Below are positions 1-54,119 of a stretch of 54,119 nt of DNA, piece after piece (position 1 is the first letter of the stretch; the number at the start of each line of letters is the position of its first letter). The stretch lies in NCBI GenBank assembly GCA_021846045.1, contig JAJZCM010000006.1, positions 1-54,119 of the forward strand. The letters are read 5' to 3'. The position numbers were made by a program, and so were the translations under genes. The DNA comes from a bacterium (GTDB lineage Bacteria; Elusimicrobiota; Elusimicrobia; UBA1565; UBA9628). Below the pieces are notes generated by a model. That model had not been told where the DNA came from. It made no database searches and worked only from the letters and a program-made list of their open reading frames with translations.

Positions 1-2
1 AC

Positions 3-170
3 GAATTCGTGTGGAACTACGTCAAGAACGAAGGCGTCAGCAAGAAGCCGTTGAAGCGCAACGAGTCGCTTCGGCGGAGTGTCGAAAGCGATCTCGCCGG
101 CATCAAGCGTCGTCCCGCGCTGGTACGCTCATTCTTCGGAGCGCCAAGTGTATCCTATACCAAGGACTGA
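3..170 (+). pseudogene. IS630-type transposase, C-terminal end (cut by window edge)
   Basis: An open frame enters from the left edge and runs 55 codons to TGA at 168-170. It begins EFVWNYVKNEGVSKKPLK, which matches the C-terminal end of IS630/DDE_3 transposases, where a LNPxExxW motif carries the last catalytic acid. The visible E would be that residue and the rest lies outside the window. The tail (about 30 residues ending SVSYTKD) is typical in length. Whether the full gene is intact cannot be seen. The 200 nt between this stop and the next gene hold no gene I recognise. Confidence 0.7.
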
Positions 171-369
171 TTAGTATGAGCGTTCTGCTGCGGCTCGCGC
201 CGAGAAACGGCGTGGCGGCGGACTTGTTTCTTCATGTGGACAAAAAAAGGACAAGCGCCGCCAATCCGACTAAGCGTTATTTATTGAATCCCGGAATTCT
301 GAGCGTTGCGTCTTTGCGCGCTGTCAGCGCGGTTGAGCGCGCGTTCATGCCGCCGACCCCGCTCAACGA

Positions 370-1104
370 TTAAAATCCAATGCCGGCGGTGATTTCTCCG
401 CCGGATATTCCGTGGAAAACCATGTAGGCCGCGCGGAGAGTCAGAAAGGGAATGGCGGTAAAATCAACTCCGGCGGCCAAGCGCGAGCCCGTGGCCGTGG
501 CGGAAAGGCCGTCAAGCCCGGCAAGTTGAGCGGTATTAATGGTGGCCTTGGTGTCGTCAAACCCAACTCCAACAAAAGGCTGAAGGATAGGGAGCCGCCA
601 TATAGCGCTGGCATCTGCGGATAAATGGGTCATTGAAAATGCGCTGTCATTGATCACGTCCCCCATGGCCGAGACCTCAACGGCTGGCAGGAAAAGCAGG
701 AGTCGCGAAGGCGTAAAAAGTCCGTAGCGAAGTCCCCCGCCTAAAACGGTCGCCCCATCATAGGTAAATCCGTGCGCGACGACATCCAGGTGAAAAGGAA
801 GGCCCAGCGTTGCCTGTAGCATGGGAAGTCCGAATTCCTTGACGCTGCCACCCTTGAGAACGGTATCGTTCGAGTTGGGAGCTGTCTGCATGACGCCGAC
901 CATGCTGACGGAGGCTCCGGGAAATCCGGTTGGGGGCGTCGGGTCGAACTCGGCTCCGCCCAATACGCCTCCGATGTCAAGGGCAAAGGGTTTTAGAGCT
1001 TGGGATTGGATTTGAGATGAAAACTGATTGAAAGGTCCCGCCCAAGATGAGAAAGGGACAAGAAAAACGATTGATAAAATCAGAAGGCGCAATTGATTTG
1101 ACAT
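370..1104 (-). CDS. Exported barrel-like protein, unknown function
   Basis: This 244-residue protein has a clear Sec signal peptide: a basic N-terminus, a hydrophobic stretch at residues 6-20 and cleavage near WAG. The mature part alternates glycine- and aromatic-rich strands and ends ITAGIGF. A final Phe is the usual signature of BamA-assembled outer-membrane beta-barrels, so I infer an outer-membrane protein. I do not recognise the family. It lies 31 nt after the desaturase stop on the same strand and is probably the last gene of the ahcY-desaturase transcript. Confidence 0.7.
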   Translation of the reverse strand: MSNQLRLLILSIVFLVPFSSWAGPFNQFSSQIQSQALKPFALDIGGVLGGAEFDPTPPTGFPGASVSMVGVMQTAPNSNDTVLKGGSVKEFGLPMLQATLGLPFHLDVVAHGFTYDGATVLGGGLRYGLFTPSRLLLFLPAVEVSAMGDVINDSAFSMTHLSADASAIWRLPILQPFVGVGFDDTKATINTAQLAGLDGLSATATGSRLAAGVDFTAIPFLTLRAAYMVFHGISGGEITAGIGF

Positions 1105-1135
1105 AAGGAAATGTTACAAAAATTGTGGGAGAATT

Positions 1136-2341
1136 CTAACGAGATTTGAAAATATCGGCTAAGGCCGTTAAAAGGACGATGCTTTTTGCCCCGGAATAAG
1201 AATAGGAAAAACGGTTGACGAGGTCCATGGCTTGGTTCCATGAACGCCGGGCATTGGCGAGTTCCTTGGAATACTTGCGGATATCGTTTCGGATTTCACG
1301 TCTCATTGTGACGGACCAATAGCGTTTGGCCCGAGAGTAATCCGTCTTTGCTTTTTGATATCTTTCCATCGCCAATAAGAAACTTTCGCGTCCGTTCTCA
1401 AGGACTTCTTGGGCTTTTTCCAGAATGCTTGAATCTATGGAAAGTTTTTGTTTCGCTTTTTCCATTTCGACTTCCAATCGGGCTTTGAGAATCAAGGGTT
1501 CAGGAACGCTCTTGAGCTTTGAGGTCAGCCCGATGGTTCGTGTGGCCCATAACCACCATTTGGTGATATCGAATTGATGCCAACGAATTCCGTTTCTCCA
1601 GTCAGCTGGAAACTTATGATGAAAATTGTGATAGCCTTCGCCAAAGGTCAAAGGAGCCAAGAAGCAATTATCTCGGGCGGAGTTGTTCATCGAATAGGGC
1701 TTGCCGCCCCAGACATGGGCTGCGGAATTAATCAGAAAGGTCATATGGTGGACGACCACCATCCTAAAGAGCCCGCCCCATAAAAATCCGCCGAGAGGGT
1801 GTCCCATGAGAAGTCCTAAAAAAGTCGGAAGCCCAAAGGAAACAGCGACGACCAAAAATGGATACCAGCGGTCTTGCCAGAGAACTAGGGGATCTTTTGT
1901 CAGATCGGGTGCGTTCTTTTTTCTCTCATCCGCCAAGGGATCGGCGTAGAAAATCCAACCCATGTGGGCGTAAAAAAATCCCTTTCCGATATTGTAAGGG
2001 TCTTTCTCGCCGTCCACATAGCGGTGGTGATCGCGGTGATCGGAAGCCCAGTTGAGAACGGAATTTTGCGCGGCGGCGGCCCCGAAGATGAGGTAAAAAA
2101 GTTGGAGACCTTTCCCGCATTCATAACTCCGGTGGGAATAATAGCGGTGGTACCCGGCGGTGATGGAAAGCCCGGTTGCCAAATACATGAGGGTAAAGAC
2201 CAGCAAATTGGCCCAGGGGAAACCATTATGAAGCCAATACCAAGTCACGCCGACAATGGCAAGAACGGGCGTCGTCGTCAACCAAAAAAGATTGAGGTAG
2301 TTGAGTTCTCTCTCTGGCGTTTCCATGGGCGCCATATTCAT
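1136..2341 (-). CDS. Membrane fatty-acid (acyl-CoA type) desaturase with helical C-terminal tail
   Basis: Residues 1 to about 280 form an integral-membrane delta-9-type desaturase. The three histidine boxes that bind the di-iron centre are visible: HRYYSH, DHRDHHRYVD and EGYHNFHHKF. Hydrophobic segments flank them. Such enzymes insert a double bond in acyl chains using O2 and an electron donor, which fits the cytochrome oxidase elsewhere in the window. After the last box, about 110 residues of charged, Lys/Glu/Arg-rich sequence predict long helices or coiled coil, which is not part of the core family. The start at 2341 is followed by two further Met codons, so the exact start is uncertain. 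It lies 15 nt behind ahcY and is probably co-transcribed. Confidence 0.9.
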   Translation of the reverse strand: MNMAPMETPERELNYLNLFWLTTTPVLAIVGVTWYWLHNGFPWANLLVFTLMYLATGLSITAGYHRYYSHRSYECGKGLQLFYLIFGAAAAQNSVLNWASDHRDHHRYVDGEKDPYNIGKGFFYAHMGWIFYADPLADERKKNAPDLTKDPLVLWQDRWYPFLVVAVSFGLPTFLGLLMGHPLGGFLWGGLFRMVVVHHMTFLINSAAHVWGGKPYSMNNSARDNCFLAPLTFGEGYHNFHHKFPADWRNGIRWHQFDITKWWLWATRTIGLTSKLKSVPEPLILKARLEVEMEKAKQKLSIDSSILEKAQEVLENGRESFLLAMERYQKAKTDYSRAKRYWSVTMRREIRNDIRKYSKELANARRSWNQAMDLVNRFSYSYSGAKSIVLLTALADIFKSR

Positions 2342-2356
2342 CAGCGAGAGGCGAGA

Positions 2357-3670
2357 TTAGTAACGATAATTCTCCGCTTTGTATGGCCCTTTGGAATTAA
2401 TGCCGAGGTATTCCGCTTGTTTTTGATTGAGGGATGTCAAATGAACGCCGAGTTTGTCCAAATGAAGCCGGGCGACTCTCTCATCTAAAAGTTTCGGCAG
2501 AGTGTAAACCTTGTTTTCGTATTTCTTGGCCTCGCGATTAGTCCACAGTTCCAATTGGGCGAGAACTTGATTGGAGAAAGAAATACTCATGACAAACGAG
2601 GGGTGCCCAGAGGCGCATCCAAGATTGACCAAGCGCCCTTCGGCTAGAACGATCAAAACCTTGCCGTCCGGCCAGGTGAATTGATCGACCTGAGGTTTAA
2701 CCGTCGTTTTCCGAAGCTTTTTATCATTCATCAGCGAAGCGACGTCAATTTCAAGGTCAAAATGCCCGATGTTGCAGACAATCGCGTGAGACTTCATTGC
2801 GTCCATGTGCTTTTTCGTGATAACGTCGCAGCAGCCGGTGGCGGTCACGAATATATCTCCGATGGAAGCGGCCTCATCCATCGTAATCACGGAAAACCCT
2901 TCCATTGAGGCTTGGAGGGCGGTAATAGGGTCGATTTCAGTAATGAAAACGCGGGCGCCCATTCCTTTAAAGGATTGCGCGCAGCCCTTGCCGACGTCTC
3001 CATATCCGCAGACGACTGCGATTTTCCCGGCGATCATGACATCGGTCGCGCGCTTAATGCCATCGAGCAGAGACTCGCGGCAGCCGTAGAGATTGTCGAA
3101 TTTTGATTTGGTGCATGAATCATTGACGTTGATGGCCGGAACCTTGAGTTTCCCTTGAGCTTCCCGTTGGTAAAGGCGATGAACACCGGTCGTCGTTTCT
3201 TCGGACAATCCTGCGATATCTTTTAAGAGCGCCGGATATTTGTCGTGAATCATGTTTGTCAAATCGCCGCCGTCATCAAGCAGTAGATTGGGACCGAGGT
3301 TTCCTTCAAATTGCAGGGTCTGCTCGATGCACCAATCGTATTCCTCAAGGGTCTCTCCTTTCCAGGCAAAGACAGGAATTCCGGCTTTGGCGATAGCGGA
3401 GGCGGCATGGTCTTGGGTTGAGAAAATATTGCATGAACTCCAGCGAACTTCCGCTCCCAGTTGAACCAAGGTTTCAATCAAAACTGCGGTTTCGATAGTC
3501 ATGTGAAGGCATCCCGCGATTCGGGCGCCTTGCAAGGGTTTTTTTCCGCGGAATTCCGCCCTTAGAGCCATGAGACCGGGCATTTCCGCTTCGGCTAAAG
3601 CGATTTCTTTTCTTCCCCAATCGGCGAGGGTGATGTCTTTAACTTTATAGTCCATGGCGGCGGTTGGCAT
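2357..3670 (-). CDS. ahcY: S-adenosylhomocysteine hydrolase
   Basis: AhcY splits S-adenosylhomocysteine to adenosine and homocysteine with bound NAD, removing the inhibitory product of methylation. The 437-residue length is normal. Visible signatures are [12 protein letters not shown], the DDGGDLTNM region near 131-140, the substrate Lys/Asp region [16 protein letters not shown], and the NAD-binding GYGDVGKG at 222-229. The C-terminus ends PYKAENYRY, typical of the family. I set the start at 3670 ([10 protein letters not shown]) because an AAGGAG sits 6-7 nt upstream. The frame is open further upstream but that part is not family sequence. Its likely -10 (TACAAT, complement of 3699-3704) overlaps the promoter of the divergent gmhA. 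Confidence 0.97.
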
Positions 3671-3699
3671 AAATTTCTCCTTTTTTACATCTCGTTCTA

Positions 3700-3729
3700 T
3701 TGTAGCAAAACCGACCTGTGATATATAAT
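3700..3729 (+). promoter_or_regulatory. gmhA promoter, predicted leaderless
   Basis: TTGTAG (3700-3705), an 18-nt spacer and a perfect TATAAT (3724-3729). Only 7 nt separate the -10 from the gmhA ATG at 3737, so transcription should start at or next to the start codon. The reverse-strand ahcY -10 (TACAAT, 3704-3699) lies on top of the -35, so the two promoters probably compete for polymerase. Confidence 0.65.
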
Positions 3730-3736
3730 AAGGTCC

Positions 3737-4330
3737 ATGGATAAAATCAACAGTCGCATTGCTGAGGAATTGACGGAGAGCGGGCGAGTCATTTCCGAGT
3801 CCGCCCAAATGGCCCCTTTGCTTGAAAAAATAGCCGAGGAGCTGGTGTCTTGTTACCGCAGAGGAAATAAAATTTTGACTTTTGGAAATGGGGGTTCGGC
3901 CTGCGACGCCCAAAATTTCGCCGACGAACTCGTCGGCCGGTTTGAGAGAAACCGCCCGCCTCTTCCGGCCTTGGCTTTGACGACCAATACCTCGGATTTA
4001 ACCTCGATCTCGAACGACTTCGGCTACGACGTCGTTTTTGCCCGACAGCTTGAAGCTCACGCGAAAACCGGTGACATCGCGGTCGCTATTTCAACTTCAG
4101 GAAACTCCAAGAACGTTCTCTTGGCGGCGGAAGCGGCAAAAAAACTGGGGCTTTTGGTAATCGGCCTTTCCGGAGAAAGCGGGGGAAAACTTAAAAGCAT
4201 AGCTGACTTCTGCGTGTGCGTTCCTTCCAAAACGGTGGCGCGCATCCAAGAAGCGCATATCGCCATCATTCAAATTTGGTGCGGGATTATTGAAGATTCC
4301 CTTTTTCCGAACGCGCCCAAGGCCCATTGA
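3737..4330 (+). CDS. gmhA: Sedoheptulose-7-phosphate isomerase (SIS domain)
   Basis: GmhA turns sedoheptulose 7-phosphate into D-glycero-D-manno-heptose 7-phosphate, the first step to the ADP-heptose of LPS core. The 197-residue SIS-domain protein shows [21 protein letters not shown], an ISTSGNSKN phosphate-binding loop and QEAHIAIIQ near the C-terminus. In E. coli GmhA a zinc-ligand His occupies the position that is Asn here (AQNFADEL), while the nearby Glu and the QEAH histidine remain. The metal site may therefore differ. rfaE2 follows 10 nt after the stop, supporting a heptose role. There is no convincing SD and the mRNA is probably leaderless. Confidence 0.9.
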
Positions 4331-4340
4331 CGGAGTGAGG

Positions 4341-4805
4341 ATGGGGGAAATCGTCTCTTTAAAGAAAGCGCTGAAAATCCGCGGGGAACTTAAAAAAAAG
4401 CGCAAGGTCGTCGTTTTTACCAATGGGGTTTTCGACATCTTGCATGCCGGCCATGTCCAGGTTTTATCACGGGCGAAAAAAATGGGAGATGTCCTGATCC
4501 TGGGTCTCAATCAAGACGAGTCGGTCCGGTTGCTTGGGAAAGGTCCCGGGCGGCCGCTTAACCGCTTTCAAGACCGCGCTGCGGTTCTGGCGGCCTTGTC
4601 TTCTGTGGACTATGTTATCGGTTTTAAGGAACAAACGCCTGAAAACCTGATTCGCTCACTAAGGCCCGATATTCTCGTTAAAGGCGCCGACTACAAAAAA
4701 AGCCAAATCGCCGGAGCCCCGTTTAGCGGAAAAGTCGCAAGGATTGCGCTCAAGAAAGGCTATTCCACCACGGCCCTCGTCAAGAAAATTCAGGGCTTGT
4801 CTTGA
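4341..4805 (+). CDS. rfaE2: D-glycero-beta-D-manno-heptose 1-phosphate adenylyltransferase
   Basis: A 154-residue nucleotidyltransferase matching the C-terminal half of E. coli HldE: VVFTNGVFDILHAGH contains the HxGH nucleotide-binding motif, followed by DVLILGLNQDESVR and LVKGADYKKSQI. It makes ADP-heptose from heptose 1-phosphate and ATP. The HldE kinase half is absent here and must be encoded elsewhere. The start at 4341 has GGAG at 4332-4335 and gives the usual N-terminus. The frame is open upstream into gmhA. Its 3' end overlaps the convergent gene by 16 nt. Confidence 0.92.
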   Translation: MGEIVSLKKALKIRGELKKKRKVVVFTNGVFDILHAGHVQVLSRAKKMGDVLILGLNQDESVRLLGKGPGRPLNRFQDRAAVLAALSSVDYVIGFKEQTPENLIRSLRPDILVKGADYKKSQIAGAPFSGKVARIALKKGYSTTALVKKIQGLS

Positions 4806-5335
4806 GCTTCGGTTTTTTCCTCTTTTTTCTTTCGTAACTTCTTGGCCTTGGCCGGTTTTTTCCCGCGTTCGCTTGCCTTAGGCTTTTCTTTAGTATTCAG
4901 CTTCTGAAGCTCCGCGATTTTCTCTTCCGCTTTCTTGACGTCCACAAGAAGGGGACTGGAAGGATGTGATTTTTCAAACGAGTTTAAGTCGGCTTGGGCT
5001 TCCTTGAGTTTTCCAGAGACGACTTCTTTAACGGCGGTGGAGAATTCATTTCGTTCCTTAAGGATCTGTTCTCTTCGGGAGATGTTGGATTTCTGCCAAG
5101 TCGGCTGATCGACATTAGAAAGGTTTTGCTTGCCTCCGCGGACTGCGGCGACCGCTACCAAATCATTCCTGTTTTCATAGCTTTGGCCTACCGAGGATGC
5201 GGAGAGGCTTTGTTCCAGTTGGGAGAACCAGTTCATCAATATCGTGGTGGTCGATTCCGGCTTTGAAGGTTCATCCGCCTTAAGCGAGCCGACGGCTAGG
5301 ACGCTGAGCGTCATTGCGACGATTATTTTTTTCAT
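4790..5335 (-). CDS. Small exported Lys-rich protein, unknown function
   Basis: This 181-residue protein has a signal peptide (MKKIIVAMTLSVLAVGSLKA). Residues 100-135 look like one or two TPR-type helices (KLKEAQADLNSFEKSHPSSP). The last 40 residues are a Lys/Glu-rich tail (KAKKLRKKKEEKTEAQ). Its start overlaps the stop of the NHL/transglutaminase gene by 4 nt (ATGA), implying translational coupling and a shared role. No family is recognised. Confidence 0.75.
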   Translation of the reverse strand: MKKIIVAMTLSVLAVGSLKADEPSKPESTTTILMNWFSQLEQSLSASSVGQSYENRNDLVAVAAVRGGKQNLSNVDQPTWQKSNISRREQILKERNEFSTAVKEVVSGKLKEAQADLNSFEKSHPSSPLLVDVKKAEEKIAELQKLNTKEKPKASERGKKPAKAKKLRKKKEEKTEAQDKP

Positions 5336-8300
5336 GGGTTTCCCTCCTGAAAATCTTTGACCAGTATTTCGACCGCCGGCCCATAAGAAGGATCAATCTC
5401 CTTTATTTGCCTTGCGGCTTCGGAAACTTTCCGAGCGTTTTTGAGGTGAATTTCCGTTTTCAGGAAATTCATCCAGATGTCGGGGTTCCCGGGATCGTTG
5501 AGAGCGGCTTTCTTATACCATTGTTGGGCCTTGCGGTATTTGCGCTTTAGGAAGTCGATATTGCCGAGATTGTTGTAAGCGGCCGCGCTGGTGGAACTGA
5601 TCGCCAGAACGGATTTAAATCTTTTCTTGGCCGCGCTGATATTTCCAGCCTCATATTCCCAAATGCCCAAGGCGAGCCGGGGATCAATGAGAGAAGAGTT
5701 TTCCGATATCTTTTCTTTCAGCCTTTTGCGGATTGAGTGATAGGCGGCGTGGAAGAGGCTTTTGGAACTTTGTTTGACGAATTTATCGACCGTTTCCATG
5801 TCCGGGGTTTCCGCTTTCCACTGGGTAGGCGGCATAGTGACGGGTTCGTAAGTTTCCCAGGCTTTACGAACATCGATGATGTGGACGGCGCCTTTTTTTA
5901 CTTCCGCGTTATAAGAATAGGCGGCGTTTCTGACCCCGTCGAGAAAGGGCTTTCCAATCAACGTCGATTCCACCGGAACCCAATACGTTCCTTCGTAGTT
6001 GACCAAACTGTCCTTGGGGAACGCGGCATCGGTCCAAGAAGAAGCGTGCGTATCGAACATAAACGCCATGTGTCCTGGGTAGTCAATGATGGCGGCGCGG
6101 ATGTTCGCCGCGTCCAGCATCGAGATAAACAAGGTTGTCAGGTCGTCGCATTGTCCGCTTTTTCGCCGAAGGGTTTCTCTGGGAAATTGCGCGTAATCAA
6201 CCGGGAAATTGGGGTCGGTTGAAGTTTTTTCAAAGGAATTCGCCGGATTTTCGGCGTATTGCATTCCGTAGACGCCCAAGGCTTCCCACAAACGCATGGT
6301 CGTTAAGACGTTTGAGTTGAGAGACGAGTCCGCTGAGAATTTTTCCTGATGGTGGAGAACGGCCCGCTCAAAATCAAATATGGGCGTATCGTTGGGAGTG
6401 ATGAAATTCGCGATTCGGCTAGGGTCTTGCCAAGTGATGGCGTTGCGGGAGTAAACCGTTAACGGTTCGGTAAGCGAAATCGTTTTCTTTTTGTTCTTTT
6501 TAAAATAGGTCAGCGTCAATTCCGCTTGGATGGGGGTTTCCTGCGTCACATTCAGGATGGTGTTGTTGAGCGTGGCGATCAGCGGAATGACGATGGAGGA
6601 CATGGGGTCCAATTTGTCAATGCGCATGTCGTAGCCGAAATCCATGTAGTTTTTGATTTGGAAAGTGAGCTTAAGATCCTTAAACGGCGCGTCGGAATTG
6701 TTGGTGATAGTGGCCGAACCGATGGGATGCTTTAAATACCATTTATAGTTGGCCGGAAATATTGACGCAAGCGTCACTGAGGAGATGGAAATTTCAGGCC
6801 GATTGGCGGTTCCGCCGACTAGCGCTTTAATCGCGCGGCTCTGAGAGCCGATGTCTCCGGTTTTAGCCTCGGTAGCCAAACGGTAGTAATAGATCTGGCC
6901 GGATTGCGCGCTTGAGTCTGCAAAGCGATTCTTGTCGGTCATTCCAATTTGGAGAAAGTCCTCGTATCTCTTGTCGGAGCGGTAAATGAGGTAATCTTTC
7001 GTCCAAGAATTTTTGACCGGCTCCCAAGAAAGTTCGACTATTCCTTCCTTGGAGGCGCTTGATATTGAAAGCGGGGCTGATAAAGAAGGATGGATGCGGA
7101 ACGAAAGAATGTGATTCCGCGAGCGGTCGGAAACCCTCAGAAGTTGTTTATCCACTGAGAGGGAAACTGGGTCTCCGATCAGGCTTCCGGAAAAGAAATC
7201 CATGATCCATCGCCCATCGGTTGAAAAAGCGGAAACGCGCTTGAGCTCGTGGTCGAGCACATAGATGTAGTTTTCGCCGTCAAAAGCCAGGGAGATGGGG
7301 TCCTCAAATTTGCCGGGGTCTTCTCCCTCTTGTCCCCAAGCGCTGATGAATTCTCCAGAGGGATTGCATTTGAACACTTTTTTAAGTCCACGATCCAGGA
7401 AATAAACAAATCCCGCATTGTCCCAAGCGACGGAAACCGGTTTTTCAAGCTCGAAGGCGCCGAGCTTGGGACCGATGGAAAAGAGATAAACTCCGTCAGG
7501 CGTATAGGCGTCGACCCGATGATTTCCCGGATCGGCGATGTAGAGGGTTCCGGCGCCGTTGATGGCCAGCCCCTCCGGGTAGCGAACCCTTCCTTCTTTT
7601 GAGAGACCATCAAACCAGCCGGTCGGTTCCGCGATGTTTTTATCCCACTTCCACGAATTCGTGGAGTTTTGAACGAAATGTTCGATGCGGTGTTTGGGCG
7701 CGTCCGAAACGTAAAGCCCGAGAGAGGGATCGATGGCCAATCCCGTCGCCTTCCATGTCTGGTATTCTTTTTTGCCCTTCTCTCCGAATTGAGATAAAAC
7801 ATTTCCTGATGAATCCAAGACATTGAACACGCCTTTTTTTTGCAAGTAGATATAGGTTTGGGCTTGACTGAGCAAAATCGGGTTGGCTGAATAATTCCAG
7901 ACGGAATCGGGGCCGGAGGGAAACAGTTTTGTGGCCGCGCTCGGGTGAAGGGGGCGGACTTTGAATTTATTAACTACCGAGACCAAGTTGACTGTCTTTT
8001 TCCCGCTGTCAAGGATGACGAGATGGCCGTTCTGGTTGATGTCAATGGAGCGCAGCCTTTTAAATTGCCCGGCGCCCACGCCTCTGCTTCCGAAATGTCC
8101 CAGTTCGGCCCCGTCCGGGCCCCATTCCGTGATTCGGCCTTGAGCGGCTGAAATTCCATAGATAAAACCGTATCGATCAACGGTGAAGTCTTGTCCGTTA
8201 AAGGGAATCGCGACCAAGAAATGGGCGGATGAGTCGAACTCCTCGAGGCGCCGGTTGGAATGGTCGAGAACGTAGATTCTGTCGGAGGCGTCAACAGCGA

Positions 8301-8826
8301 TTCTATCGGGCCGGGACCACTCTCCCGGAAGATCGCCTTTTTTTCCGAACCAAAAGAGAAACAATCCGTCCGGAGTAAAAACCTCGATTTTCCTGTTCCC
8401 TCTGTCGGCGACATAGATTCGGCCATCCGCTCCGATGGCGATGGCGGAGGGGTCGTCAAATTGTCCGGCGCGGGATCCCGGAACGCCCAAGGAAAATAAA
8501 AATTTTCCGTCACGGTCATAGGCCCTGAGGAGCGAATTTCCCGTGTCAGCGACATAGACCTTATTCGAAGCGACGGCCAATCCTTCCGGATCGCTTAATT
8601 TCGGGGCGTGTTTTGCGGGGAGAGCGGCCAAGGTCCCGTTTTTGTGATAAACGATGAGGCGTCCTTTTTCATCTAAAACGTAGTATCGGCCCAGACCGGA
8701 GCGGACGGCAATTGGGTTTTTTGCTTCTACGACGGAAAATGACGGTAGGAAGTGGACCGTGTCATAACTCCAGGACGCGGCGGGTAGAAGAGTCAGAAGG
8801 GCGGCGAGAATCGTTTTTGTTTTCAT
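5332..8826 (-). CDS. Exported NHL-repeat / FN3 / transglutaminase-like / TPR protein
   Basis: A 1164-residue protein with a signal peptide (MKTKTILAALLTLLPAASWS). Residues about 30-600 contain many NHL beta-propeller repeats (VADTGNSLLRAYDRDGKF, VADRGNRKIEVFTPDG and others), enough for two propellers. A fibronectin type III domain follows at about 600-690 (VELSWEPVKNSWTKDYLIYR). A transglutaminase/protease-like core lies at about 880-955, with Cys near 891 in SGQCDDLT, His near 920 in GHMAFMFD, and VPVEST where a third acid is expected. The C-terminus (about 1040-1164) has TPR motifs (AAAYNNLGNIDFLKRKYRKAQ). Such proteins are usually periplasmic or surface proteins. An amidase, protease or cross-linking role is possible, but the substrate is unknown. 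It is coupled to the small Lys-rich gene behind it. Confidence 0.85.
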   Translation of the reverse strand: MKTKTILAALLTLLPAASWSYDTVHFLPSFSVVEAKNPIAVRSGLGRYYVLDEKGRLIVYHKNGTLAALPAKHAPKLSDPEGLAVASNKVYVADTGNSLLRAYDRDGKFLFSLGVPGSRAGQFDDPSAIAIGADGRIYVADRGNRKIEVFTPDGLFLFWFGKKGDLPGEWSRPDRIAVDASDRIYVLDHSNRRLEEFDSSAHFLVAIPFNGQDFTVDRYGFIYGISAAQGRITEWGPDGAELGHFGSRGVGAGQFKRLRSIDINQNGHLVILDSGKKTVNLVSVVNKFKVRPLHPSAATKLFPSGPDSVWNYSANPILLSQAQTYIYLQKKGVFNVLDSSGNVLSQFGEKGKKEYQTWKATGLAIDPSLGLYVSDAPKHRIEHFVQNSTNSWKWDKNIAEPTGWFDGLSKEGRVRYPEGLAINGAGTLYIADPGNHRVDAYTPDGVYLFSIGPKLGAFELEKPVSVAWDNAGFVYFLDRGLKKVFKCNPSGEFISAWGQEGEDPGKFEDPISLAFDGENYIYVLDHELKRVSAFSTDGRWIMDFFSGSLIGDPVSLSVDKQLLRVSDRSRNHILSFRIHPSLSAPLSISSASKEGIVELSWEPVKNSWTKDYLIYRSDKRYEDFLQIGMTDKNRFADSSAQSGQIYYYRLATEAKTGDIGSQSRAIKALVGGTANRPEISISSVTLASIFPANYKWYLKHPIGSATITNNSDAPFKDLKLTFQIKNYMDFGYDMRIDKLDPMSSIVIPLIATLNNTILNVTQETPIQAELTLTYFKKNKKKTISLTEPLTVYSRNAITWQDPSRIANFITPNDTPIFDFERAVLHHQEKFSADSSLNSNVLTTMRLWEALGVYGMQYAENPANSFEKTSTDPNFPVDYAQFPRETLRRKSGQCDDLTTLFISMLDAANIRAAIIDYPGHMAFMFDTHASSWTDAAFPKDSLVNYEGTYWVPVESTLIGKPFLDGVRNAAYSYNAEVKKGAVHIIDVRKAWETYEPVTMPPTQWKAETPDMETVDKFVKQSSKSLFHAAYHSIRKRLKEKISENSSLIDPRLALGIWEYEAGNISAAKKRFKSVLAISSTSAAAYNNLGNIDFLKRKYRKAQQWYKKAALNDPGNPDIWMNFLKTEIHLKNARKVSEAARQIKEIDPSYGPAVEILVKDFQEGNP

Positions 8827-8968
8827 GATAAAAGGAGCATATCAATTTTTCAGGCTTCTCCGGCAATCTAAAATAGGAGTATAGCCCGTGATCCCCTCTA
8901 TTTCAAGGGGAAAGTTACCGCTGCGCCAAGCGTGGAATGTGCGATGCAAGGATTTCCGGCAATCCAGG

Positions 8969-11104
8969 TCAATCGCCGGTGCCGCAATCAAGTACGACTT
9001 CTTTGATCTTTCGGCCATCCAAAAAACGCCGCCAATCTTTCTCCTCAACGCCTACTCCTTTTGTATATTTCATGTAGAATTCTCTATTTACAGGGTTTTC
9101 CCAATCAAGGCCAATGGAGACAATATTTTTCTCAGCAAGAGCATTTTTCGCGACCTTGGCAAAGAATTCCGGAGCGACAATTTCTGGATATATGCCTTCT
9201 ATCGGGCGTTTAAGAACAGCGATATCGCCCGATTTTAGAAACTCGTCTCTTCGGCGGGTTTTCTCGGAATCGAACCGAACTTCTCGCACGTAATCATCAA
9301 TCATTGGGCGGAGATCCGGCGGGGATTTCTTAATCTCCTCCGACAATATCTCCAACGTTTTATTATTGGGGTACATGCGAAAATTGCCTACCAGCCAATA
9401 GTAAGCCCTTGGAGAAAAACTCACCCACCGCTTAATCTGTTGCTCGCTGATTTTATCGGCATCGTAATAGTATTTGTATGAACATCCCTCGTTGCTTGTA
9501 TCGTTGTAGGTATAGGTCGCCGGTTTTTTAAACATTGAAGGCGCGTCACGGTCCAATTTTAATCTCTGCAGCATCGTCTTTGCCGTAAATTTCACCCCTG
9601 AGCTAATCTTGGGCAAACTGACTATGCGCCGGCAAAAAGACTCTTTCTGCGCGCTGCTTGTCGCTAGGGAAAAAAGATATTGTTCGGCCGCAAGGTCGTA
9701 AGGGCCCCCATCGTCCGATCCCGCCTTACCGTTCCAGGCGCCGGGGTAGTCCCCGATAATTTGCAACAGGTATTGAATTTTCTTGGCGCGATTGGATTCT
9801 CCATCCGCGAGGTAATACAGCGCTTCGGGCCTCGTTTGCCCAATCCACCACCCATCCCAGGCGAAATCCATATTTGGGTATCGCGTGGCGAAGGTCAGCG
9901 CAAGCCTGCGGCCCTTCTCTGATTTGCCGTAAATCCTCAATAATCCCGCCATGGCGCTTCCCAAAATTGAATAGTTCCCCACAATGTCGCCGTGAACCAG
10001 AAGATTGGGATCGTCATAGCGATGCAGGATGGCCTCCATCTCCCCAGCCGCGCGGTTTGTTCTGCGCTCGGTGACGTCCCCGAGAGACAACCACTGATCA
10101 TAAATCCTGCTTAGGAAAAGGCGGGCATACGGTTCAATGGGACTTCCCTTGGACGCGCCGCTTAACGGGTCATCGATGGGAAATTTCGCCCCTGGAATAT
10201 CAATGGCGGATTGAAAGGCTTTTACGGATATTCCCTGGCCGTCGGGGATCGCGCGCACCGTTTTGCTGCAGTGCCGGCCGGCTATAAAATACAGATAGGC
10301 GCGCCAGTCGGGGTCCTTTGATTTCTTCGCGCCGGAAAGAATCTCATCCGTCGTACGTTCATATCGATCTAAATTTTTGTTTACTGAATCAAAAGGCGGG
10401 GAAAAACCGGCTTTGACGTCCGTAGTCGCCTGCGCGACTAATTCCGACGGCGTTTCCTCGATTTCCGGCGTGTTCTTCGAGAGTAATCGCCCTACGTCGT
10501 TAAAATCCTCTTTTCCCGCATCCATGAATCGTTTGCGGTTTTCCGGGGAAACATTCGTCCGCAACAAGCGCCTATTGGCATTGGAAGCGGCCTGCGCGAA
10601 ATCCATGAAGTGCGATTGAATTAAATCATAAATCTCGCGGATCCGCCGTTTATCGGCTTCGGATGGATTATGAAGCAACACAGCCCGCATGTCTTTCAGG
10701 CAGATGTGGACTATCTCTACGAGGGGGAGAGGAGCGAACCCGGTACCTATGCTTTTCTCCATAAAAAGGTAGTTCTCCAACGGTTGTGATTGCGGCCAAT
10801 GGTTAATCATCGTCTCAAAGAATTCTTTGAACGCGGGAAGCGAGGCGGAAAAGTCGCCGCGGACATGCGCTTGATAAGCCTTGGAGACGATGGGCTGGAT
10901 TAAATGCGCTAAAGCGAGCGAGTCGGTGGGAATCCGCGAGGCTTTTTGGCCGGAGAGCCCAAACATTTGATGGATGTCAAAGGCTGAATATTTCATGTGG
11001 AACACAGGCGGGTTTTGAGATTGGTCTTGCGGATTATTTTGACCGAAGGCCGCGAGATCTCCCGAGACGGCCAACAATCCCGCGATTAAAAATATTTTCT
11101 TCAT
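8969..11104 (-). CDS. Large exported helical protein, unknown function
   Basis: A 711-residue protein with a signal peptide (MKKIFLIAGLLAVSGDLAAFG) and a good SD (GGGAGG) 5 nt before the ATG at 11104. The mature part looks mostly alpha-helical, with TPR-like spacing but no repeat I can assign firmly. It is rich in aromatic residues (KPATYTYNDTSNEGCSYKYYYD). I do not recognise the family. It lies 142 nt upstream of the NHL/transglutaminase gene on the same strand, so a shared envelope role is possible. Confidence 0.75.
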   Translation of the reverse strand: MKKIFLIAGLLAVSGDLAAFGQNNPQDQSQNPPVFHMKYSAFDIHQMFGLSGQKASRIPTDSLALAHLIQPIVSKAYQAHVRGDFSASLPAFKEFFETMINHWPQSQPLENYLFMEKSIGTGFAPLPLVEIVHICLKDMRAVLLHNPSEADKRRIREIYDLIQSHFMDFAQAASNANRRLLRTNVSPENRKRFMDAGKEDFNDVGRLLSKNTPEIEETPSELVAQATTDVKAGFSPPFDSVNKNLDRYERTTDEILSGAKKSKDPDWRAYLYFIAGRHCSKTVRAIPDGQGISVKAFQSAIDIPGAKFPIDDPLSGASKGSPIEPYARLFLSRIYDQWLSLGDVTERRTNRAAGEMEAILHRYDDPNLLVHGDIVGNYSILGSAMAGLLRIYGKSEKGRRLALTFATRYPNMDFAWDGWWIGQTRPEALYYLADGESNRAKKIQYLLQIIGDYPGAWNGKAGSDDGGPYDLAAEQYLFSLATSSAQKESFCRRIVSLPKISSGVKFTAKTMLQRLKLDRDAPSMFKKPATYTYNDTSNEGCSYKYYYDADKISEQQIKRWVSFSPRAYYWLVGNFRMYPNNKTLEILSEEIKKSPPDLRPMIDDYVREVRFDSEKTRRRDEFLKSGDIAVLKRPIEGIYPEIVAPEFFAKVAKNALAEKNIVSIGLDWENPVNREFYMKYTKGVGVEEKDWRRFLDGRKIKEVVLDCGTGD

Positions 11105-11187
11105 GATATCCTCCCGTTGAAACGGGTGTATGACTTCGGTCTCGGGAATTTTCCCTGGGAATGAGAAATAAGAGGACCAGTAAAATT

Positions 11188-11215
11188 CGTCATTCCGGCT
11201 TTCGCCGGAATGACG
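11188..11215. repeat. Palindromic repeat, family C (solo copy)
   Basis: Perfect 12-bp inverted repeat CGTCATTCCGGC with a 4-nt loop, between divergent genes. It belongs to the common REP-like class whose translation reads like VIPAKAGIQ or FRRNDE. Other copies here are at 11400-11493, 18144-18171, 19375-19445 and 48811-48936. The rest of 11105-11396 is AT-richer and shows nothing else I can name. Confidence 0.85.
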
Positions 11216-11399
11216 GCCATTTTATTGATGCGAACCGTCAAAACGATCGTTTCCGGAGCGAGTGGATGCCCTTATCTGCATTTCTACTAAAATATTATGA
11301 AAATATAGACACGAAAAATCAAGCGAGATGGTAGTTCTGCGCCCGTCAAACATGGGTTTCAGGAAAAACAAAATTTAAAATGGTATTCTGTTTAAAATG

Positions 11400-11493
11400 G
11401 TAACTACTCACGTCACCCCGACGAAAGTCGGGGTCCAGAGCAGCAATCTTCTGGATTCCGGCTTTCGCCGGAATGACGAACCTGAGCAGTTAC
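11400..11493. repeat. Composite palindromic element, family C, with terminal inverted repeats
   Basis: A 94-bp unit beginning GTAACTACTCACGTCA. It ends TGACGAACCTGAGCAGTTAC, whose reverse complement matches the beginning apart from small changes. Inside are two hairpins: CCCCGACGAAAGTCGGGG and ATTCCGGCTTTCGCCGGAAT. The first about 55 bp recur in reverse at 48882-48936 with about 3 changes. It lies directly in front of the signal peptide of the next gene and is open in frame with it. Confidence 0.8.
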
Positions 11494-11498
11494 TTAAA

Positions 11499-12518
11499 AT
11501 GTCTCTTGCTAAATTTTTGATTTTTTCCCCCGCATTGTTTTTATCTTCAATCGTATCCGCAGCCGGGGAGCCCCTGGTTGCTTGGAAAAGCCCGCCGCTT
11601 AATTTTGAGGCTGTTGATTTTTCCGTCGCGGACTTTATCGGAGGCAAAGATTCTCAATTGGCGGTAGCCTCCAGCCGGAAAATATTTCTCTACTCATATC
11701 CCCTCATTTCTTCAACCCCTGTTTCGGTCTATTCGATGCCTGAAAGCCAGTCTCGGATTTTGTCTCTGGTTGCCTCATCATTGGGCAAGGGGGCAAAACC
11801 CAAACTTTTCGTGACCTATTATGACGCTTCTTTGGGACAAGTGGGGACCAGTGTATTGGAATTTTCCTTGCTTCAAAAGAACTGGAAGCGTCTGGCCAAA
11901 ATACCGTATGTGGTCCGCGAAATTTCCGGGATAGGGTCAGGGGCGTTGTTTTGCCAACAGCTTTTAGACAACGACTCGTTTCCCATGTCTTCGATTTATC
12001 CCCTGACTTATGAAGGAGGGGCGTATTCCTCGGCCGACAAAAGTTACGGCCAATCTTTATCGCGTTGGCTTTATTCTCAAACCGCAGCTCGCGTAGGAGG
12101 TCAAGATTTTAGGGCCGCGTTGACGAAGGGAAATCGGCTTGAGATTTCTTCGCAAGGCCGGAGATGGACGCTTCCCGGTTCCTACGGGCAATCGGTCAAC
12201 CGCCTGAGATGGCCCGCTTCCAGCTCTCACACCCTTGAGTTCTCACCTCGGATCATCTTCGGCAACGGAGTTCTATTTGTGGTGAAAAACGATTCACGGT
12301 GGGGGATTCTCGCCGAATCGTTTGGAATGTTTGATCGCGGCGGAATTTTTTCCTTTGATTGGAACAATGGGGAGTTTGAGAAGAATTGGGAAACGCATTT
12401 GCCGGGGGCTGTCTCCGATATCGATTTTGTTCGTTCTTCCGATTTCTCAGCGCCTCAAATTGTCGCTTTGTGGGTGGGATCCTCCAAGAAATCGCATTTA
12501 TGGGCATTCAATCTTTAA
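11499..12518 (+). CDS. Exported beta-propeller-like protein, unknown function
   Basis: From the ATG at 11499 the protein is 339 residues with a good signal peptide (MSLAKFLIFSPALFLSSIVSA). The frame is open 34 codons further up to 11397, but those codons are the family C palindromic element (TPTKVGVQ, FRRNDE) and would bury the signal peptide, so I prefer 11499. There is no clear SD. Phrases such as VADFIGGKDSQLAVASS and SDIDFVRSSDFSAPQIVALW resemble FG-GAP/VCBS propeller blades. It overlaps the CbiX-like gene by 19 nt. Confidence 0.7.
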   Translation: MSLAKFLIFSPALFLSSIVSAAGEPLVAWKSPPLNFEAVDFSVADFIGGKDSQLAVASSRKIFLYSYPLISSTPVSVYSMPESQSRILSLVASSLGKGAKPKLFVTYYDASLGQVGTSVLEFSLLQKNWKRLAKIPYVVREISGIGSGALFCQQLLDNDSFPMSSIYPLTYEGGAYSSADKSYGQSLSRWLYSQTAARVGGQDFRAALTKGNRLEISSQGRRWTLPGSYGQSVNRLRWPASSSHTLEFSPRIIFGNGVLFVVKNDSRWGILAESFGMFDRGGIFSFDWNNGEFEKNWETHLPGAVSDIDFVRSSDFSAPQIVALWVGSSKKSHLWAFNL

Positions 12519-13456
12519 TTTTACTTGTCTCGTTCCAAGCCCTCAGACTTCGCGCCGCCGTGCCGCCGCTTCCTCCCCCAATTTTTGCAGAGCCTTCTTT
12601 TGGCGTTTTAGTTTTAGAGCAGGGTGATGCCCCGCAGTGGGCTGCGACCGCGCGTCAGATTTCAACCGCTTTCATGGCGCGTTTCCCGGTCGCTTTCGCC
12701 TATGGTTTGGCGGATAGAGATGACATGCAGCGCGGAATTGACGCGCTGGAGGCGCGCCGAGTCAAGAAAATTGTCGTGGTCCCGATTTTCTACTCCTCAT
12801 CGGGAAGCGTTATGAAGGAAGTCCGGTACTTATTGGGAATCGGTAAAACCCCCTCCCATAGCCTTTTTAAAACGTATCAGGATTTGGCGGGGCCGCCCCA
12901 AAAGCGTTTGGACATCCATGTCCCTGTCGTCTTGATGCCGACCTTAGATTCTTCGCCGGCGCTAAAAAATATTCTTTTGAGTCGAGTTCTCTCCTCTCGC
13001 CTCGATCGGAAGGGAGAAAATTTGGCGCTAGTTTCGGAATCGCCCAATTCGCCGCGTGACGCAAAAGACTGGAAAGAAACTTTAAATCTTCTCGCACGCC
13101 AAATTAAAAAGCGGGCTGGCTTTAAGTCGGCCCAAGCGTTTTTGTTGAACGAAGGCAATAGCCAGGATGAGACCGAAAAATCGGAAGAGTCGTTTGAGGA
13201 TGAAATCCGAAAACTCAGGCTCAGCGGCCCTGTTTTTATCCTTTCGACGGAGTTGGCGGATGACCTTTTGACGCAGAGGCTCCCCCGGATTCTTTCGGGG
13301 CTTTTAGTTGGCTATAATGGGGAGGCGCTTTTGCCGAATGCGTTGATCGTTTCATGGGTATTAAAATCCGCGCAGAAAGGATCGCGACTGGGCGATATGC
13401 GCAAATATAAAGGAACGGGAAGTTCCGGCCTTATGAATTTTCCGAAAATCCGATGA
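12500..13456 (+). CDS. Exported CbiX-like (sirohydrochlorin chelatase family) protein
   Basis: A 318-residue protein from the ATG at 12500, which is followed by a hydrophobic leader (MGIQSLILLVSF). The central part follows the CbiX/SirB fold: a first strand, GVLVLEQGD, then ALEARRVKKIVVVPIFYSSSGSVMKEV, which matches the second conserved strand-loop. In true chelatases the first motif is usually AHGS with a metal-binding His. Here the equivalent reads EQGD, so that His is missing. Cobalt or iron insertion is therefore doubtful, and a binding or scaffold role is as likely. The frame is open upstream to 12386, inside the previous gene. Confidence 0.65.
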   Translation: MGIQSLILLVSFQALRLRAAVPPLPPPIFAEPSFGVLVLEQGDAPQWAATARQISTAFMARFPVAFAYGLADRDDMQRGIDALEARRVKKIVVVPIFYSSSGSVMKEVRYLLGIGKTPSHSLFKTYQDLAGPPQKRLDIHVPVVLMPTLDSSPALKNILLSRVLSSRLDRKGENLALVSESPNSPRDAKDWKETLNLLARQIKKRAGFKSAQAFLLNEGNSQDETEKSEESFEDEIRKLRLSGPVFILSTELADDLLTQRLPRILSGLLVGYNGEALLPNALIVSWVLKSAQKGSRLGDMRKYKGTGSSGLMNFPKIR

Positions 13457-13465
13457 GGGGGGAAA

Positions 13466-14197
13466 ATGAGCATTCCTGATGGGGGGACGCCGGTTTTAGA
13501 TCGAGGTTTTGTCCGGTTGGTTGATTTTATGGGAGGAGATCTTGCCGTGGTTCAATCGGCGCGGGTGTCCTATGCTTCCGATTCCAAAGGCGAGGCGGCA
13601 GACCGCAAGCTAATCAACTATCTCTTAAAAAACGATCACATGACGCCCTTTGAACAGTCCGTGTTCAAATTTCATGTCTCCTGCCCAATTTTTGTCATGC
13701 GGCAATGGATTCGACACCGGATGGCCTCCTATAATGAAATCTCCGGGCGCTATACCGAGGTTAAGGATGAATTTTATATTCCAAAAGTTTGGCGCGGGCA
13801 GGACACGAAAAATAAACAAGGTTCGGTCGAAGCGAATGTTCCGCATGAGGAATTGACGCAATTATTGGACCAGCAAGTTCGCGCCTGTTATGAGACTTAC
13901 CAGAAACTTTTAAGTTTAGGCGCGGCCCGTGAAATGGCGAGGATTATTCTCCCTCTTAACGGCTACACGCAGTTTTATTGGACGATTAACGCGCGCAGTC
14001 TGATGAATTTCGTCGCGTTGAGAGCGGACGCTCACGCGCAATGGGAAATTCAAAAATACGCGGAAGCGATAGCCGTTTTTTTTGAGAATAAAATGCCCTG
14101 GACGTTTGCGGCTTTCTTGGGCCATGTCTGGAAAGGCGTCAACCCTGTTTTAGACGGGTTCAAGAAAGAATTGAATCTAGGGCTCGTTACGAAATAA
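13466..14197 (+). CDS. thyX: Flavin-dependent thymidylate synthase
   Basis: ThyX makes dTMP from dUMP using FADH2 and methylene-tetrahydrofolate. The 243-residue protein contains the signature RHRxxSxxxxSxR at residues 83-95 (RHRMASYNEISGR), with PFEQSVFKFHV before it. The start has GAGGGGGG directly upstream. It begins 9 nt after the CbiX-like gene. The last codons and the TAA stop (14195-14197) lie inside the left arm of a 267-bp inverted-repeat element, so the native C-terminus may have been replaced. Confidence 0.96.
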   Translation: MSIPDGGTPVLDRGFVRLVDFMGGDLAVVQSARVSYASDSKGEAADRKLINYLLKNDHMTPFEQSVFKFHVSCPIFVMRQWIRHRMASYNEISGRYTEVKDEFYIPKVWRGQDTKNKQGSVEANVPHEELTQLLDQQVRACYETYQKLLSLGAAREMARIILPLNGYTQFYWTINARSLMNFVALRADAHAQWEIQKYAEAIAVFFENKMPWTFAAFLGHVWKGVNPVLDGFKKELNLGLVTK

Positions 14198-14446
14198 ATG
14201 ACACACTTCGGAGGTTCGATGTTGAGACGATTTCAAGAAGCGACGACCGCGCATAGCTTAAGCTATGCAAGGAAGGAGCGACAAAGAAATCGTCCAAGAG
14301 CGAACCTCCCCGAAGGGCCGGGGCGCTTTTGGGCTACGCCTTCGTCGTTCGTCGCTCACATAGCTCAAGCTATGCTCGCTCCTCACTTCTCGGCTCGCGC
14401 CAAAATCGCCTCCGGCGAAGTATGCCAGTTATTTCTTAACGAGCCC
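14180..14446. mobile_element. MITE-like inverted-repeat element, family D
   Basis: A 267-bp imperfect giant palindrome. The left arm starts GGGCTCGTTACGAAATAAAT. The right arm, read on the other strand, starts GGGCTCGTTAAGAAATAACT, and similarity continues about 36 bp to CTTCGGAGG or CTTCGCCGGAGG. Inside are two secondary hairpins. One is bounded by GGAGGTTCG...GACGATTTC and GAAATCGTC...CGAACCTCC, with GCATAGCTTAAGCTATGC at its tip. The other contains CATAGCTCAAGCTATG. No transposase is present. A 90-codon open frame across it is a by-product of the repeat structure. It separates thyX from the HlyD-like gene. Confidence 0.8.
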
Positions 14447-14466
14447 TTTGAGCCGACTTTGAAAAC

Positions 14467-15492
14467 ATGATTTGGCTATTTAGTTTGGCGCTCTTTTCTT
14501 CTTCGCTTTTCGCGCAAAGCGTTGCCGTCGCCAGAATATCGGACATCACCATTCCGGTTCAAGGTTCGATCGTCTTTGAAAATCAAGAACAATTGAAGGC
14601 CCCATTCGATGGCCAAGTCGAGACGGCGGATGCCCAAGAACAAACCTGGGTTAAGGCCGGCCAACCCTTGGCTTATTTGACGGATATAAAGACGGCGGCC
14701 CTTTTAAAATATAGGGGAATGACTCCCAAACAGGCGGTGCTCGATCGCTGGAAGTCGGTGTATTCCTTGACGAAAGTTTCCTGCCCTCAGGATTGTCTGA
14801 TCATGCGCCGTTTTATATCGGAGGGGCAGGGCATTAAGACCGGAGATTCGCTGTTTAGGGTGGCCTATCGAGTCGCTTTGGTGGGCAAAATTTCTCCGGA
14901 ATACGCCCGCTACGTGAAAAACGGACAGGATTTGTTTTTTTGGCACGGTTCCGATACCTTGAGAAAAAAGAAGACCGACGTTCAGAATTATTCTTTGAAT
15001 AAAACAACAGCGCCGCCCTTTGGGGTTTTCACGAGCTTCATTTCCGTCCAACATTATCCCCGACAGCTTCAATGGACGGGGCGCATTACCTTGGCTCAGA
15101 ACGTCTTATCGGCTCCGACTTCCTCGCTCATTACCTACCAAGGGAAGGTTTTTTTGCCGATGGAAATCGTTTCAGGGATTACGACGAAGGAACTTACTGA
15201 AATCAAAGCCTCAGAGGCTCTGTCCGATCACAGTCCGATTTTGGTTTTAAGCGACGCCCAATTTAACAAGGCTTTTAGGTTTGATCCCAAGCGCGCTTTA
15301 TCCTTGTTGCCGGCCACCTCGATTGCCCCGATGGCTTCCCCGGTTTCTTCTTCCGATCAGCCGGCGGTTCAAACGGGAAGCCCGAAAAAGCCCGAAGGTC
15401 CTTCTCTTTGGCAAAGACTCAAAGCGGTTAAGCCTTTGCCCACTCGCAATCAGCAAAGACAATCCAACTCGGATGAAGACTATGGCTATTGA
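14467..15492 (+). CDS. Exported HlyD/biotinyl-lipoyl-like protein
   Basis: A 341-residue protein with a signal peptide (MIWLFSLALFSSSLFAQS). A barrel-sandwich hybrid domain at about 25-75 and 115-150 shows LKAPFDGQVE...VKAGQPLAYL and ISEGQGIKTGDSLFRVA, the usual halves of membrane-fusion (HlyD/RND adaptor) proteins. There is no long coiled-coil hairpin and no cognate efflux pump beside it. It may be a degenerate adaptor or a stand-alone periplasmic protein. The C-terminus is low-complexity and charged. The glgC start overlaps its 3' end by 11 nt. Confidence 0.65.
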   Translation: MIWLFSLALFSSSLFAQSVAVARISDITIPVQGSIVFENQEQLKAPFDGQVETADAQEQTWVKAGQPLAYLTDIKTAALLKYRGMTPKQAVLDRWKSVYSLTKVSCPQDCLIMRRFISEGQGIKTGDSLFRVAYRVALVGKISPEYARYVKNGQDLFFWHGSDTLRKKKTDVQNYSLNKTTAPPFGVFTSFISVQHYPRQLQWTGRITLAQNVLSAPTSSLITYQGKVFLPMEIVSGITTKELTEIKASEALSDHSPILVLSDAQFNKAFRFDPKRALSLLPATSIAPMASPVSSSDQPAVQTGSPKKPEGPSLWQRLKAVKPLPTRNQQRQSNSDEDYGY

Positions 15493-16714
15493 ACCGACGA
15501 AGCGCGTTTTAGCTCTGATTTTGGCCGGAGGCCGCGGGGAAAGGCTTTATCCCTTGACCGTCAGCCGTCCAAAACCATCGGTTCCCTTCGGCGGGAAACA
15601 TCGCATCGTTGATTTCGTGTTGTCTAACTGCATCAACTCCGGCGTGCAGTCCATTTACGTTTTAGTGCAGTATATGTCGCAAAGCCTGATTGAGTATCTG
15701 CGTTCAAGCTGGCGTACTGTGGGGCTTACGCGCGAACAATTCATCGCCTTGGTTCCTCCTCAGATGCGTTTGGGCCAGAATTGGTATCAAGGAACGGCGG
15801 ACGCGGTTCGTCAAAATCTCAATTTAATTTATGATTTTGATCCGGATATCGTCGCGGTATTCGGCTCGGACCATATTTATCGGATGGACATCGGCCAAAT
15901 GATCCATTTCCACCTGAAAAGAGAAGCTGATATCACGGTTTCAGCCATTCCCGTTCCTGTTGAGAGGGCTCAGGGATTTGGCATTATCGAAACCGATGAA
16001 GAAGGCAAAATTTTGTCTTTTGTCGAGAAGCCAAAAATCGCGAAACCGATGCCGACAGACGCTTCACGCGCGTATGCCTCAATGGGAAATTACTTGTTTT
16101 CAACGGACGCCCTAGTGTCGGTTCTCTCCGATAAGACGTTGGGCGCGGGGGCTGAATTTGATTTCGGCAAATCCGTTCTACCCGCCGTTCACAAAAAAAT
16201 GCGGACCTATGCTTATGATTTTGCGATGAATACTCTTCCGGGGCTCAAATCTCATGAAGAAAAAGCTTATTGGCGGGATGTCGGAACCATCGAGAGCTTT
16301 TATCAGTCGCACATGGATATCTTGGGGGAATGTCCGCGCTTTGATTTGAATAACCATCGTTGGCCCATTCATTCGGAACGCCATGACGGCCCACCGGCCA
16401 GGATTTTAGACGGGCGCTTGATTAATTCCGTTATCGGAGACGGGTCGTTGATAGAGAAATCAAGCATTACCCGGTCCATCTTGGGGCACGGCGTTGAAAT
16501 TGAGGAAGGCGCGATCATCGAAGATTCGATTATCATGGATTTTTGCCGCATAGGGCGGGGCGCCCACTTGAAACGGGTAATTGTGGACCGGTTTAACGCG
16601 ATTGCCCCTCAATCCATGATCGGATACGACCGCGAAATGGATGCCCGGCGCTATTTTGTCGATTCATCGGGGATTGTCGTCATTGCCCGAGGTAAAACGC
16701 CGGGAAGGGTTTAG
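15482..16714 (+). CDS. glgC: Glucose-1-phosphate adenylyltransferase
   Basis: GlgC makes ADP-glucose for glycogen synthesis. The 410-residue protein starts MAIEPTKRVLALILAGGRGE and contains the pyrophosphorylase motif GGRGERLYPLT, RPKPSVPFGGKHRIVDF, and WYQGTADAVRQN. A left-handed beta-helix C-terminus has isoleucine/glycine hexapeptides (SVIGDGSLIEKSSITRSILG). I chose the ATG at 15482. An ATG at 15473 is a near alternative. The frame is open further upstream but that part overlaps the HlyD-like gene. No other glycogen gene is in view. Confidence 0.95.
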   Translation: MAIEPTKRVLALILAGGRGERLYPLTVSRPKPSVPFGGKHRIVDFVLSNCINSGVQSIYVLVQYMSQSLIEYLRSSWRTVGLTREQFIALVPPQMRLGQNWYQGTADAVRQNLNLIYDFDPDIVAVFGSDHIYRMDIGQMIHFHLKREADITVSAIPVPVERAQGFGIIETDEEGKILSFVEKPKIAKPMPTDASRAYASMGNYLFSTDALVSVLSDKTLGAGAEFDFGKSVLPAVHKKMRTYAYDFAMNTLPGLKSHEEKAYWRDVGTIESFYQSHMDILGECPRFDLNNHRWPIHSERHDGPPARILDGRLINSVIGDGSLIEKSSITRSILGHGVEIEEGAIIEDSIIMDFCRIGRGAHLKRVIVDRFNAIAPQSMIGYDREMDARRYFVDSSGIVVIARGKTPGRV

Positions 16715-16726
16715 GAGACTTAGTCC

Positions 16727-17683
16727 TTGATTAAAAAGAAAATTCAGATTCGATCCGCAGACGAAGCGGTCGGACTTTTAGGCGAGGCTGATTCCGCTTT
16801 GCGCGAAATGCAAAGCCATTATGGGGTACAGCTTTTTTTGCGCCAGGATTCGGATTCTAAAGAGCTGGTTTTATGGGTTAAAGGAAATTCAACGCGGGTG
16901 GAGCGGGCGATGAAAAAGATCAAGCAGAAACTCAGTGATTTGCGTGGAGAGGCGGAGAGCGAGAACTTTCCCTCGGGGTTTTCCCGCGAGCATATTCCCG
17001 CTGAAACAGACAGCCAAGAGGCTTACCGGACTTCTTTCGGAAAAATGATTTCTCCACGGACGCCCAATCAGGGGCGCTATATCGAATCCATTGAAAAGCA
17101 TGATCTGGTTTTTGGAATCGGGCCTGCGGGAACCGGAAAAACTTTCTTGGCCGTCGCTTGCGCTCTTAAGGCATTGGATATGCGGCAAATCCAACGCATT
17201 ATCGTGACTCGCCCGGTGGTCGAGGCGGGGGAAAAGCTGGGGTTTCTGCCAGGCGATCTTTTAGAAAAAGTTGACCCTTATCTGAGGCCGATCTACGACT
17301 CTTTTTACTCTCTATTAGGGCCCGAGCGTTTTAGAATGTGGCGGGAATCGGAAGTCTTGGAGATTGTCCCATTGGCTTATATGCGCGGGCGCACGTTTGA
17401 GAATGCCTTCATTATTCTAGACGAAGCTCAAAATACGACTCCAGAACAAATGAAGATGTTTTTAACGCGTATGGGACGAGGTTCCAAAGCGGTTGTGACC
17501 GGAGACGTCACTCAAACAGACTTGATTTCGATTAAGGCCTCGGGCTTGGTCCAAATTTCTGAAATCCTTAAAAATGTCGAGGGCGTTGTCTTCCATCATT
17601 TCACCCAGGAAGACGTGATTCGCCACCCCCTGATAAAAAACATCCTCAGCGCCTATGAGAAATGGGAAAAGCGCCGCGGATAA
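16727..17683 (+). CDS. phoH: PhoH-family ATPase
   Basis: A 318-residue PhoH-like P-loop NTPase with a TTG start preceded by GGAG. The N-terminal about 75 residues resemble the KH-like domain of this family. Walker A is GPAGTGKT at 132-139, and Walker B is FIILDEAQN, with TGDVTQTDL as the sensor region. PhoH proteins are RNA-linked ATPases that commonly precede ybeY, as here (6 nt gap), which supports a ribosome or RNA quality-control role. Confidence 0.93.
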   Translation: MIKKKIQIRSADEAVGLLGEADSALREMQSHYGVQLFLRQDSDSKELVLWVKGNSTRVERAMKKIKQKLSDLRGEAESENFPSGFSREHIPAETDSQEAYRTSFGKMISPRTPNQGRYIESIEKHDLVFGIGPAGTGKTFLAVACALKALDMRQIQRIIVTRPVVEAGEKLGFLPGDLLEKVDPYLRPIYDSFYSLLGPERFRMWRESEVLEIVPLAYMRGRTFENAFIILDEAQNTTPEQMKMFLTRMGRGSKAVVTGDVTQTDLISIKASGLVQISEILKNVEGVVFHHFTQEDVIRHPLIKNILSAYEKWEKRRG

Positions 17684-17689
17684 ATAGGG

Positions 17690-18106
17690 ATGAAAATTTC
17701 TGTATTTAAGGTCTCGCAGGCGCCTGCTCACGTCCGAAAAACCGCTCAATTTCGCCGGGCCGCAAAATTAGCCTTGGGCCGAGATGGGAAAAAAGAGGGC
17801 AGTCTCAACATTATTTTTATGAATTCAAAAGAAATGCGCGCCCTCAATAAAAAATTTTTAAACCACGACTACGACACCGACGTCATTTCTTTCCCTTATG
17901 ACGAAAAGCCGGTTTTTGGAGATGTTTTTGTCTCGGTTGCTCAAGCCAAGCGACAGGCCGCCGAAGTTGGCCATTCGCTTCTCAAAGAGATTCTAACCTT
18001 GATTATCCATGGGGTCCTGCACCTGCGCGGATATCGTGACGACAAACCTGCTCTTAAAAAGAAAATGTTTAAAGAGCAGGACAGGCTGCTCCTACTACTT
18101 GAGTAG
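17690..18106 (+). CDS. ybeY: Endoribonuclease / rRNA maturation factor YbeY
   Basis: A 138-residue protein with the YbeY metal motif HGVLHLRGYRD. H107 and H111 are the first two ligands of the usual H-x3-H-x5-H motif, and the third position is Asp117 instead of His. From memory, a GYRD/GYKD variant also occurs in other phyla, so the protein need not be inactive. YbeY takes part in 16S rRNA 3' end maturation and ribosome quality control. The stop codon lies inside the left copy of the 45-bp direct repeat (18094-18138). Confidence 0.92.
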   Translation: MKISVFKVSQAPAHVRKTAQFRRAAKLALGRDGKKEGSLNIIFMNSKEMRALNKKFLNHDYDTDVISFPYDEKPVFGDVFVSVAQAKRQAAEVGHSLLKEILTLIIHGVLHLRGYRDDKPALKKKMFKEQDRLLLLLE

Positions 18107-18138
18107 CGACTTGTGTTTGACGATGACGGCCTTTTCCC
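18094..18138. repeat. 45-bp direct repeat, left copy
   Basis: Begins ACTACTTGAGTAGCGACTTG and ends GACGGCCTTTTCCC. It is identical over all 45 nt to 19456-19500. The right copy is the 3' end of the SurA-like gene and this left copy contains the ybeY stop. The two copies flank 1.3 kb of inserted DNA. Confidence 0.95.
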
Positions 18139-18143
18139 TTAAT

Positions 18144-18171
18144 CGTCATTCCGGCGAAAGCCGGAATCCAG
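18144..18171. repeat. Palindromic repeat, family C
   Basis: Contains ATTCCGGCGAAAGCCGGAAT (18148-18167), an 8-bp stem with a GAAA loop. Translated it reads VIPAKAGIQ-like. It lies at the left boundary of the 1.3-kb insert. Confidence 0.8.
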
Positions 18172-18326
18172 TTCAGCTCAACGCATGTGGGAGCAGAAGG
18201 TTAGGATGAGGGGGAGAACATGGGTTCACCGAACATATACCATTTTTCAGAGCGGATACGGCTTATTCGTCTTCGATCGGGTGACCGGAACTTAATCTGA
18301 GCGCGCTCTTACAAACCAGCTTTGGG

Positions 18327-18365
18327 CTAGGTCCTTTGTCGGGGAGCATCTAGGACTTTAGGCCC
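18327..18365 (+). promoter_or_regulatory. 39-bp conserved upstream element, copy 1
   Basis: Runs from CTAGGTCCTTTGTCGG to CTTTAGGCCC. It matches 26587-26625 at 30 of 39 positions without gaps. It lies 69 nt before the start of the exported-protein gene at 18435; the other copy lies 83 nt before the presumed start of the MFS gene. Each contains CTAGG twice, 24 nt apart. Function unknown; an operator, a leader structure or a dispersed repeat are all possible. Confidence 0.5.
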
Positions 18366-18434
18366 ATATAGACTGAGGGGACATGGTGATAGAATCTACT
18401 TGCGTGGGAGATTTTCCGCACAGGAGAAAATTAA

Positions 18435-19118
18435 ATGAAAAAAATTTTGACGATGTTGGCGGTAGTCGTGATGGTCGGGTCTCAAGCCTCGCGCGCAGCA
18501 GAGGTTGCCGGTTCGGACTTTAACACAACGGTCGCTCAAGGCGCTGGGACGATCATGCGCACGGCGAGGTCCAAAACGTCCGCTTTTGGGAAAACGCCCG
18601 TTGCCGCGACCTTGGCTTCCTGCTCCCAAGCTCAGTGCGGAGATGGAAGGCCCGCCGGTGCGCCGAGCCTTGAAGAGGCGCAAGCCCTCTTTAACGCCGC
18701 GCGAATGCCCTCGGCTGAGGAAATGCATGGTCGCAGGTGGGGAGAGATAGCGGTCATTTCGAAAGAGAGGGTTCGCTACAACGAGGGAGGTTTTATTCTT
18801 GACAGATATTCAAGCTCAGATGGTAGCACATGGGGAGTCATAGCTGACGTTTTAACATTTAAAAGCGTCCCGAACGTATTAACCGGCAAAAAATACTTGG
18901 GAGTAAGGGAAACCGTGGCTGACTGTCCGCTTTCCAATCCCGACTGCAGGGATCGGGGCTATGCGGAAGCCTCTCTTGACTCAAAGGAAAAAGTTCTCTG
19001 CTTTAGAAATCCCAACTTGATGTCGTGCAGAATCAGCGCGGCAAAAGGACTTCTTGTTTGCAGAGAGCATCGAAAGAATCAACGGGAGAATTTTATTATT
19101 TTCACGAAGGTTGATTGA
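18435..19118 (+). CDS. Exported Cys-containing protein, unknown function
   Basis: A 227-residue protein with a signal peptide (MKKILTMLAVVVMVGSQASRA) and an AGGAG 8 nt upstream of the ATG. The mature part has several cysteines in pairs (SCSQAQC, DCPLSNPDC, LCFRNPNLMSC), which suggests disulfides in the periplasm or outside. No family is recognised. It is the only gene in the insert bounded by the 45-bp repeats and is followed by its own terminator, so it is a self-contained cargo unit. Confidence 0.7.
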   Translation: MKKILTMLAVVVMVGSQASRAAEVAGSDFNTTVAQGAGTIMRTARSKTSAFGKTPVAATLASCSQAQCGDGRPAGAPSLEEAQALFNAARMPSAEEMHGRRWGEIAVISKERVRYNEGGFILDRYSSSDGSTWGVIADVLTFKSVPNVLTGKKYLGVRETVADCPLSNPDCRDRGYAEASLDSKEKVLCFRNPNLMSCRISAAKGLLVCREHRKNQRENFIIFTKVD

Positions 19119-19158
19119 TTGGAATGATTGGAAATTTCTAAGTCGTTGCCTCATCTCA

Positions 19159-19194
19159 CCCGTCCACTTAGAATTTAAGTGGACGGGTTTTTTT
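19159..19194 (+). terminator. Rho-independent terminator
   Basis: Stem CCCGTCCACTTA / TAAGTGGACGGG (12 bp, loop GAATT) followed by seven T. It ends the transcript of the 227-residue exported protein. Confidence 0.92.
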
Positions 19195-19195
19195 G

Positions 19196-19266
19196 GCGCG
19201 CGTGCCTAAAATCTTTCCCGGAGATGCCCGCGCACGCCTCGCTTTGCGAGCAAGGAACGCAGGCGT
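19196..19266 (-). repeat. Palindromic element, family B, copy 1 (non-coding)
   Basis: On the minus strand it reads GCGTTCCTTGCTCGCAAAGC followed by GAGGCGTGCGCGGGCATCTCC and a GGCACGC end. The first half folds as GCTCGC/GCGAG. The second half pairs GCGTGC with GCACGC. Copies 2, 4 and 5 have CCGAA/TTCGG instead at this outer stem. It lies between the terminator and the family C repeats inside the insert. Confidence 0.75.
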
Positions 19267-19374
19267 GCGTCCGGACAAGGCCCGCTTCCTGACTTCCGCA
19301 GAGGCTAAAAAATCGGCGCCATTCTCGATGAGAGGCCCTTGCAATTTGGGTATCTTGTCCACAATAATAAAACC

Positions 19375-19445
19375 ATCATTGCGGCGAAAGCCGCAATCCA
19401 AGACGGAATCGTCCGGCCTGGACTCCGGCGAAAGCCGGAGTGACG
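19375..19445. repeat. Palindromic repeat, family C, two hairpins
   Basis: Two hairpins, ATTGCGGCGAAAGCCGCAAT and CTCCGGCGAAAGCCGGAG, are separated by 29 nt. The first keeps pairing although its stem differs from the other copies (TGCGGC/GCCGCA). It lies at the right boundary of the 1.3-kb insert. Confidence 0.8.
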
Positions 19446-19455
19446 GGCCGTTGGA

Positions 19456-19500
19456 ACTACTTGAGTAGCGACTTGTGTTTGACGATGACGGCCTTTTCCC
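19456..19500. repeat. 45-bp direct repeat, right copy
   Basis: Identical to 18094-18138. It encodes the last residues and stop (CTA at 19457-19459 read in reverse) of the SurA-like protein and is probably the ancestral copy. Confidence 0.95.
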
Positions 19501-20578
19501 GGAGAGACTTGATGTATTGGTCCATCAGTCTGTGGTTTTCCACGTCCATTAAAATCTCTTTCAGGTAGTTTTTGAATTTATCGAAATCGGGTTTTTCAGC
19601 GGCTTGATGGGATTTGACGCGCACAATGTTGTAGCCCTCGTCGTTGAGAAGAGGATCGCTGATTTGACCGACTTCAAGAGAAAACACGGCTTTATCCAAA
19701 GTCGGCGGCAGAGCGCCTTTGGGGATAAATCCGATGTCTCCTCCGTTGGGCGCGCTGTTGGGGTCCTCGGAATAAACCTTGGCAATTTCAGAAAAGGTGG
19801 AGGTGCCGGTCATTAGCATGGCCTTGTATTGATTGGCGTCTCTAAGAGCGCGCTTTTTCTCCGCTTGTGGATCGTTGGGGGCGACGCGAACTAAAATTCT
19901 GGCGAGTTGAACTCTTTCCGCTGTCGAGGATTTAACCCGCTCCGCCGCCATCATGAAGTCTTGAGCGGCGTAGGGCGTCATTCCCGCCGGGGGCTCGGTG
20001 CTGCCGGAATTGATAAAAACGACGACTTTGTCGAAATAGGTCTGAATCTCAGGGTTCGCCGGAGGCTCGACTTTGGCTTTAACCTCCTGATCCAGAACTT
20101 TCTTGGCCATGACTTGCTTTTCAAGCCGTTTTCGGTATTGTTGATAGGTTAAGCCCATCGCCTTAAGCTGTTTGTCAAAAGCGGCTTGAGCTTGCAGCGG
20201 CGTTAGAGGATTCCCGTTTTCATCCGTGTTAAAGCGAGATTTTATTTCCGACATGGCCTTGTCGATGTCGTCTTGATGAACTTTAAGTTTTAAATCTTTT
20301 CCAGCTTGATAAAGGAGGCGCTGGTCGATCAAATCATCGAGGACCTTATTTTTAATCTGCTGGATGAAAGAAGGGTTGCGCATCGCCATGGGGTTGGTCT
20401 GGGCCATGTCGTTTAAGGTCGCCGCGAGCTCCTTGCGGTAGCGCGACAAAAAAATTGGGGAATTGTTGACGGTCGCGATTATGTCGTCAACCCGGGTGGC
20501 CGCTGCCGGCTTGATTAAGGCCAATGCGGCAATAAATCCTAAAACGGTCGTCCACAGTCGCCTATTTGAATTGTTCAT
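19457..20578 (-). CDS. SurA-like periplasmic peptidyl-prolyl isomerase/chaperone
   Basis: A 373-residue protein starting MNNSNRRLWTTVLGFIAALA, a signal peptide. A SurA N-domain follows (VDDIIATVNNSPIFLSRYRKEL, with LDDLIDQRLLYQAGK). One parvulin domain in the C-terminal third shows LARILVRVAPNDPQAEKKRA, FSEIAKVYSEDPNSAPNGGDIGFI and ISDPLLNDEGYNIVRV. SurA guides outer-membrane proteins through the periplasm. The start at 20578 has GGAG 7 nt before it and overlaps the upstream PPIase stop by 17 nt. It is the last gene of the hemC-mfd-PPIase-PPIase run. Confidence 0.88.
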   Translation of the reverse strand: MNNSNRRLWTTVLGFIAALALIKPAAATRVDDIIATVNNSPIFLSRYRKELAATLNDMAQTNPMAMRNPSFIQQIKNKVLDDLIDQRLLYQAGKDLKLKVHQDDIDKAMSEIKSRFNTDENGNPLTPLQAQAAFDKQLKAMGLTYQQYRKRLEKQVMAKKVLDQEVKAKVEPPANPEIQTYFDKVVVFINSGSTEPPAGMTPYAAQDFMMAAERVKSSTAERVQLARILVRVAPNDPQAEKKRALRDANQYKAMLMTGTSTFSEIAKVYSEDPNSAPNGGDIGFIPKGALPPTLDKAVFSLEVGQISDPLLNDEGYNIVRVKSHQAAEKPDFDKFKNYLKEILMDVENHRLMDQYIKSLREKAVIVKHKSLLK

Positions 20579-21449
20579 CGATGATCTCCACGGGAAACTT
20601 CTTTTGAAGTGATTGCAGGTAGTCATCCAATTTCTGTTTTTCAAGAATTTGGATAAAACGATCTTTATATTTTTCGAAAGAAACCTTGCGCTGGGAGTCT
20701 TTACGGATGACGTGATAGCCAAATTTGGTCTTAATAGGGCCGCTGAGTTCTCCGACCCGCATTTGGAAAATAAGATCTTGAAGCTCAGGGATGATTTCTC
20801 CGTAGAGAGCCGAGGGCATCTTCCCGCCTTTTATCGCTGAGCCGCTGTCAAGGGAATGTTCGCGGGCCAACCGCGCGAAATTGGCGCCTCGGCGCACTTT
20901 TTTGAGAAGGGTTTCCGCTTCTTTGGGAGATGAAACTAAAATCTGGCTGAAAACGACCTCGTAGGGATGTCTTTTCCAGTAAGATTTCGCTTCGTTTTCG
21001 CTAACTGAAGTGATTCTCGTATCCCTTAAATTTTTCTCCCAGTCCTGGATCAAGAGATACTTCAAAGCCTCGTGAAGACGCAGCTTTTCCTCCTCTTTGA
21101 TTCTAGAAGCTTCTTTAAGGTAATAGGGAGATTGCGAGACTTTGGAGGCTTGGGCGGCGGCGAGTTCCAGCTTGTCGCGGATGAGAATGTCTAAAAACTG
21201 CCTTCGCCCATTCGGAGTCATTACGTAATTCTGGTATCCCAGATCAACTTCGCTAAGGGCTTTCTGAAAGTCGGCTTGGGTGATGGACAAAGGGCCCACG
21301 TTGGCGATGACGGCTTCTTTTTTCCCGCACGCGGCGAGAGAAAAGACGACCAGGCCGAACCATAACGTCTTTCCTAGAGATGATTCGGGCCGCTCTCGCT
21401 TCGCGAGCAAGGAACGCAGACTAAAAAAAACCCCTCTTCTCATAATCAA
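20562..21449 (-). CDS. Parvulin-type peptidyl-prolyl isomerase lipoprotein, with family B insertion
   Basis: A 295-residue PrsA/SurA-like protein. The N-terminus ends in a lipobox (FSLAACGKK), so Cys41 should be lipidated. A SurA-N-like helical part (FLDILIRDKLELAAAQ) is followed by a parvulin domain (FSQILVSSPKEAETLLKK, FARLAREHSLDSGSAIKGG, SGPIKTKFGYHVI). Residues about 10-31 (LRSLLAKRERPE...GKTLWFG) are encoded by family B copy 2 and lengthen the signal peptide. A second Met at residue 3 is an alternative start. It lies 11 nt behind mfd. Confidence 0.87.
   Translation of the reverse strand: MIMRRGVFFSLRSLLAKRERPESSLGKTLWFGLVVFSLAACGKKEAVIANVGPLSITQADFQKALSEVDLGYQNYVMTPNGRRQFLDILIRDKLELAAAQASKVSQSPYYLKEASRIKEEEKLRLHEALKYLLIQDWEKNLRDTRITSVSENEAKSYWKRHPYEVVFSQILVSSPKEAETLLKKVRRGANFARLAREHSLDSGSAIKGGKMPSALYGEIIPELQDLIFQMRVGELSGPIKTKFGYHVIRKDSQRKVSFEKYKDRFIQILEKQKLDDYLQSLQKKFPVEIIDEQFK
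21356..21420 (-). repeat. Palindromic element, family B, copy 2 (inside a lipoprotein signal peptide)
   Basis: On the minus strand it begins CTGCGTTCCTTGCTCGCGAA and ends GACGTTATGGTTCGG. First stem GCTCGC/GCGAG, outer stem CCGAA/TTCGG. It is translated in frame as LRSLLAKRERPES...GKTLWFG, the same frame as copies 3 and 4. Confidence 0.85.
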
Positions 21450-21460
21450 TGCCTATCCTA

Positions 21461-24400
21461 TCATTTTTCTAGGAACGCGTTGGTCCACTCAAGGGCGTTC
21501 TGAGAACCTAAAGAAACGATGAGGCCGTCTCCCTGTTTTGAGCTGGTAAAATGTATGTTTTGCGCGTATTTTTGAGTCCAGTCCTTAATTTGCTCCGGAC
21601 CAATCTTGGCCGAAGAGCCGAAAATTATTTCTAAATCGTTTTTTCTTTGGGAAATTTTGACGATTCCGCGTTCCGATGCCGATATTTTCATTTTGATCAG
21701 TTCAAAGAGGCGTCGGACCGGTTCCGGCGGGGGGCCGGCCAAATCCTCCATCTCTTTTTTAAGGTTTTCTAAGTCTTCTTTTCTCGCGCCGCTTAGCCTG
21801 CGGTAAAGATCCAGGCGCTGGCGTTCCTCAGGGAAATAATCTTGGGGAATAAACGCCGAGACCGGGATATCGAGCGCAACTTCTTCCGGGCGCGAGCGCG
21901 CGTCCGTTTTTTGCTTTCTCATGTCCGACACCTCTTCGGTCAAAAGCTGACTATAAAGAGAAACTCCGACTTCGCGAACAAAGCCGTGCTGCCTTCGCCC
22001 CAAAAGATCCCCGGTTCCACGGATTTCCATATCTCTCATGGCCAGCTGTGAGCCGCTGCCCAAATGGCCAAATTCCTTGAGGGCTTCCAAGCGTTTCTGA
22101 GCGTCCTCTGATATGAGGGAAAATTCCGCATTTTCCGGATAGAGAAAATAACAGAAGGCTTTTTTTGATTCCCTCCCGATTCTTCCGCGCAGTTGATAGA
22201 GTTGGGCTAGGCCGAACTCATGGGCATCCTCGACCAGAAGCGTGTTGACCGAGGGAATGTCCAGTCCCGATTCGATGATGGTCGAGGCCACCAAGACGTC
22301 GAATTTCTTATTGTAGAAGTCCCACATCGCGCTTTCTATTTCTGGGGCCTTCATCTGTCCATGGACGATGACAAATCTGACGGAGGGCATTAAATCTTGA
22401 AGGCGTTTGGCGATTTCTTTAAGGGTTTTTACGCGGTTGTGAACGTAATAGGCTTGCCCGCCTCGGGAGATTTCTTCCTCGGTGGCGTGAACCACTGTCT
22501 TCTCGCTCCAGGGCAAAATTCGCGTCGTAATCGGAAGACGCCCGGCCGGAGCGCTTTGGATAAAAGACAGCGCTCTCAGCCCCGACAGGGCTTGGCCGAA
22601 GGTGCGTGGAATAGGGGTGGCCGACAAGGAGAGAACGTCAACGGTGGCGCGGAAGCGTTTTATTTTTTCCTTGTCCTCGACTCCGAAGCGATGCTCTTCA
22701 TCGATGATGGCCAGCCCCAGGTCTTTAAAGCGGATATCTTTTTGGATGAGCCTCGAGGTTCCGATGACGATGTCGAGAGCTCCGTCTTTCAATCTTTCAA
22801 CGACGGCATGTTGTTCCGATTTTGTTTGAAACCGGGTTAAGAGTCCAATACGGACGGGATAATCGGCGAATCTCTTAGAAAAACTTCGAAAGTGTTGTTC
22901 GGCGAGTATCGTGGTCGGAACTAAAACGCAGGTCTGTTTGTTTCCCATCGCGCATTTAAAAGCGGCGCGCATCGCGACTTCAGTTTTTCCGAATCCCACA
23001 TCTCCTAAAACCAAGCGGTCCATCGGATGGGGTTTGGTCATATCTTCCAAAACTTCCGATATCGCGCGCGCTTGATCGGGGGTTTCCGAATAAGGAAATT
23101 CATCCGCGAATTCGCGCTCAAGCAAGACATCTTTAGGAAAGGCGTGCCCGGGGGTGGCGGCGCGTTCAGCCTGGGTTTTAAGAAGCTTCTCGGCCAATTC
23201 CCGAACGCCTTCCCGGACGCGTTCCTTGACTTCTTCCCAACGCCTTTGATCTAGGCTTGAGAGTCGGGGCCGGCCGGAAGAGCCCGAAATATATTTTTGT
23301 ATGGCTGAAAATTCGCTCATCGGCATATAAAGGACCGAATCCCCGGCAAAAGACAGCCGGGCGCATTCGACCTGGCCGAAGCCGGGCGAGCGGACAATTT
23401 GAAGGCCGCCGTATCTGGCGATTCCGTAATCGCGGTGGACAACGTAGTCTCCCTTCTGAAGGTCGGAAGAGCGAAGACCTAGGGCAGGGGAAGGCGCGTA
23501 GGATAATGCGCGGCGATATTTTCGATTGAAAATTTCGGAGGAGCTGTAGAAAGCGACTTTTAAAAGGGGATGGCGAAAGCCGTTCCCAATATCGCCGATG
23601 AGAAATTGGCAGGTTTCCCTTGATGAATCGGGAAAGATTTCCTGAATTCTGGAATTCTCGCCTTGATTAAGGCTGTAAATAAAAACTTTAAACCCTTCTT
23701 GATTAAGTTTTTGAATTTCTTTAAATGCATGCTCGGCGATGCCGCCGGTCGGCGGGTTTGGACGAGCGCCGAAATCAAGGTCTTGGCCTGAAGTCTCAAA
23801 GAGGCGTCCGGCCCATATCCAACGATTGTCGGGACAAGGGAAGCCCTCGGGGAGGAGAAGTCCCTCTTCCGCAATCCACGAGGCATTTGAGAGAAAATTT
23901 TGAGAAAGCCATTTCCACAAAGGGACGGCCTCGACCTGCGGGTTTTCAGAGGCGGCGGGGGTTGCCAAGGCGCGGGAAATGGTTCCGGAACTCATTTGTG
24001 TTGAGGGCTCAAAAGTGCGAAGGGATGCGACCTTGTTTCCGTCAAAGAGAAGACGCGTGGGGTGGTCGGAGCTGGGACTATAAAAATCAAGAATCGCGCC
24101 TCGAATTGAAAAATCCCCGGGAGATTCGACGAAGTCCGATCGGAGATATCCCATTTGGATGAGTTTTTGAGCGGCTTGGTCCCGGTTGATTTGAGTCTCC
24201 AGCGAAAAATTGAGGCTTTGCCGCTCAAAGAATTCCGGCGAGGGAACCTTGGATGTCAGGGCATCGAGGCTGGCCAGAATCAGGGAGGTATCGGGTTTGA
24301 GGAGAGAAAGGTTTTTAAGTCTTTCCGGTTCGTCCTCCCCAAAAACGGCGCGTGTGAGTTTTGAACTGCCTGAAAACAGCGGAAAAAAAGCGTCTAAGGC

Positions 24401-24556
24401 GGCGTTGATTTCCTCTAGGTGTTCTTCTTCTTTGACAAGAAAGATTAGCGGGCCGTTTAAAACGGGAATCGAACAAGGGATTTCTTTTTTAGCGAGTAAA
24501 AGATGCGCAAGATAAGCCCAAGAAGAGCGGCTTGGAAGTCCGAAGAGGCGCGGCAT
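21461..24556 (-). CDS. mfd: Transcription-repair coupling factor
   Basis: Mfd removes stalled RNA polymerase from damaged DNA and recruits UvrA. The 1031-residue protein is slightly short for the family. An N-terminal UvrB-like region comes first, then a CarD-like polymerase-interaction domain (GDYVVHRDYGIARYGG). The translocase has Walker A GDVGFGKT near 517-524 and DEEH near 618. TRG motifs follow (ASTIIESGLDIPSVNTLLVEDAH, YQLRGRIGR), and a C-terminal TRCF domain (IPQDYFPEERQRLDLYRRL). It starts 8 nt after the hemC stop. Confidence 0.97.
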   Translation of the reverse strand: MPRLFGLPSRSSWAYLAHLLLAKKEIPCSIPVLNGPLIFLVKEEEHLEEINAALDAFFPLFSGSSKLTRAVFGEDEPERLKNLSLLKPDTSLILASLDALTSKVPSPEFFERQSLNFSLETQINRDQAAQKLIQMGYLRSDFVESPGDFSIRGAILDFYSPSSDHPTRLLFDGNKVASLRTFEPSTQMSSGTISRALATPAASENPQVEAVPLWKWLSQNFLSNASWIAEEGLLLPEGFPCPDNRWIWAGRLFETSGQDLDFGARPNPPTGGIAEHAFKEIQKLNQEGFKVFIYSLNQGENSRIQEIFPDSSRETCQFLIGDIGNGFRHPLLKVAFYSSSEIFNRKYRRALSYAPSPALGLRSSDLQKGDYVVHRDYGIARYGGLQIVRSPGFGQVECARLSFAGDSVLYMPMSEFSAIQKYISGSSGRPRLSSLDQRRWEEVKERVREGVRELAEKLLKTQAERAATPGHAFPKDVLLEREFADEFPYSETPDQARAISEVLEDMTKPHPMDRLVLGDVGFGKTEVAMRAAFKCAMGNKQTCVLVPTTILAEQHFRSFSKRFADYPVRIGLLTRFQTKSEQHAVVERLKDGALDIVIGTSRLIQKDIRFKDLGLAIIDEEHRFGVEDKEKIKRFRATVDVLSLSATPIPRTFGQALSGLRALSFIQSAPAGRLPITTRILPWSEKTVVHATEEEISRGGQAYYVHNRVKTLKEIAKRLQDLMPSVRFVIVHGQMKAPEIESAMWDFYNKKFDVLVASTIIESGLDIPSVNTLLVEDAHEFGLAQLYQLRGRIGRESKKAFCYFLYPENAEFSLISEDAQKRLEALKEFGHLGSGSQLAMRDMEIRGTGDLLGRRQHGFVREVGVSLYSQLLTEEVSDMRKQKTDARSRPEEVALDIPVSAFIPQDYFPEERQRLDLYRRLSGARKEDLENLKKEMEDLAGPPPEPVRRLFELIKMKISASERGIVKISQRKNDLEIIFGSSAKIGPEQIKDWTQKYAQNIHFTSSKQGDGLIVSLGSQNALEWTNAFLEK

Positions 24557-24564
24557 AGTCTTAT

Positions 24565-25470
24565 TTAGGAAGCGACTTTGCGCGCGAGGTCTTCGATGAA
24601 AGAAGACCTGAGGCTGGTATCCCTACAAAGGGCTTTCAGATGCCGGGCGCGGCTTCCATCTTCTTTTGACCAGAAAACGCGCATCTCGAGTCCTTCCGTT
24701 TTAATTTCCGCGAAGGCGCCCAATGGAGTCGAGCACCCGCCGCCGATGATCTTTAGAAACTCCCGCTCCCACTCAACCGCGATTCGAGTGGGCCCATGAT
24801 CGAGGATTTGAGAAAAAAGCCGGAGGTCGTCTTGGGCGCGGGATTCAATCGCCAAAGCGCCTTGGCCGGGAGCCGGTACCATCGCGTCGGTATCAATGGG
24901 ATGAGCGGAAGAAATTTCCCTTCCCAGTCTCTTAAGTCCGGCTGCGGCCAGAATGATTCCGTCCAAGGATTTTTCTTCCAGTTTCTTTAAGCGCGTATCC
25001 ACGTTGCCGCGAAGCGGGGCCACGGTTGCTTCCGGAAAAACCATTTTGACCTGAATTTGCCTTCTGAGAGAAGAGGTGCCGATCGTGTGCCCGGCCTTGA
25101 TCTCTTTCCAGTGAACTCCGTTGCGCCCGATAAAAACATCCTGTGGATTTTCCCGCTTGGGATAGGCGAGGATGTGAAGCCCATCCGGAATTTGAGCGGG
25201 CATATCTTTCGCGCTGTGAACCGCCAAATCGATTTCTTTTTTAAGAAGGCTTTCTTCGATTTCCTTAACGAACAGCCCCTTGGTTCCCTGCGGGGATAGC
25301 GAGGCTAAGTGCGCTTCTTTGGGGGAGTCGTTTTGGAACAAGTCTCCGGAGGTTTTGATGATTAGAAGCTCGGTTTCAAGCGTGGGGTCGATTTCCTTAA
25401 GACGGCTTTCAACCCAACGGCTTTGAGCGAGGGCCAAAGGCGAACCGCGAGTCCCAATTCTAAGTTTCAT
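24565..25470 (-). CDS. hemC: Porphobilinogen deaminase (hydroxymethylbilane synthase)
   Basis: HemC joins four porphobilinogens to hydroxymethylbilane in heme and siroheme synthesis. The 301-residue protein shows RIGTRGSPLALAQS at the N-terminus, HSAKDMPAQIPDGL, TSSLRRQIQ, LRGNVDTRLKKL and the cofactor-binding Cys near residue 245 in GGGCSTPLGAF. There is no SD. TACAAT on the minus strand (25482-25477) ends 6 nt before the ATG, so the mRNA is probably leaderless. It shares a short divergent promoter region with alr. Confidence 0.96.
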   Translation of the reverse strand: MKLRIGTRGSPLALAQSRWVESRLKEIDPTLETELLIIKTSGDLFQNDSPKEAHLASLSPQGTKGLFVKEIEESLLKKEIDLAVHSAKDMPAQIPDGLHILAYPKRENPQDVFIGRNGVHWKEIKAGHTIGTSSLRRQIQVKMVFPEATVAPLRGNVDTRLKKLEEKSLDGIILAAAGLKRLGREISSAHPIDTDAMVPAPGQGALAIESRAQDDLRLFSQILDHGPTRIAVEWEREFLKIIGGGCSTPLGAFAEIKTEGLEMRVFWSKEDGSRARHLKALCRDTSLRSSFIEDLARKVAS

Positions 25471-25476
25471 CGTATC

Positions 25477-25482
25477 ATTGTA
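25477..25482 (-). promoter_or_regulatory. hemC -10 hexamer, predicted leaderless
   Basis: TACAAT on the minus strand, then GATACG, then the hemC ATG at 25470. The 6-nt spacing puts the expected transcription start on the start codon. The -35 is weak. Confidence 0.5.
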
Positions 25483-25491
25483 GAAAATTCC

Positions 25492-25497
25492 TATAAT
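25492..25497 (+). promoter_or_regulatory. alr -10 hexamer, predicted leaderless
   Basis: TATAAT, then CGCGTC, then the alr ATG at 25504. No SD is present. The -35 is weak. It is divergent from the hemC -10, with 9 nt between the two hexamers. Confidence 0.55.
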
Positions 25498-25503
25498 CGC
25501 GTC

Positions 25504-26574
25504 ATGCGGGAAAAAATTTTCCTTAAATGGATCGAAATAGATTTAAAGGCCGTTCGTTCCAACATTGACTGGGTTATGTCTAAGGCGGGACATGAGACCA
25601 AGGTCATGGCGGTTTTAAAAGCCGACGCTTACGGACATGGGCTTATTCCCGTCGCTCGTGAAGTCATCAAAGCCGGCGTTCCTTTCCTAGGAGTTTTGAC
25701 TACCCAAGAAGCCCAAGATATTCGAAGCGCGGGAATTACCCATCCCCTTTGTTTGATGGCGCCGATTTTGCCCGCGATGGCGGAGGAAGTCGTTAAACTT
25801 AAAGCTTCCGTTACAGTCGATCATTTGGATCAGCTTCGCGCGCTAAACTCGAAAGCCTCCTCCGCCAATCCTGTCGCCGTTCACGTGGATTTAGATTTCG
25901 GGCTTGGGCGTTGGGGAATTCCTCCAAGGAGCCTAGGTTCATTCATCGAAAATCTTAAGCGCTTCAAAAAAATCAAGCTTCAGGGATTGTCCGCCCATAT
26001 CGATTATATCCCCGGTAAAAATGCGGTCGAGGCGGAAGAAAAATTGCGTGATTTCTACCATATCGCGGAACGCTTAAAAAGAACATATCCCAGTTTGATT
26101 TGTCACGCGGCCAACAGTTCCGTTTTTCTTGATTTCCCTCATTGGCGAATGGACCTTGCGCGAATTGGGAATTTAATTTATGGAATCAACGCGGCGCAAT
26201 CTCGATATTTCCCGCTTAAAAATCCGTGGCATTTTAAGGCGCGGATTATTCATCTCCGTTCAATTTCAGCGGGAGAATCGGTTGGATACGCCAGCGCCTA
26301 TGTTTCTCCGAGAAAAATGAAGGCGGCGACTTTATTGGCGGGCTATTCCGACGGAATTACGATGGAACCCGCCCAACGCCTGATTCGTTTGGGTTCCGGA
26401 TTCGAGTATTGGGGCATGATGGGGAAAATCAAAACGCCTTTTATCGGTGGATGCGGAATTTCCCACCTGTTGGTGGACGTAAGCCGGGCGCCCCGCGCTA
26501 AAATTGGAGATGTCATCACCCTTCCTGTTCGCCGCACCGCCGCTCATTGCCAGATTCCGCGCGTTTACGTGTAG
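25504..26574 (+). CDS. alr: Alanine racemase
   Basis: Alr interconverts L- and D-alanine for peptidoglycan. The 356-residue PLP enzyme has the Schiff-base lysine K39 in VLKADAYGHG, DLDFGLGRWG in the barrel, HAANSSVFLDFPHW, and the second catalytic Tyr in the SVGYASAYVS region of the C-terminal beta domain. I chose the ATG at 25504 because upstream codons overlap hemC and are not family sequence. Confidence 0.95.
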   Translation: MREKIFLKWIEIDLKAVRSNIDWVMSKAGHETKVMAVLKADAYGHGLIPVAREVIKAGVPFLGVLTTQEAQDIRSAGITHPLCLMAPILPAMAEEVVKLKASVTVDHLDQLRALNSKASSANPVAVHVDLDFGLGRWGIPPRSLGSFIENLKRFKKIKLQGLSAHIDYIPGKNAVEAEEKLRDFYHIAERLKRTYPSLICHAANSSVFLDFPHWRMDLARIGNLIYGINAAQSRYFPLKNPWHFKARIIHLRSISAGESVGYASAYVSPRKMKAATLLAGYSDGITMEPAQRLIRLGSGFEYWGMMGKIKTPFIGGCGISHLLVDVSRAPRAKIGDVITLPVRRTAAHCQIPRVYV

Positions 26575-26586
26575 CGCGCGCCCACA

Positions 26587-26625
26587 CTAGGTCTTTTGCC
26601 GGAAAGGGTCTAGGTCCTTTGGCCC
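26587..26625 (+). promoter_or_regulatory. 39-bp conserved upstream element, copy 2
   Basis: Runs from CTAGGTCTTTTGCCGG to CCTTTGGCCC and matches 18327-18365 at 30 of 39 positions. It lies between alr and the MFS gene, with GATACAAT (a possible -10) about 20 nt further on. Confidence 0.5.
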
Positions 26626-26708
26626 TTGGGTTTCCCGAGATTGTTGGATACAATGATAAGGTTGGATAATACGGCGCGAGGGAAAGCGCTTAAACAAGGA
26701 GAATTCCC

Positions 26709-28625
26709 ATCAAAAAAATAACCGCCTGGGCGCTGACGGCTATCCTCATTGTTTTCTCTCCCGGTTTATCCTCCTATCAGGCTTTCGCCGCGGAATTTTC
26801 CGAGAAATCTCCCGAGATATCTTCCCTTCAAATTCCGAATGTTTCCGCGTCCATTCCTGACGCGGAGGAAAATCTTCCCAATGCCGTGGTTGAAGCCCTT
26901 GGGACGACCCAAAAAGATGAACAGGTCTTGCCGCTCGCGCGGGAAACGGATGTTTTAGAACCGCAATCTTCCTTAGAAAAAGCGCGCACCCAGCCAAAAA
27001 CCGCGCCCACGAGCTCATCAAAATTGGAGCAAACTTTATCTCATGGCCGGCGGATTTATGCGCGAATCAGCGACAATGTTTTCGGTAAATCACGGGGTTC
27101 GCCGAAGCATAAGGAAATCAGAAGAAAGATTGCAATCGGCGCCCTCAATCGCCTCTTTGACCAAGAGGAAAAAACTGAAGATTTGGGCGTTCTTAAAACC
27201 GTTTCCAACTCTTCGGCTCAAACCCTGGCGCACGTTTCCGCGCTTCCCAAGAGCGGCGCTCCAAATGCCGAAGTTGAGATTCCTCCGCATTCCTTGCTCG
27301 CGAAGGGACAGCGTGCGCGGGCGTCTATAGGAAATATTTTAGGCACGCGCACTAATGACTCGGGCAATTTTTCTCCACGCAAGAAATTCGAATGGCTTGA
27401 TCATATTAAGGAGCTTCCTTCCCAATTTTTATGGAAATATGTTCCCGGTTGGTCTATCGCCGCGATGGGAGGGGAAATGCAGGCGGTGGCTTTGCCGGTT
27501 TTCACCGCGCAAGTTTTTGGCCTTTCCCAAGCCATTATCGCTGCTGGCGTTAATTTAATTGCCCGTATTCCCGGCGCTTGGATGGGCGCTTTTTTTGTCG
27601 GCCACTTTAGCCCCAAGACGATTAATAACGTCGCTTTGTTGGTTTCCGCTTTAAGCGGGGGACTTGTTCCCGTTGCGCTTTTTTTCCATTTGCCGCACGC
27701 CGCTCTTTTTTCAACTTTCCTTTTGGGCGCGGTCCTCTCAGGATTGGTCTACGGCGCAACGCGAGGCGTGACTGAGAATTTGATTCCGCCTCTTCTGATT
27801 TCAGACCGAACTCAACGGGAATTCGGCCTTAATTACGCCTATCAATGGGTGGAACTCAATTCCATTTTGATGGCGATGATTTCAGTTCCGCTTCTCCATG
27901 TCTTTGGCGGAAGCGTGATGATGGGAATTTCAAGCTCGTTTTTCCTGATTGCGGCTTTATTTTACGCTTCTTTAAAGCTCCATCAACCGGCGCTTTCCAC
28001 AAAGCGCGACGCGGACGCTCGGACACTAGCGGCTCTTGAGAAAAAAGCGCAAGAAGATTTGTCTTGGCGAAGTTACGTTCCGTTTGTCTTTTTTAGGTTC
28101 ATTCATTTTTCCCTCTATGCGGTCTTTGCCGCCGCGATTTCTATGGGAATCTTGCATGATGACAAGATGACCGGAAATATTATTGGGGCTTATGACTTTG
28201 GAAGCTGGGTTTTCGGGTTTTTGGCGACTGCGGCTCTTTTGCCTAAAAAAGGCGAGCGGCCTTGGACGTTGGCCGGAATCAGTGCGGCCCTGGCGTTTTT
28301 GTGGGCGAGTTCTCTCATTCCTATTCCTGCCTTGTCGATGGTTCTCGCGGGCGTCATGGGGGGAATGATCATGATTAACTCCAATAAGTGGATGAGTCTC
28401 TACCAAGAGAAGCTTCCGCAATCAAAATTGAAGAATCTTTCTAAGTGGATGATGACGGCCAGCATTTTGGGGACCTTGCCTATTTTTGTCGCGGCCGGTC
28501 TCAGCCGAGTTTTTCCAGCCTGGGCGGCTGTTCTGACCATGCCCCATATCATTCTTGGCGCCAATATCTTGGCGACGGTTCTTGGCCTTGCGACGGTCTT
28601 CACCCTAAAGAAAGCGAAGAAATAA
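26709..28625 (+). CDS. MFS transporter with exported N-terminal extension; apparent ATC start
   Basis: The frame continues upstream of the first usual start (GTG at 26886) to an in-frame TAA at 26691-26693. Translation from ATC at 26709 gives a good signal peptide: KKITAWALTAILIVFS, then SYQAFAAEF. An AAGGAG sits at 26696-26701, 7 nt before the ATC. I therefore propose ATC as initiator, giving 638 residues. A Ser/Pro/Lys-rich linker of about 200 residues follows. About 10-12 membrane helices of the major facilitator fold then run from about 235 on (WSIAAMGGEMQAVALPVF, LVSALSGGLVPVALFF and others). Residues about 193-215 (SLLAKGQRARASIGNILGTR) are family B copy 3. Substrate unknown. Confidence 0.75.
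   Translation: MKKITAWALTAILIVFSPGLSSYQAFAAEFSEKSPEISSLQIPNVSASIPDAEENLPNAVVEALGTTQKDEQVLPLARETDVLEPQSSLEKARTQPKTAPTSSSKLEQTLSHGRRIYARISDNVFGKSRGSPKHKEIRRKIAIGALNRLFDQEEKTEDLGVLKTVSNSSAQTLAHVSALPKSGAPNAEVEIPPHSLLAKGQRARASIGNILGTRTNDSGNFSPRKKFEWLDHIKELPSQFLWKYVPGWSIAAMGGEMQAVALPVFTAQVFGLSQAIIAAGVNLIARIPGAWMGAFFVGHFSPKTINNVALLVSALSGGLVPVALFFHLPHAALFSTFLLGAVLSGLVYGATRGVTENLIPPLLISDRTQREFGLNYAYQWVELNSILMAMISVPLLHVFGGSVMMGISSSFFLIAALFYASLKLHQPALSTKRDADARTLAALEKKAQEDLSWRSYVPFVFFRFIHFSLYAVFAAAISMGILHDDKMTGNIIGAYDFGSWVFGFLATAALLPKKGERPWTLAGISAALAFLWASSLIPIPALSMVLAGVMGGMIMINSNKWMSLYQEKLPQSKLKNLSKWMMTASILGTLPIFVAAGLSRVFPAWAAVLTMPHIILGANILATVLGLATVFTLKKAKK
27285..27350 (+). repeat. Palindromic element, family B, copy 3 (inside the MFS gene)
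   Basis: Begins CCGCATTCCTTGCTCGCGAA and ends TTTTAGGCACGCGC. Outer stem GCGTGCG/GCACGC as in copy 1. It is more diverged (GCGAAGGGACAGC) and is translated in the same frame as copies 2 and 4, in the linker between signal peptide and membrane domain. Confidence 0.7.
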
Positions 28626-28644
28626 ATTCTCGCGGTTACTTCAG

Positions 28645-28678
28645 GCTTCTATGACATAGGTCATAGAAGCATTTTTTT
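28645..28678 (+). terminator. Rho-independent terminator after the MFS gene
   Basis: Stem GCTTCTATGAC / GTCATAGAAGC (11 bp, loop ATAG) followed by a run of seven T. It separates the MFS gene from the cytochrome oxidase genes. Confidence 0.92.
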
Positions 28679-28727
28679 ATTTCACTTATACTACTAACAT
28701 TGTCTTGGGTTCTCCTTAAGAAAATAA

Positions 28728-29501
28728 ATGCGCCTTCTTCATATTTTTGGACTCCCGCCCGCAGCCTCAACCTATGCCGCAGACATTGATTTTGGTTTGC
28801 GGCTGCTTTTTGCCTCCATTATCTTTATCTTTTTCTCATGGAGCGTCTATTTGGCCTATTTGGTCTTTCGCTACCGAAATAAGCCGGGCTCCCGGGCGGA
28901 GTACGAGAAATCTGCCGGAATTTCCAAGGCGATGATGCCGGGCGCGATTGTCCTTGTTTTAGAAATGATTTTGATTATCGTTTGGGAAATTCCGGTATGG
29001 GGAAAAATTAAAGAAGAAATTCCTCAGGATAGCAATAAGATTGAAATCAACGTCTTGGCCCAGCAATTTGCCTGGAATATTCAATATCCCGGACCAGATG
29101 GAAAATTTGGCCGGCGTAAAAAAGAATTAGTCAACTTTTCAAATCCCATTGGTCTTGATTACAACGATCCGGCGGCCAAAGACGACGTCGTTTTGGCCAA
29201 CGAACTTCATTTGCCGTTGGGAAAAATGGCCGTGATTCATCTAATGTCGATGGACGTCATTCATGATTTTGCCGTCCCCGAATTCCGCATCAAGCAAGAC
29301 ATCGTTCCTGGAATGGATATTCCGTTGTGGATCACGCCGACTAAGGTTGGGACTTATGATTTGGCTTGCGCGCAACTCTGCGGGTTTGGACACAGCTTGA
29401 TGGTTGGGCATGTGATTGTTCAAAGTCCGGAAGATTTCGCGGCTTGGCTGAAAAGCAAGGCTCCTGTCTCGCAAACAGCGAGTTCCACCAATAACTTCTA
29501 A
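28728..29501 (+). CDS. coxB: Cytochrome c oxidase subunit II
   Basis: A 257-residue subunit with two membrane helices (about 25-47 and 72-92) and a periplasmic cupredoxin domain. CuA ligands are visible: H179 (VIHDF), C214, C218, H222 and M225 in CAQLCGFGHSLM. The usual Glu between the cysteines is Gln (CAQLC). The aromatic patch FAWNIQYPG for electron entry is present. No fused cytochrome c domain is seen. coxA follows 82 nt downstream. Confidence 0.95.
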   Translation: MRLLHIFGLPPAASTYAADIDFGLRLLFASIIFIFFSWSVYLAYLVFRYRNKPGSRAEYEKSAGISKAMMPGAIVLVLEMILIIVWEIPVWGKIKEEIPQDSNKIEINVLAQQFAWNIQYPGPDGKFGRRKKELVNFSNPIGLDYNDPAAKDDVVLANELHLPLGKMAVIHLMSMDVIHDFAVPEFRIKQDIVPGMDIPLWITPTKVGTYDLACAQLCGFGHSLMVGHVIVQSPEDFAAWLKSKAPVSQTASSTNNF

Positions 29502-29583
29502 TGCCTTTTCCGATAAATCGTAAGGGCGGCATTGTCCCGACCTTAAGGTTATTGAAGAAGGGGACTAAAAGAGGGGCGTTTCC

Positions 29584-31296
29584 ATGAGCGAACATAAGAT
29601 GAGTTTTCTAAAAAAATACGTTTTCTCAACCGATCATAAGGTAATTGCGATGCAATATATGTTCACCTCGCTCGCCGCGCTTTTGATCGGGTTTTTCTTT
29701 GTCTTGGTCATGCGCTGGGAATTGGCTTTTCCCATGCACCCAATTCCATTGTTGGGGAGATTGTTGTCGGCTCGCTTGGCTCCTAATGGAGTCATGTCGC
29801 CGCAGCTCTATAATATGTTGGGGGCCATGCATGGAACGGCGATGATATTTTTGGGAATCGCGCCCTTGGGTTTTGCCGCATTCGGAAATTACGTGCTTCC
29901 GCTTCAAGTTGGAGCTCCGGATATGGCGTTTCCGAAAATAAATATGTTTTCTTATTGGTCTTTCGTGATTGGCGCGCTGATTTTGGCCGCTTCGTTTTTT
30001 CTCCCCAGCGGTCCTCTCCAGTCCGGTTGGACGGCTTACCCGCCGCTTTCCGAAATTACGCGGGGAACGGTGTTTTGGATTCTGGCGATGGTGTTTATCA
30101 TCAACTCTTCTCTCTTGGGGGCCATTAATTTCATCGTGACCGGCCTCAATATGCGTGCGCCGGGGCTGACATTGGGCCGCCTGCCGATTTTTGTTTGGGC
30201 GCAGTTGGTCACTGCCGCGATTGTTTTGCTGGCATTTCCGCCGGTTGAAGCCGGAGCGGTTCTTCTTTTGATGGATTGCGTCGCCCATACCAGCTTTTAT
30301 TTGCCGCAGGGTCTGATGATCTTGGGCCATGCCTCGGGGGCCTCCGGCGGCGGTCAGCCGATTTTGTGGCAGCATTTATTTTGGTTTCTGGGCCACCCCG
30401 AGGTCTATGTTCTTCTTTTGCCGGCTATCGGCATCGTTGCGGAGATCATCGCCAATAATTCCAGAAAACCCCTTTACGGGTACAAGGCCATGGTGGGGTC
30501 TCTTTTGGCGATTCTTGTTTTGGCTTTCGTCGTTTGGGCTCATCACCTCTACATCAGCGGCATGAGCCCGTTTCTGTCTGACTTTTTCGCGATCACGACG
30601 CTTGCGATTTCAGTCCCTTCGGTTATTTTGCTGACTTGTTTGGTTTTTAGCTTGCAGGGAGGTTCCATTCGCTTTACGACTCCAATGCTGTTTGCGCTTT
30701 CTTTCTTGCCGCTTTTTGGAATCGGGGGATTGACGGGGATTCCTCTCGGGGTCACCGTCACTGATATTTATCTCCATGACACCTATTACGTCATTGGGCA
30801 TTTCCATTATGTGGTTGTGGCCGGAATCTTGATGGCCCTTTTCGGCGGAATTTATTTTTGGTTTCCCAAATGGTTTGGCCGCAAGATGAACGAGTCCCTG
30901 GGAAAGTGGCATTTCTGGGGAACGCTGATTGGAATTAACGGCACGTTTTTTCCGATGTTCATTCTGGGGCTTGCCGGACAATCCCGCAGATTGTGGAATC
31001 CCTTGGCTCAAGCCCATAATGTGCCCTGGCAGAAATGGCATGTCGTCAGCTCCGTTTTCTCCGGAATTTTGCTATTGGCTCAAATTCCCTTTATTTACAA
31101 TTTTTTCCATAGCTTGTTTCAAGGGGAAAAGGTTTCCGACAATCCCTGGGAGGCGACGACCCTGGATTGGGCGTGTCCGTCTCCGCCGCCGCATGGAAAT
31201 TTCTCTTCTCCCGTTTCCGTCCATCGCGGGCCTTATGAGTATTCGCCGCCTAATAATCGCGACGGTTGGGTTCCTCAAAACGCGGAAGCGGCGTAA
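29584..31296 (+). CDS. coxA: Cytochrome c oxidase subunit I
   Basis: A 570-residue heme-copper oxidase subunit with about 12 membrane helices. Low-spin heme ligand region AMHGTAMIFL. CuB site FLGHPEVYVLLLP, with the His-Tyr crosslink pair, and WAHHLYISG. Heme a3 and low-spin His in IGHFHYVV. It reduces O2 to water and pumps protons. Subunits III and IV and heme A synthase are not beside it. The C-terminal tail (CPSPPPHGNF) is typical of the family. Confidence 0.96.
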   Translation: MSEHKMSFLKKYVFSTDHKVIAMQYMFTSLAALLIGFFFVLVMRWELAFPMHPIPLLGRLLSARLAPNGVMSPQLYNMLGAMHGTAMIFLGIAPLGFAAFGNYVLPLQVGAPDMAFPKINMFSYWSFVIGALILAASFFLPSGPLQSGWTAYPPLSEITRGTVFWILAMVFIINSSLLGAINFIVTGLNMRAPGLTLGRLPIFVWAQLVTAAIVLLAFPPVEAGAVLLLMDCVAHTSFYLPQGLMILGHASGASGGGQPILWQHLFWFLGHPEVYVLLLPAIGIVAEIIANNSRKPLYGYKAMVGSLLAILVLAFVVWAHHLYISGMSPFLSDFFAITTLAISVPSVILLTCLVFSLQGGSIRFTTPMLFALSFLPLFGIGGLTGIPLGVTVTDIYLHDTYYVIGHFHYVVVAGILMALFGGIYFWFPKWFGRKMNESLGKWHFWGTLIGINGTFFPMFILGLAGQSRRLWNPLAQAHNVPWQKWHVVSSVFSGILLLAQIPFIYNFFHSLFQGEKVSDNPWEATTLDWACPSPPPHGNFSSPVSVHRGPYEYSPPNNRDGWVPQNAEAA

Positions 31297-31401
31297 GTTT
31301 AATGGCGCCAAATTCAGTCATTAAGCGCATCGCGCCTAAAAAGGGGGCAGTCTTCTTTTTCCTGTTCTTGGCATTGCGTGGGATTGTGCGATACTGATAT
31401 T

Positions 31402-31611
31402 GTGAAAAATTTCAGCGTTGTCATAGGCATCGCCATCATCATGCTCGTTTCTCCGGCATTCGCCCAAGCGCAAAATAATGAAACAACCAGCGGCGGCGGG
31501 CAAGAAGGCTACACCCTCCGAGCTGTTAGCGCCAATCTTTTGTCAACGGCTTATCCAACGCACCCGCTTATTTTTGATTTTTATACTCCCCTTCAGTGTT
31601 CCATAGCATAG
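31402..31611 (+). CDS. Small exported protein or gene remnant
   Basis: A GTG start at 31402 gives a 69-residue product with a good signal peptide (KNFSVVIGIAIIMLVSPAFAQAQ). The remainder (about 45 residues) has no recognisable fold and ends abruptly in LIFDFYTPLQCSIA. It may be the broken 5' end of an exported-protein gene like the two downstream. No good SD is seen. Confidence 0.35.
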   Translation: MKNFSVVIGIAIIMLVSPAFAQAQNNETTSGGGQEGYTLRAVSANLLSTAYPTHPLIFDFYTPLQCSIA

Positions 31612-32775
31612 ATGCGTCATTTCACTCCATTACTTGGAAGAAAACCTTCGATGGCAATAAAAACAAATCCTCTGCTGAAAAGAAAAATCCATAAAGTAAA
31701 AAGGGACAGTTCCCTTTTTACTTTTTACACTTTTTATTATTCACCGTTTCTCTTGGTCGTTTGGCGGCCGCTAAACGAGATTATCCTTCCGCGCAAACGA
31801 CGGCTAGCAGTTTTAATCGCGGTGGTATTGGGATATGCGGCGGCGCCTCCCGCGACCGCCCAGCAGTCAAATAATTTCCTGGCCGTGCCTGTCGATGCTT
31901 TAGGCGATGCGGCCGACATAATGTTGGGAAACCCGCCATTGCCGAGCATCGATGCAAAACGAGAAGGCGGGTTTAAAATTGAGCCCTATTACTATAACGG
32001 AACTCTAAATTCCGTTACAGGTACAGGGAATTCTATAGATGTCGGCGGGGGGACCGACGCCACCGGCGGTTTCCATGGCGCAGGCGGGGCGGTCAGTTAT
32101 GATACAAACATCCACGGTCGTTGGGGGCTATACGCGCTGTTGATGGGCAATGCGATGACTGGGAATTTTTCCACGGCCGAAAATTATGGGCAGGTTATGC
32201 CTTGGGCAAACGGCAATTCCGAGTTTGCAGGCGCGGCTATTACATATCGCTTTTTCGGAGAAAATCAGGGCGACTTTGTTCTTCCCGTATTCGTGGGACC
32301 TCTGGTTGAACACTACGGCATGAGCGCGAATATCCAGGATAATGGGGGTAGCTACGGCAACGGCAACTACAACGGCATCTACAACATCTCAGGCAATACG
32401 ACGCTAATGGGGTTCATGGCAGGCGTGGAAGCAGGCATCCCAATCGGGCGGGGTTGGGCTTTGAATCCATTTGCCATCTTGGTGGGCGCGGGACCGCGAA
32501 AGTTCCAACAAATTAATGTTACCGCGCAGGTGCCCGATGCCAATTCAGCGGCCATCAACAATGAACAAGTGGATTTCGCGTCCGTATTTGCCAATGCGGG
32601 CATGAATATCGTTTATCAGCCTTGGGGCCTCTCCGCAAATTTAACAAGCTCCCTTCTTGGCGATATTATTGGCAAGGCAATCCAAGCAAGGGACAATCCG
32701 CTTGCAGGATTTCGGACGACATTATTCACCGTTTCTTGGTCATTCGGTAGGCATGCCAAAACCGACAAAGATTAG
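31612..32775 (+). CDS. Exported barrel-like protein, unknown function (start uncertain)
   Basis: The open frame is 387 codons, but only the part from about 31780 on looks coding. A signal-peptide-like LPRKRRLAVLIAVVLGYAAAPPATA is followed by a glycine- and aromatic-rich mature part with barrel-like strands (TTLFTVSWSFG near the end). The first about 55 codons include an AT-rich hairpin (31693-31724) and read like leader DNA. No ATG, GTG or good TTG with SD sits directly before the signal peptide, so the true start is unresolved. The coordinates are the longest frame. No family is recognised. Confidence 0.55.
   Translation: MRHFTPLLGRKPSMAIKTNPLLKRKIHKVKRDSSLFTFYTFYYSPFLLVVWRPLNEIILPRKRRLAVLIAVVLGYAAAPPATAQQSNNFLAVPVDALGDAADIMLGNPPLPSIDAKREGGFKIEPYYYNGTLNSVTGTGNSIDVGGGTDATGGFHGAGGAVSYDTNIHGRWGLYALLMGNAMTGNFSTAENYGQVMPWANGNSEFAGAAITYRFFGENQGDFVLPVFVGPLVEHYGMSANIQDNGGSYGNGNYNGIYNISGNTTLMGFMAGVEAGIPIGRGWALNPFAILVGAGPRKFQQINVTAQVPDANSAAINNEQVDFASVFANAGMNIVYQPWGLSANLTSSLLGDIIGKAIQARDNPLAGFRTTLFTVSWSFGRHAKTDKD
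31693..31724. repeat. Perfect AT-rich inverted repeat
   Basis: AAAGTAAAAAGGGA and its exact complement flank a CAGT loop (14-bp stem). It lies in the doubtful N-terminal part of the open frame, so it is more likely a leader or repeat structure than coding. Confidence 0.8.
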
Positions 32776-32818
32776 GAAACCGGTGTCTGAACTTTAAATG
32801 AAAGAAATCGCGCGTGGT

Positions 32819-32938
32819 CTGCGTTCCTTGCTCGCAAAGCGAGAGCGTGTGATCAAGCCATATGGCGAGGAAATGCCATTTCCAGATTCCGAAGGAAAAC
32901 GGCCCGAAGCATCTCCAGGAAAGACGCTATGGTTCGGC
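32819..32938 (+). repeat. Palindromic element, family B, copy 4 (interrupted)
   Basis: Begins CTGCGTTCCTTGCTCGCAAA and ends GACGCTATGGTTCGGC. About 55 bp are inserted between the two halves, containing GGAAATGCCATTTCC (32869-32883), itself a palindrome. It looks like an element within an element. It reads LRSLLAKRER and GKTLWFG in the same frame as copy 2 and lies upstream of the signal peptide of the next gene. Confidence 0.8.
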
Positions 32939-32974
32939 TTGGAAATCCTTCTGATTTTGGGCGATATCCCAAGC

Positions 32975-34540
32975 ATGGAGATCACTCGAGCCCGGCTTGC
33001 CGCCGTCTTGACGTTGGGCTTTTTGCCGCTTGCCGCACTACTGGCGGTAATGCCCGCTTTCGCCCTCACTGCAAGCCATCAGATCGGGGAAATCGGAGCC
33101 CAAGCGCTCGGGGGAGCGATGCTTCCGGTCGTCCCCATGCACGATATGGAGGGGGATCGGTGGATACTCTCGGTGGCCCCCGGCTACTGGACCGTCACGA
33201 ACATATCTCCTGGTGGAGACGGCTGTCCCAACGGAAGCTGCGGCAGGAATGATGGGGGTTATTTCCCTTTCTCCATCAGCGGCCTTTCAATCGCGGCCTC
33301 CTTGAAGCGCGAATTCACCCCTCACTGGGGCCTCAGCGGCATTGCCGCCTATGAACACCAGTTATCCCCGGTCGGCCTGGGAAGCTATACGAGCGGCTTG
33401 CAGCCAAACAACGTCTCCGGCGTTGGTTCGCCGGGAGGCCAATTTTTCAACACCAACAGCGGAGCCGCTGCGTTGATGGCCACCTACGACCCCTTCACTA
33501 ACCCCCAGGGCTTTCGCATGCCCATCTCGTTTGGCCCCTTCTATGGCATGCAGGGCATCGGTTTCAAGCATGATGTTTCTCCCACACAAACCGAAAGCGC
33601 CAACTGGCGCCAGAGCTACATCGGGGTCATGGCAAACCTCTCCTTGGACTTCCTCCTTTTTCATGACCTGCGCGTTATGCCCGGCGTCTTATTCTTCGGT
33701 GGATTAACGGGCCAGAAGTCCGGTTACGCCTATGTCGTCAACCAAAACGGAGCCGTCACCAATTATCCTGGCGCTATCCCCTCAGGTTCGGGCGGTTTCG
33801 ATCCCTACGTCCAGCTTCTCTGGCGCCCCTGGAACCTAGCCAGCACGATTTCCCTTTTGAGCGGGGCCAACGTCTATGCGCTGACGTGGAGCCACAAATG
33901 GGTTGGATCCAAAACGAAGGAAATGATCGCGGAGGCCAAAGAGAAAGCCAAGAAGAAATCCAAAGCGCCGACCTTGACAAGTCAAGCCTTTCAAGCCGGG
34001 GCCAAGGGAACAGGGTTCGATCCTTATCTGGAGCTTGACCCCGTCACGCTCGGCCTGAGAGGCTCTTCCGGAAACTCCGGTGGAACGGATTCCTTGGAAC
34101 CGCACGGAAATGGCATTGGGGCCCGGCTCGGGCTCCTCTATTGGATGACGAGCCGATTCGCCCTTGGGGTTTCAGGCGGTGGCCTCATGCAGTCTATTGC
34201 CAATAGCAACAGCCAACCGTTGCCCAACCGTAGCGAATGGTTTCGAGCTTTGGCTGAGGCCCGATACCTCTTCCCCATCAATAATTCGTTCGCTTTTTCA
34301 TTGGGCGCGGGAGCGGGACTTGCCAACGGCAGAACGGATTCGGAGATAATCCTACACTGGACCGGACCGACATGGGAACTGACGCCCTCCGTGATCTACA
34401 AGAACGGCGAATTTGGCTTGCGCGTGATGGGGCTCCCTAGCTCCGGCATGATGAGCTACTACAATATCAACAACTCCAGCGGCCAGCTCAGCTACCCATC
34501 CGCGACCCTGCTCCAAGCCTTCCTGGCCTATCACTTTTAA
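32975..34540 (+). CDS. Exported barrel-like protein, unknown function
   Basis: From the ATG at 32975 the protein has 521 residues and a signal peptide (MEITRARLAAVLTLGFLPLA, then ALLAVMPAFA). The frame is open up to 32798, but those codons are mostly the family B element. The mature part is Gly/Ser/aromatic-rich with barrel-like alternation, a central Lys-rich stretch (KEKAKKKSKAPT), and a C-terminus QAFLAYHF ending in Phe. I infer an outer-membrane protein. The family is not recognised. Its codon use looks more GC-rich than that of nearby genes, by eye. Confidence 0.65.
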   Translation: MEITRARLAAVLTLGFLPLAALLAVMPAFALTASHQIGEIGAQALGGAMLPVVPMHDMEGDRWILSVAPGYWTVTNISPGGDGCPNGSCGRNDGGYFPFSISGLSIAASLKREFTPHWGLSGIAAYEHQLSPVGLGSYTSGLQPNNVSGVGSPGGQFFNTNSGAAALMATYDPFTNPQGFRMPISFGPFYGMQGIGFKHDVSPTQTESANWRQSYIGVMANLSLDFLLFHDLRVMPGVLFFGGLTGQKSGYAYVVNQNGAVTNYPGAIPSGSGGFDPYVQLLWRPWNLASTISLLSGANVYALTWSHKWVGSKTKEMIAEAKEKAKKKSKAPTLTSQAFQAGAKGTGFDPYLELDPVTLGLRGSSGNSGGTDSLEPHGNGIGARLGLLYWMTSRFALGVSGGGLMQSIANSNSQPLPNRSEWFRALAEARYLFPINNSFAFSLGAGAGLANGRTDSEIILHWTGPTWELTPSVIYKNGEFGLRVMGLPSSGMMSYYNINNSSGQLSYPSATLLQAFLAYHF

Positions 34541-34702
34541 AACTTAATGAAACTTAATGAATGGCAGGCGCCACACCCTGCCTTATGCTGAAATTTCAGG
34601 TAGGAAAAATTCGCTGTGGCGTGTTTTTTAATATGACGTATTTAGTCCAAGTTAAAATGTCGTGTTCGGGTGTACCATATTTCTCCCAAGAGGGAGGAAA
34701 AA

Positions 34703-34999
34703 ATGAACATGAACGAGGCGCTAAATATGAGAATGAAAGATCGCGACAGACTGCACATTATCCGCAACGCACTGGCCCACCGATTCACGCAGATAAAAGC
34801 GGCTAAATTATTGGGTTTGAGTCATCGTCAAGTTCAGCGCATTTGCGCTGCGGTCCGTCGGGGAGGCGACAAAGAAATCTTGCATGGATTATGCGGCCAA
34901 CGCTCCAATAATCAACTCAATTCTGAAATGCTTGGTCAAGCCTTGAGCGCGTTGCACCATCCGTCGTGGGAAGGAGCTGCGCGAGCAGTTCTGGCATGA
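34703..34999 (+). pseudogene. ISNCY-like transposase, N-terminal remnant
   Basis: It starts with a strong SD (AGGGAGG). Helix-turn-helix sequence follows (FTQIKAAKLLGLSHRQVQR) and LHGLCGQRSNNQL, the pattern of ISNCY/integrase-core transposases just before the catalytic core. The frame then ends within about 25 unrelated residues. The DDE domain is missing, so this is a truncated remnant. Confidence 0.65.
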
Positions 35000-35168
35000 G
35001 GTGGAAGATGAGCAGCTTAAGATGGCAAAGAAGCGTGTGGAAGAGGCCCTGGAGATTGAATTTTCCGAGGGTATTGGCGCCGAGGAATATGAACGCAGCG
35101 TGGGACGAAAGATTTACCGAGGCGGGTGTCGCTATCGGGATTTGCAGACATGTGGCGGCCGATTTTGA
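34965..35168 (+). pseudogene. IS256/Mutator-type transposase fragment
   Basis: In a frame different from the ISNCY remnant, about 67 codons read EALEIEFSEGIGAEEYERSV and then GRKIYRGGCRYRDL. This matches the N-terminal region of Mutator-type transposases (LGAxxYERxxxRxGYRNGYRxRxL). It has no start and stops at TGA 35166-35168. It overlaps the 3' end of the previous remnant and joins the next one. Confidence 0.6.
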
Positions 35169-35256
35169 GGGATATATCCCTCAAGGACAATCCTTGGCTT
35201 CTCCATATCCCTATCTTCTCCCGTTCCTCTATGGTCAGTTGCATGTAGGTCTTCAT
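35152..35256 (-). pseudogene. IS30-type transposase, N-terminal fragment
   Basis: Minus-strand start at 35256: MKTYMQLTIEEREKIGIWRS, then QGLSLRDISLKIGRH. This is the helix-turn-helix head of IS30-family transposases (QLTxEERxxI...G.S..EIA..LGRH). It is cut where it meets the IS256 fragment. Three unrelated transposase scraps in 550 bp mark an insertion hot spot. Confidence 0.65.
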
Positions 35257-35338
35257 ACCTCCTTATCCTACAGCAAAGGACCTTCATTCCCTCAAAGTGT
35301 TGCACTTGCATCTTGAACTCGTGGACTTCGTCTTGGTA

Positions 35339-35367
35339 TTGACAAAATTCTTCTCATTCCCTACACT
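35339..35367 (+). promoter_or_regulatory. Promoter of the motor/two-component operon, predicted leaderless
   Basis: TTGACA (35339-35344), a 17-nt spacer, TACACT (35362-35367), then AGAGGT and the ATG at 35374. It is close to the sigma-70 consensus. The start codon falls where transcription should begin, so no room is left for an SD. Confidence 0.75.
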
Positions 35368-35373
35368 AGAGGT

Positions 35374-35772
35374 ATGCTCAATGAATTTAAGGCCCGCAAA
35401 ATTCTCGTTGTCGAAGATGAGCCCGATCTTCAGGAAATTTTAACGCATGTCCTTGCCAACGCGGGATATTCGGTTCGCGCGGCGGGAAACGGAGAAGAGG
35501 GGCTCAACCTTTTTGACGAATTCTCTCCGGACTTGGCGCTTTTAGATGTCCACCTCCCGGATATGAGCGGTTTTGAGGTATGCCGCAAAATACGGCAGCA
35601 TAAAAACCGTTCAAAAACCCCCATCATTATCTGCACGGTTCGTTCGGAAACCTCTGGGGTCGCCGAAGGTCTTGACGCCGGAGCGGACGATTATGTCCTC
35701 AAACCTTTTGAGGTCGACGATCTATTGGAAAGGGTTGCGGAAGTTTTTGAGAAAGCGCGTAAAGAAAATTAG
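35374..35772 (+). CDS. Single-domain response regulator (CheY-like receiver)
   Basis: A 132-residue receiver domain. Acidic pair VEDEPD near 12-16, phospho-acceptor Asp in LALLDVHLPDMSGFEV, Thr/Ser position in IIICTVRSE, and Lys in VLKPFEVDD. With no output domain it could act like CheY by binding a target, here perhaps the MotAB/FliFG-like machine, or pass phosphate on. It is the first gene of the RR-RR-motA-motB operon, 3 nt before the next. Confidence 0.92.
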   Translation: MLNEFKARKILVVEDEPDLQEILTHVLANAGYSVRAAGNGEEGLNLFDEFSPDLALLDVHLPDMSGFEVCRKIRQHKNRSKTPIIICTVRSETSGVAEGLDAGADDYVLKPFEVDDLLERVAEVFEKARKEN

Positions 35773-35775
35773 CCC

Positions 35776-36462
35776 ATGCCGAAGATCGTGGTTTTGGATG
35801 ATGAGAAGGAATGGGGCGAACTTTTCTTGGAGGTTTTAAAGGAGTGCGGGTATCCGGCGGTTCATTATTCAACGCCGGGGAAATTCCTTGATCATCTGCA
35901 AAAGGATAAACCGGATCTCGTGATTTTGGATATGCAGCTTCCCGGAATGCACGGGCGAGAAGTCATCCGCATCCTTCGAGCAAACGAGGAAACAAGGGGA
36001 GTTCTCATTGTTGCTGTTTCCGGCCATGATATCGGCAGTCCTCATGCCATCAAGGCCTTCGAGGCCGGGGCCGATGAATACCTGCCTAAACCCGTTGATA
36101 TTCCCCTTCTTCGCGTGCGGCTGGCCGCTCTCTTTCGGCGCGGAACCGGCGGGCAGGATTTGACGGTCAATCAAATTAAGGTGGGGGATATCGTCATTTC
36201 CCCGGAAAGTCATTCCGCCGAGATTAAAGGCCGCTTTCTTAAGCTGACAAATCTTGAGTTCGAGCTTTTGTTGGCTTTTGTCAAACAGCAAAATCGTGTT
36301 TTGACGCGTGGCATCATTTTGGAGACGGTCTGGAAGACAAGTTCCGAAATTGGCACGCGGACGGTTGACAAGCATGTCGAGTCTCTAAGAAAGGAGCTCG
36401 GAAATTTCGGCAAGAAAATCGAGACGGTTGTCGGCATTGGTTACGTTTTTAGGAACGGATAA
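35776..36462 (+). CDS. OmpR/PhoB-type response regulator
   Basis: A 228-residue protein. The receiver domain (about 1-118) has VLDDEKEW, phospho-Asp in LVILDMQLPGMHG, and LPKPVDIP. The winged-helix DNA-binding domain (about 130-228) shows LKLTNLEFELLLAFVKQQNR, TVDKHVESLRKELG and VVGIGYVFR. It is likely a transcription factor for the motor locus or its own regulon. Its stop overlaps the motA ATG (TAATG). Confidence 0.93.
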   Translation: MPKIVVLDDEKEWGELFLEVLKECGYPAVHYSTPGKFLDHLQKDKPDLVILDMQLPGMHGREVIRILRANEETRGVLIVAVSGHDIGSPHAIKAFEAGADEYLPKPVDIPLLRVRLAALFRRGTGGQDLTVNQIKVGDIVISPESHSAEIKGRFLKLTNLEFELLLAFVKQQNRVLTRGIILETVWKTSSEIGTRTVDKHVESLRKELGNFGKKIETVVGIGYVFRNG

Positions 36463-37265
36463 TGGACGCCTCCTTATGGATTGGCTTTGTTTCCATCGTG
36501 GCCCTGATCGGTTGGGCGGTTTTAAAGGCGGGTTTTACCGTCTCTTCGACCGACGTTTATGGCGTGATTCTTGTCCTCGGGGGCTTGGTCACCAGCATGA
36601 TGGTCAATTACTCGTTTCATGATTTGTTCCGCGCTTTTAAGAGGTTTGCTTCCCTCTTTTTCCGCTCCCGAGCGCCGAGCGTCGAGAGTGCGATTGAACA
36701 GATTGCGGTCCTTTCGCGCAAAGCCCAAAAAGAGGGCGGAATTTTAGCCCTTCAGTCGGAAAATATCGATTTTGCCGGTGGGTTTTTAAAGCGCGCGATT
36801 TTAGTGGCCGTCTCGACCGGAGAATCGTCCGAAACGCGGCGCGTGATGGAGACCCATATTCGGCGTGTGCGCCTGGAACGGCAGGAAGATGCCAATACGT
36901 TTAGGACCATGGCCGTTTTATCTCCAATGTTCGGCCTTCTGGGAACCCTTTTGGGAATGGTGCGTGTTCTTCAGTCGATGTCGGACCCCATGAAGGCGGC
37001 GGCGGGGATGGCGCTTGCCTTATCGTCGGCTTTCCTGGGTATTACGATCGCCAATGCCGTTTGCGTTCCCATCGCCGGAAAAATCCGCCTCAACGCGATG
37101 GAAGAGACGATGATCCTTGATCTATTGCTCGAAGGCGTTCTCGATATTGCCGCTGGAAAACCTCCTTATTTGATTGAACTTCATTTGTCCGCCTATGCCG
37201 AGCGCACGGGCGAGGCCACTCGCTCGGCCACGGCGCCCGCCGCTCCCGTGCGGGAGACCCCGTGA
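36462..37265 (+). CDS. motA: MotA-like stator protein
   Basis: A 267-residue protein with four membrane helices: about 3-25, 33-50, then a cytoplasmic loop of about 100 residues, then about 152-175 (LSPMFGLLGTLLGMVRVLQS) and 185-208 (ALSSAFLGITIANAVCVP). This is the MotA/TolQ/ExbB ion-channel pattern, and GLLGTLLGMVRVL is closest to MotA. Together with MotB it would use ion flow to generate torque or thrust. motB starts 4 nt inside its end (GTGA). Confidence 0.88.
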   Translation: MDASLWIGFVSIVALIGWAVLKAGFTVSSTDVYGVILVLGGLVTSMMVNYSFHDLFRAFKRFASLFFRSRAPSVESAIEQIAVLSRKAQKEGGILALQSENIDFAGGFLKRAILVAVSTGESSETRRVMETHIRRVRLERQEDANTFRTMAVLSPMFGLLGTLLGMVRVLQSMSDPMKAAAGMALALSSAFLGITIANAVCVPIAGKIRLNAMEETMILDLLLEGVLDIAAGKPPYLIELHLSAYAERTGEATRSATAPAAPVRETP

Positions 37266-37891
37266 GCTCTTGGCAGGAAAGAGAAGAAGAGCTGGAATCC
37301 CAGCTCAATCGCGGAGCCTTATGGGCGATTACCTACGGCGACATGATGAGCTACTTGATGATTTTCTTCATGATCCTCTATGTTGGAACGGCATCGAGAA
37401 GCATCAAAGCGCAAATGAGTTCGAAATCCATAGAGGAGCATTTTGGAGGAAAGGGAACGGTGGTGTCTGAACTTTTCTCTCGTCATGGAATACAGAAGAT
37501 TGCAAAACTTGAGATCGGCGAAAATAAGATCCGCATTGTTTTCCAAGCCCCGGTTCTCTTCGATTCAGGGTCGGCCAATCTTAAGAGAGGGTCCGCAGCG
37601 GGCCTTAGGCAGTTGGCGCAGGCACTCAAGGAATTGCCCAACAATATTCAAATCGAAGGGCACACCGATAACCAGCCTCTGGGGCCGCATTCGCATTTCG
37701 CGTCCAATTGGGAGTTGTCGGCGGCGCGGGCTTTTGCCGTCTTAAGATTCCTTGAGTCCGAGGGAGTTGCCGCTTCCCGCTTATCCGCAATCGGCTACGG
37801 CGAATTTCGCCCCGTTGCGCCGAACACGACGGAAGCGGGTCGAATGGAAAACCGGCGTATCGAGATCAACATTATGCGGCGCGAGAAGTAG
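37262..37891 (+). CDS. motB: MotB-like stator protein with OmpA peptidoglycan-binding domain
   Basis: A 209-residue protein starting at GTG. A single membrane helix follows the ion-binding Asp in YGDMMSYLMIFFMILYVGT, the MotB plug/channel motif. The C-terminal OmpA/MotB domain (about 95-205) has FDSGSANLKRG, IEGHTDNQPLG, NWELSAARAFAV and MENRRIEI, and should anchor the stator to peptidoglycan. It converges with the kinase gene, overlapping by 20 nt. Confidence 0.9.
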   Translation: MSSWQEREEELESQLNRGALWAITYGDMMSYLMIFFMILYVGTASRSIKAQMSSKSIEEHFGGKGTVVSELFSRHGIQKIAKLEIGENKIRIVFQAPVLFDSGSANLKRGSAAGLRQLAQALKELPNNIQIEGHTDNQPLGPHSHFASNWELSAARAFAVLRFLESEGVAASRLSAIGYGEFRPVAPNTTEAGRMENRRIEINIMRREK

Positions 37892-40037
37892 CATTGGTTG
37901 GCGCTGCGCGCGGAATCCGGAAAATAAACCGGCTGCCTTTCCCCAGTTCCGATTCGACCCATATTCGTCCGCCGTGGAGTTCGACGACTTTCTTGCATAT
38001 TGCAAGTCCCAGACCGTAGCCCGATCTCGATTTTGCTCCCGGAACCTGCTCGAATTTTCCGAAAACGCTTTGGAGCGCGGTTTTGGGAATTCCCGGTCCG
38101 GTGTCGGCTACGCAAAATTCAATTTCTCCGGTTTTAACGCTTCCCGCAGAAACGGTGATGGCTCCGTTCGTGGGGGTGAATTTAAGGGCGTTTCCGATAA
38201 GATTCATGACGACGCGATCAAGAAGTTCCTTGTCGCAGAGAAAGTCATGAGGTGGAGTCCCGGTGGCAAACTCGATATTGATTCCCTTGCCAAGGGCTTG
38301 AACCCCGTAAAGAAGGCGCATATTCTCAAGAATTTTACCGACATCGGTCGCGTCCAAGTTGAGTTGGAGCGTTCCCGACTCCATCTTGGCGATATCAAGA
38401 ATATCTTTCATGAGAGAACCCAACCTTGCCCGGGCTTGTTCGGAGTAGCCAAGGTATTTTTTCTCCCCGTCGTCGATATGACCGGATTTTCTAAGTAAAC
38501 TGAAGAAAGCGGAGAAGGGGGTTAAAAGATTTCCGATATCGTGGGCGACGGAATGGAAAAAGTCCTCTTTCATTTTCGCCAGTTGCTTCTCGACAGTGAT
38601 GTCGCGGAGGAGAATTAATATTCCGATGTCCTTTTTCCCTGAATTGACGATTGTTCCTGCCGCGGAGAAAATCCCACTGCTTTGTCCCGAGGAAGAAAAT
38701 AGTTCTATGTCGGTGTGACTCTCCCGCTTTTTTCGATTCATGAGTTCCGAGATCGCGTTTAAAAGTTTCGGCTGTTTTATGATCGAACGAATGCCGCCGG
38801 GCGGAATTTCATTAGAAAGAACGTTAAGCCCCAGAATCAGTCGTCCGACTGCATTGATGTGGAGAATGCTTCCGTTAAAATCCGCCATGATGACGCCTTC
38901 GGGAATATTGTGGACCAGCCCCAGAATCAGGGCGCGCTCCTCCAGCACTTTCTCAATCTGTAAATTATGGAAAGCTCGCAACGCCCCGGCCATCAGATTG
39001 AAGTTCTGGGCGACGCTTTTGAGCTCGCCCCAGCCTTCCTCGGGGAGAGGCTTGGAAAAATCGTTTTTAGCGACGCGTTGGGCGGCCAGCGCTAGGCGTT
39101 CCAAAGGGGGGGCCAAGCGGCTGGTCACCCACCAGGCGCCCGCAACCGAGATGACACAGAGAAAAAGGAAAAAAGACAGGACCTTAACGGCATATCCCTG
39201 GGGACGCGCGAAGGCCTCGGCCCTCGGTTCAAGGCTGACAGACCAAGCGTTGAATGTCGGAATGGAGTGATAGGCGCCGACAAGCGATCCGCGCTTACTT
39301 TTGAGATTTGAATTCCATCCTGATTCTTGATTGAGATTCCCCGACCAGATCCAGTGAGATGAGGGAAATTTTGGCGCGATGCCGGCTATTTTTTTGCCGT
39401 TTGAATCAAGCAGAATCAGGCGTCCGCTTTGCCCGACCTTAATTGCGGAAAGCTTGCTCCATAAATCCTTGAGCGAATACTCGATATAGAGACAGCGCCC
39501 GCCAGAGAGAGGATAGGCCACGGGAATCATCGGAACGTTTTTTCGAAATACTACTTGGCCAATTTGAGCGGCTTTGCTCTTTTTCGCCGCAGCCATTAAC
39601 GCGTCCGAGAGGGCGCGGTCAAGGCCGGAGGCCGAGCGTCCCGTGCGCCCTTGGGAAATTCGTTGGCGCTCGGGGCTGGACAGGTTATAGAGGTCAGGGT
39701 CTAAGATCGGCGGAAATTCCGTTTTTCCGGAAGAGTCAAACAGGGAAAGGTATTCCAGTTTGCTGTTTCCGGCCGCGGCTTGCTCAAGGACGCGAGAATC
39801 TCGGGCAGAGTTGCTTTTGGATCCGTTTTCTAAATCTTCGATAAATCCCAGGGATTTATTCATTTCCGCGGCGGTTGTTTCCGCCATTTGAGCGGAGAGT
39901 TTCGCAATCTCAAGGTGAAATCTCTTGGCGTTGGCGCGTTCCGCGGCATTTGAATTAATCGTCCAAAGGCCGAATAAGACCGCCGGAAGAAGGGCAAAGG
40001 CTAATAAGATCACTAAAAAGCGCTGAAAAAAACTCAC
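37872..40037 (-). CDS. Sensor histidine kinase (periplasmic sensor, HAMP, PAS), with family A insertion
   Basis: A 721-residue membrane kinase. Membrane helix 1 at about 8-26, then a periplasmic dCache-like sensor of about 245 residues, then helix 2 at about 277-299. HAMP follows (RLAPPLERLALAAQRVAKND), and PAS at about 365-475 (GVIMADFNGSILHINAVG). The H-box has His near 497 in HSVAHDIGNLLTPF. The ATPase shows LLDRVVMNLIGNALKFTP, DTGPGIP and GYGLGLAI. Residues about 133-142 in the sensor domain (GRSASGLDRA) are encoded by a family A palindromic element. It is the last gene of fliFG-kinase-kinase and probably the partner of the receivers on the other strand. Confidence 0.92.
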   Translation of the reverse strand: MSFFQRFLVILLAFALLPAVLFGLWTINSNAAERANAKRFHLEIAKLSAQMAETTAAEMNKSLGFIEDLENGSKSNSARDSRVLEQAAAGNSKLEYLSLFDSSGKTEFPPILDPDLYNLSSPERQRISQGRTGRSASGLDRALSDALMAAAKKSKAAQIGQVVFRKNVPMIPVAYPLSGGRCLYIEYSLKDLWSKLSAIKVGQSGRLILLDSNGKKIAGIAPKFPSSHWIWSGNLNQESGWNSNLKSKRGSLVGAYHSIPTFNAWSVSLEPRAEAFARPQGYAVKVLSFFLFLCVISVAGAWWVTSRLAPPLERLALAAQRVAKNDFSKPLPEEGWGELKSVAQNFNLMAGALRAFHNLQIEKVLEERALILGLVHNIPEGVIMADFNGSILHINAVGRLILGLNVLSNEIPPGGIRSIIKQPKLLNAISELMNRKKRESHTDIELFSSSGQSSGIFSAAGTIVNSGKKDIGILILLRDITVEKQLAKMKEDFFHSVAHDIGNLLTPFSAFFSLLRKSGHIDDGEKKYLGYSEQARARLGSLMKDILDIAKMESGTLQLNLDATDVGKILENMRLLYGVQALGKGINIEFATGTPPHDFLCDKELLDRVVMNLIGNALKFTPTNGAITVSAGSVKTGEIEFCVADTGPGIPKTALQSVFGKFEQVPGAKSRSGYGLGLAICKKVVELHGGRIWVESELGKGSRFIFRIPRAAPTNATSRAA
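39612..39648. repeat. Palindromic element, family A, copy 1 (inside kinase gene)
   Basis: The core GTCAAGGCCGGAGGCCGAGC is shared with 44596 and 48751. The outer arms GGGCGC and GCGCCC pair. It encodes GRSASGLDRA on the minus strand. Confidence 0.85.
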
Positions 40038-40039
40038 GC

Positions 40040-41518
40040 TTATTGATCTCCAGGATTTAGCGGCGGAATGGGAATTTGACCGGCGCCGGGAAATCGAAGA
40101 ATGACGGCGGCGCCTTGAGGTTTTAAATTTTCAACTTCGATGTCGCCGGCAGCTCGGCGAAGAATTCGGCGCGCGAGAGACAGGCCCAAGCCCAGGTGTC
40201 CTTGGCGAGAGAAAGTAAAGGGAATGAAAATTTTCTCGAGGGCTACGTCTGAAAACCCCGGACCGGTGTCGGCGAAAACGATTTTGACTTGCCCGTTTTC
40301 CGGCTCTTCCCCAGCCGTGATTTTAAGGGTTCCCCCTTTCGGCATGGCCTCGAAGGCGTTTCGGAATATTTGATAGAATACCGTGTGCAGAGATGTTGAC
40401 GCAATCGAGACGGCGGGGAGACCGGCGGGAATTCCTCGTGAAATTAAAATCCGCTTGCGACGAAAAAGGCCTTCCCAAATTCCCGCAGACGCATTGAGAG
40501 CGGCCTCAAGATTTTCGGGGGTTCTGGGCGGAGGCGATTCATTCAAAAATTCTCCGATGACTCTCAGGGTGTCTGAGGCTTGCGCCAAGGAACCTATGGC
40601 TAGGCCAAGAATTGCGCGCGGGCCTTCCGGAAGACGAACGGCGGCGAGTTGTTTAACGCGCGCGCTGGCTGAGGCAATGGGATCTTTGAGGTTTGCCAGT
40701 GCCCTCATCCATTCCGGTTCCATGGAAAAGTCAATTGAGGGCGAAAGGAGACGCTCCGGAGACTCTTCTCGGCCCTCTTTGCTTTCCTCTAGGGGGACCG
40801 CTTCCATGGGGACGGACTCAATTCTCAACTGTTCGTTTTCGGAAATGGCGGCATTTTTTTCCCGCGTGGCCGCTTCGACTTCCATCCGTAATTTTTCAAG
40901 CTCTCTTTCAAAATCAGCTTTTTTCTCGGCGAGTTTTGAGTTGAGATTCGCGCTTTCGGAAATGGCGGCGTTTTTTTCCTGCGCGGCTACTTCGGCTTCC
41001 CCGAGCGAATTTTGGAGTTTTTTTTCGAGATCCGCGATTTTTTCGGCGAGTTGCGCGTTAAGATTCGCGCTTTCTGAAATCTTGACACGGGCCGCTTCTC
41101 CGGACGCCTTCAAGTCCAAATTTTCATCGAGAAGAGATTTCTTGCTCGCTTCTTCTGATCCAAGCAATTCGCGAAGGGAAGCTTGCTCCCATTTAAAATT
41201 TTGGGCTTGCTTTTTAATTTCAATTTTGAGCGCTGATATTTCTTTCTCTAGCGCCGCGCATTCTTCATCTTTTGATTCGTATTTTTCGAGGGTGGCCTCT
41301 ACCATTGATTTGTATTTTTCCAGGATGGACACTACCATTGGTTCGTATTTTCCCAAGATGGCCGCTACCATCTGGTTCTTATTCTCGGATAAAACAAAAT
41401 TTTCTTCTATCGCGAAGGCGGCGGATTGCTCGCTTAGGTTATCCTCGAACGAGGGGGTATCCATGTTTTGGAGAAACGGTGTCCACTTTAGTTTGCCGGA
41501 ATCTCCTTGGTCTTCCAT
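40040..41518 (-). CDS. Soluble kinase-like protein: coiled coil plus GHKL ATPase domain
   Basis: A 492-residue protein with no membrane helix. Residues about 50-85 hold three 11-residue repeats (ILGKYEPMVVS, ILEKYKSMVEA, TLEKYESKDEE). A long coiled coil at about 85-250 contains a duplicated unit (AAISESANLNSKLAEKKADF). The C-terminal GHKL ATPase has FRNAFEAMPKGG, FADTGPGFSD and GHLGLGLSLA. The place of the phospho-acceptor reads LANLKDPIASA, where kinases have LAHExxNPLxxx, so the usual His is missing. It may act as a scaffold, a phosphatase or a partner of the membrane kinase. It abuts fliFG. Confidence 0.8.
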   Translation of the reverse strand: MEDQGDSGKLKWTPFLQNMDTPSFEDNLSEQSAAFAIEENFVLSENKNQMVAAILGKYEPMVVSILEKYKSMVEATLEKYESKDEECAALEKEISALKIEIKKQAQNFKWEQASLRELLGSEEASKKSLLDENLDLKASGEAARVKISESANLNAQLAEKIADLEKKLQNSLGEAEVAAQEKNAAISESANLNSKLAEKKADFERELEKLRMEVEAATREKNAAISENEQLRIESVPMEAVPLEESKEGREESPERLLSPSIDFSMEPEWMRALANLKDPIASASARVKQLAAVRLPEGPRAILGLAIGSLAQASDTLRVIGEFLNESPPPRTPENLEAALNASAGIWEGLFRRKRILISRGIPAGLPAVSIASTSLHTVFYQIFRNAFEAMPKGGTLKITAGEEPENGQVKIVFADTGPGFSDVALEKIFIPFTFSRQGHLGLGLSLARRILRRAAGDIEVENLKPQGAAVILRFPGAGQIPIPPLNPGDQ

Positions 41519-43132
41519 CTAGATTAGCTCCGAAGCGCCTTTTTCTCCGATCACAATTTCGCCCCGGTCCGCCAAGACTTGGGCGCGAGACAGAAGGTTG
41601 GAGCGGATTTCAATGACTTTTGCCCGCGGCTGCGGGGACTCCATGGCTTCTCGTGCGGCGTCACGCGCGCCCTCGGGTATTTGTTTGAGAATGGCGTCAA
41701 TGAGAATTTGAGGCGCTCCTCTCAGAGCCATTCCCCATTCCTGATAGTTTGTCCCCATGATGACGCGGCGAAGATCGGATTCTTTAAGATTGTAGAGATC
41801 TTCAAAACTAAAAAGCGATTCTTCAAGTTCGCTGGCCGCTTCCGGGTTTTGAGGAGTGAGACCGCTGACGACGCTTTTCCTCTCTTCGGCCGGAAGGCGG
41901 CTGAGAATCTTTCCAAGCCTTTCGGGGCCGCGCACTCCAAATTCGACGAGATTGCGGAGCTTGCTTTCTAAAGCATCGAGCTTTTCGGGGTCCGTGCGGT
42001 TAATCCCTAGAAGCAATTGGGAGACTTCCTTTTGTTTTTGAACCGGGAAAACGGCAAAAATTCCTGCGGCGATCTCAGGGTTTACTCCAGCCAGAGACGC
42101 GAGCAAAAGCGCGATGTCTTCTGCGGGTTCCGGGAGCAAAAGGGGAGTCAAATCTTGCGGCGACTTGGATGACAGAAAGTCGAATCTTTGTCCCAAGGCC
42201 GCAGGCGGCTCGGCCTCAAGCCCGATGGGAGAGATTTCGCCGGAAAGGCTGGGAATTCCTCCGGGAAGAATTTCTGTGATGCGGGACTTTTCCAAAGCTC
42301 CGGCGGTATTTGAATCGGCAAGGGCGGAAGCCGTATTTTGCGCCCTTCGGGCTTCCGCGAGTTCGGAAACGAAGGTCTTGACGACGCGCATGGCGGTTAT
42401 ATAGAGAATGGAGCCAAAAATCAGCATTAAGACCAGGGCTCCCAGAAGTATCAAAAGCGTTCCCGCCGCCTTGGGGCTGGCGATGAAATTCTGCAGGGCC
42501 GATTTCCACGGCGGGACTAGATCCGCGCGCAGAATGCTCAATTGGTCTCCTCGCGCGGGATCGAGATGGAGAACGCTGGGGAGAAGGCGTTCGGCCTCCT
42601 TGGCCTTTTGATCTGGAACGCTTAAGTCAATGACGACTGAAACCAAAAGTTTCTTGATGACAAATCCCTCGGAAACATTGGAGTCGTCCCGGGACTCCCG
42701 CACCGGGGATAATGAGTTTGTCGGCGCGGTTGTCGTTTCTTCGGAAGGCGGGGGAGGTGGAGAGCCCTGGGCGTAATTTGTGAACCCCTGAGGAGCCTTA
42801 AGGCCTTCCGGTAAAAGCCTTTGACCGTATCCTGGCATGAAACTCGGCGGCTCTTTAGTTTTTTTAGGAGAAGCTTCTTGCGGCGTTTGAGTAGGGATAA
42901 AAAGCGAGGTCGAGCTTCGGCTGTGCCGAAGTTCTCCGGAAACCGAAACGGTGACCCTGGCTTTTCCTGGGCCCAGGAGAGCCGATAAAAAATCCATCGC
43001 TTGGGAAGTGATTTGATCGGCGATAGCGGTTTCCTCGGGGCTTTGAGCTCTGAGGGGAAGCGCTAAAGTCAAAAATATCAGGGCGGGGACAAAAACGAGA
43101 CGTAGGCAACGCCGAATGTTTAGCATACCCAT
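41519..43132 (-). CDS. Natural FliF(C-terminal part)-FliG fusion
   Basis: A 537-residue protein. A signal or anchor helix at 1-30 is followed by a FliF ring-building domain in two parts: SQAMDFLSALLGPGKARVTV (44-63) and FVIKKLLVSVVIDL...HLDPARGDQLSI (157-200). A Pro/Ser-rich loop (about 75-155) sits between them. A membrane helix at 222-250 comes next, then a linker. FliG middle domain at about 330-412 (DIALLLASLAGVNPEIAAGI), and FliG C-terminal domain at about 438-530 (FSFEDLYNLKESDLRRVIMG, MALRGAP, RGEIVIGEKG). The N-terminal FliF ring domains and FliG-N are absent; in flagella FliG-N binds the FliF tail, which a fusion makes unnecessary. The FliG charged torque helix reads GARDAAREAM, keeping only part of the usual Arg/Asp pattern. 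It heads an operon with two kinase-like genes and faces motAB. Confidence 0.82.
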   Translation of the reverse strand: MGMLNIRRCLRLVFVPALIFLTLALPLRAQSPEETAIADQITSQAMDFLSALLGPGKARVTVSVSGELRHSRSSTSLFIPTQTPQEASPKKTKEPPSFMPGYGQRLLPEGLKAPQGFTNYAQGSPPPPPSEETTTAPTNSLSPVRESRDDSNVSEGFVIKKLLVSVVIDLSVPDQKAKEAERLLPSVLHLDPARGDQLSILRADLVPPWKSALQNFIASPKAAGTLLILLGALVLMLIFGSILYITAMRVVKTFVSELAEARRAQNTASALADSNTAGALEKSRITEILPGGIPSLSGEISPIGLEAEPPAALGQRFDFLSSKSPQDLTPLLLPEPAEDIALLLASLAGVNPEIAAGIFAVFPVQKQKEVSQLLLGINRTDPEKLDALESKLRNLVEFGVRGPERLGKILSRLPAEERKSVVSGLTPQNPEAASELEESLFSFEDLYNLKESDLRRVIMGTNYQEWGMALRGAPQILIDAILKQIPEGARDAAREAMESPQPRAKVIEIRSNLLSRAQVLADRGEIVIGEKGASELI

Positions 43133-43141
43133 ACCCTATAG

Positions 43142-43170
43142 GATATACATCACAAAATTATTACAGTCAA
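43142..43170 (-). promoter_or_regulatory. fliFG promoter, nearly leaderless
   Basis: On the minus strand TTGACT (43170-43165), a 17-nt spacer and TATATC (43147-43142), with 9 nt to the ATG at 43132. A second ATG follows at 43126. It shows that fliFG has its own promoter apart from the aldehyde dehydrogenase upstream. Confidence 0.5.
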
Positions 43171-43181
43171 GGGGAAAAAAC

Positions 43182-44654
43182 TTATTTTTTTCCAAAGGCG
43201 GTATAGTGCCAAGGTTTGCGGGCGTCCCCGGTCATGTCCGCCATCACGTGCTTAACAACGGTGAATTCTTCCAACGCCTGAAGAGACAGATCCTTCCCAA
43301 AGCCCGACTGGTTAAAACCGCCATGCGGGGTTTCGGAAGCCAGTGGCAGATGATCGTTGATCCAGACGGTTCCAAATCTAAGGGCGGATGAAACTCTCAG
43401 CGCCCGTTGGGCGTTTGAGGTCCAAACGGAAGCCGCAAGCCCGTATTCGACGTCGTTGGCAAGTTGAACGGCCTCGGCCTCGTCTTTAAACGGCAAAAGA
43501 CAAACGACGGGCCCGAAAATCTCTTTTTGAACGAGTTCGGAGTTTTGCGCGGCTTTAAGGATAACCGTGGGATTGAGGAAAAATCCGCTTTTGAGGTTTG
43601 AGGGGCGGTCGCCGCCGCAGAGAATTTCCACATTTTTCGCGCGCTCTAAAAACCCCTCGACCTGGCTGCGGCGCTCTGCTGAAATAAGAGGCCCCATGTC
43701 GGTTTGGGGATTATCAAAAAGCCCGAGCTTTATTTTTTTCGTCTCTTTAAGAAAATCGGTGACGAAACGGTCAAAAACTTTTTTGTGGATGTAAAGGCGG
43801 GTGGAGGCGGTGCAATCCTGCCCGGCATTGACGAAAGACCCGACAACGGCGCCTTGGACGGCGGCGGATAAATGGGCGTCGTCAAAAACGATAAAGGGGG
43901 CTTTTCCGCCAAGTTCTAAATGAAGGCGCTTGACGGTGCGGGACGCTTGGGACATGATTTTGCGCCCGGTTTCGGTGTCTCCGGTAAAGGAAATCATCTT
44001 GATTGCGGGGTGGGTAGTGAGAATTTTTCCGGTTTCTTCGCCGCCCAAGACGACATTGATGACGCCTTCCGGAATACCTGCTTTTAGGGCCAGTTTCGCG
44101 ATTTCAAGCGTGGTTAAGGGAGTTAATTCCGCAGGCTTAATAACGCAGGAATTTCCGGCGGCCAAGGCCGGAGCTAGTTTCCAAACGGCCATCATCAGCG
44201 GATAATTCCATGGAGTGATCAAGGCGATGGGGCCGATGGGTTCCCGTTTTAAAAATGAAAGATAGCCGGTCGCGTATTCGGCTGAAGCCGGGGCTTCTAA
44301 GACTCTCGCGGCGGAGGCGAAAAAACGCAGATTGTCGACGGCGAAAGGCAAATCTCCATCTTGGGATAGTTTGAGGGGCTTGCCGGTATTTTTGGATTCC
44401 AAGAGAGCGAGGCGGGCGGAATTTTCTTCAATGAGATTGGCCCAAGAGAAAAGAAGTCCGGCCCGCTCGGCCGGGGATTTTGAGGCCCAAAGCGGGAAGG
44501 CCTCTTGGGCATCGGAAACGGCGGAATTAACTTTTTTTTCGTCGGCATCCTGAACGCAGGCGATGATTTTCTCGGTTGCAGGAGAAATAATGACGCGGTC
44601 AAGGCCGGAGGCCGAGCGTCCGCGTTGATTAAGCAGTTCCAGGTTCTTTGTCAT
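43182..44654 (-). CDS. Aldehyde dehydrogenase, aminobutyraldehyde-type, with family A insertion
   Basis: A 490-residue NAD(P)-dependent dehydrogenase. ITPWNYPLMMAVWKLAPALAAGN, GSFVNAGQDCTASTR with the catalytic Cys, and LELGGKAPFIVFDDA with the general-base Glu are visible. NAGQDCTA resembles gamma-aminobutyraldehyde and related omega-aminoaldehyde dehydrogenases. Near the N-terminus LNQRGRSASGLDRVIISPAT replaces the usual INGEW...NPAT stretch, and GRSASGLDR is a family A element. I set the start at 44654, inside the 3' end of patA (26 nt overlap), with GGAG about 12 nt upstream. By context it oxidises the aldehyde made by the adjacent aminotransferase. Confidence 0.9.
   Translation of the reverse strand: MTKNLELLNQRGRSASGLDRVIISPATEKIIACVQDADEKKVNSAVSDAQEAFPLWASKSPAERAGLLFSWANLIEENSARLALLESKNTGKPLKLSQDGDLPFAVDNLRFFASAARVLEAPASAEYATGYLSFLKREPIGPIALITPWNYPLMMAVWKLAPALAAGNSCVIKPAELTPLTTLEIAKLALKAGIPEGVINVVLGGEETGKILTTHPAIKMISFTGDTETGRKIMSQASRTVKRLHLELGGKAPFIVFDDAHLSAAVQGAVVGSFVNAGQDCTASTRLYIHKKVFDRFVTDFLKETKKIKLGLFDNPQTDMGPLISAERRSQVEGFLERAKNVEILCGGDRPSNLKSGFFLNPTVILKAAQNSELVQKEIFGPVVCLLPFKDEAEAVQLANDVEYGLAASVWTSNAQRALRVSSALRFGTVWINDHLPLASETPHGGFNQSGFGKDLSLQALEEFTVVKHVMADMTGDARKPWHYTAFGKK
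44591..44627. repeat. Palindromic element, family A, copy 2 (inside aldehyde dehydrogenase gene)
   Basis: Core GTCAAGGCCGGAGGCCGAGC with outer arms ACGCGG and CCGCGT, which pair although they differ from copy 1. It encodes GRSASGLDRV on the minus strand. Confidence 0.85.
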
Positions 44655-46035
44655 GTTGCTTTTTGACTCCTGCCGGCTTTTTAGTCTCAAAATGCCGGGC
44701 GTTGACTTCCTTAAAGACTTTTTCGATCGTCTCCATCGCGGAATTCATCTCTTGCTGGGTAATGGTCAATGGGGGTTCAATGCGGATGGTCTTTGCGGAA
44801 AAAAGAGTCCCTGCGACCAACACCCCGTGATCGAAAAGACCCTTGGCGATTTCGTATCCCAAAGCATCGGAGGGAAATTCAATTCCGATCATAAGGCCCT
44901 TTCCGCGAACATCCGCGCAAAGTTTTGGAAACCTTCGGCGCAGGGCCTTGAGTTTCCCGATTATTTCATTGCCCATTTTTTCGGCGCGTTCCGGAAGTTT
45001 TTCCTCAAGCAAAACGTGGATGCCGGCGATGGCGGCCACGCAAGCCAAGGGATTTCCTCCAAAGGTGGTGGAATGAAGCCAAGGCTCGGGGAAAAGCTGT
45101 TCCCAAATTGTTTTATTGGAGACAAAAGCTCCTATGGGCATCACTCCGCCGCCCATCGCTTTTCCCATGCACATGATGTCCGGAACGACATCCCAATGAT
45201 CCACGCAAAACATTTTTCCCGTTCGTCCCATGCCGGTTTGAACCTCATCGGCAATCAGAAGCGCCCCATAGCGGTCGCAGATTTCCCGGACTCTTGGAAA
45301 ATAGTCATCCGGCGGAACGTTAATGCCGCCTTCGCCTTGAATGGGTTCCAAGATGACTCCCGCGATGTCGTTTCCGACTTCATCGGCGGAACGGACGACG
45401 GACTCGATATAATCAGCGTCGCCGTAAGGGACATGGTAGCAGTCGGGCAAAATCGGCAAAAAGGGCTGGCGAAATTTCGCCTTCGCCGTGGCTGAGAGAG
45501 CCCCCAAGGTTTTTCCATGAAAGGCCGAGGTCGCGGCGACAAAGGATTTGCGTCCGGTATGAAGCATGGCGAGTTTCATCGCGCCTTCCACCGCTTCCGC
45601 GCCGGAATTGCCGAAAAAACTAAATTGAAGATCTCCCGGCGTGATGTCGTGAATGAGTTTCGCTAAAATAGCGCGAAAAGGCTCAAGAAGTTCTTGGGAG
45701 TGAAGGGCTTGCCTTTTGAGTTGATTGGAGACGGCCTCGACGACCTTGGGGTGGCGATGCCCGACGTTGAAAATTCCATATCCACCCAAGAGATCCAGAT
45801 AATGCCTTCCCTTGATATCGGTAAAACCGTTGGCGCTGTCGGCCCACTCAACTGAAATATACTCGGTCGAGACCGATTTGCGGTATTCGAGGATGCCGGG
45901 GTTGACGTGGCTGGAGTAATAATTGGCGGTGGCGTCGGTGACCCAGTTTCTTTCTTCTTCCGTCAGCTCGTGCTTACCCACCAGATCAAGAGTTTTTTGC
46001 GTCTCCTTGAGAATGTCTTGCGCGTTGCGTTTCAT
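44629..46035 (-). CDS. patA: Putrescine-type aminotransferase (class III)
   Basis: A 468-residue PLP-dependent omega-aminotransferase. An N-terminal extension (KETQKTLDLVGKHELTEEER) is like that of PatA/YgjG. FGNSGAEAVEGAMKLA binds PLP phosphate, LLIADEVQTGMGRTGK carries the PLP-ring Asp, and the Schiff-base Lys is in MCMGKAMGGGVMPIGA. It should move the terminal amino group of putrescine (or cadaverine/lysine) to 2-oxoglutarate, giving the aldehyde for the next gene. It follows the saccharopine-dehydrogenase-like gene by 9 nt. Confidence 0.88.
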   Translation of the reverse strand: MKRNAQDILKETQKTLDLVGKHELTEEERNWVTDATANYYSSHVNPGILEYRKSVSTEYISVEWADSANGFTDIKGRHYLDLLGGYGIFNVGHRHPKVVEAVSNQLKRQALHSQELLEPFRAILAKLIHDITPGDLQFSFFGNSGAEAVEGAMKLAMLHTGRKSFVAATSAFHGKTLGALSATAKAKFRQPFLPILPDCYHVPYGDADYIESVVRSADEVGNDIAGVILEPIQGEGGINVPPDDYFPRVREICDRYGALLIADEVQTGMGRTGKMFCVDHWDVVPDIMCMGKAMGGGVMPIGAFVSNKTIWEQLFPEPWLHSTTFGGNPLACVAAIAGIHVLLEEKLPERAEKMGNEIIGKLKALRRRFPKLCADVRGKGLMIGIEFPSDALGYEIAKGLFDHGVLVAGTLFSAKTIRIEPPLTITQQEMNSAMETIEKVFKEVNARHFETKKPAGVKKQHDKEPGTA

Positions 46036-46044
46036 AAATTTTCC

Positions 46045-47220
46045 TTAAACGGGTTCTGTGCGAGTCTCGACGAAATTAAAGCTTTTTAAGCCCTTGAGCT
46101 CTTTAAAAATCAAGCCCGGACTGAGCGCCTTTTCGGGAGAAGCGACTCCGCTGGACATGAGCGTATTGCCTTCAATCATCATTAAAGCCGCAAGGGCCGC
46201 GGGAATTCCCACACCCAAGGTTCCCGCCGAAATCCGGCCGTTTCCGGTCATTTCACAGTCGAGAATTCTTTCCAGTCGCCGTCCTTTGCTCGTCCCCGAC
46301 GCTTTCACCCTTAAAATTTCGAAATCCCGACCGGGGGAGGGAGAGAGATTTGTCGTGTTTTGTTGGGCCATCGCGGCCAAAAATGATTTTGGGGAAATCG
46401 CTTGTCCGTTTAGACGAACCGGCTTGTCGCTTGAAAAGCCCGCAGCTTCCAATATTTCTAATTGGGTTTTGAGAGCGGGGGGATATCCGATTTTGAAAAA
46501 GAGATTTTTAACTTTTTTGGACTTTAGAAAATTTGGGAGGGTCGCCGTTTCAGAGTGAATGACCGTGCCCACGCGCATGCGCCCGATGGGTTTTTTAAAA
46601 TCAATTTCTTCGGCGAGAGAATGAGCGGGAACATTGACGAATTTCCCGTTTAAGAGAATCGGGGCTCTTTGCCGATGCTCGTCCAAGAGCGTCTTGATTG
46701 AAAAAGGGACGATGAGCTTGTTTTCGTCGAGGGCGGGGTCAAAACTAGCGTCATAAATTCCCAAGGTGTCGATGGAATCGAAGTCTTTCGCGAGATGGGC
46801 TGTCATCAAGTTGGAAAGTCCCGGGGCGGAACCCATTCCCAAAATCGCCAGGCGTTTTTTGCGCTTGAATTCCCTGCTTCTTTCCAATTGCCTGAGGGTC
46901 ATGTGATAAAGCCCGCCCAAATCGATATAGTGGGCGTTCAAGTCAAGGCTTAAATCCATGGCGTTGAGATTGAGTTCATACCAAGAAGAGTTGAGGATGC
47001 AATCAACCCCCGCAAGCGCTGATCTTGCGGATTTCAAGTTTAAGAGGTCGAGTTGAACGGGCTTAATTTTCTTTGATTGGGGAATGGCGCGAAGAATGGG
47101 CGGAGCTTTTTTTAAATTGATATCGGCGGCTAAAATGGATGCGACCTTGGGATTTTGGGCTAGATAATAAAGCGCCCCTTCGGCCATCGCTCCAAAGCCG
47201 CCTAAGACCGCGATCTTCAT
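46045..47220 (-). CDS. Saccharopine dehydrogenase-like protein
   Basis: A 391-residue protein with an N-terminal Rossmann fold (KIAVLGGFGAMAEGALYYLA; the glycine pattern is slightly altered) and the saccharopine dehydrogenase catalytic fold (LNSSWYELNLNAMD, YIDLGGLY, LGMGSAPGLSNLMTAHLA). Relatives include saccharopine reductase, lysine 6-dehydrogenase and carboxynorspermidine dehydrogenase. The setting between two omega-aminotransferases fits polyamine or lysine metabolism, but the exact reaction is open. Its ATG overlaps the gabT stop by one base (TGATG). Confidence 0.8.
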   Translation of the reverse strand: MKIAVLGGFGAMAEGALYYLAQNPKVASILAADINLKKAPPILRAIPQSKKIKPVQLDLLNLKSARSALAGVDCILNSSWYELNLNAMDLSLDLNAHYIDLGGLYHMTLRQLERSREFKRKKRLAILGMGSAPGLSNLMTAHLAKDFDSIDTLGIYDASFDPALDENKLIVPFSIKTLLDEHRQRAPILLNGKFVNVPAHSLAEEIDFKKPIGRMRVGTVIHSETATLPNFLKSKKVKNLFFKIGYPPALKTQLEILEAAGFSSDKPVRLNGQAISPKSFLAAMAQQNTTNLSPSPGRDFEILRVKASGTSKGRRLERILDCEMTGNGRISAGTLGVGIPAALAALMMIEGNTLMSSGVASPEKALSPGLIFKELKGLKSFNFVETRTEPV

Positions 47221-48548
47221 CAGGAAAAACGCTCCAAAACCGATTCCAAAATGTCGAGGCCTGCTGTTAAGTCTTTGCTCTCAATGGTCAGCGGCATCAG
47301 CGTCCGTAAAACGTTGTCGAATATTCCGGCTTTGATGATGAGCAATCCCTTTTTCTCGCATTCCGCGATGATCTTTTTGACTTTATCCGCCGGAAGCGGG
47401 GCCTTGGTTTTTTTGTCGAGGACCAGTTCCAATGCGCGCATGGCGCCAAGCCCTCGGGACTCGCCGACGGCGCTAAATTTCTTCTCAAGGGCGTCAAAAC
47501 GGGTCTTAACGGTTTTGGCGATGCTCTCGGCTTTTTTGAGGAGCTCTTCTTTTTCAAAAATTTCAAAAACCGCTTGGGCCGCGGCGCAGGAAAGCGGATT
47601 TCCGCCATAGGTGCCTCCAACAGCTCCGGCAGGGGGCGCATCCATGATTTCAGCTCGCCCGATGACGGCGGAGAGGGGCATACCGGCGGCTAGGGATTTG
47701 CCGGTGACCAATAAATCCGGCAAAACGCCCTCGTGTTCAAAAGCCCAGAATTTTCCGGTTCGTCCGAACCCGCTTTGAACCTCATCAACGATCAAAATAA
47801 TTCCGTGGGCGTCGCAAAGTTCTCTCAGGCCTTTGAGAAAGCCGGGGGTGGGGACGATGAAGCCGCCTTCGCCTTGAACCGGTTCGACGATCAGGGCGGC
47901 CGTTTGATCGGGAGAAATTTCCGAGCGCCAAAGCCGCTTTAATTCTTCCAGACAATACTCGGTCAAGCGCTCCGGGCTCACGCCTACCGGTGCGCGATAA
48001 GAATAGGGAAAAGGCGCGCGGTAAATTTCCGGAGCAAAGGGGCCGAAACCGGATTTTAAAACTTTCTCGCGCCCATTGAGGGTAAGACATAAAAGCGTGC
48101 GCCCATGGAATGCATAGCCGAAAGAAACAATCGCGCTTCTTCCGGTAAAAAAACGGGCGAGCTTGACGGCGTTTTCAACGGCTTCCGCCCCGCTGTTAAA
48201 AAGAGCGGCCTTTTGGGGTAGGGAACTGGGAATTGTTCGGCAGAGCTTTTCGCAGACCGAAGCGTAGGCGGGGTAGCTTGCGACATGAAAAGAGCTGTGA
48301 GTCAGCCTTGCCGCTTGTTTCTGAAGGGCTGAGACGATCTTGGGGTGGCAATGTCCGACGTTGAGCGCCCCGATTCCTCCGGCAAAATCAATATATTTTT
48401 TTCCGTCGACGTCCCAGATCGTTGAGTTTTCAGCGCGGTCAACGACAATCGAGCTGTAGGCGGCGACGCTGCTTGAGACAAATTCAGACCTTTGCTTAAG
48501 CGCCGCATTCCCCAAGGGGCCGGATTTCGTTGTCAAGCGACTCTCCAC
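47220..48548 (-). CDS. gabT: 4-aminobutyrate aminotransferase-like (class III)
   Basis: A 442-residue PLP enzyme starting at GTG (48548). GGIGALNVGHCHPKIV, FNSGAEAVENAVKLA, EPVQGEGGFIVP, LIVDEVQSGFGRTGK and the PLP-Lys in LVTGKSLAAGMPLSAVIG are visible. The family converts GABA (or 5-aminovalerate) to a semialdehyde. With patA and the aldehyde dehydrogenase it would complete putrescine to GABA to succinate semialdehyde. First gene of a four-gene operon; the TATATT box ends 6 nt before the GTG, so it is probably leaderless. Confidence 0.88.
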   Translation of the reverse strand: MESRLTTKSGPLGNAALKQRSEFVSSSVAAYSSIVVDRAENSTIWDVDGKKYIDFAGGIGALNVGHCHPKIVSALQKQAARLTHSSFHVASYPAYASVCEKLCRTIPSSLPQKAALFNSGAEAVENAVKLARFFTGRSAIVSFGYAFHGRTLLCLTLNGREKVLKSGFGPFAPEIYRAPFPYSYRAPVGVSPERLTEYCLEELKRLWRSEISPDQTAALIVEPVQGEGGFIVPTPGFLKGLRELCDAHGIILIVDEVQSGFGRTGKFWAFEHEGVLPDLLVTGKSLAAGMPLSAVIGRAEIMDAPPAGAVGGTYGGNPLSCAAAQAVFEIFEKEELLKKAESIAKTVKTRFDALEKKFSAVGESRGLGAMRALELVLDKKTKAPLPADKVKKIIAECEKKGLLIIKAGIFDNVLRTLMPLTIESKDLTAGLDILESVLERFS

Positions 48549-48554
48549 GTCGCC

Positions 48555-48584
48555 AATATACTAGTTTCCCTAGAGCTCTGTCCA
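48555..48584 (-). promoter_or_regulatory. gabT operon promoter, predicted leaderless
   Basis: Minus strand TGGACA (48584-48579), an 18-nt spacer and TATATT (48560-48555), then GGCGAC and GTG. The spacing matches the other leaderless candidates in the window. Confidence 0.55.
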
Positions 48585-48679
48585 ATAAAAGCGGCTTCCT
48601 TCTGTCTAAAAGGCCCAGGGGCGTTCTGGGCGCAAAGGCCCTCGCCATTGACGCAAAACCATGGTTTAATGTGAAAGAT

Positions 48680-48844
48680 ATGACGAACAGACATCGTCTT
48701 GTGGCGCTTTTTCTGGTTTCGCTTTCGTGGTCCTCTTCGGTTTTGGCGCGGTCAAGGCCGGAGGCCGAGCGTCCGCGTTGCGTTTTGGGGAAGGCTGGTC
48801 TCGGTGGGATTTCCCGGCGAAAGCCGGAATCCGACCGAGCGTAG
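48680..48844 (+). pseudogene. Exported-protein remnant interrupted by repeats
   Basis: ATG at 48680 begins a good signal peptide (MTNRHRLVALFLVSLSWSSS, VLA). Directly after the cleavage point the frame runs into family A copy 3 and a family C hairpin (RSRPEAERPRC, ISRRKPES) and stops. The mature domain appears lost. The rest of 48549-48932 holds the gabT promoter, the repeats and about 50 nt of unassigned DNA. Confidence 0.5.
48746..48778. repeat. Palindromic element, family A, copy 3
   Basis: Core GTCAAGGCCGGAGGCCGAGC with outer arms CGCGG/CCGCG. It lies right after the signal-peptide sequence of the remnant gene at 48680. Confidence 0.85.
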
Positions 48845-48936
48845 GCGAGGAAGTGCCGCTTCCAAGTTTGTTGAAGAGCGGCCAGAAGATCGCTACTCTG
48901 GACTCCGACTTTCGTCGGGGTGACGTGAGTAGTTAC
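48811..48936. repeat. Two family C repeats at the acr3 3' end
   Basis: TTCCCGGCGAAAGCCGGAAT (48811-48830), then at 48882-48936 a reverse copy of 11400-11454 ending GTGAGTAGTTAC. The GTAAC end of the second supplies the acr3 stop codon (48933-48935 in reverse). Confidence 0.8.
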
Positions 48937-49979
48937 ATTTTATCCTTGAAAAATAATGACAGGTTGACCAGCAAGATCATGGTGGGAACTTCGATGAGGG
49001 GGCCGATGACGGCCGCAAAGGCTTGGCTGGAACCCACGCCAAAGACAGCGACGGCCACCGCGATGGCGAGCTCGAAATTATTGCTGGCCGAGGTAAAAGA
49101 CAAGGTCGCCGTCTTTTCATAACTCGCGCCCGCCCGGCGGCTAAGCCAAAAGCTCGCTAAAAACATCGCCACGAAGTAGATGAGGAGGGGAACGGCGATG
49201 CGAAAAACATCAAAGGGGATCGTCACGATCGTCCGGCCTTTGAGGCTGAACATGACGACGATCGTGAATAAGAGGAAAATTAAGGTCAGCGGGCTGATGC
49301 GCGGGATGAAACGAGCGTGATACCAGTCTTTGCCCCTGGCCTTAACTAAAAACAGGCGCGTAAGCATGCCCGCGACAAAAGGAATTCCAAGGTAGAGAAA
49401 GACTGTTTTTGCGATTTGGCCCATTCCTATTTGGATGCTTGTTCCCGGCAGCCCCAAAAGCGGAGGGAGTACGGAAATAAAAACGTAGGCATAGGCGCTG
49501 AAAAAGAGAACCTGAAAAATGCTGTTGAACGCCACCAGTCCTGCGGCGTATTCGGCGTCTCCGCCGGCCAGATCGTTCCAAACGATAACCATCGCGATAC
49601 AACGCGCAAGGCCGATCAAAATCAGGCCGGTCATATAACCCGGATAATGGCGCAAAAACAAAACGGCGAGTGCGAACATTAACAGCGGCCCGATGACCCA
49701 ATTGAGGAGTAGAGAAAGCCCGAGTATTTTCTTGTCCCGGAAAACGTCTCCCAGTTCCTCATAACGTACCTTGGCCAGCGGCGGATACATCATGAGAATG
49801 AGGCCGATGGCGATGGGAATATTGGTCGTTCCTCTTTGGAATCGTCCGATGAAGGTCGCCGTTCCAGGGAAGAAATATCCCCGTCCCACTCCCAGCGCCA
49901 TCGCGGCGAAAATCCACGCCGTGAGGTAGCGGTCCAGAAATGAAAGGCGCTTGGCTTGCGTGCCGCTGGGATTATTCAT
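48933..49979 (-). CDS. acr3: Arsenite efflux permease, ACR3 family
   Basis: A 348-residue, about 10-helix permease of the ACR3/BASS family. The conserved Cys is in [19 protein letters not shown], and the Glu helix is in [18 protein letters not shown]. It exports arsenite formed by ArsC, driven by the membrane potential. Its first base overlaps the arsC stop. The stop codon belongs to a family C repeat, so the last residues may differ from the ancestral end. Confidence 0.95.
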
Positions 49980-50371
49980 CAGGAGAGCTCCTTAATCAAA
50001 TTCTCAATGCGCCGCCGGATTTCGTCGCGAATCTCGCGAAATTCATCCGGGGGCAAATTCTTTGGGTCGGGAAGATTCCAGTCCAGGCGTTTTTTTGCCG
50101 GAAGGGCGGGACAGGCGTCGCCGCAACCCATGGTGATGAGAGTGTCCCATGAAACGCTCGGCAGTTCCGCGAGGCTTTTGGAGGATTGCGAAGAAATGTC
50201 GATTCCCGTCTCCTTCATCATTTCTATCGCGGCTTCGCTGATTTTTCCGGATGCGCGGGACCCGGCGCTAAAAGCCTCAATAATGTCTTTTCCCAAGGCG
50301 CGCGCAAAACCCTCGGCTATCTGGCTTCGGCAGGAGTTTTCCACGCAGACAAACAAAACTTTCTTTTTCAT
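49979..50371 (-). CDS. arsC: Arsenate reductase, thioredoxin-coupled type
   Basis: A 130-residue low-molecular-weight phosphatase-fold reductase. P-loop CVENSCRS has C9 as nucleophile and R15. The redox cysteines C83 and C87 in MGCGDACP are placed like the relay pair of thioredoxin-type ArsC. It reduces arsenate to arsenite for export by Acr3. A GTG at 50377 is an alternative start. No ArsR gene is in view, so the regulation is unknown. Confidence 0.93.
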
Positions 50372-50434
50372 CGGCACGCCGCATTATGTTATAATTTTTC
50401 GTAGCTCCCTGACTCGACGGTCTATTAAGCCTTC

Positions 50435-52045
50435 ATGATTGACTCGACCCATATTCTCAAGCGGCGCACTCTCGCCATTATCTCTCACCCTGATGCGGGA
50501 AAAACCACGCTGACGGAAAAATTATTGCTTTACGGCGGCGCGGTTCAACTCGCGGGTTCGGTGACGGCCAGAAGAAAAGAGCAGGCTACGACCTCCGACT
50601 GGATGGAGCTGGAAAAAAAACGCGGCATCTCGGTCAACTCAACAGTTCTTCAATTTGAGTACGGCGGTTTTCACATCAATTTGCTCGACACGCCGGGCCA
50701 CAAGGACTTTTCCGAGGACACTTACCGCGTATTGACGGCGGTCGACGCCGTCATCATGGTTTTGGACGCCGCCAAGGGAATTGAAAGCCAGACGTTGAAA
50801 CTCTTTGAGATTTGCCGTCTGCGTCAGATTCCAATTTTCACTTTTATCAATAAGCTCGATCGCCCGACCATGGAGCCTTTGGCTTTGCTTGACCAGATTG
50901 ATCGCTCGCTTCAGCTTCATCCGGTTCCGATGAATTGGCCGCTGGGAACTGGAGACCTTTTCCGGGGAATTTTTGATCGCAGGTCCAAGCGCATTCATCT
51001 CTTTGAGCGCGGGGCCCATGGCGCTTTCCGGGCGCCCGTGACCGCCCTGGACGCTTCCAAGGCCGCGTTTTCAAATCATCTCGACGCCGATACGGCGCGC
51101 ACGGTCGAGGAGGAACTCGCTTTGCTTGAGGGAGTGGGGGAAGCCTTTGACCCTTCCTCTGTCAGGGCGGGTGACATGACTCCGGTTTTTTTCGGAAGCG
51201 CGATGAATAATTTCGGCATTCAACTTCTTCTGGACGGTTTTCTTGAGCTGTCCTTGCCGCCGCGTTCCCAGCCGACCGCCTCCGGATCAATCGCGCCGGA
51301 AGACCCGCGTTTTTCAGGATTTGTTTTTAAGATTCAATCCAACATGGATCCTCGCCATCGCGATCAGATGGCCTTTGTCCGCGTCTGTTCCGGACGTTTT
51401 GAGCGCAATATGCGCGTCATTCACACCCGAACCGGTCAAAGCATTCGTCTGGCCAGTTCCCACAAGGCGCTTGGGCGCGAACGTGAAACCATTGATGAGG
51501 CCTACGCCGGCGACGTCATCGGCATCGTCGGGCACGCTCAGTTTAGAATCGGGGACACCTTGACCGAGGATTCCAGCATTCAGTTCCAGCCGCTGCCGCG
51601 CTTTGCGCCCGAGCATTTCGCCTTTCTCCACGCCGTAAGCTCCGCTGATTTTAAGCGTTTCCGCTCCGGCCTTGAGCATTTACTCCAAGAGGGCGTGGTG
51701 CAATCGTTGGAACTTTTGAATTCTTCCTCACGGGCGCCTCTTCTGGGCGCGGTCGGCCCTTTACAGTTTGATGTTTTGCGCTTTCGCCTTGAGTCGGAAT
51801 ACGGCGCGGCCTCAAAATTGGAAGCCGCTTCGTGGCGGGTTATTCGTTGGATGGATGAGGCCACAGCCGGCATGATGAACGAAGGGGACCTTCCTTTCGG
51901 CGCGCGATTGGCCAAGGATGCGGATGGACGCAAGGTCGTTCTTTTTGTCCAGGAGTGGGACTCTCAATACTTCGCCGAACATCACCCCAAGACGGCTCTT
52001 TTCCGGCAGCCGCCCGGCGCAGATGAGCGCTTTCTTTCTCGTTGA
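50435..52045 (+). CDS. prfC: Peptide chain release factor 3
   Basis: RF3 is a GTPase that removes RF1/RF2 after termination. The 536-residue protein shows the G1 loop ISHPDAGKTTLTEKL, RGISVNSTVLQFEY (G2), LLDTPGHKDFSEDTYR (G3) and FINKLDRP (G4), then the RF3-specific C-terminal domains (VGPLQFDVLRFRLESEYGA). TATAAT at 50390-50395 is a likely -10, giving a leader of about 35 nt without a clear SD. Confidence 0.96.
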   Translation: MIDSTHILKRRTLAIISHPDAGKTTLTEKLLLYGGAVQLAGSVTARRKEQATTSDWMELEKKRGISVNSTVLQFEYGGFHINLLDTPGHKDFSEDTYRVLTAVDAVIMVLDAAKGIESQTLKLFEICRLRQIPIFTFINKLDRPTMEPLALLDQIDRSLQLHPVPMNWPLGTGDLFRGIFDRRSKRIHLFERGAHGAFRAPVTALDASKAAFSNHLDADTARTVEEELALLEGVGEAFDPSSVRAGDMTPVFFGSAMNNFGIQLLLDGFLELSLPPRSQPTASGSIAPEDPRFSGFVFKIQSNMDPRHRDQMAFVRVCSGRFERNMRVIHTRTGQSIRLASSHKALGRERETIDEAYAGDVIGIVGHAQFRIGDTLTEDSSIQFQPLPRFAPEHFAFLHAVSSADFKRFRSGLEHLLQEGVVQSLELLNSSSRAPLLGAVGPLQFDVLRFRLESEYGAASKLEAASWRVIRWMDEATAGMMNEGDLPFGARLAKDADGRKVVLFVQEWDSQYFAEHHPKTALFRQPPGADERFLSR

Positions 52046-52094
52046 AGAGGCTGTCGTTCAAGGTTTTCTCTAAATTTGTGTTTTGAGGGAGCAT

Positions 52095-52124
52095 TTGATA
52101 AAATAATGTCCAGAGTGTTACAAT
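52095..52124 (+). promoter_or_regulatory. ATP synthase operon promoter
   Basis: TTGATA (52095-52100), an 18-nt spacer and TACAAT (52119-52124). ATG at 52141 lies 16 nt further, giving a leader of about 10 nt without an SD. Confidence 0.6.
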
Positions 52125-52140
52125 TTTCACTCTCAGTTTA

Positions 52141-52350
52141 ATGGCAGACAACAAAGAGGTTTCTTGGTTTCTAGCTTTAAGCGGAGGAGTGGAATTAGCC
52201 GTTTCGGTTCTAGGTTTATCCTGGCTGGGCTGGTGGGCGGATAAGAAGCTCAATTCCTATCCGTGGTTTTTAGTGTGTGGAGCCTTGTTGGGAACGACAG
52301 TCGGCATCTATGGAATTATTCGATCTTCAAACAAAAAAAATGTTCCTTAG
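52141..52350 (+). CDS. AtpZ/AtpI-type small membrane protein of the ATP synthase operon
   Basis: A 69-residue protein with two membrane helices (about 8-31 and 41-60) in the pattern of the ATPase gene 1/AtpZ family (FLALSGGVELAVSVLGLSWL, GWWADKKL, GALLGTTVGIYGI). Such proteins lead atp operons and are linked to c-ring assembly or Mg2+/Ca2+ transport. First gene of the operon. Confidence 0.8.
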   Translation: MADNKEVSWFLALSGGVELAVSVLGLSWLGWWADKKLNSYPWFLVCGALLGTTVGIYGIIRSSNKKNVP

Positions 52351-52398
52351 CCCCTTTCGTTTAATAGCTAATTTTAATGATGGGGCAATGCCGTCTTT

Positions 52399-52839
52399 AT
52401 GATTCATTGGAAAAGGCATAGGAACTCTTTGGCGGCTTTGATTGTCGCGTTTGTTGCCATGCTTATTATTTCTTTCCTGTGGAAGAAACAAGAGATTTGC
52501 GTTCATGCGGCGGTGGGGCTTTTGGTCGCGTGGGTTTTGTCGAGCGCGAGTTTGTTTGTTCTGGATTCGGCCTGCGTTCCTTGCTCGCGTAGCGAGAGCG
52601 TGCCGAAGCATCTCCAGGAAAGACGTTATGATTCGGCCTCATCCTCAATGAGCGCCTTCTTTAAGGTTTGGCTGGGCGGTATTTTTGCAAGAGTTCTTTG
52701 CTTGGGAGTTCTAATGGCTTTCGCTTGGACTTGGCCCGCGTCTTCGCAAGCGGCTCTTCTTCTTTCCTATTGTTTTGGCGTATTCGCTTTTCTTCTCATT
52801 GAATCCCGTGATATCCTTTCAAAGGCTTGCGCGCGATGA
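52399..52839 (+). CDS. AtpI-like membrane protein with family B insertion
   Basis: A 146-residue protein with four predicted membrane helices (about 10-28, 34-55, 88-112, 118-135), typical of AtpI-like proteins between atpZ and atpB. Residues about 58-80 (ACVPCSRSESVPKHLQER) are encoded by family B copy 5 and sit in the loop between helices 2 and 3. Removing 66 bp (22 codons) would restore an ordinary loop in frame. The atpB ATG at 52836 lies at its 3' end. Confidence 0.65.
   Translation: MIHWKRHRNSLAALIVAFVAMLIISFLWKKQEICVHAAVGLLVAWVLSSASLFVLDSACVPCSRSESVPKHLQERRYDSASSSMSAFFKVWLGGIFARVLCLGVLMAFAWTWPASSQAALLLSYCFGVFAFLLIESRDILSKACAR
52571..52638 (+). repeat. Palindromic element, family B, copy 5 (inside AtpI-like gene)
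   Basis: Begins CCTGCGTTCCTTGCTCGCGT and ends GACGTTATGATTCGGC. Outer stem CCGAA/TTCGG. It is flanked by 10-bp direct repeats GATTCGGCCT (52564-52573 and 52630-52639), a possible target duplication. It is translated in a different frame from copies 2-4 (CVPCSRSES). Confidence 0.85.
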
Positions 52840-53597
52840 ATTTTGAACCCATCCTTAAACATCACCTGCTCAATCATTCCCTTATTCCTTTCTATATCCA
52901 CGGCGTAGATTTTGGCCTCACTCACTATCTGTTGATGATATGGATCGTCTCGGCCATCACGGTGGCGGTCTCAATTGGGGCGGCCCGGGCGGAAGGCGGA
53001 GCCGGAATTTTGCTTCGCTCTGGAATGGAATCCATCATCCTTTATATTCGGGATGAGATGATGCGCCCTATTTTTCACGATGAGACTGATTATTATTTGC
53101 CGTACTTCTTGACTCTGTTTTTCTTTATCTTGATCTCTAATTTTGCCGGCATGGTCCCTGAGGCTCCCGCAGTCATGGGAAACATCTCGGTGACCTTGGC
53201 TCTTGCTCTTTGCACTTTCATTTTAATCCAATTTGCCGGGATCAGGACGCAGGGCTTGATTTCTTATTTAAAGCATATCGTTCCCGGCGGCACGCCGTGG
53301 TGGCTGGTTCCGCTTCTTTTTGTCATCGAAATTTTCGGCCTTTGCGCGAAATGCATTGCTCTCTGCATTCGTCTTTTCGCCAATATCGTAGCCGGCCACA
53401 TGGTGGCCTTGGCGTGCCTTTCCTTGATTTTTATTTTCGCGCAAATGAATCACTATGTGGGGTTTATTTCCGCTCCCTTTGCGGTAGGGCTGACCTTGTT
53501 TTCGAGTTTGCTGGACCTTCTTGTCGCGGCGCTTCAGGCTTATATTTTTACGATTTTGACCGCTCTCTTTGTGGGTTTTGCCGTCCATCCCCACTAA
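52836..53597 (+). CDS. atpB: ATP synthase F0 subunit a
   Basis: A 253-residue membrane subunit with about six helices that forms the proton half-channels beside the c-ring. The essential Arg is in ALCIRLFANIVAGHMVAL, and the helix with polar residues VGLTLFSSLLDLLVAALQAYIFTIL follows. The start at ATG 52836 (MNFEPILKHH) is preceded by AAAGG. A TTG nine nt upstream is less likely. Confidence 0.94.
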   Translation: MNFEPILKHHLLNHSLIPFYIHGVDFGLTHYLLMIWIVSAITVAVSIGAARAEGGAGILLRSGMESIILYIRDEMMRPIFHDETDYYLPYFLTLFFFILISNFAGMVPEAPAVMGNISVTLALALCTFILIQFAGIRTQGLISYLKHIVPGGTPWWLVPLLFVIEIFGLCAKCIALCIRLFANIVAGHMVALACLSLIFIFAQMNHYVGFISAPFAVGLTLFSSLLDLLVAALQAYIFTILTALFVGFAVHPH

Positions 53598-53658
53598 GAA
53601 AGCGAGGTTGCAACGACGGTCCTTTGAGACGCGTCGAGATGTCGTTGAGGAGGCGTTC

Positions 53659-53946
53659 ATGGTTGGAATAGGATTAGGTTACATCGGCGCGGGTTTGTGC
53701 GCCGGACTTTGCGTTCTCGGAGCGGCGTTGGGTATTGGAAAATTGGCGGGCGCAGCTCTCGAAGGAGTTGCGCGGCAGCCGGAAGCCGCCGGCTCCATTC
53801 AAACGTTGATGATTATTACCGCGGCCATGTGCGAAGGTATGGGATTATTGGCCCTGGTCATCGCGTTCTTGGCCGTTTCAACGCTTAATAAAGGGATTTC
53901 GAGCGCGGGAAATTCTTCTCCCGCGCCGGTTGCGACATCCCACTAA
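53659..53946 (+). CDS. atpE: ATP synthase F0 subunit c
   Basis: A 95-residue hairpin of two membrane helices: [20 protein letters not shown], a polar loop with ARQPEAAG, and [20 protein letters not shown] with the ion-binding Glu. The Glu is followed by Gly-Met and not Ser-Thr, and no Gln is seen at the Na+-site position of helix 1, so the ring is probably H+-type. Start at ATG 53659 with GAGGAGG 5 nt upstream. The C-terminal tail of about 20 residues ([15 protein letters not shown]) is longer than usual. Confidence 0.94.
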
Positions 53947-53963
53947 GGCGAATAGATTTCCGC

Positions 53964-53991
53964 CCCCCGCAGGAACTAGTTCCTGCGGGGG
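53964..53991. repeat. 28-bp perfect palindrome between atpE and atpF
   Basis: CCCCCGCAGGAACT followed directly by its exact complement. As RNA it is a strong hairpin with no T run, so it is more likely an mRNA-stability or processing element than a terminator. Confidence 0.85.
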
Positions 53992-54016
53992 ACGGAAGAT
54001 AAGGAGAATTGAGGGC

Positions 54017-54119
54017 ATGGATCGATTGCTGAACCCCGAACCGGGGCTGATTGTTTGGACGATTGTCACATTTTTGTTTTTAGTCTATATTCTTAAAAAA
54101 TTTGCGTGGGGGCCTCTGA
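54017..54119 (+). CDS. atpF: ATP synthase F0 subunit b (5' part, cut by window edge)
   Basis: ATG at 54017 with AAGGAG at 54001-54006. The 34 visible residues ([34 protein letters not shown]) match the N-terminal membrane helix of subunit b, the peripheral stalk. The gene continues beyond the window. Confidence 0.93.

Follow-up and report, generated by a model that had tools for sequence, protein, structure and literature searches.

The motor locus and its gene products

The window (the whole 54,119-nucleotide stretch of DNA that was analysed) is a contig representing a MAG fragment, and its source genome, from a member of the Elusimicrobiota, is 2.0 Mb in size and 97% complete. A motor locus of seven genes lies between positions 35374 and 43132 (Table 1). 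The original prediction described a forward operon of two response regulator genes, motA and motB that converges on a reverse operon of fliFG, a kinase-like gene and a kinase gene, and all seven genes were confirmed at their positions. The motB gene overlaps motA by 4 bp, and the 3' end of the sensor histidine kinase gene overlaps motB by 20 bp. No rod, hook or filament genes were recognised among the scanned window proteins, and no RNA families were found in the window by an Rfam scan.

Table 1. Genes and protein domains of the motor locus (window coordinates).
Feature	Position	Strand	Evidence
RR1, single-domain response regulator (CheY-like receiver)	35374..35772	+	Response_reg 1.8e-32 (Pfam)
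RR2, OmpR-type response regulator (receiver and winged helix)	35776..36462	+	Response_reg 4.9e-19, Trans_reg_C 8e-19; syntenic
MotA, stator pore/torque subunit	36462..37265	+	MotA_ExbB 1.4e-19
MotB, stator axle with plug and OmpA-like peptidoglycan-binding domain	37262..37891	+	MotB_plug 6.6e-10, OmpA 6e-20
Sensor histidine kinase: Cache, HAMP, PAS, HisKA with H, HATPase	37872..40037	-	Pfam; syntenic histidine kinase in relatives
HATPase protein with coiled coils, next gene downstream of fliFG	40040..41518	-	HATPase_c 9.6e-16
FliF-FliG fusion, 537 aa	41519..43132	-	YscJ_FliF_C 2.1e-7, FliG_M 1.1e-7, FliG_C 1.8e-17 (Pfam)
FliF RBM3-like periplasmic domain, residues 49-201	42530..42988	-	YscJ_FliF_C 2.1e-7; Foldseek against FliF S-ring structures 7e-5 to 4e-4
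Single transmembrane helix, about residues 221-247	42392..42472	-	Hydrophobic stretch; model helix 220-267
FliG middle domain, residues 325-395	41948..42160	-	FliG_M 1.1e-7; fold match to FliG-M structures, rmsd 1.6-1.9
FliG C-terminal (torque) domain, residues 425-528	41549..41860	-	FliG_C 1.8e-17; fold match to stator-bound FliG-C 8ucs_H, rmsd 1.6 over 85 columns

The fusion protein was predicted to consist of FliF RBM3, one transmembrane helix and the FliG M and C domains, and this composition was borne out by profiles, fold search and a tree. A profile built from 14 sequences matched FliG M and C (4.5e-30) and FliF (5e-4) in the PDB, and the AlphaFold model of the window protein matched both FliG and the FliF RBM3/S-ring. 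The C-terminal half is thus FliG by profile, solved-structure and fold comparison; had it been anything else, the prediction would have been refuted. At the position of the collar, the RBM3-like domain has a long insert that is disordered. As anticipated, neither RBM1/RBM2 (YscJ_FliF) nor FliG_N was matched in the window protein by Pfam. The FliG N-terminal domain is the FliF-binding domain, and in this protein it is replaced by the covalent fusion.

The stator proteins keep the residues of the channel, the proton site and peptidoglycan binding. P155 and P203 of MotA, and D27, EGHTD and NRR of MotB, are invariant in the alignments. MotA matched the NCBIfam PomA/MotA profiles over its full length at 1e-41 to 1e-25, below the flagellar equivalog cut-offs, and its profile matched solved MotA/PomA structures at 1e-57 to 1e-26. 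Of the two-component genes, RR1 has an orthologue in the corresponding position in congeners as well as in other genera. The coiled-coil HATPase protein has no HisKA, and no conserved H-box histidine was seen in a 27-row alignment in which about half of the rows were duplicate loci.

Flagellar genes in the genome and the phylum

The absence of FlhA and FliM/FliN was originally claimed for the window and holds genome-wide: neither FlhA (PF00771) nor FliM/FliN (PF01052) was found in the source genome. A full flagellar gene set elsewhere in the genome, which would have overturned the prediction, was thus not found. The fusion is not the lone FliF/FliG of its genome, which carries two FliF-FliG fusions with MotAB, the second on contig C9. 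Within the phylum, FliG_C was detected in 114 of 251 genomes versus 3 of 251 for FlhA, and in a set of 57 genomes PF01052 was confined to G051. In flagella, FliG-C is positioned by FliM.

Distribution and paralogous classes

A search of relatives for the same fusion together with motAB was successful. Ten other genomes, assembled independently, show the same convergent order of the MotAB and fliFG-kinase operons, which excludes both chance and an assembly artefact. In these 10 relatives the complete cluster includes genes for a further kinase, for surface proteins with a CHU_C (T9SS-sorting) domain and for a PorV-like barrel of the outer membrane that carries TPRs. The motor locus covers just one section of this bigger cluster, in which outer-membrane and T9SS-like components are encoded as well; in the source genome the PorV/CHU_C part lies on a different contig.

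FliF-FliG fusions form at least four paralogous classes. The search for FliF_C-FliG_C fusions covered only this phylum and 14 control genomes, and genes of high-GC relatives were called from all ORFs and profiles. Loci labelled FliFG from TPR repeats alone were left out of the FliG counts; one such candidate, L044:1065-3404, is a TPR protein without FliG. Of the 41 FliG loci, 33 have MotAB within 7 kb and 27 have a PorV-like gene at a distance of up to 5 kb. Some class B loci (genus g9) have no MotAB within 7 kb, and in most class C loci no PorV was detected within 5 kb. Of 57 genomes, 46 have both FliG and MotB and 7 have neither; the other 4 are discordant. Class A is the most widespread and shows tree-like inheritance; its resolved operon (L055, L091) contains no kinase. 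In fully resolved class B clusters there are genes for two kinases and for a kinase-like protein with coiled coils, usually accompanied by those for two regulators. The type B clade has a support of 98 in the tree. A coiled-coil partner adjoins FliFG in classes A, B and D. In class D, a histidine kinase is fused directly to FliF-FliG in single proteins, which indicates that the kinases belong to the motor system. Kinase control of the machine had been part of the original prediction; the class D fusions bear out the membership of the kinases, and control itself is inferred.

The torque residues of FliG are partly conserved. The equivalent of D288 is acidic in 45 of 46 sequences of classes A and B, and that of K264 is basic in 17 of 18 class B sequences. 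In class B, K264 is kept as R and D288 as E/D, R281 and D289 are mostly lost, and the basic residue near 297 is shifted. Both sides of the E. coli contact pair, R281 of FliG and E98 of MotA, are lost. A strict co-loss of E98 and R281 was considered and dropped, as MotA of the flagellated G051 also has Q at this position.

Possible outer-membrane and T9SS-like partners

The possible outer-membrane partners resemble T9SS components at scores that mostly fall short of curated thresholds. PorV-like proteins matched PorV_fam at 2.6e-16 and 1.4e-23 (60-84 bits against an NCBIfam cut-off of 90), and a PorV-like protein matched PorV in the PDB by profile (3e-7) and T9SS PorV (8gl6_F) by fold. The type B sorting domain TIGR04131 reached 30-31 bits against a cut-off of 35, and the Pfam cut-off for CHU_C was passed by all but one scanned protein. 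A homologue of SprA (SprA/Sov, the T9SS translocon) is present in 55 of 57 genomes, the source genome included, and matched SprA in the PDB at 1.4e-29 and TIGR04189 at 1e-21, below the curated cut-off. The usual motor of the T9SS is GldM, and no match to GldM (PF12081) above the cut-off was found in the 57 genomes. All 8 genomes of this set that lack FliG have SprA, which shows that the T9SS-like translocon does not strictly depend on the motor. An obligate coupling of FliFG to SprA was rejected on the same evidence.

A proposed rotary machine and its alternatives

That the locus encodes a working non-flagellar rotor-stator pair can be stated with high confidence. The original reading of a reduced rotor-stator machine is supported, since neither of the observations that would have refuted it was made and the MotA/MotB residues are kept; rotation and purpose are still inference. 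The locus is proposed to encode the motor half of a rotary machine that spans the cell envelope in Elusimicrobiota and is distinct from the flagellum. The RBM3-like domain would assemble FliFG subunits into an inner-membrane ring that carries FliG-M and FliG-C on its cytoplasmic face, so that FliG-N and a separate MS ring would not be needed. A MotA5MotB2 stator, held to the peptidoglycan by the OmpA domain of MotB, would push on FliG-C as ions flow through it. The periplasmic face of the ring may act on the PorV/PorP-like barrel with its periplasmic TPRs and on surface proteins carrying CHU_C, the T9SS type B sorting domain. Surface adhesins would thereby be moved or exported, comparable to GldLM driving the T9SS and SprB gliding of Bacteroidota, and the linked kinases and response regulators may gate the motor or read its load. 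Ring assembly, rotation, the contact of the ring with PorV and TPRs, and a role in surface movement or secretion are inferred without experiment. A kinase-controlled, MotAB-driven FliFG rotor that works the PorV/CHU_C module for one of these ends is considered an even prospect. Points against the proposal are the presence of SprA in genomes without FliG, the sub-cut-off scores of SprA, PorV and the sorting domain, the class C loci without PorV and the class B loci without MotAB nearby, the loss of R281/E98, the missing FliM, and the location of PorV/CHU_C on another contig.

The rotor-stator pair could instead mainly sense load or surface contact, with resistance at the FliFG ring passed through adjacent or fused kinases to RR1/RR2 and adhesin genes and little or no useful work done. 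The kinases and regulators of class B, the rotor-kinase fusion of class D and the coiled-coil partner in three classes fit such a role; the most widespread class has no kinase in its resolved operon, and the ion channel and peptidoglycan anchor of the stator are both complete. This reading is somewhat unlikely as the main function and is compatible with the proposed machine. An improbable variant dispenses with rotation: MotAB would act on envelope proteins in the manner of TolQR/ExbBD, and FliFG would serve as a stationary, ring-shaped scaffold on which kinases or the outer-membrane module sit. The absence of FliM/FliN and the loss of the R281/E98 pair are consistent with it, and 5:2 motors with non-rotor partners are common (PMC12204202, PMC9389320). 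A mere scaffold would not, however, need FliG-C, which is conserved, nearly always retains the stator-facing acidic position and co-occurs with MotB.

Flagellar gene relics are known in other non-motile bacteria (PMC12199754), but a functionless, decaying remnant is very hard to reconcile with genes that are full-length, syntenic, multi-copy and phylum-wide, with the tree-like inheritance of class A, with invariant functional residues and with new kinase-FliF-FliG fusions. In G136, moreover, a fusion coexists with flagellar FlhA and a short FliG. Relic and chance were both rejected on synteny and conservation. The contigs are MAG fragments and the PorV part lies apart from the motor genes, yet an assembly or binning artefact can be practically discounted, as it is refuted by the recurrence of fusion and gene order in independent assemblies.

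The rotary machine remains the preferred reading. Similar loci are found phylum-wide, usually beside gliding or type IX-type outer-membrane proteins, and may represent undescribed rotary envelope machines. More tentatively, Elusimicrobiota may possess a family of them, of which a single genome has several paralogous kinds. MotAB would turn a ring of FliF-FliG fusions, in some kinds with a histidine kinase within the rotor polypeptide, and the machine would drive a T9SS-like PorV/CHU_C/SprA apparatus in place of GldLM. The loci offer a phylum-wide, multi-copy and testable case that is relevant to the origin of flagella or the ways in which they can be dismantled, and suggest that a motor of another type can serve T9SS-like systems. 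They also provide a minimal rotor-stator pair of three genes for structural work, and kinase-rotor fusions through which motor-coupled signalling is directly testable.

Comparison with known systems

Like the flagellar motor, the locus has MotA/MotB with the plug and the anchor to peptidoglycan, RBM3 of FliF, and FliG M and C in the same folds. It differs in that FliF and FliG are one polypeptide without RBM1/2 or FliG-N, in the lack of FliM/N and of the export gate FlhA from the source genome, and in the kinases and PorV/CHU_C genes alongside. AglRQS of Myxococcus gliding, TolQR, ExbBD and ZorAB are likewise 5:2 ion-driven motors outside flagella; to our knowledge, none of them has a FliF/FliG rotor. 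Engineered FliF-FliG fusions in Salmonella and Vibrio have been shown to be compatible with ring formation and rotation (PMC11481574, PMC4768692), although these are artificial and sit inside a complete flagellum.

The original prediction knew of no description of this exact layout. A literature search, which did not cover the Meheust 2020 Elusimicrobia paper, returned nothing relevant on a FliF-FliG fusion in Elusimicrobiota; natural fusion as such is not new, as one of a different kind is known in the non-flagellated Chlamydia (Bergeron 2016, PMC4768692). The chlamydial protein keeps part of the SctJ-like (RBM1/2) region, no RBM3 and FliG-M only, in a bacterium that has FlhA and an injectisome and whose listed flagellar genes (FliF, FliL and FlhA) include no MotA/MotB (PMC4768692). 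The Elusimicrobiota fusion, in contrast, keeps RBM3 and FliG-M and C, and is accompanied by MotAB and not by FlhA. Relative to the GldLM motor of the T9SS and gliding in Bacteroidota (PMC8986121), the Elusimicrobiota motor is of the MotAB type with a FliG rotor, GldM stays below threshold in the 57 genomes, and SprA, PorV and the C-terminal sorting domains score below their cut-offs. Both are nonetheless ion-driven motors of the inner membrane whose genome or gene cluster also encodes SprA, PorV-like proteins and proteins with type B sorting domains.

Gene Layout and Domain Architecture

All seven genes of the original prediction (two response regulators, RR1 and RR2, motA, motB, the FliF-FliG fusion fliFG, a kinase-like gene and a kinase) were found between 35374 and 43132. 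The motA and motB reading frames share 4 bp, and the two operons face each other; the upstream neighbour of fliFG is an aldehyde dehydrogenase gene. No conserved phospho-acceptor histidine was found by alignment in the coiled-coil HATPase protein, so it may bind ATP as a partner protein instead of acting as a kinase. The kinase gene contains one copy of a dispersed repeat and its product has 721 aa versus ~697 aa in congeners, so an in-frame insertion is possible.

The 537-aa fusion comprises, from N to C terminus, a hydrophobic signal or anchor, a FliF RBM3-like domain, a single transmembrane helix and a disordered linker, then FliG_M and FliG_C. Pfam identified YscJ_FliF_C (2e-7), FliG_M (1e-7) and FliG_C (2e-17), and a profile from 14 relatives matched FliG M+C (4.5e-30) and FliF (5e-4) in the PDB. 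An AlphaFold model, with a mean pLDDT of 68.5 and values mostly of 65-92 in its folded domains, gave independent matches to FliG MC structures, to FliF RBM3/S-rings and to stator-bound FliG-C (8ucs_H; rmsd 1.6 over 85 columns). Pfam, profile and fold thus agree with the proposed membrane-proximal FliF ring domain, single membrane helix and FliG M/C. The proposed lack of FliF N-terminal domains and FliG-N also held, as neither RBM1/2 nor FliG_N was detected in the fusion.

The membrane aspartate of MotB (D27 in the window's copy) is retained, as are its plug and its peptidoglycan-binding motifs, and MotA keeps both pore prolines. In E. coli, the stator-rotor charge pairs are R90/D288-D289 and E98/R281 (PMC12505986). 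In class B, the window fusion's paralogous class, the stator-facing FliG-C positions K264 and D288 are basic and acidic, respectively, each in 17/18; D288 is acidic in 28/28 of class A. R281 is lost in both classes, and Q or R replaces E98 in class B MotA. Judged from these residues, one of the two pairs could persist.

Separation From Flagella

FlhA and FliM/FliN, for which whole-genome searches had been proposed, were not found in the window's own genome (2.0 Mb, 97% complete). The proposed search for a second fliF/fliG did return one, a 654-aa FliF-FliG fusion with C-terminal TPRs on contig C9, and the window fusion is thus not the sole copy. A MotA/MotB/coiled-coil set on contig C77 fits the remainder of its operon. 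Among public genomes, the relatives that carry a name include Elusimicrobia MAGs throughout, which places the window in Elusimicrobiota. Among 251 Elusimicrobiota genomes at least 85% complete, FliG_C occurs in 114 and FlhA in 3; FlhA is missing from 112 of the 114. One genome (G136) carries flagellar FlhA and a short FliG on one contig and a 640-aa fusion on another; therefore the fusions are distinct from flagella.

Paralogous Classes

The FliG tree resolves a class A of 28 rows (support 99), in which deep forks mostly track species, a class B of 18 rows (support 98), a class C of 4 rows (support 100) and a class D of 5 rows inside a group of 6 with support 99. The window FliG groups with congeners G001 and G003 (support 100). 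Of the 41 FliG loci, 33 have MotA or MotB no more than 7 kb away, and 27 have a PorV-like gene no more than 5 kb away. FliG and MotB presence is concordant in 53/57 genomes (Fisher p 3e-6, uncorrected for kinship). The fusion with motAB was sought in related genomes, as had been suggested, and the class B convergent layout recurs in 10 besides the window; genus g9 (L037, L038) has no MotAB within 7 kb of its class B locus. In class C and some allied loci, paired, differing MotB genes suggest a hetero-dimeric stator axle. In class D (G001, G003, G044), kinase and rotor form a single protein, strong sequence-level evidence that they act jointly. G002 (L090) and G035 (L066) have full-length open frames that are homologous to these and about as long.

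In the window's genome, the CHU_C, PorV-like and histidine kinase (HK) genes lie on contig C8, not beside fliFG, and this PorV-like protein is 67% identical to its G001 counterpart. We read the split as a rearrangement in this species; the transposase-like remnant is compatible with this without proving it.

Coordinates and gene orders of features in the window, its genome and related loci
Feature	Location	Detail
RR1, RR2 (OmpR type), motA, motB	window, +	packed tightly
fliFG, coiled-coil HATPase protein, Cache-HAMP-PAS-HisKA-HATPase kinase	window, -	
Operon overlap	window 37872-37891	20 bp
HTH_23-bearing frame	window 34670-34999	resembles broken transposase remnant; just upstream of RR-motAB operon
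Tandem duplication	window 40834-41067	117 nt, 75% identical; in HATPase protein's coiled coil
Dispersed repeat	window 39611-39647, 44591-44627, 48744-48780	~37 nt; one copy in kinase gene
Further dispersed palindromic repeat families	window 11175-11479, 18143-18171, 48882-48941, 19193-21421, 32816-32938, 52569-52646	intergenic or at gene starts
NHL beta-propeller/TPR protein	window 5332-8826	1164 aa; weak transglutaminase-like match
CHU_C, PorV-like, HK	C8, L080: 253-654, 651-2645, 2642-3976	
RR-HK-PorV-CHU_C-CHU_C paralogous cluster	own genome, L081:6918-13040	without FliFG or MotAB
SprA/Sov-like T9SS translocon homologue	G000:C63, L119:375-6125	1916 aa
Class A order	L091, L055	two Gly-rich proteins, PorV-like barrel with TPRs, FliFG-TPR, long coiled coil, MotA, MotB, caspase-like gene
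Caspase-fold gene (Peptidase_C14)	L054:7056-8645, L055:6475-8064	directly 3' of class A MotAB
Class B order		a large, then a small CHU_C protein, PorV-like barrel + TPR, HK, FliFG, coiled-coil HATPase, HK; faces MotB-MotA-RR2-RR1
Class B convergent loci	L035/L093, L036/L092, L041/L095, L042/L100, L044/L103, L045, L046/L105, L047/L101, L053, L104	
Class C content		FliFG, MotA, two MotB genes
One MotA, two differing MotB beside FliFG	L061, L062, L063, L068, L073	loci of class C or related to it
Class D order		PorV-like barrel, HisKA-HATPase + FliF_C + FliG_M + FliG_C as one protein, coiled coil, MotA, MotB
Class D single proteins	L065:4789-7620, L088:11099-13624, L067:3591-6107	HK, then FliF RBM3, FliG-M, FliG-C

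Proposed Role

The companion genes resemble parts of the type IX secretion system (T9SS). PorV-like proteins matched NCBIfam PorV_fam at 2.6e-16 and 1.4e-23 (both under the cut-off), PDB PorV at 3e-7 and, by fold, PorV from the T9SS complex; for CHU_C proteins the match is to the type B sorting domain of T9SS, at scores under the NCBIfam cut-off. GldM is the usual motor subunit of T9SS, and it had no match over threshold in any of 57 genomes. An SprA homologue (~1800-1930 aa), likewise scoring under the NCBIfam cut-off, occurs in 55 of the 57, including the window's own. GldLM is the power source for T9SS secretion as well as for gliding in Flavobacterium (PMC8986121). From this combination it is proposed that MotAB-FliFG may provide or regulate mechanical power for the T9SS-like module. 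SprA is also present in all 8 of the 57 genomes that lack FliG, which speaks against an obligate FliFG role.

The genes, domains, conservation, synteny, kinase-rotor fusion and missing flagellar export gate and switch genes are established. The mechanism is inferred: FliFG would form a ring via RBM3, the stator would drive its rotation, both the PorV-like barrel's periplasmic TPRs and the CHU_C surface proteins would receive the force, and the kinases would control the machine. Its inferred role is likely surface movement, or adhesin display or secretion, under kinase control. The chief rival, that the machine is a mechanosensor, does not exclude such a role and may be true as well.

Comparison With Known Systems

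No account of FliFG-MotAB in Elusimicrobiota, or of any non-flagellar FliG motor, was found in a literature search whose coverage left out subscription papers and preprints. Engineered FliF-FliG fusions assemble rings and permit rotation (PMC11481574, PMC4768692). The natural Chlamydia fusion is a precedent, although it retains the opposite domains; Chlamydia has FlhA, which the window's genome lacks (PMC4768692). The Chlamydia flagellar genes given there include no MotAB, whereas the window fusion occurs with MotAB.
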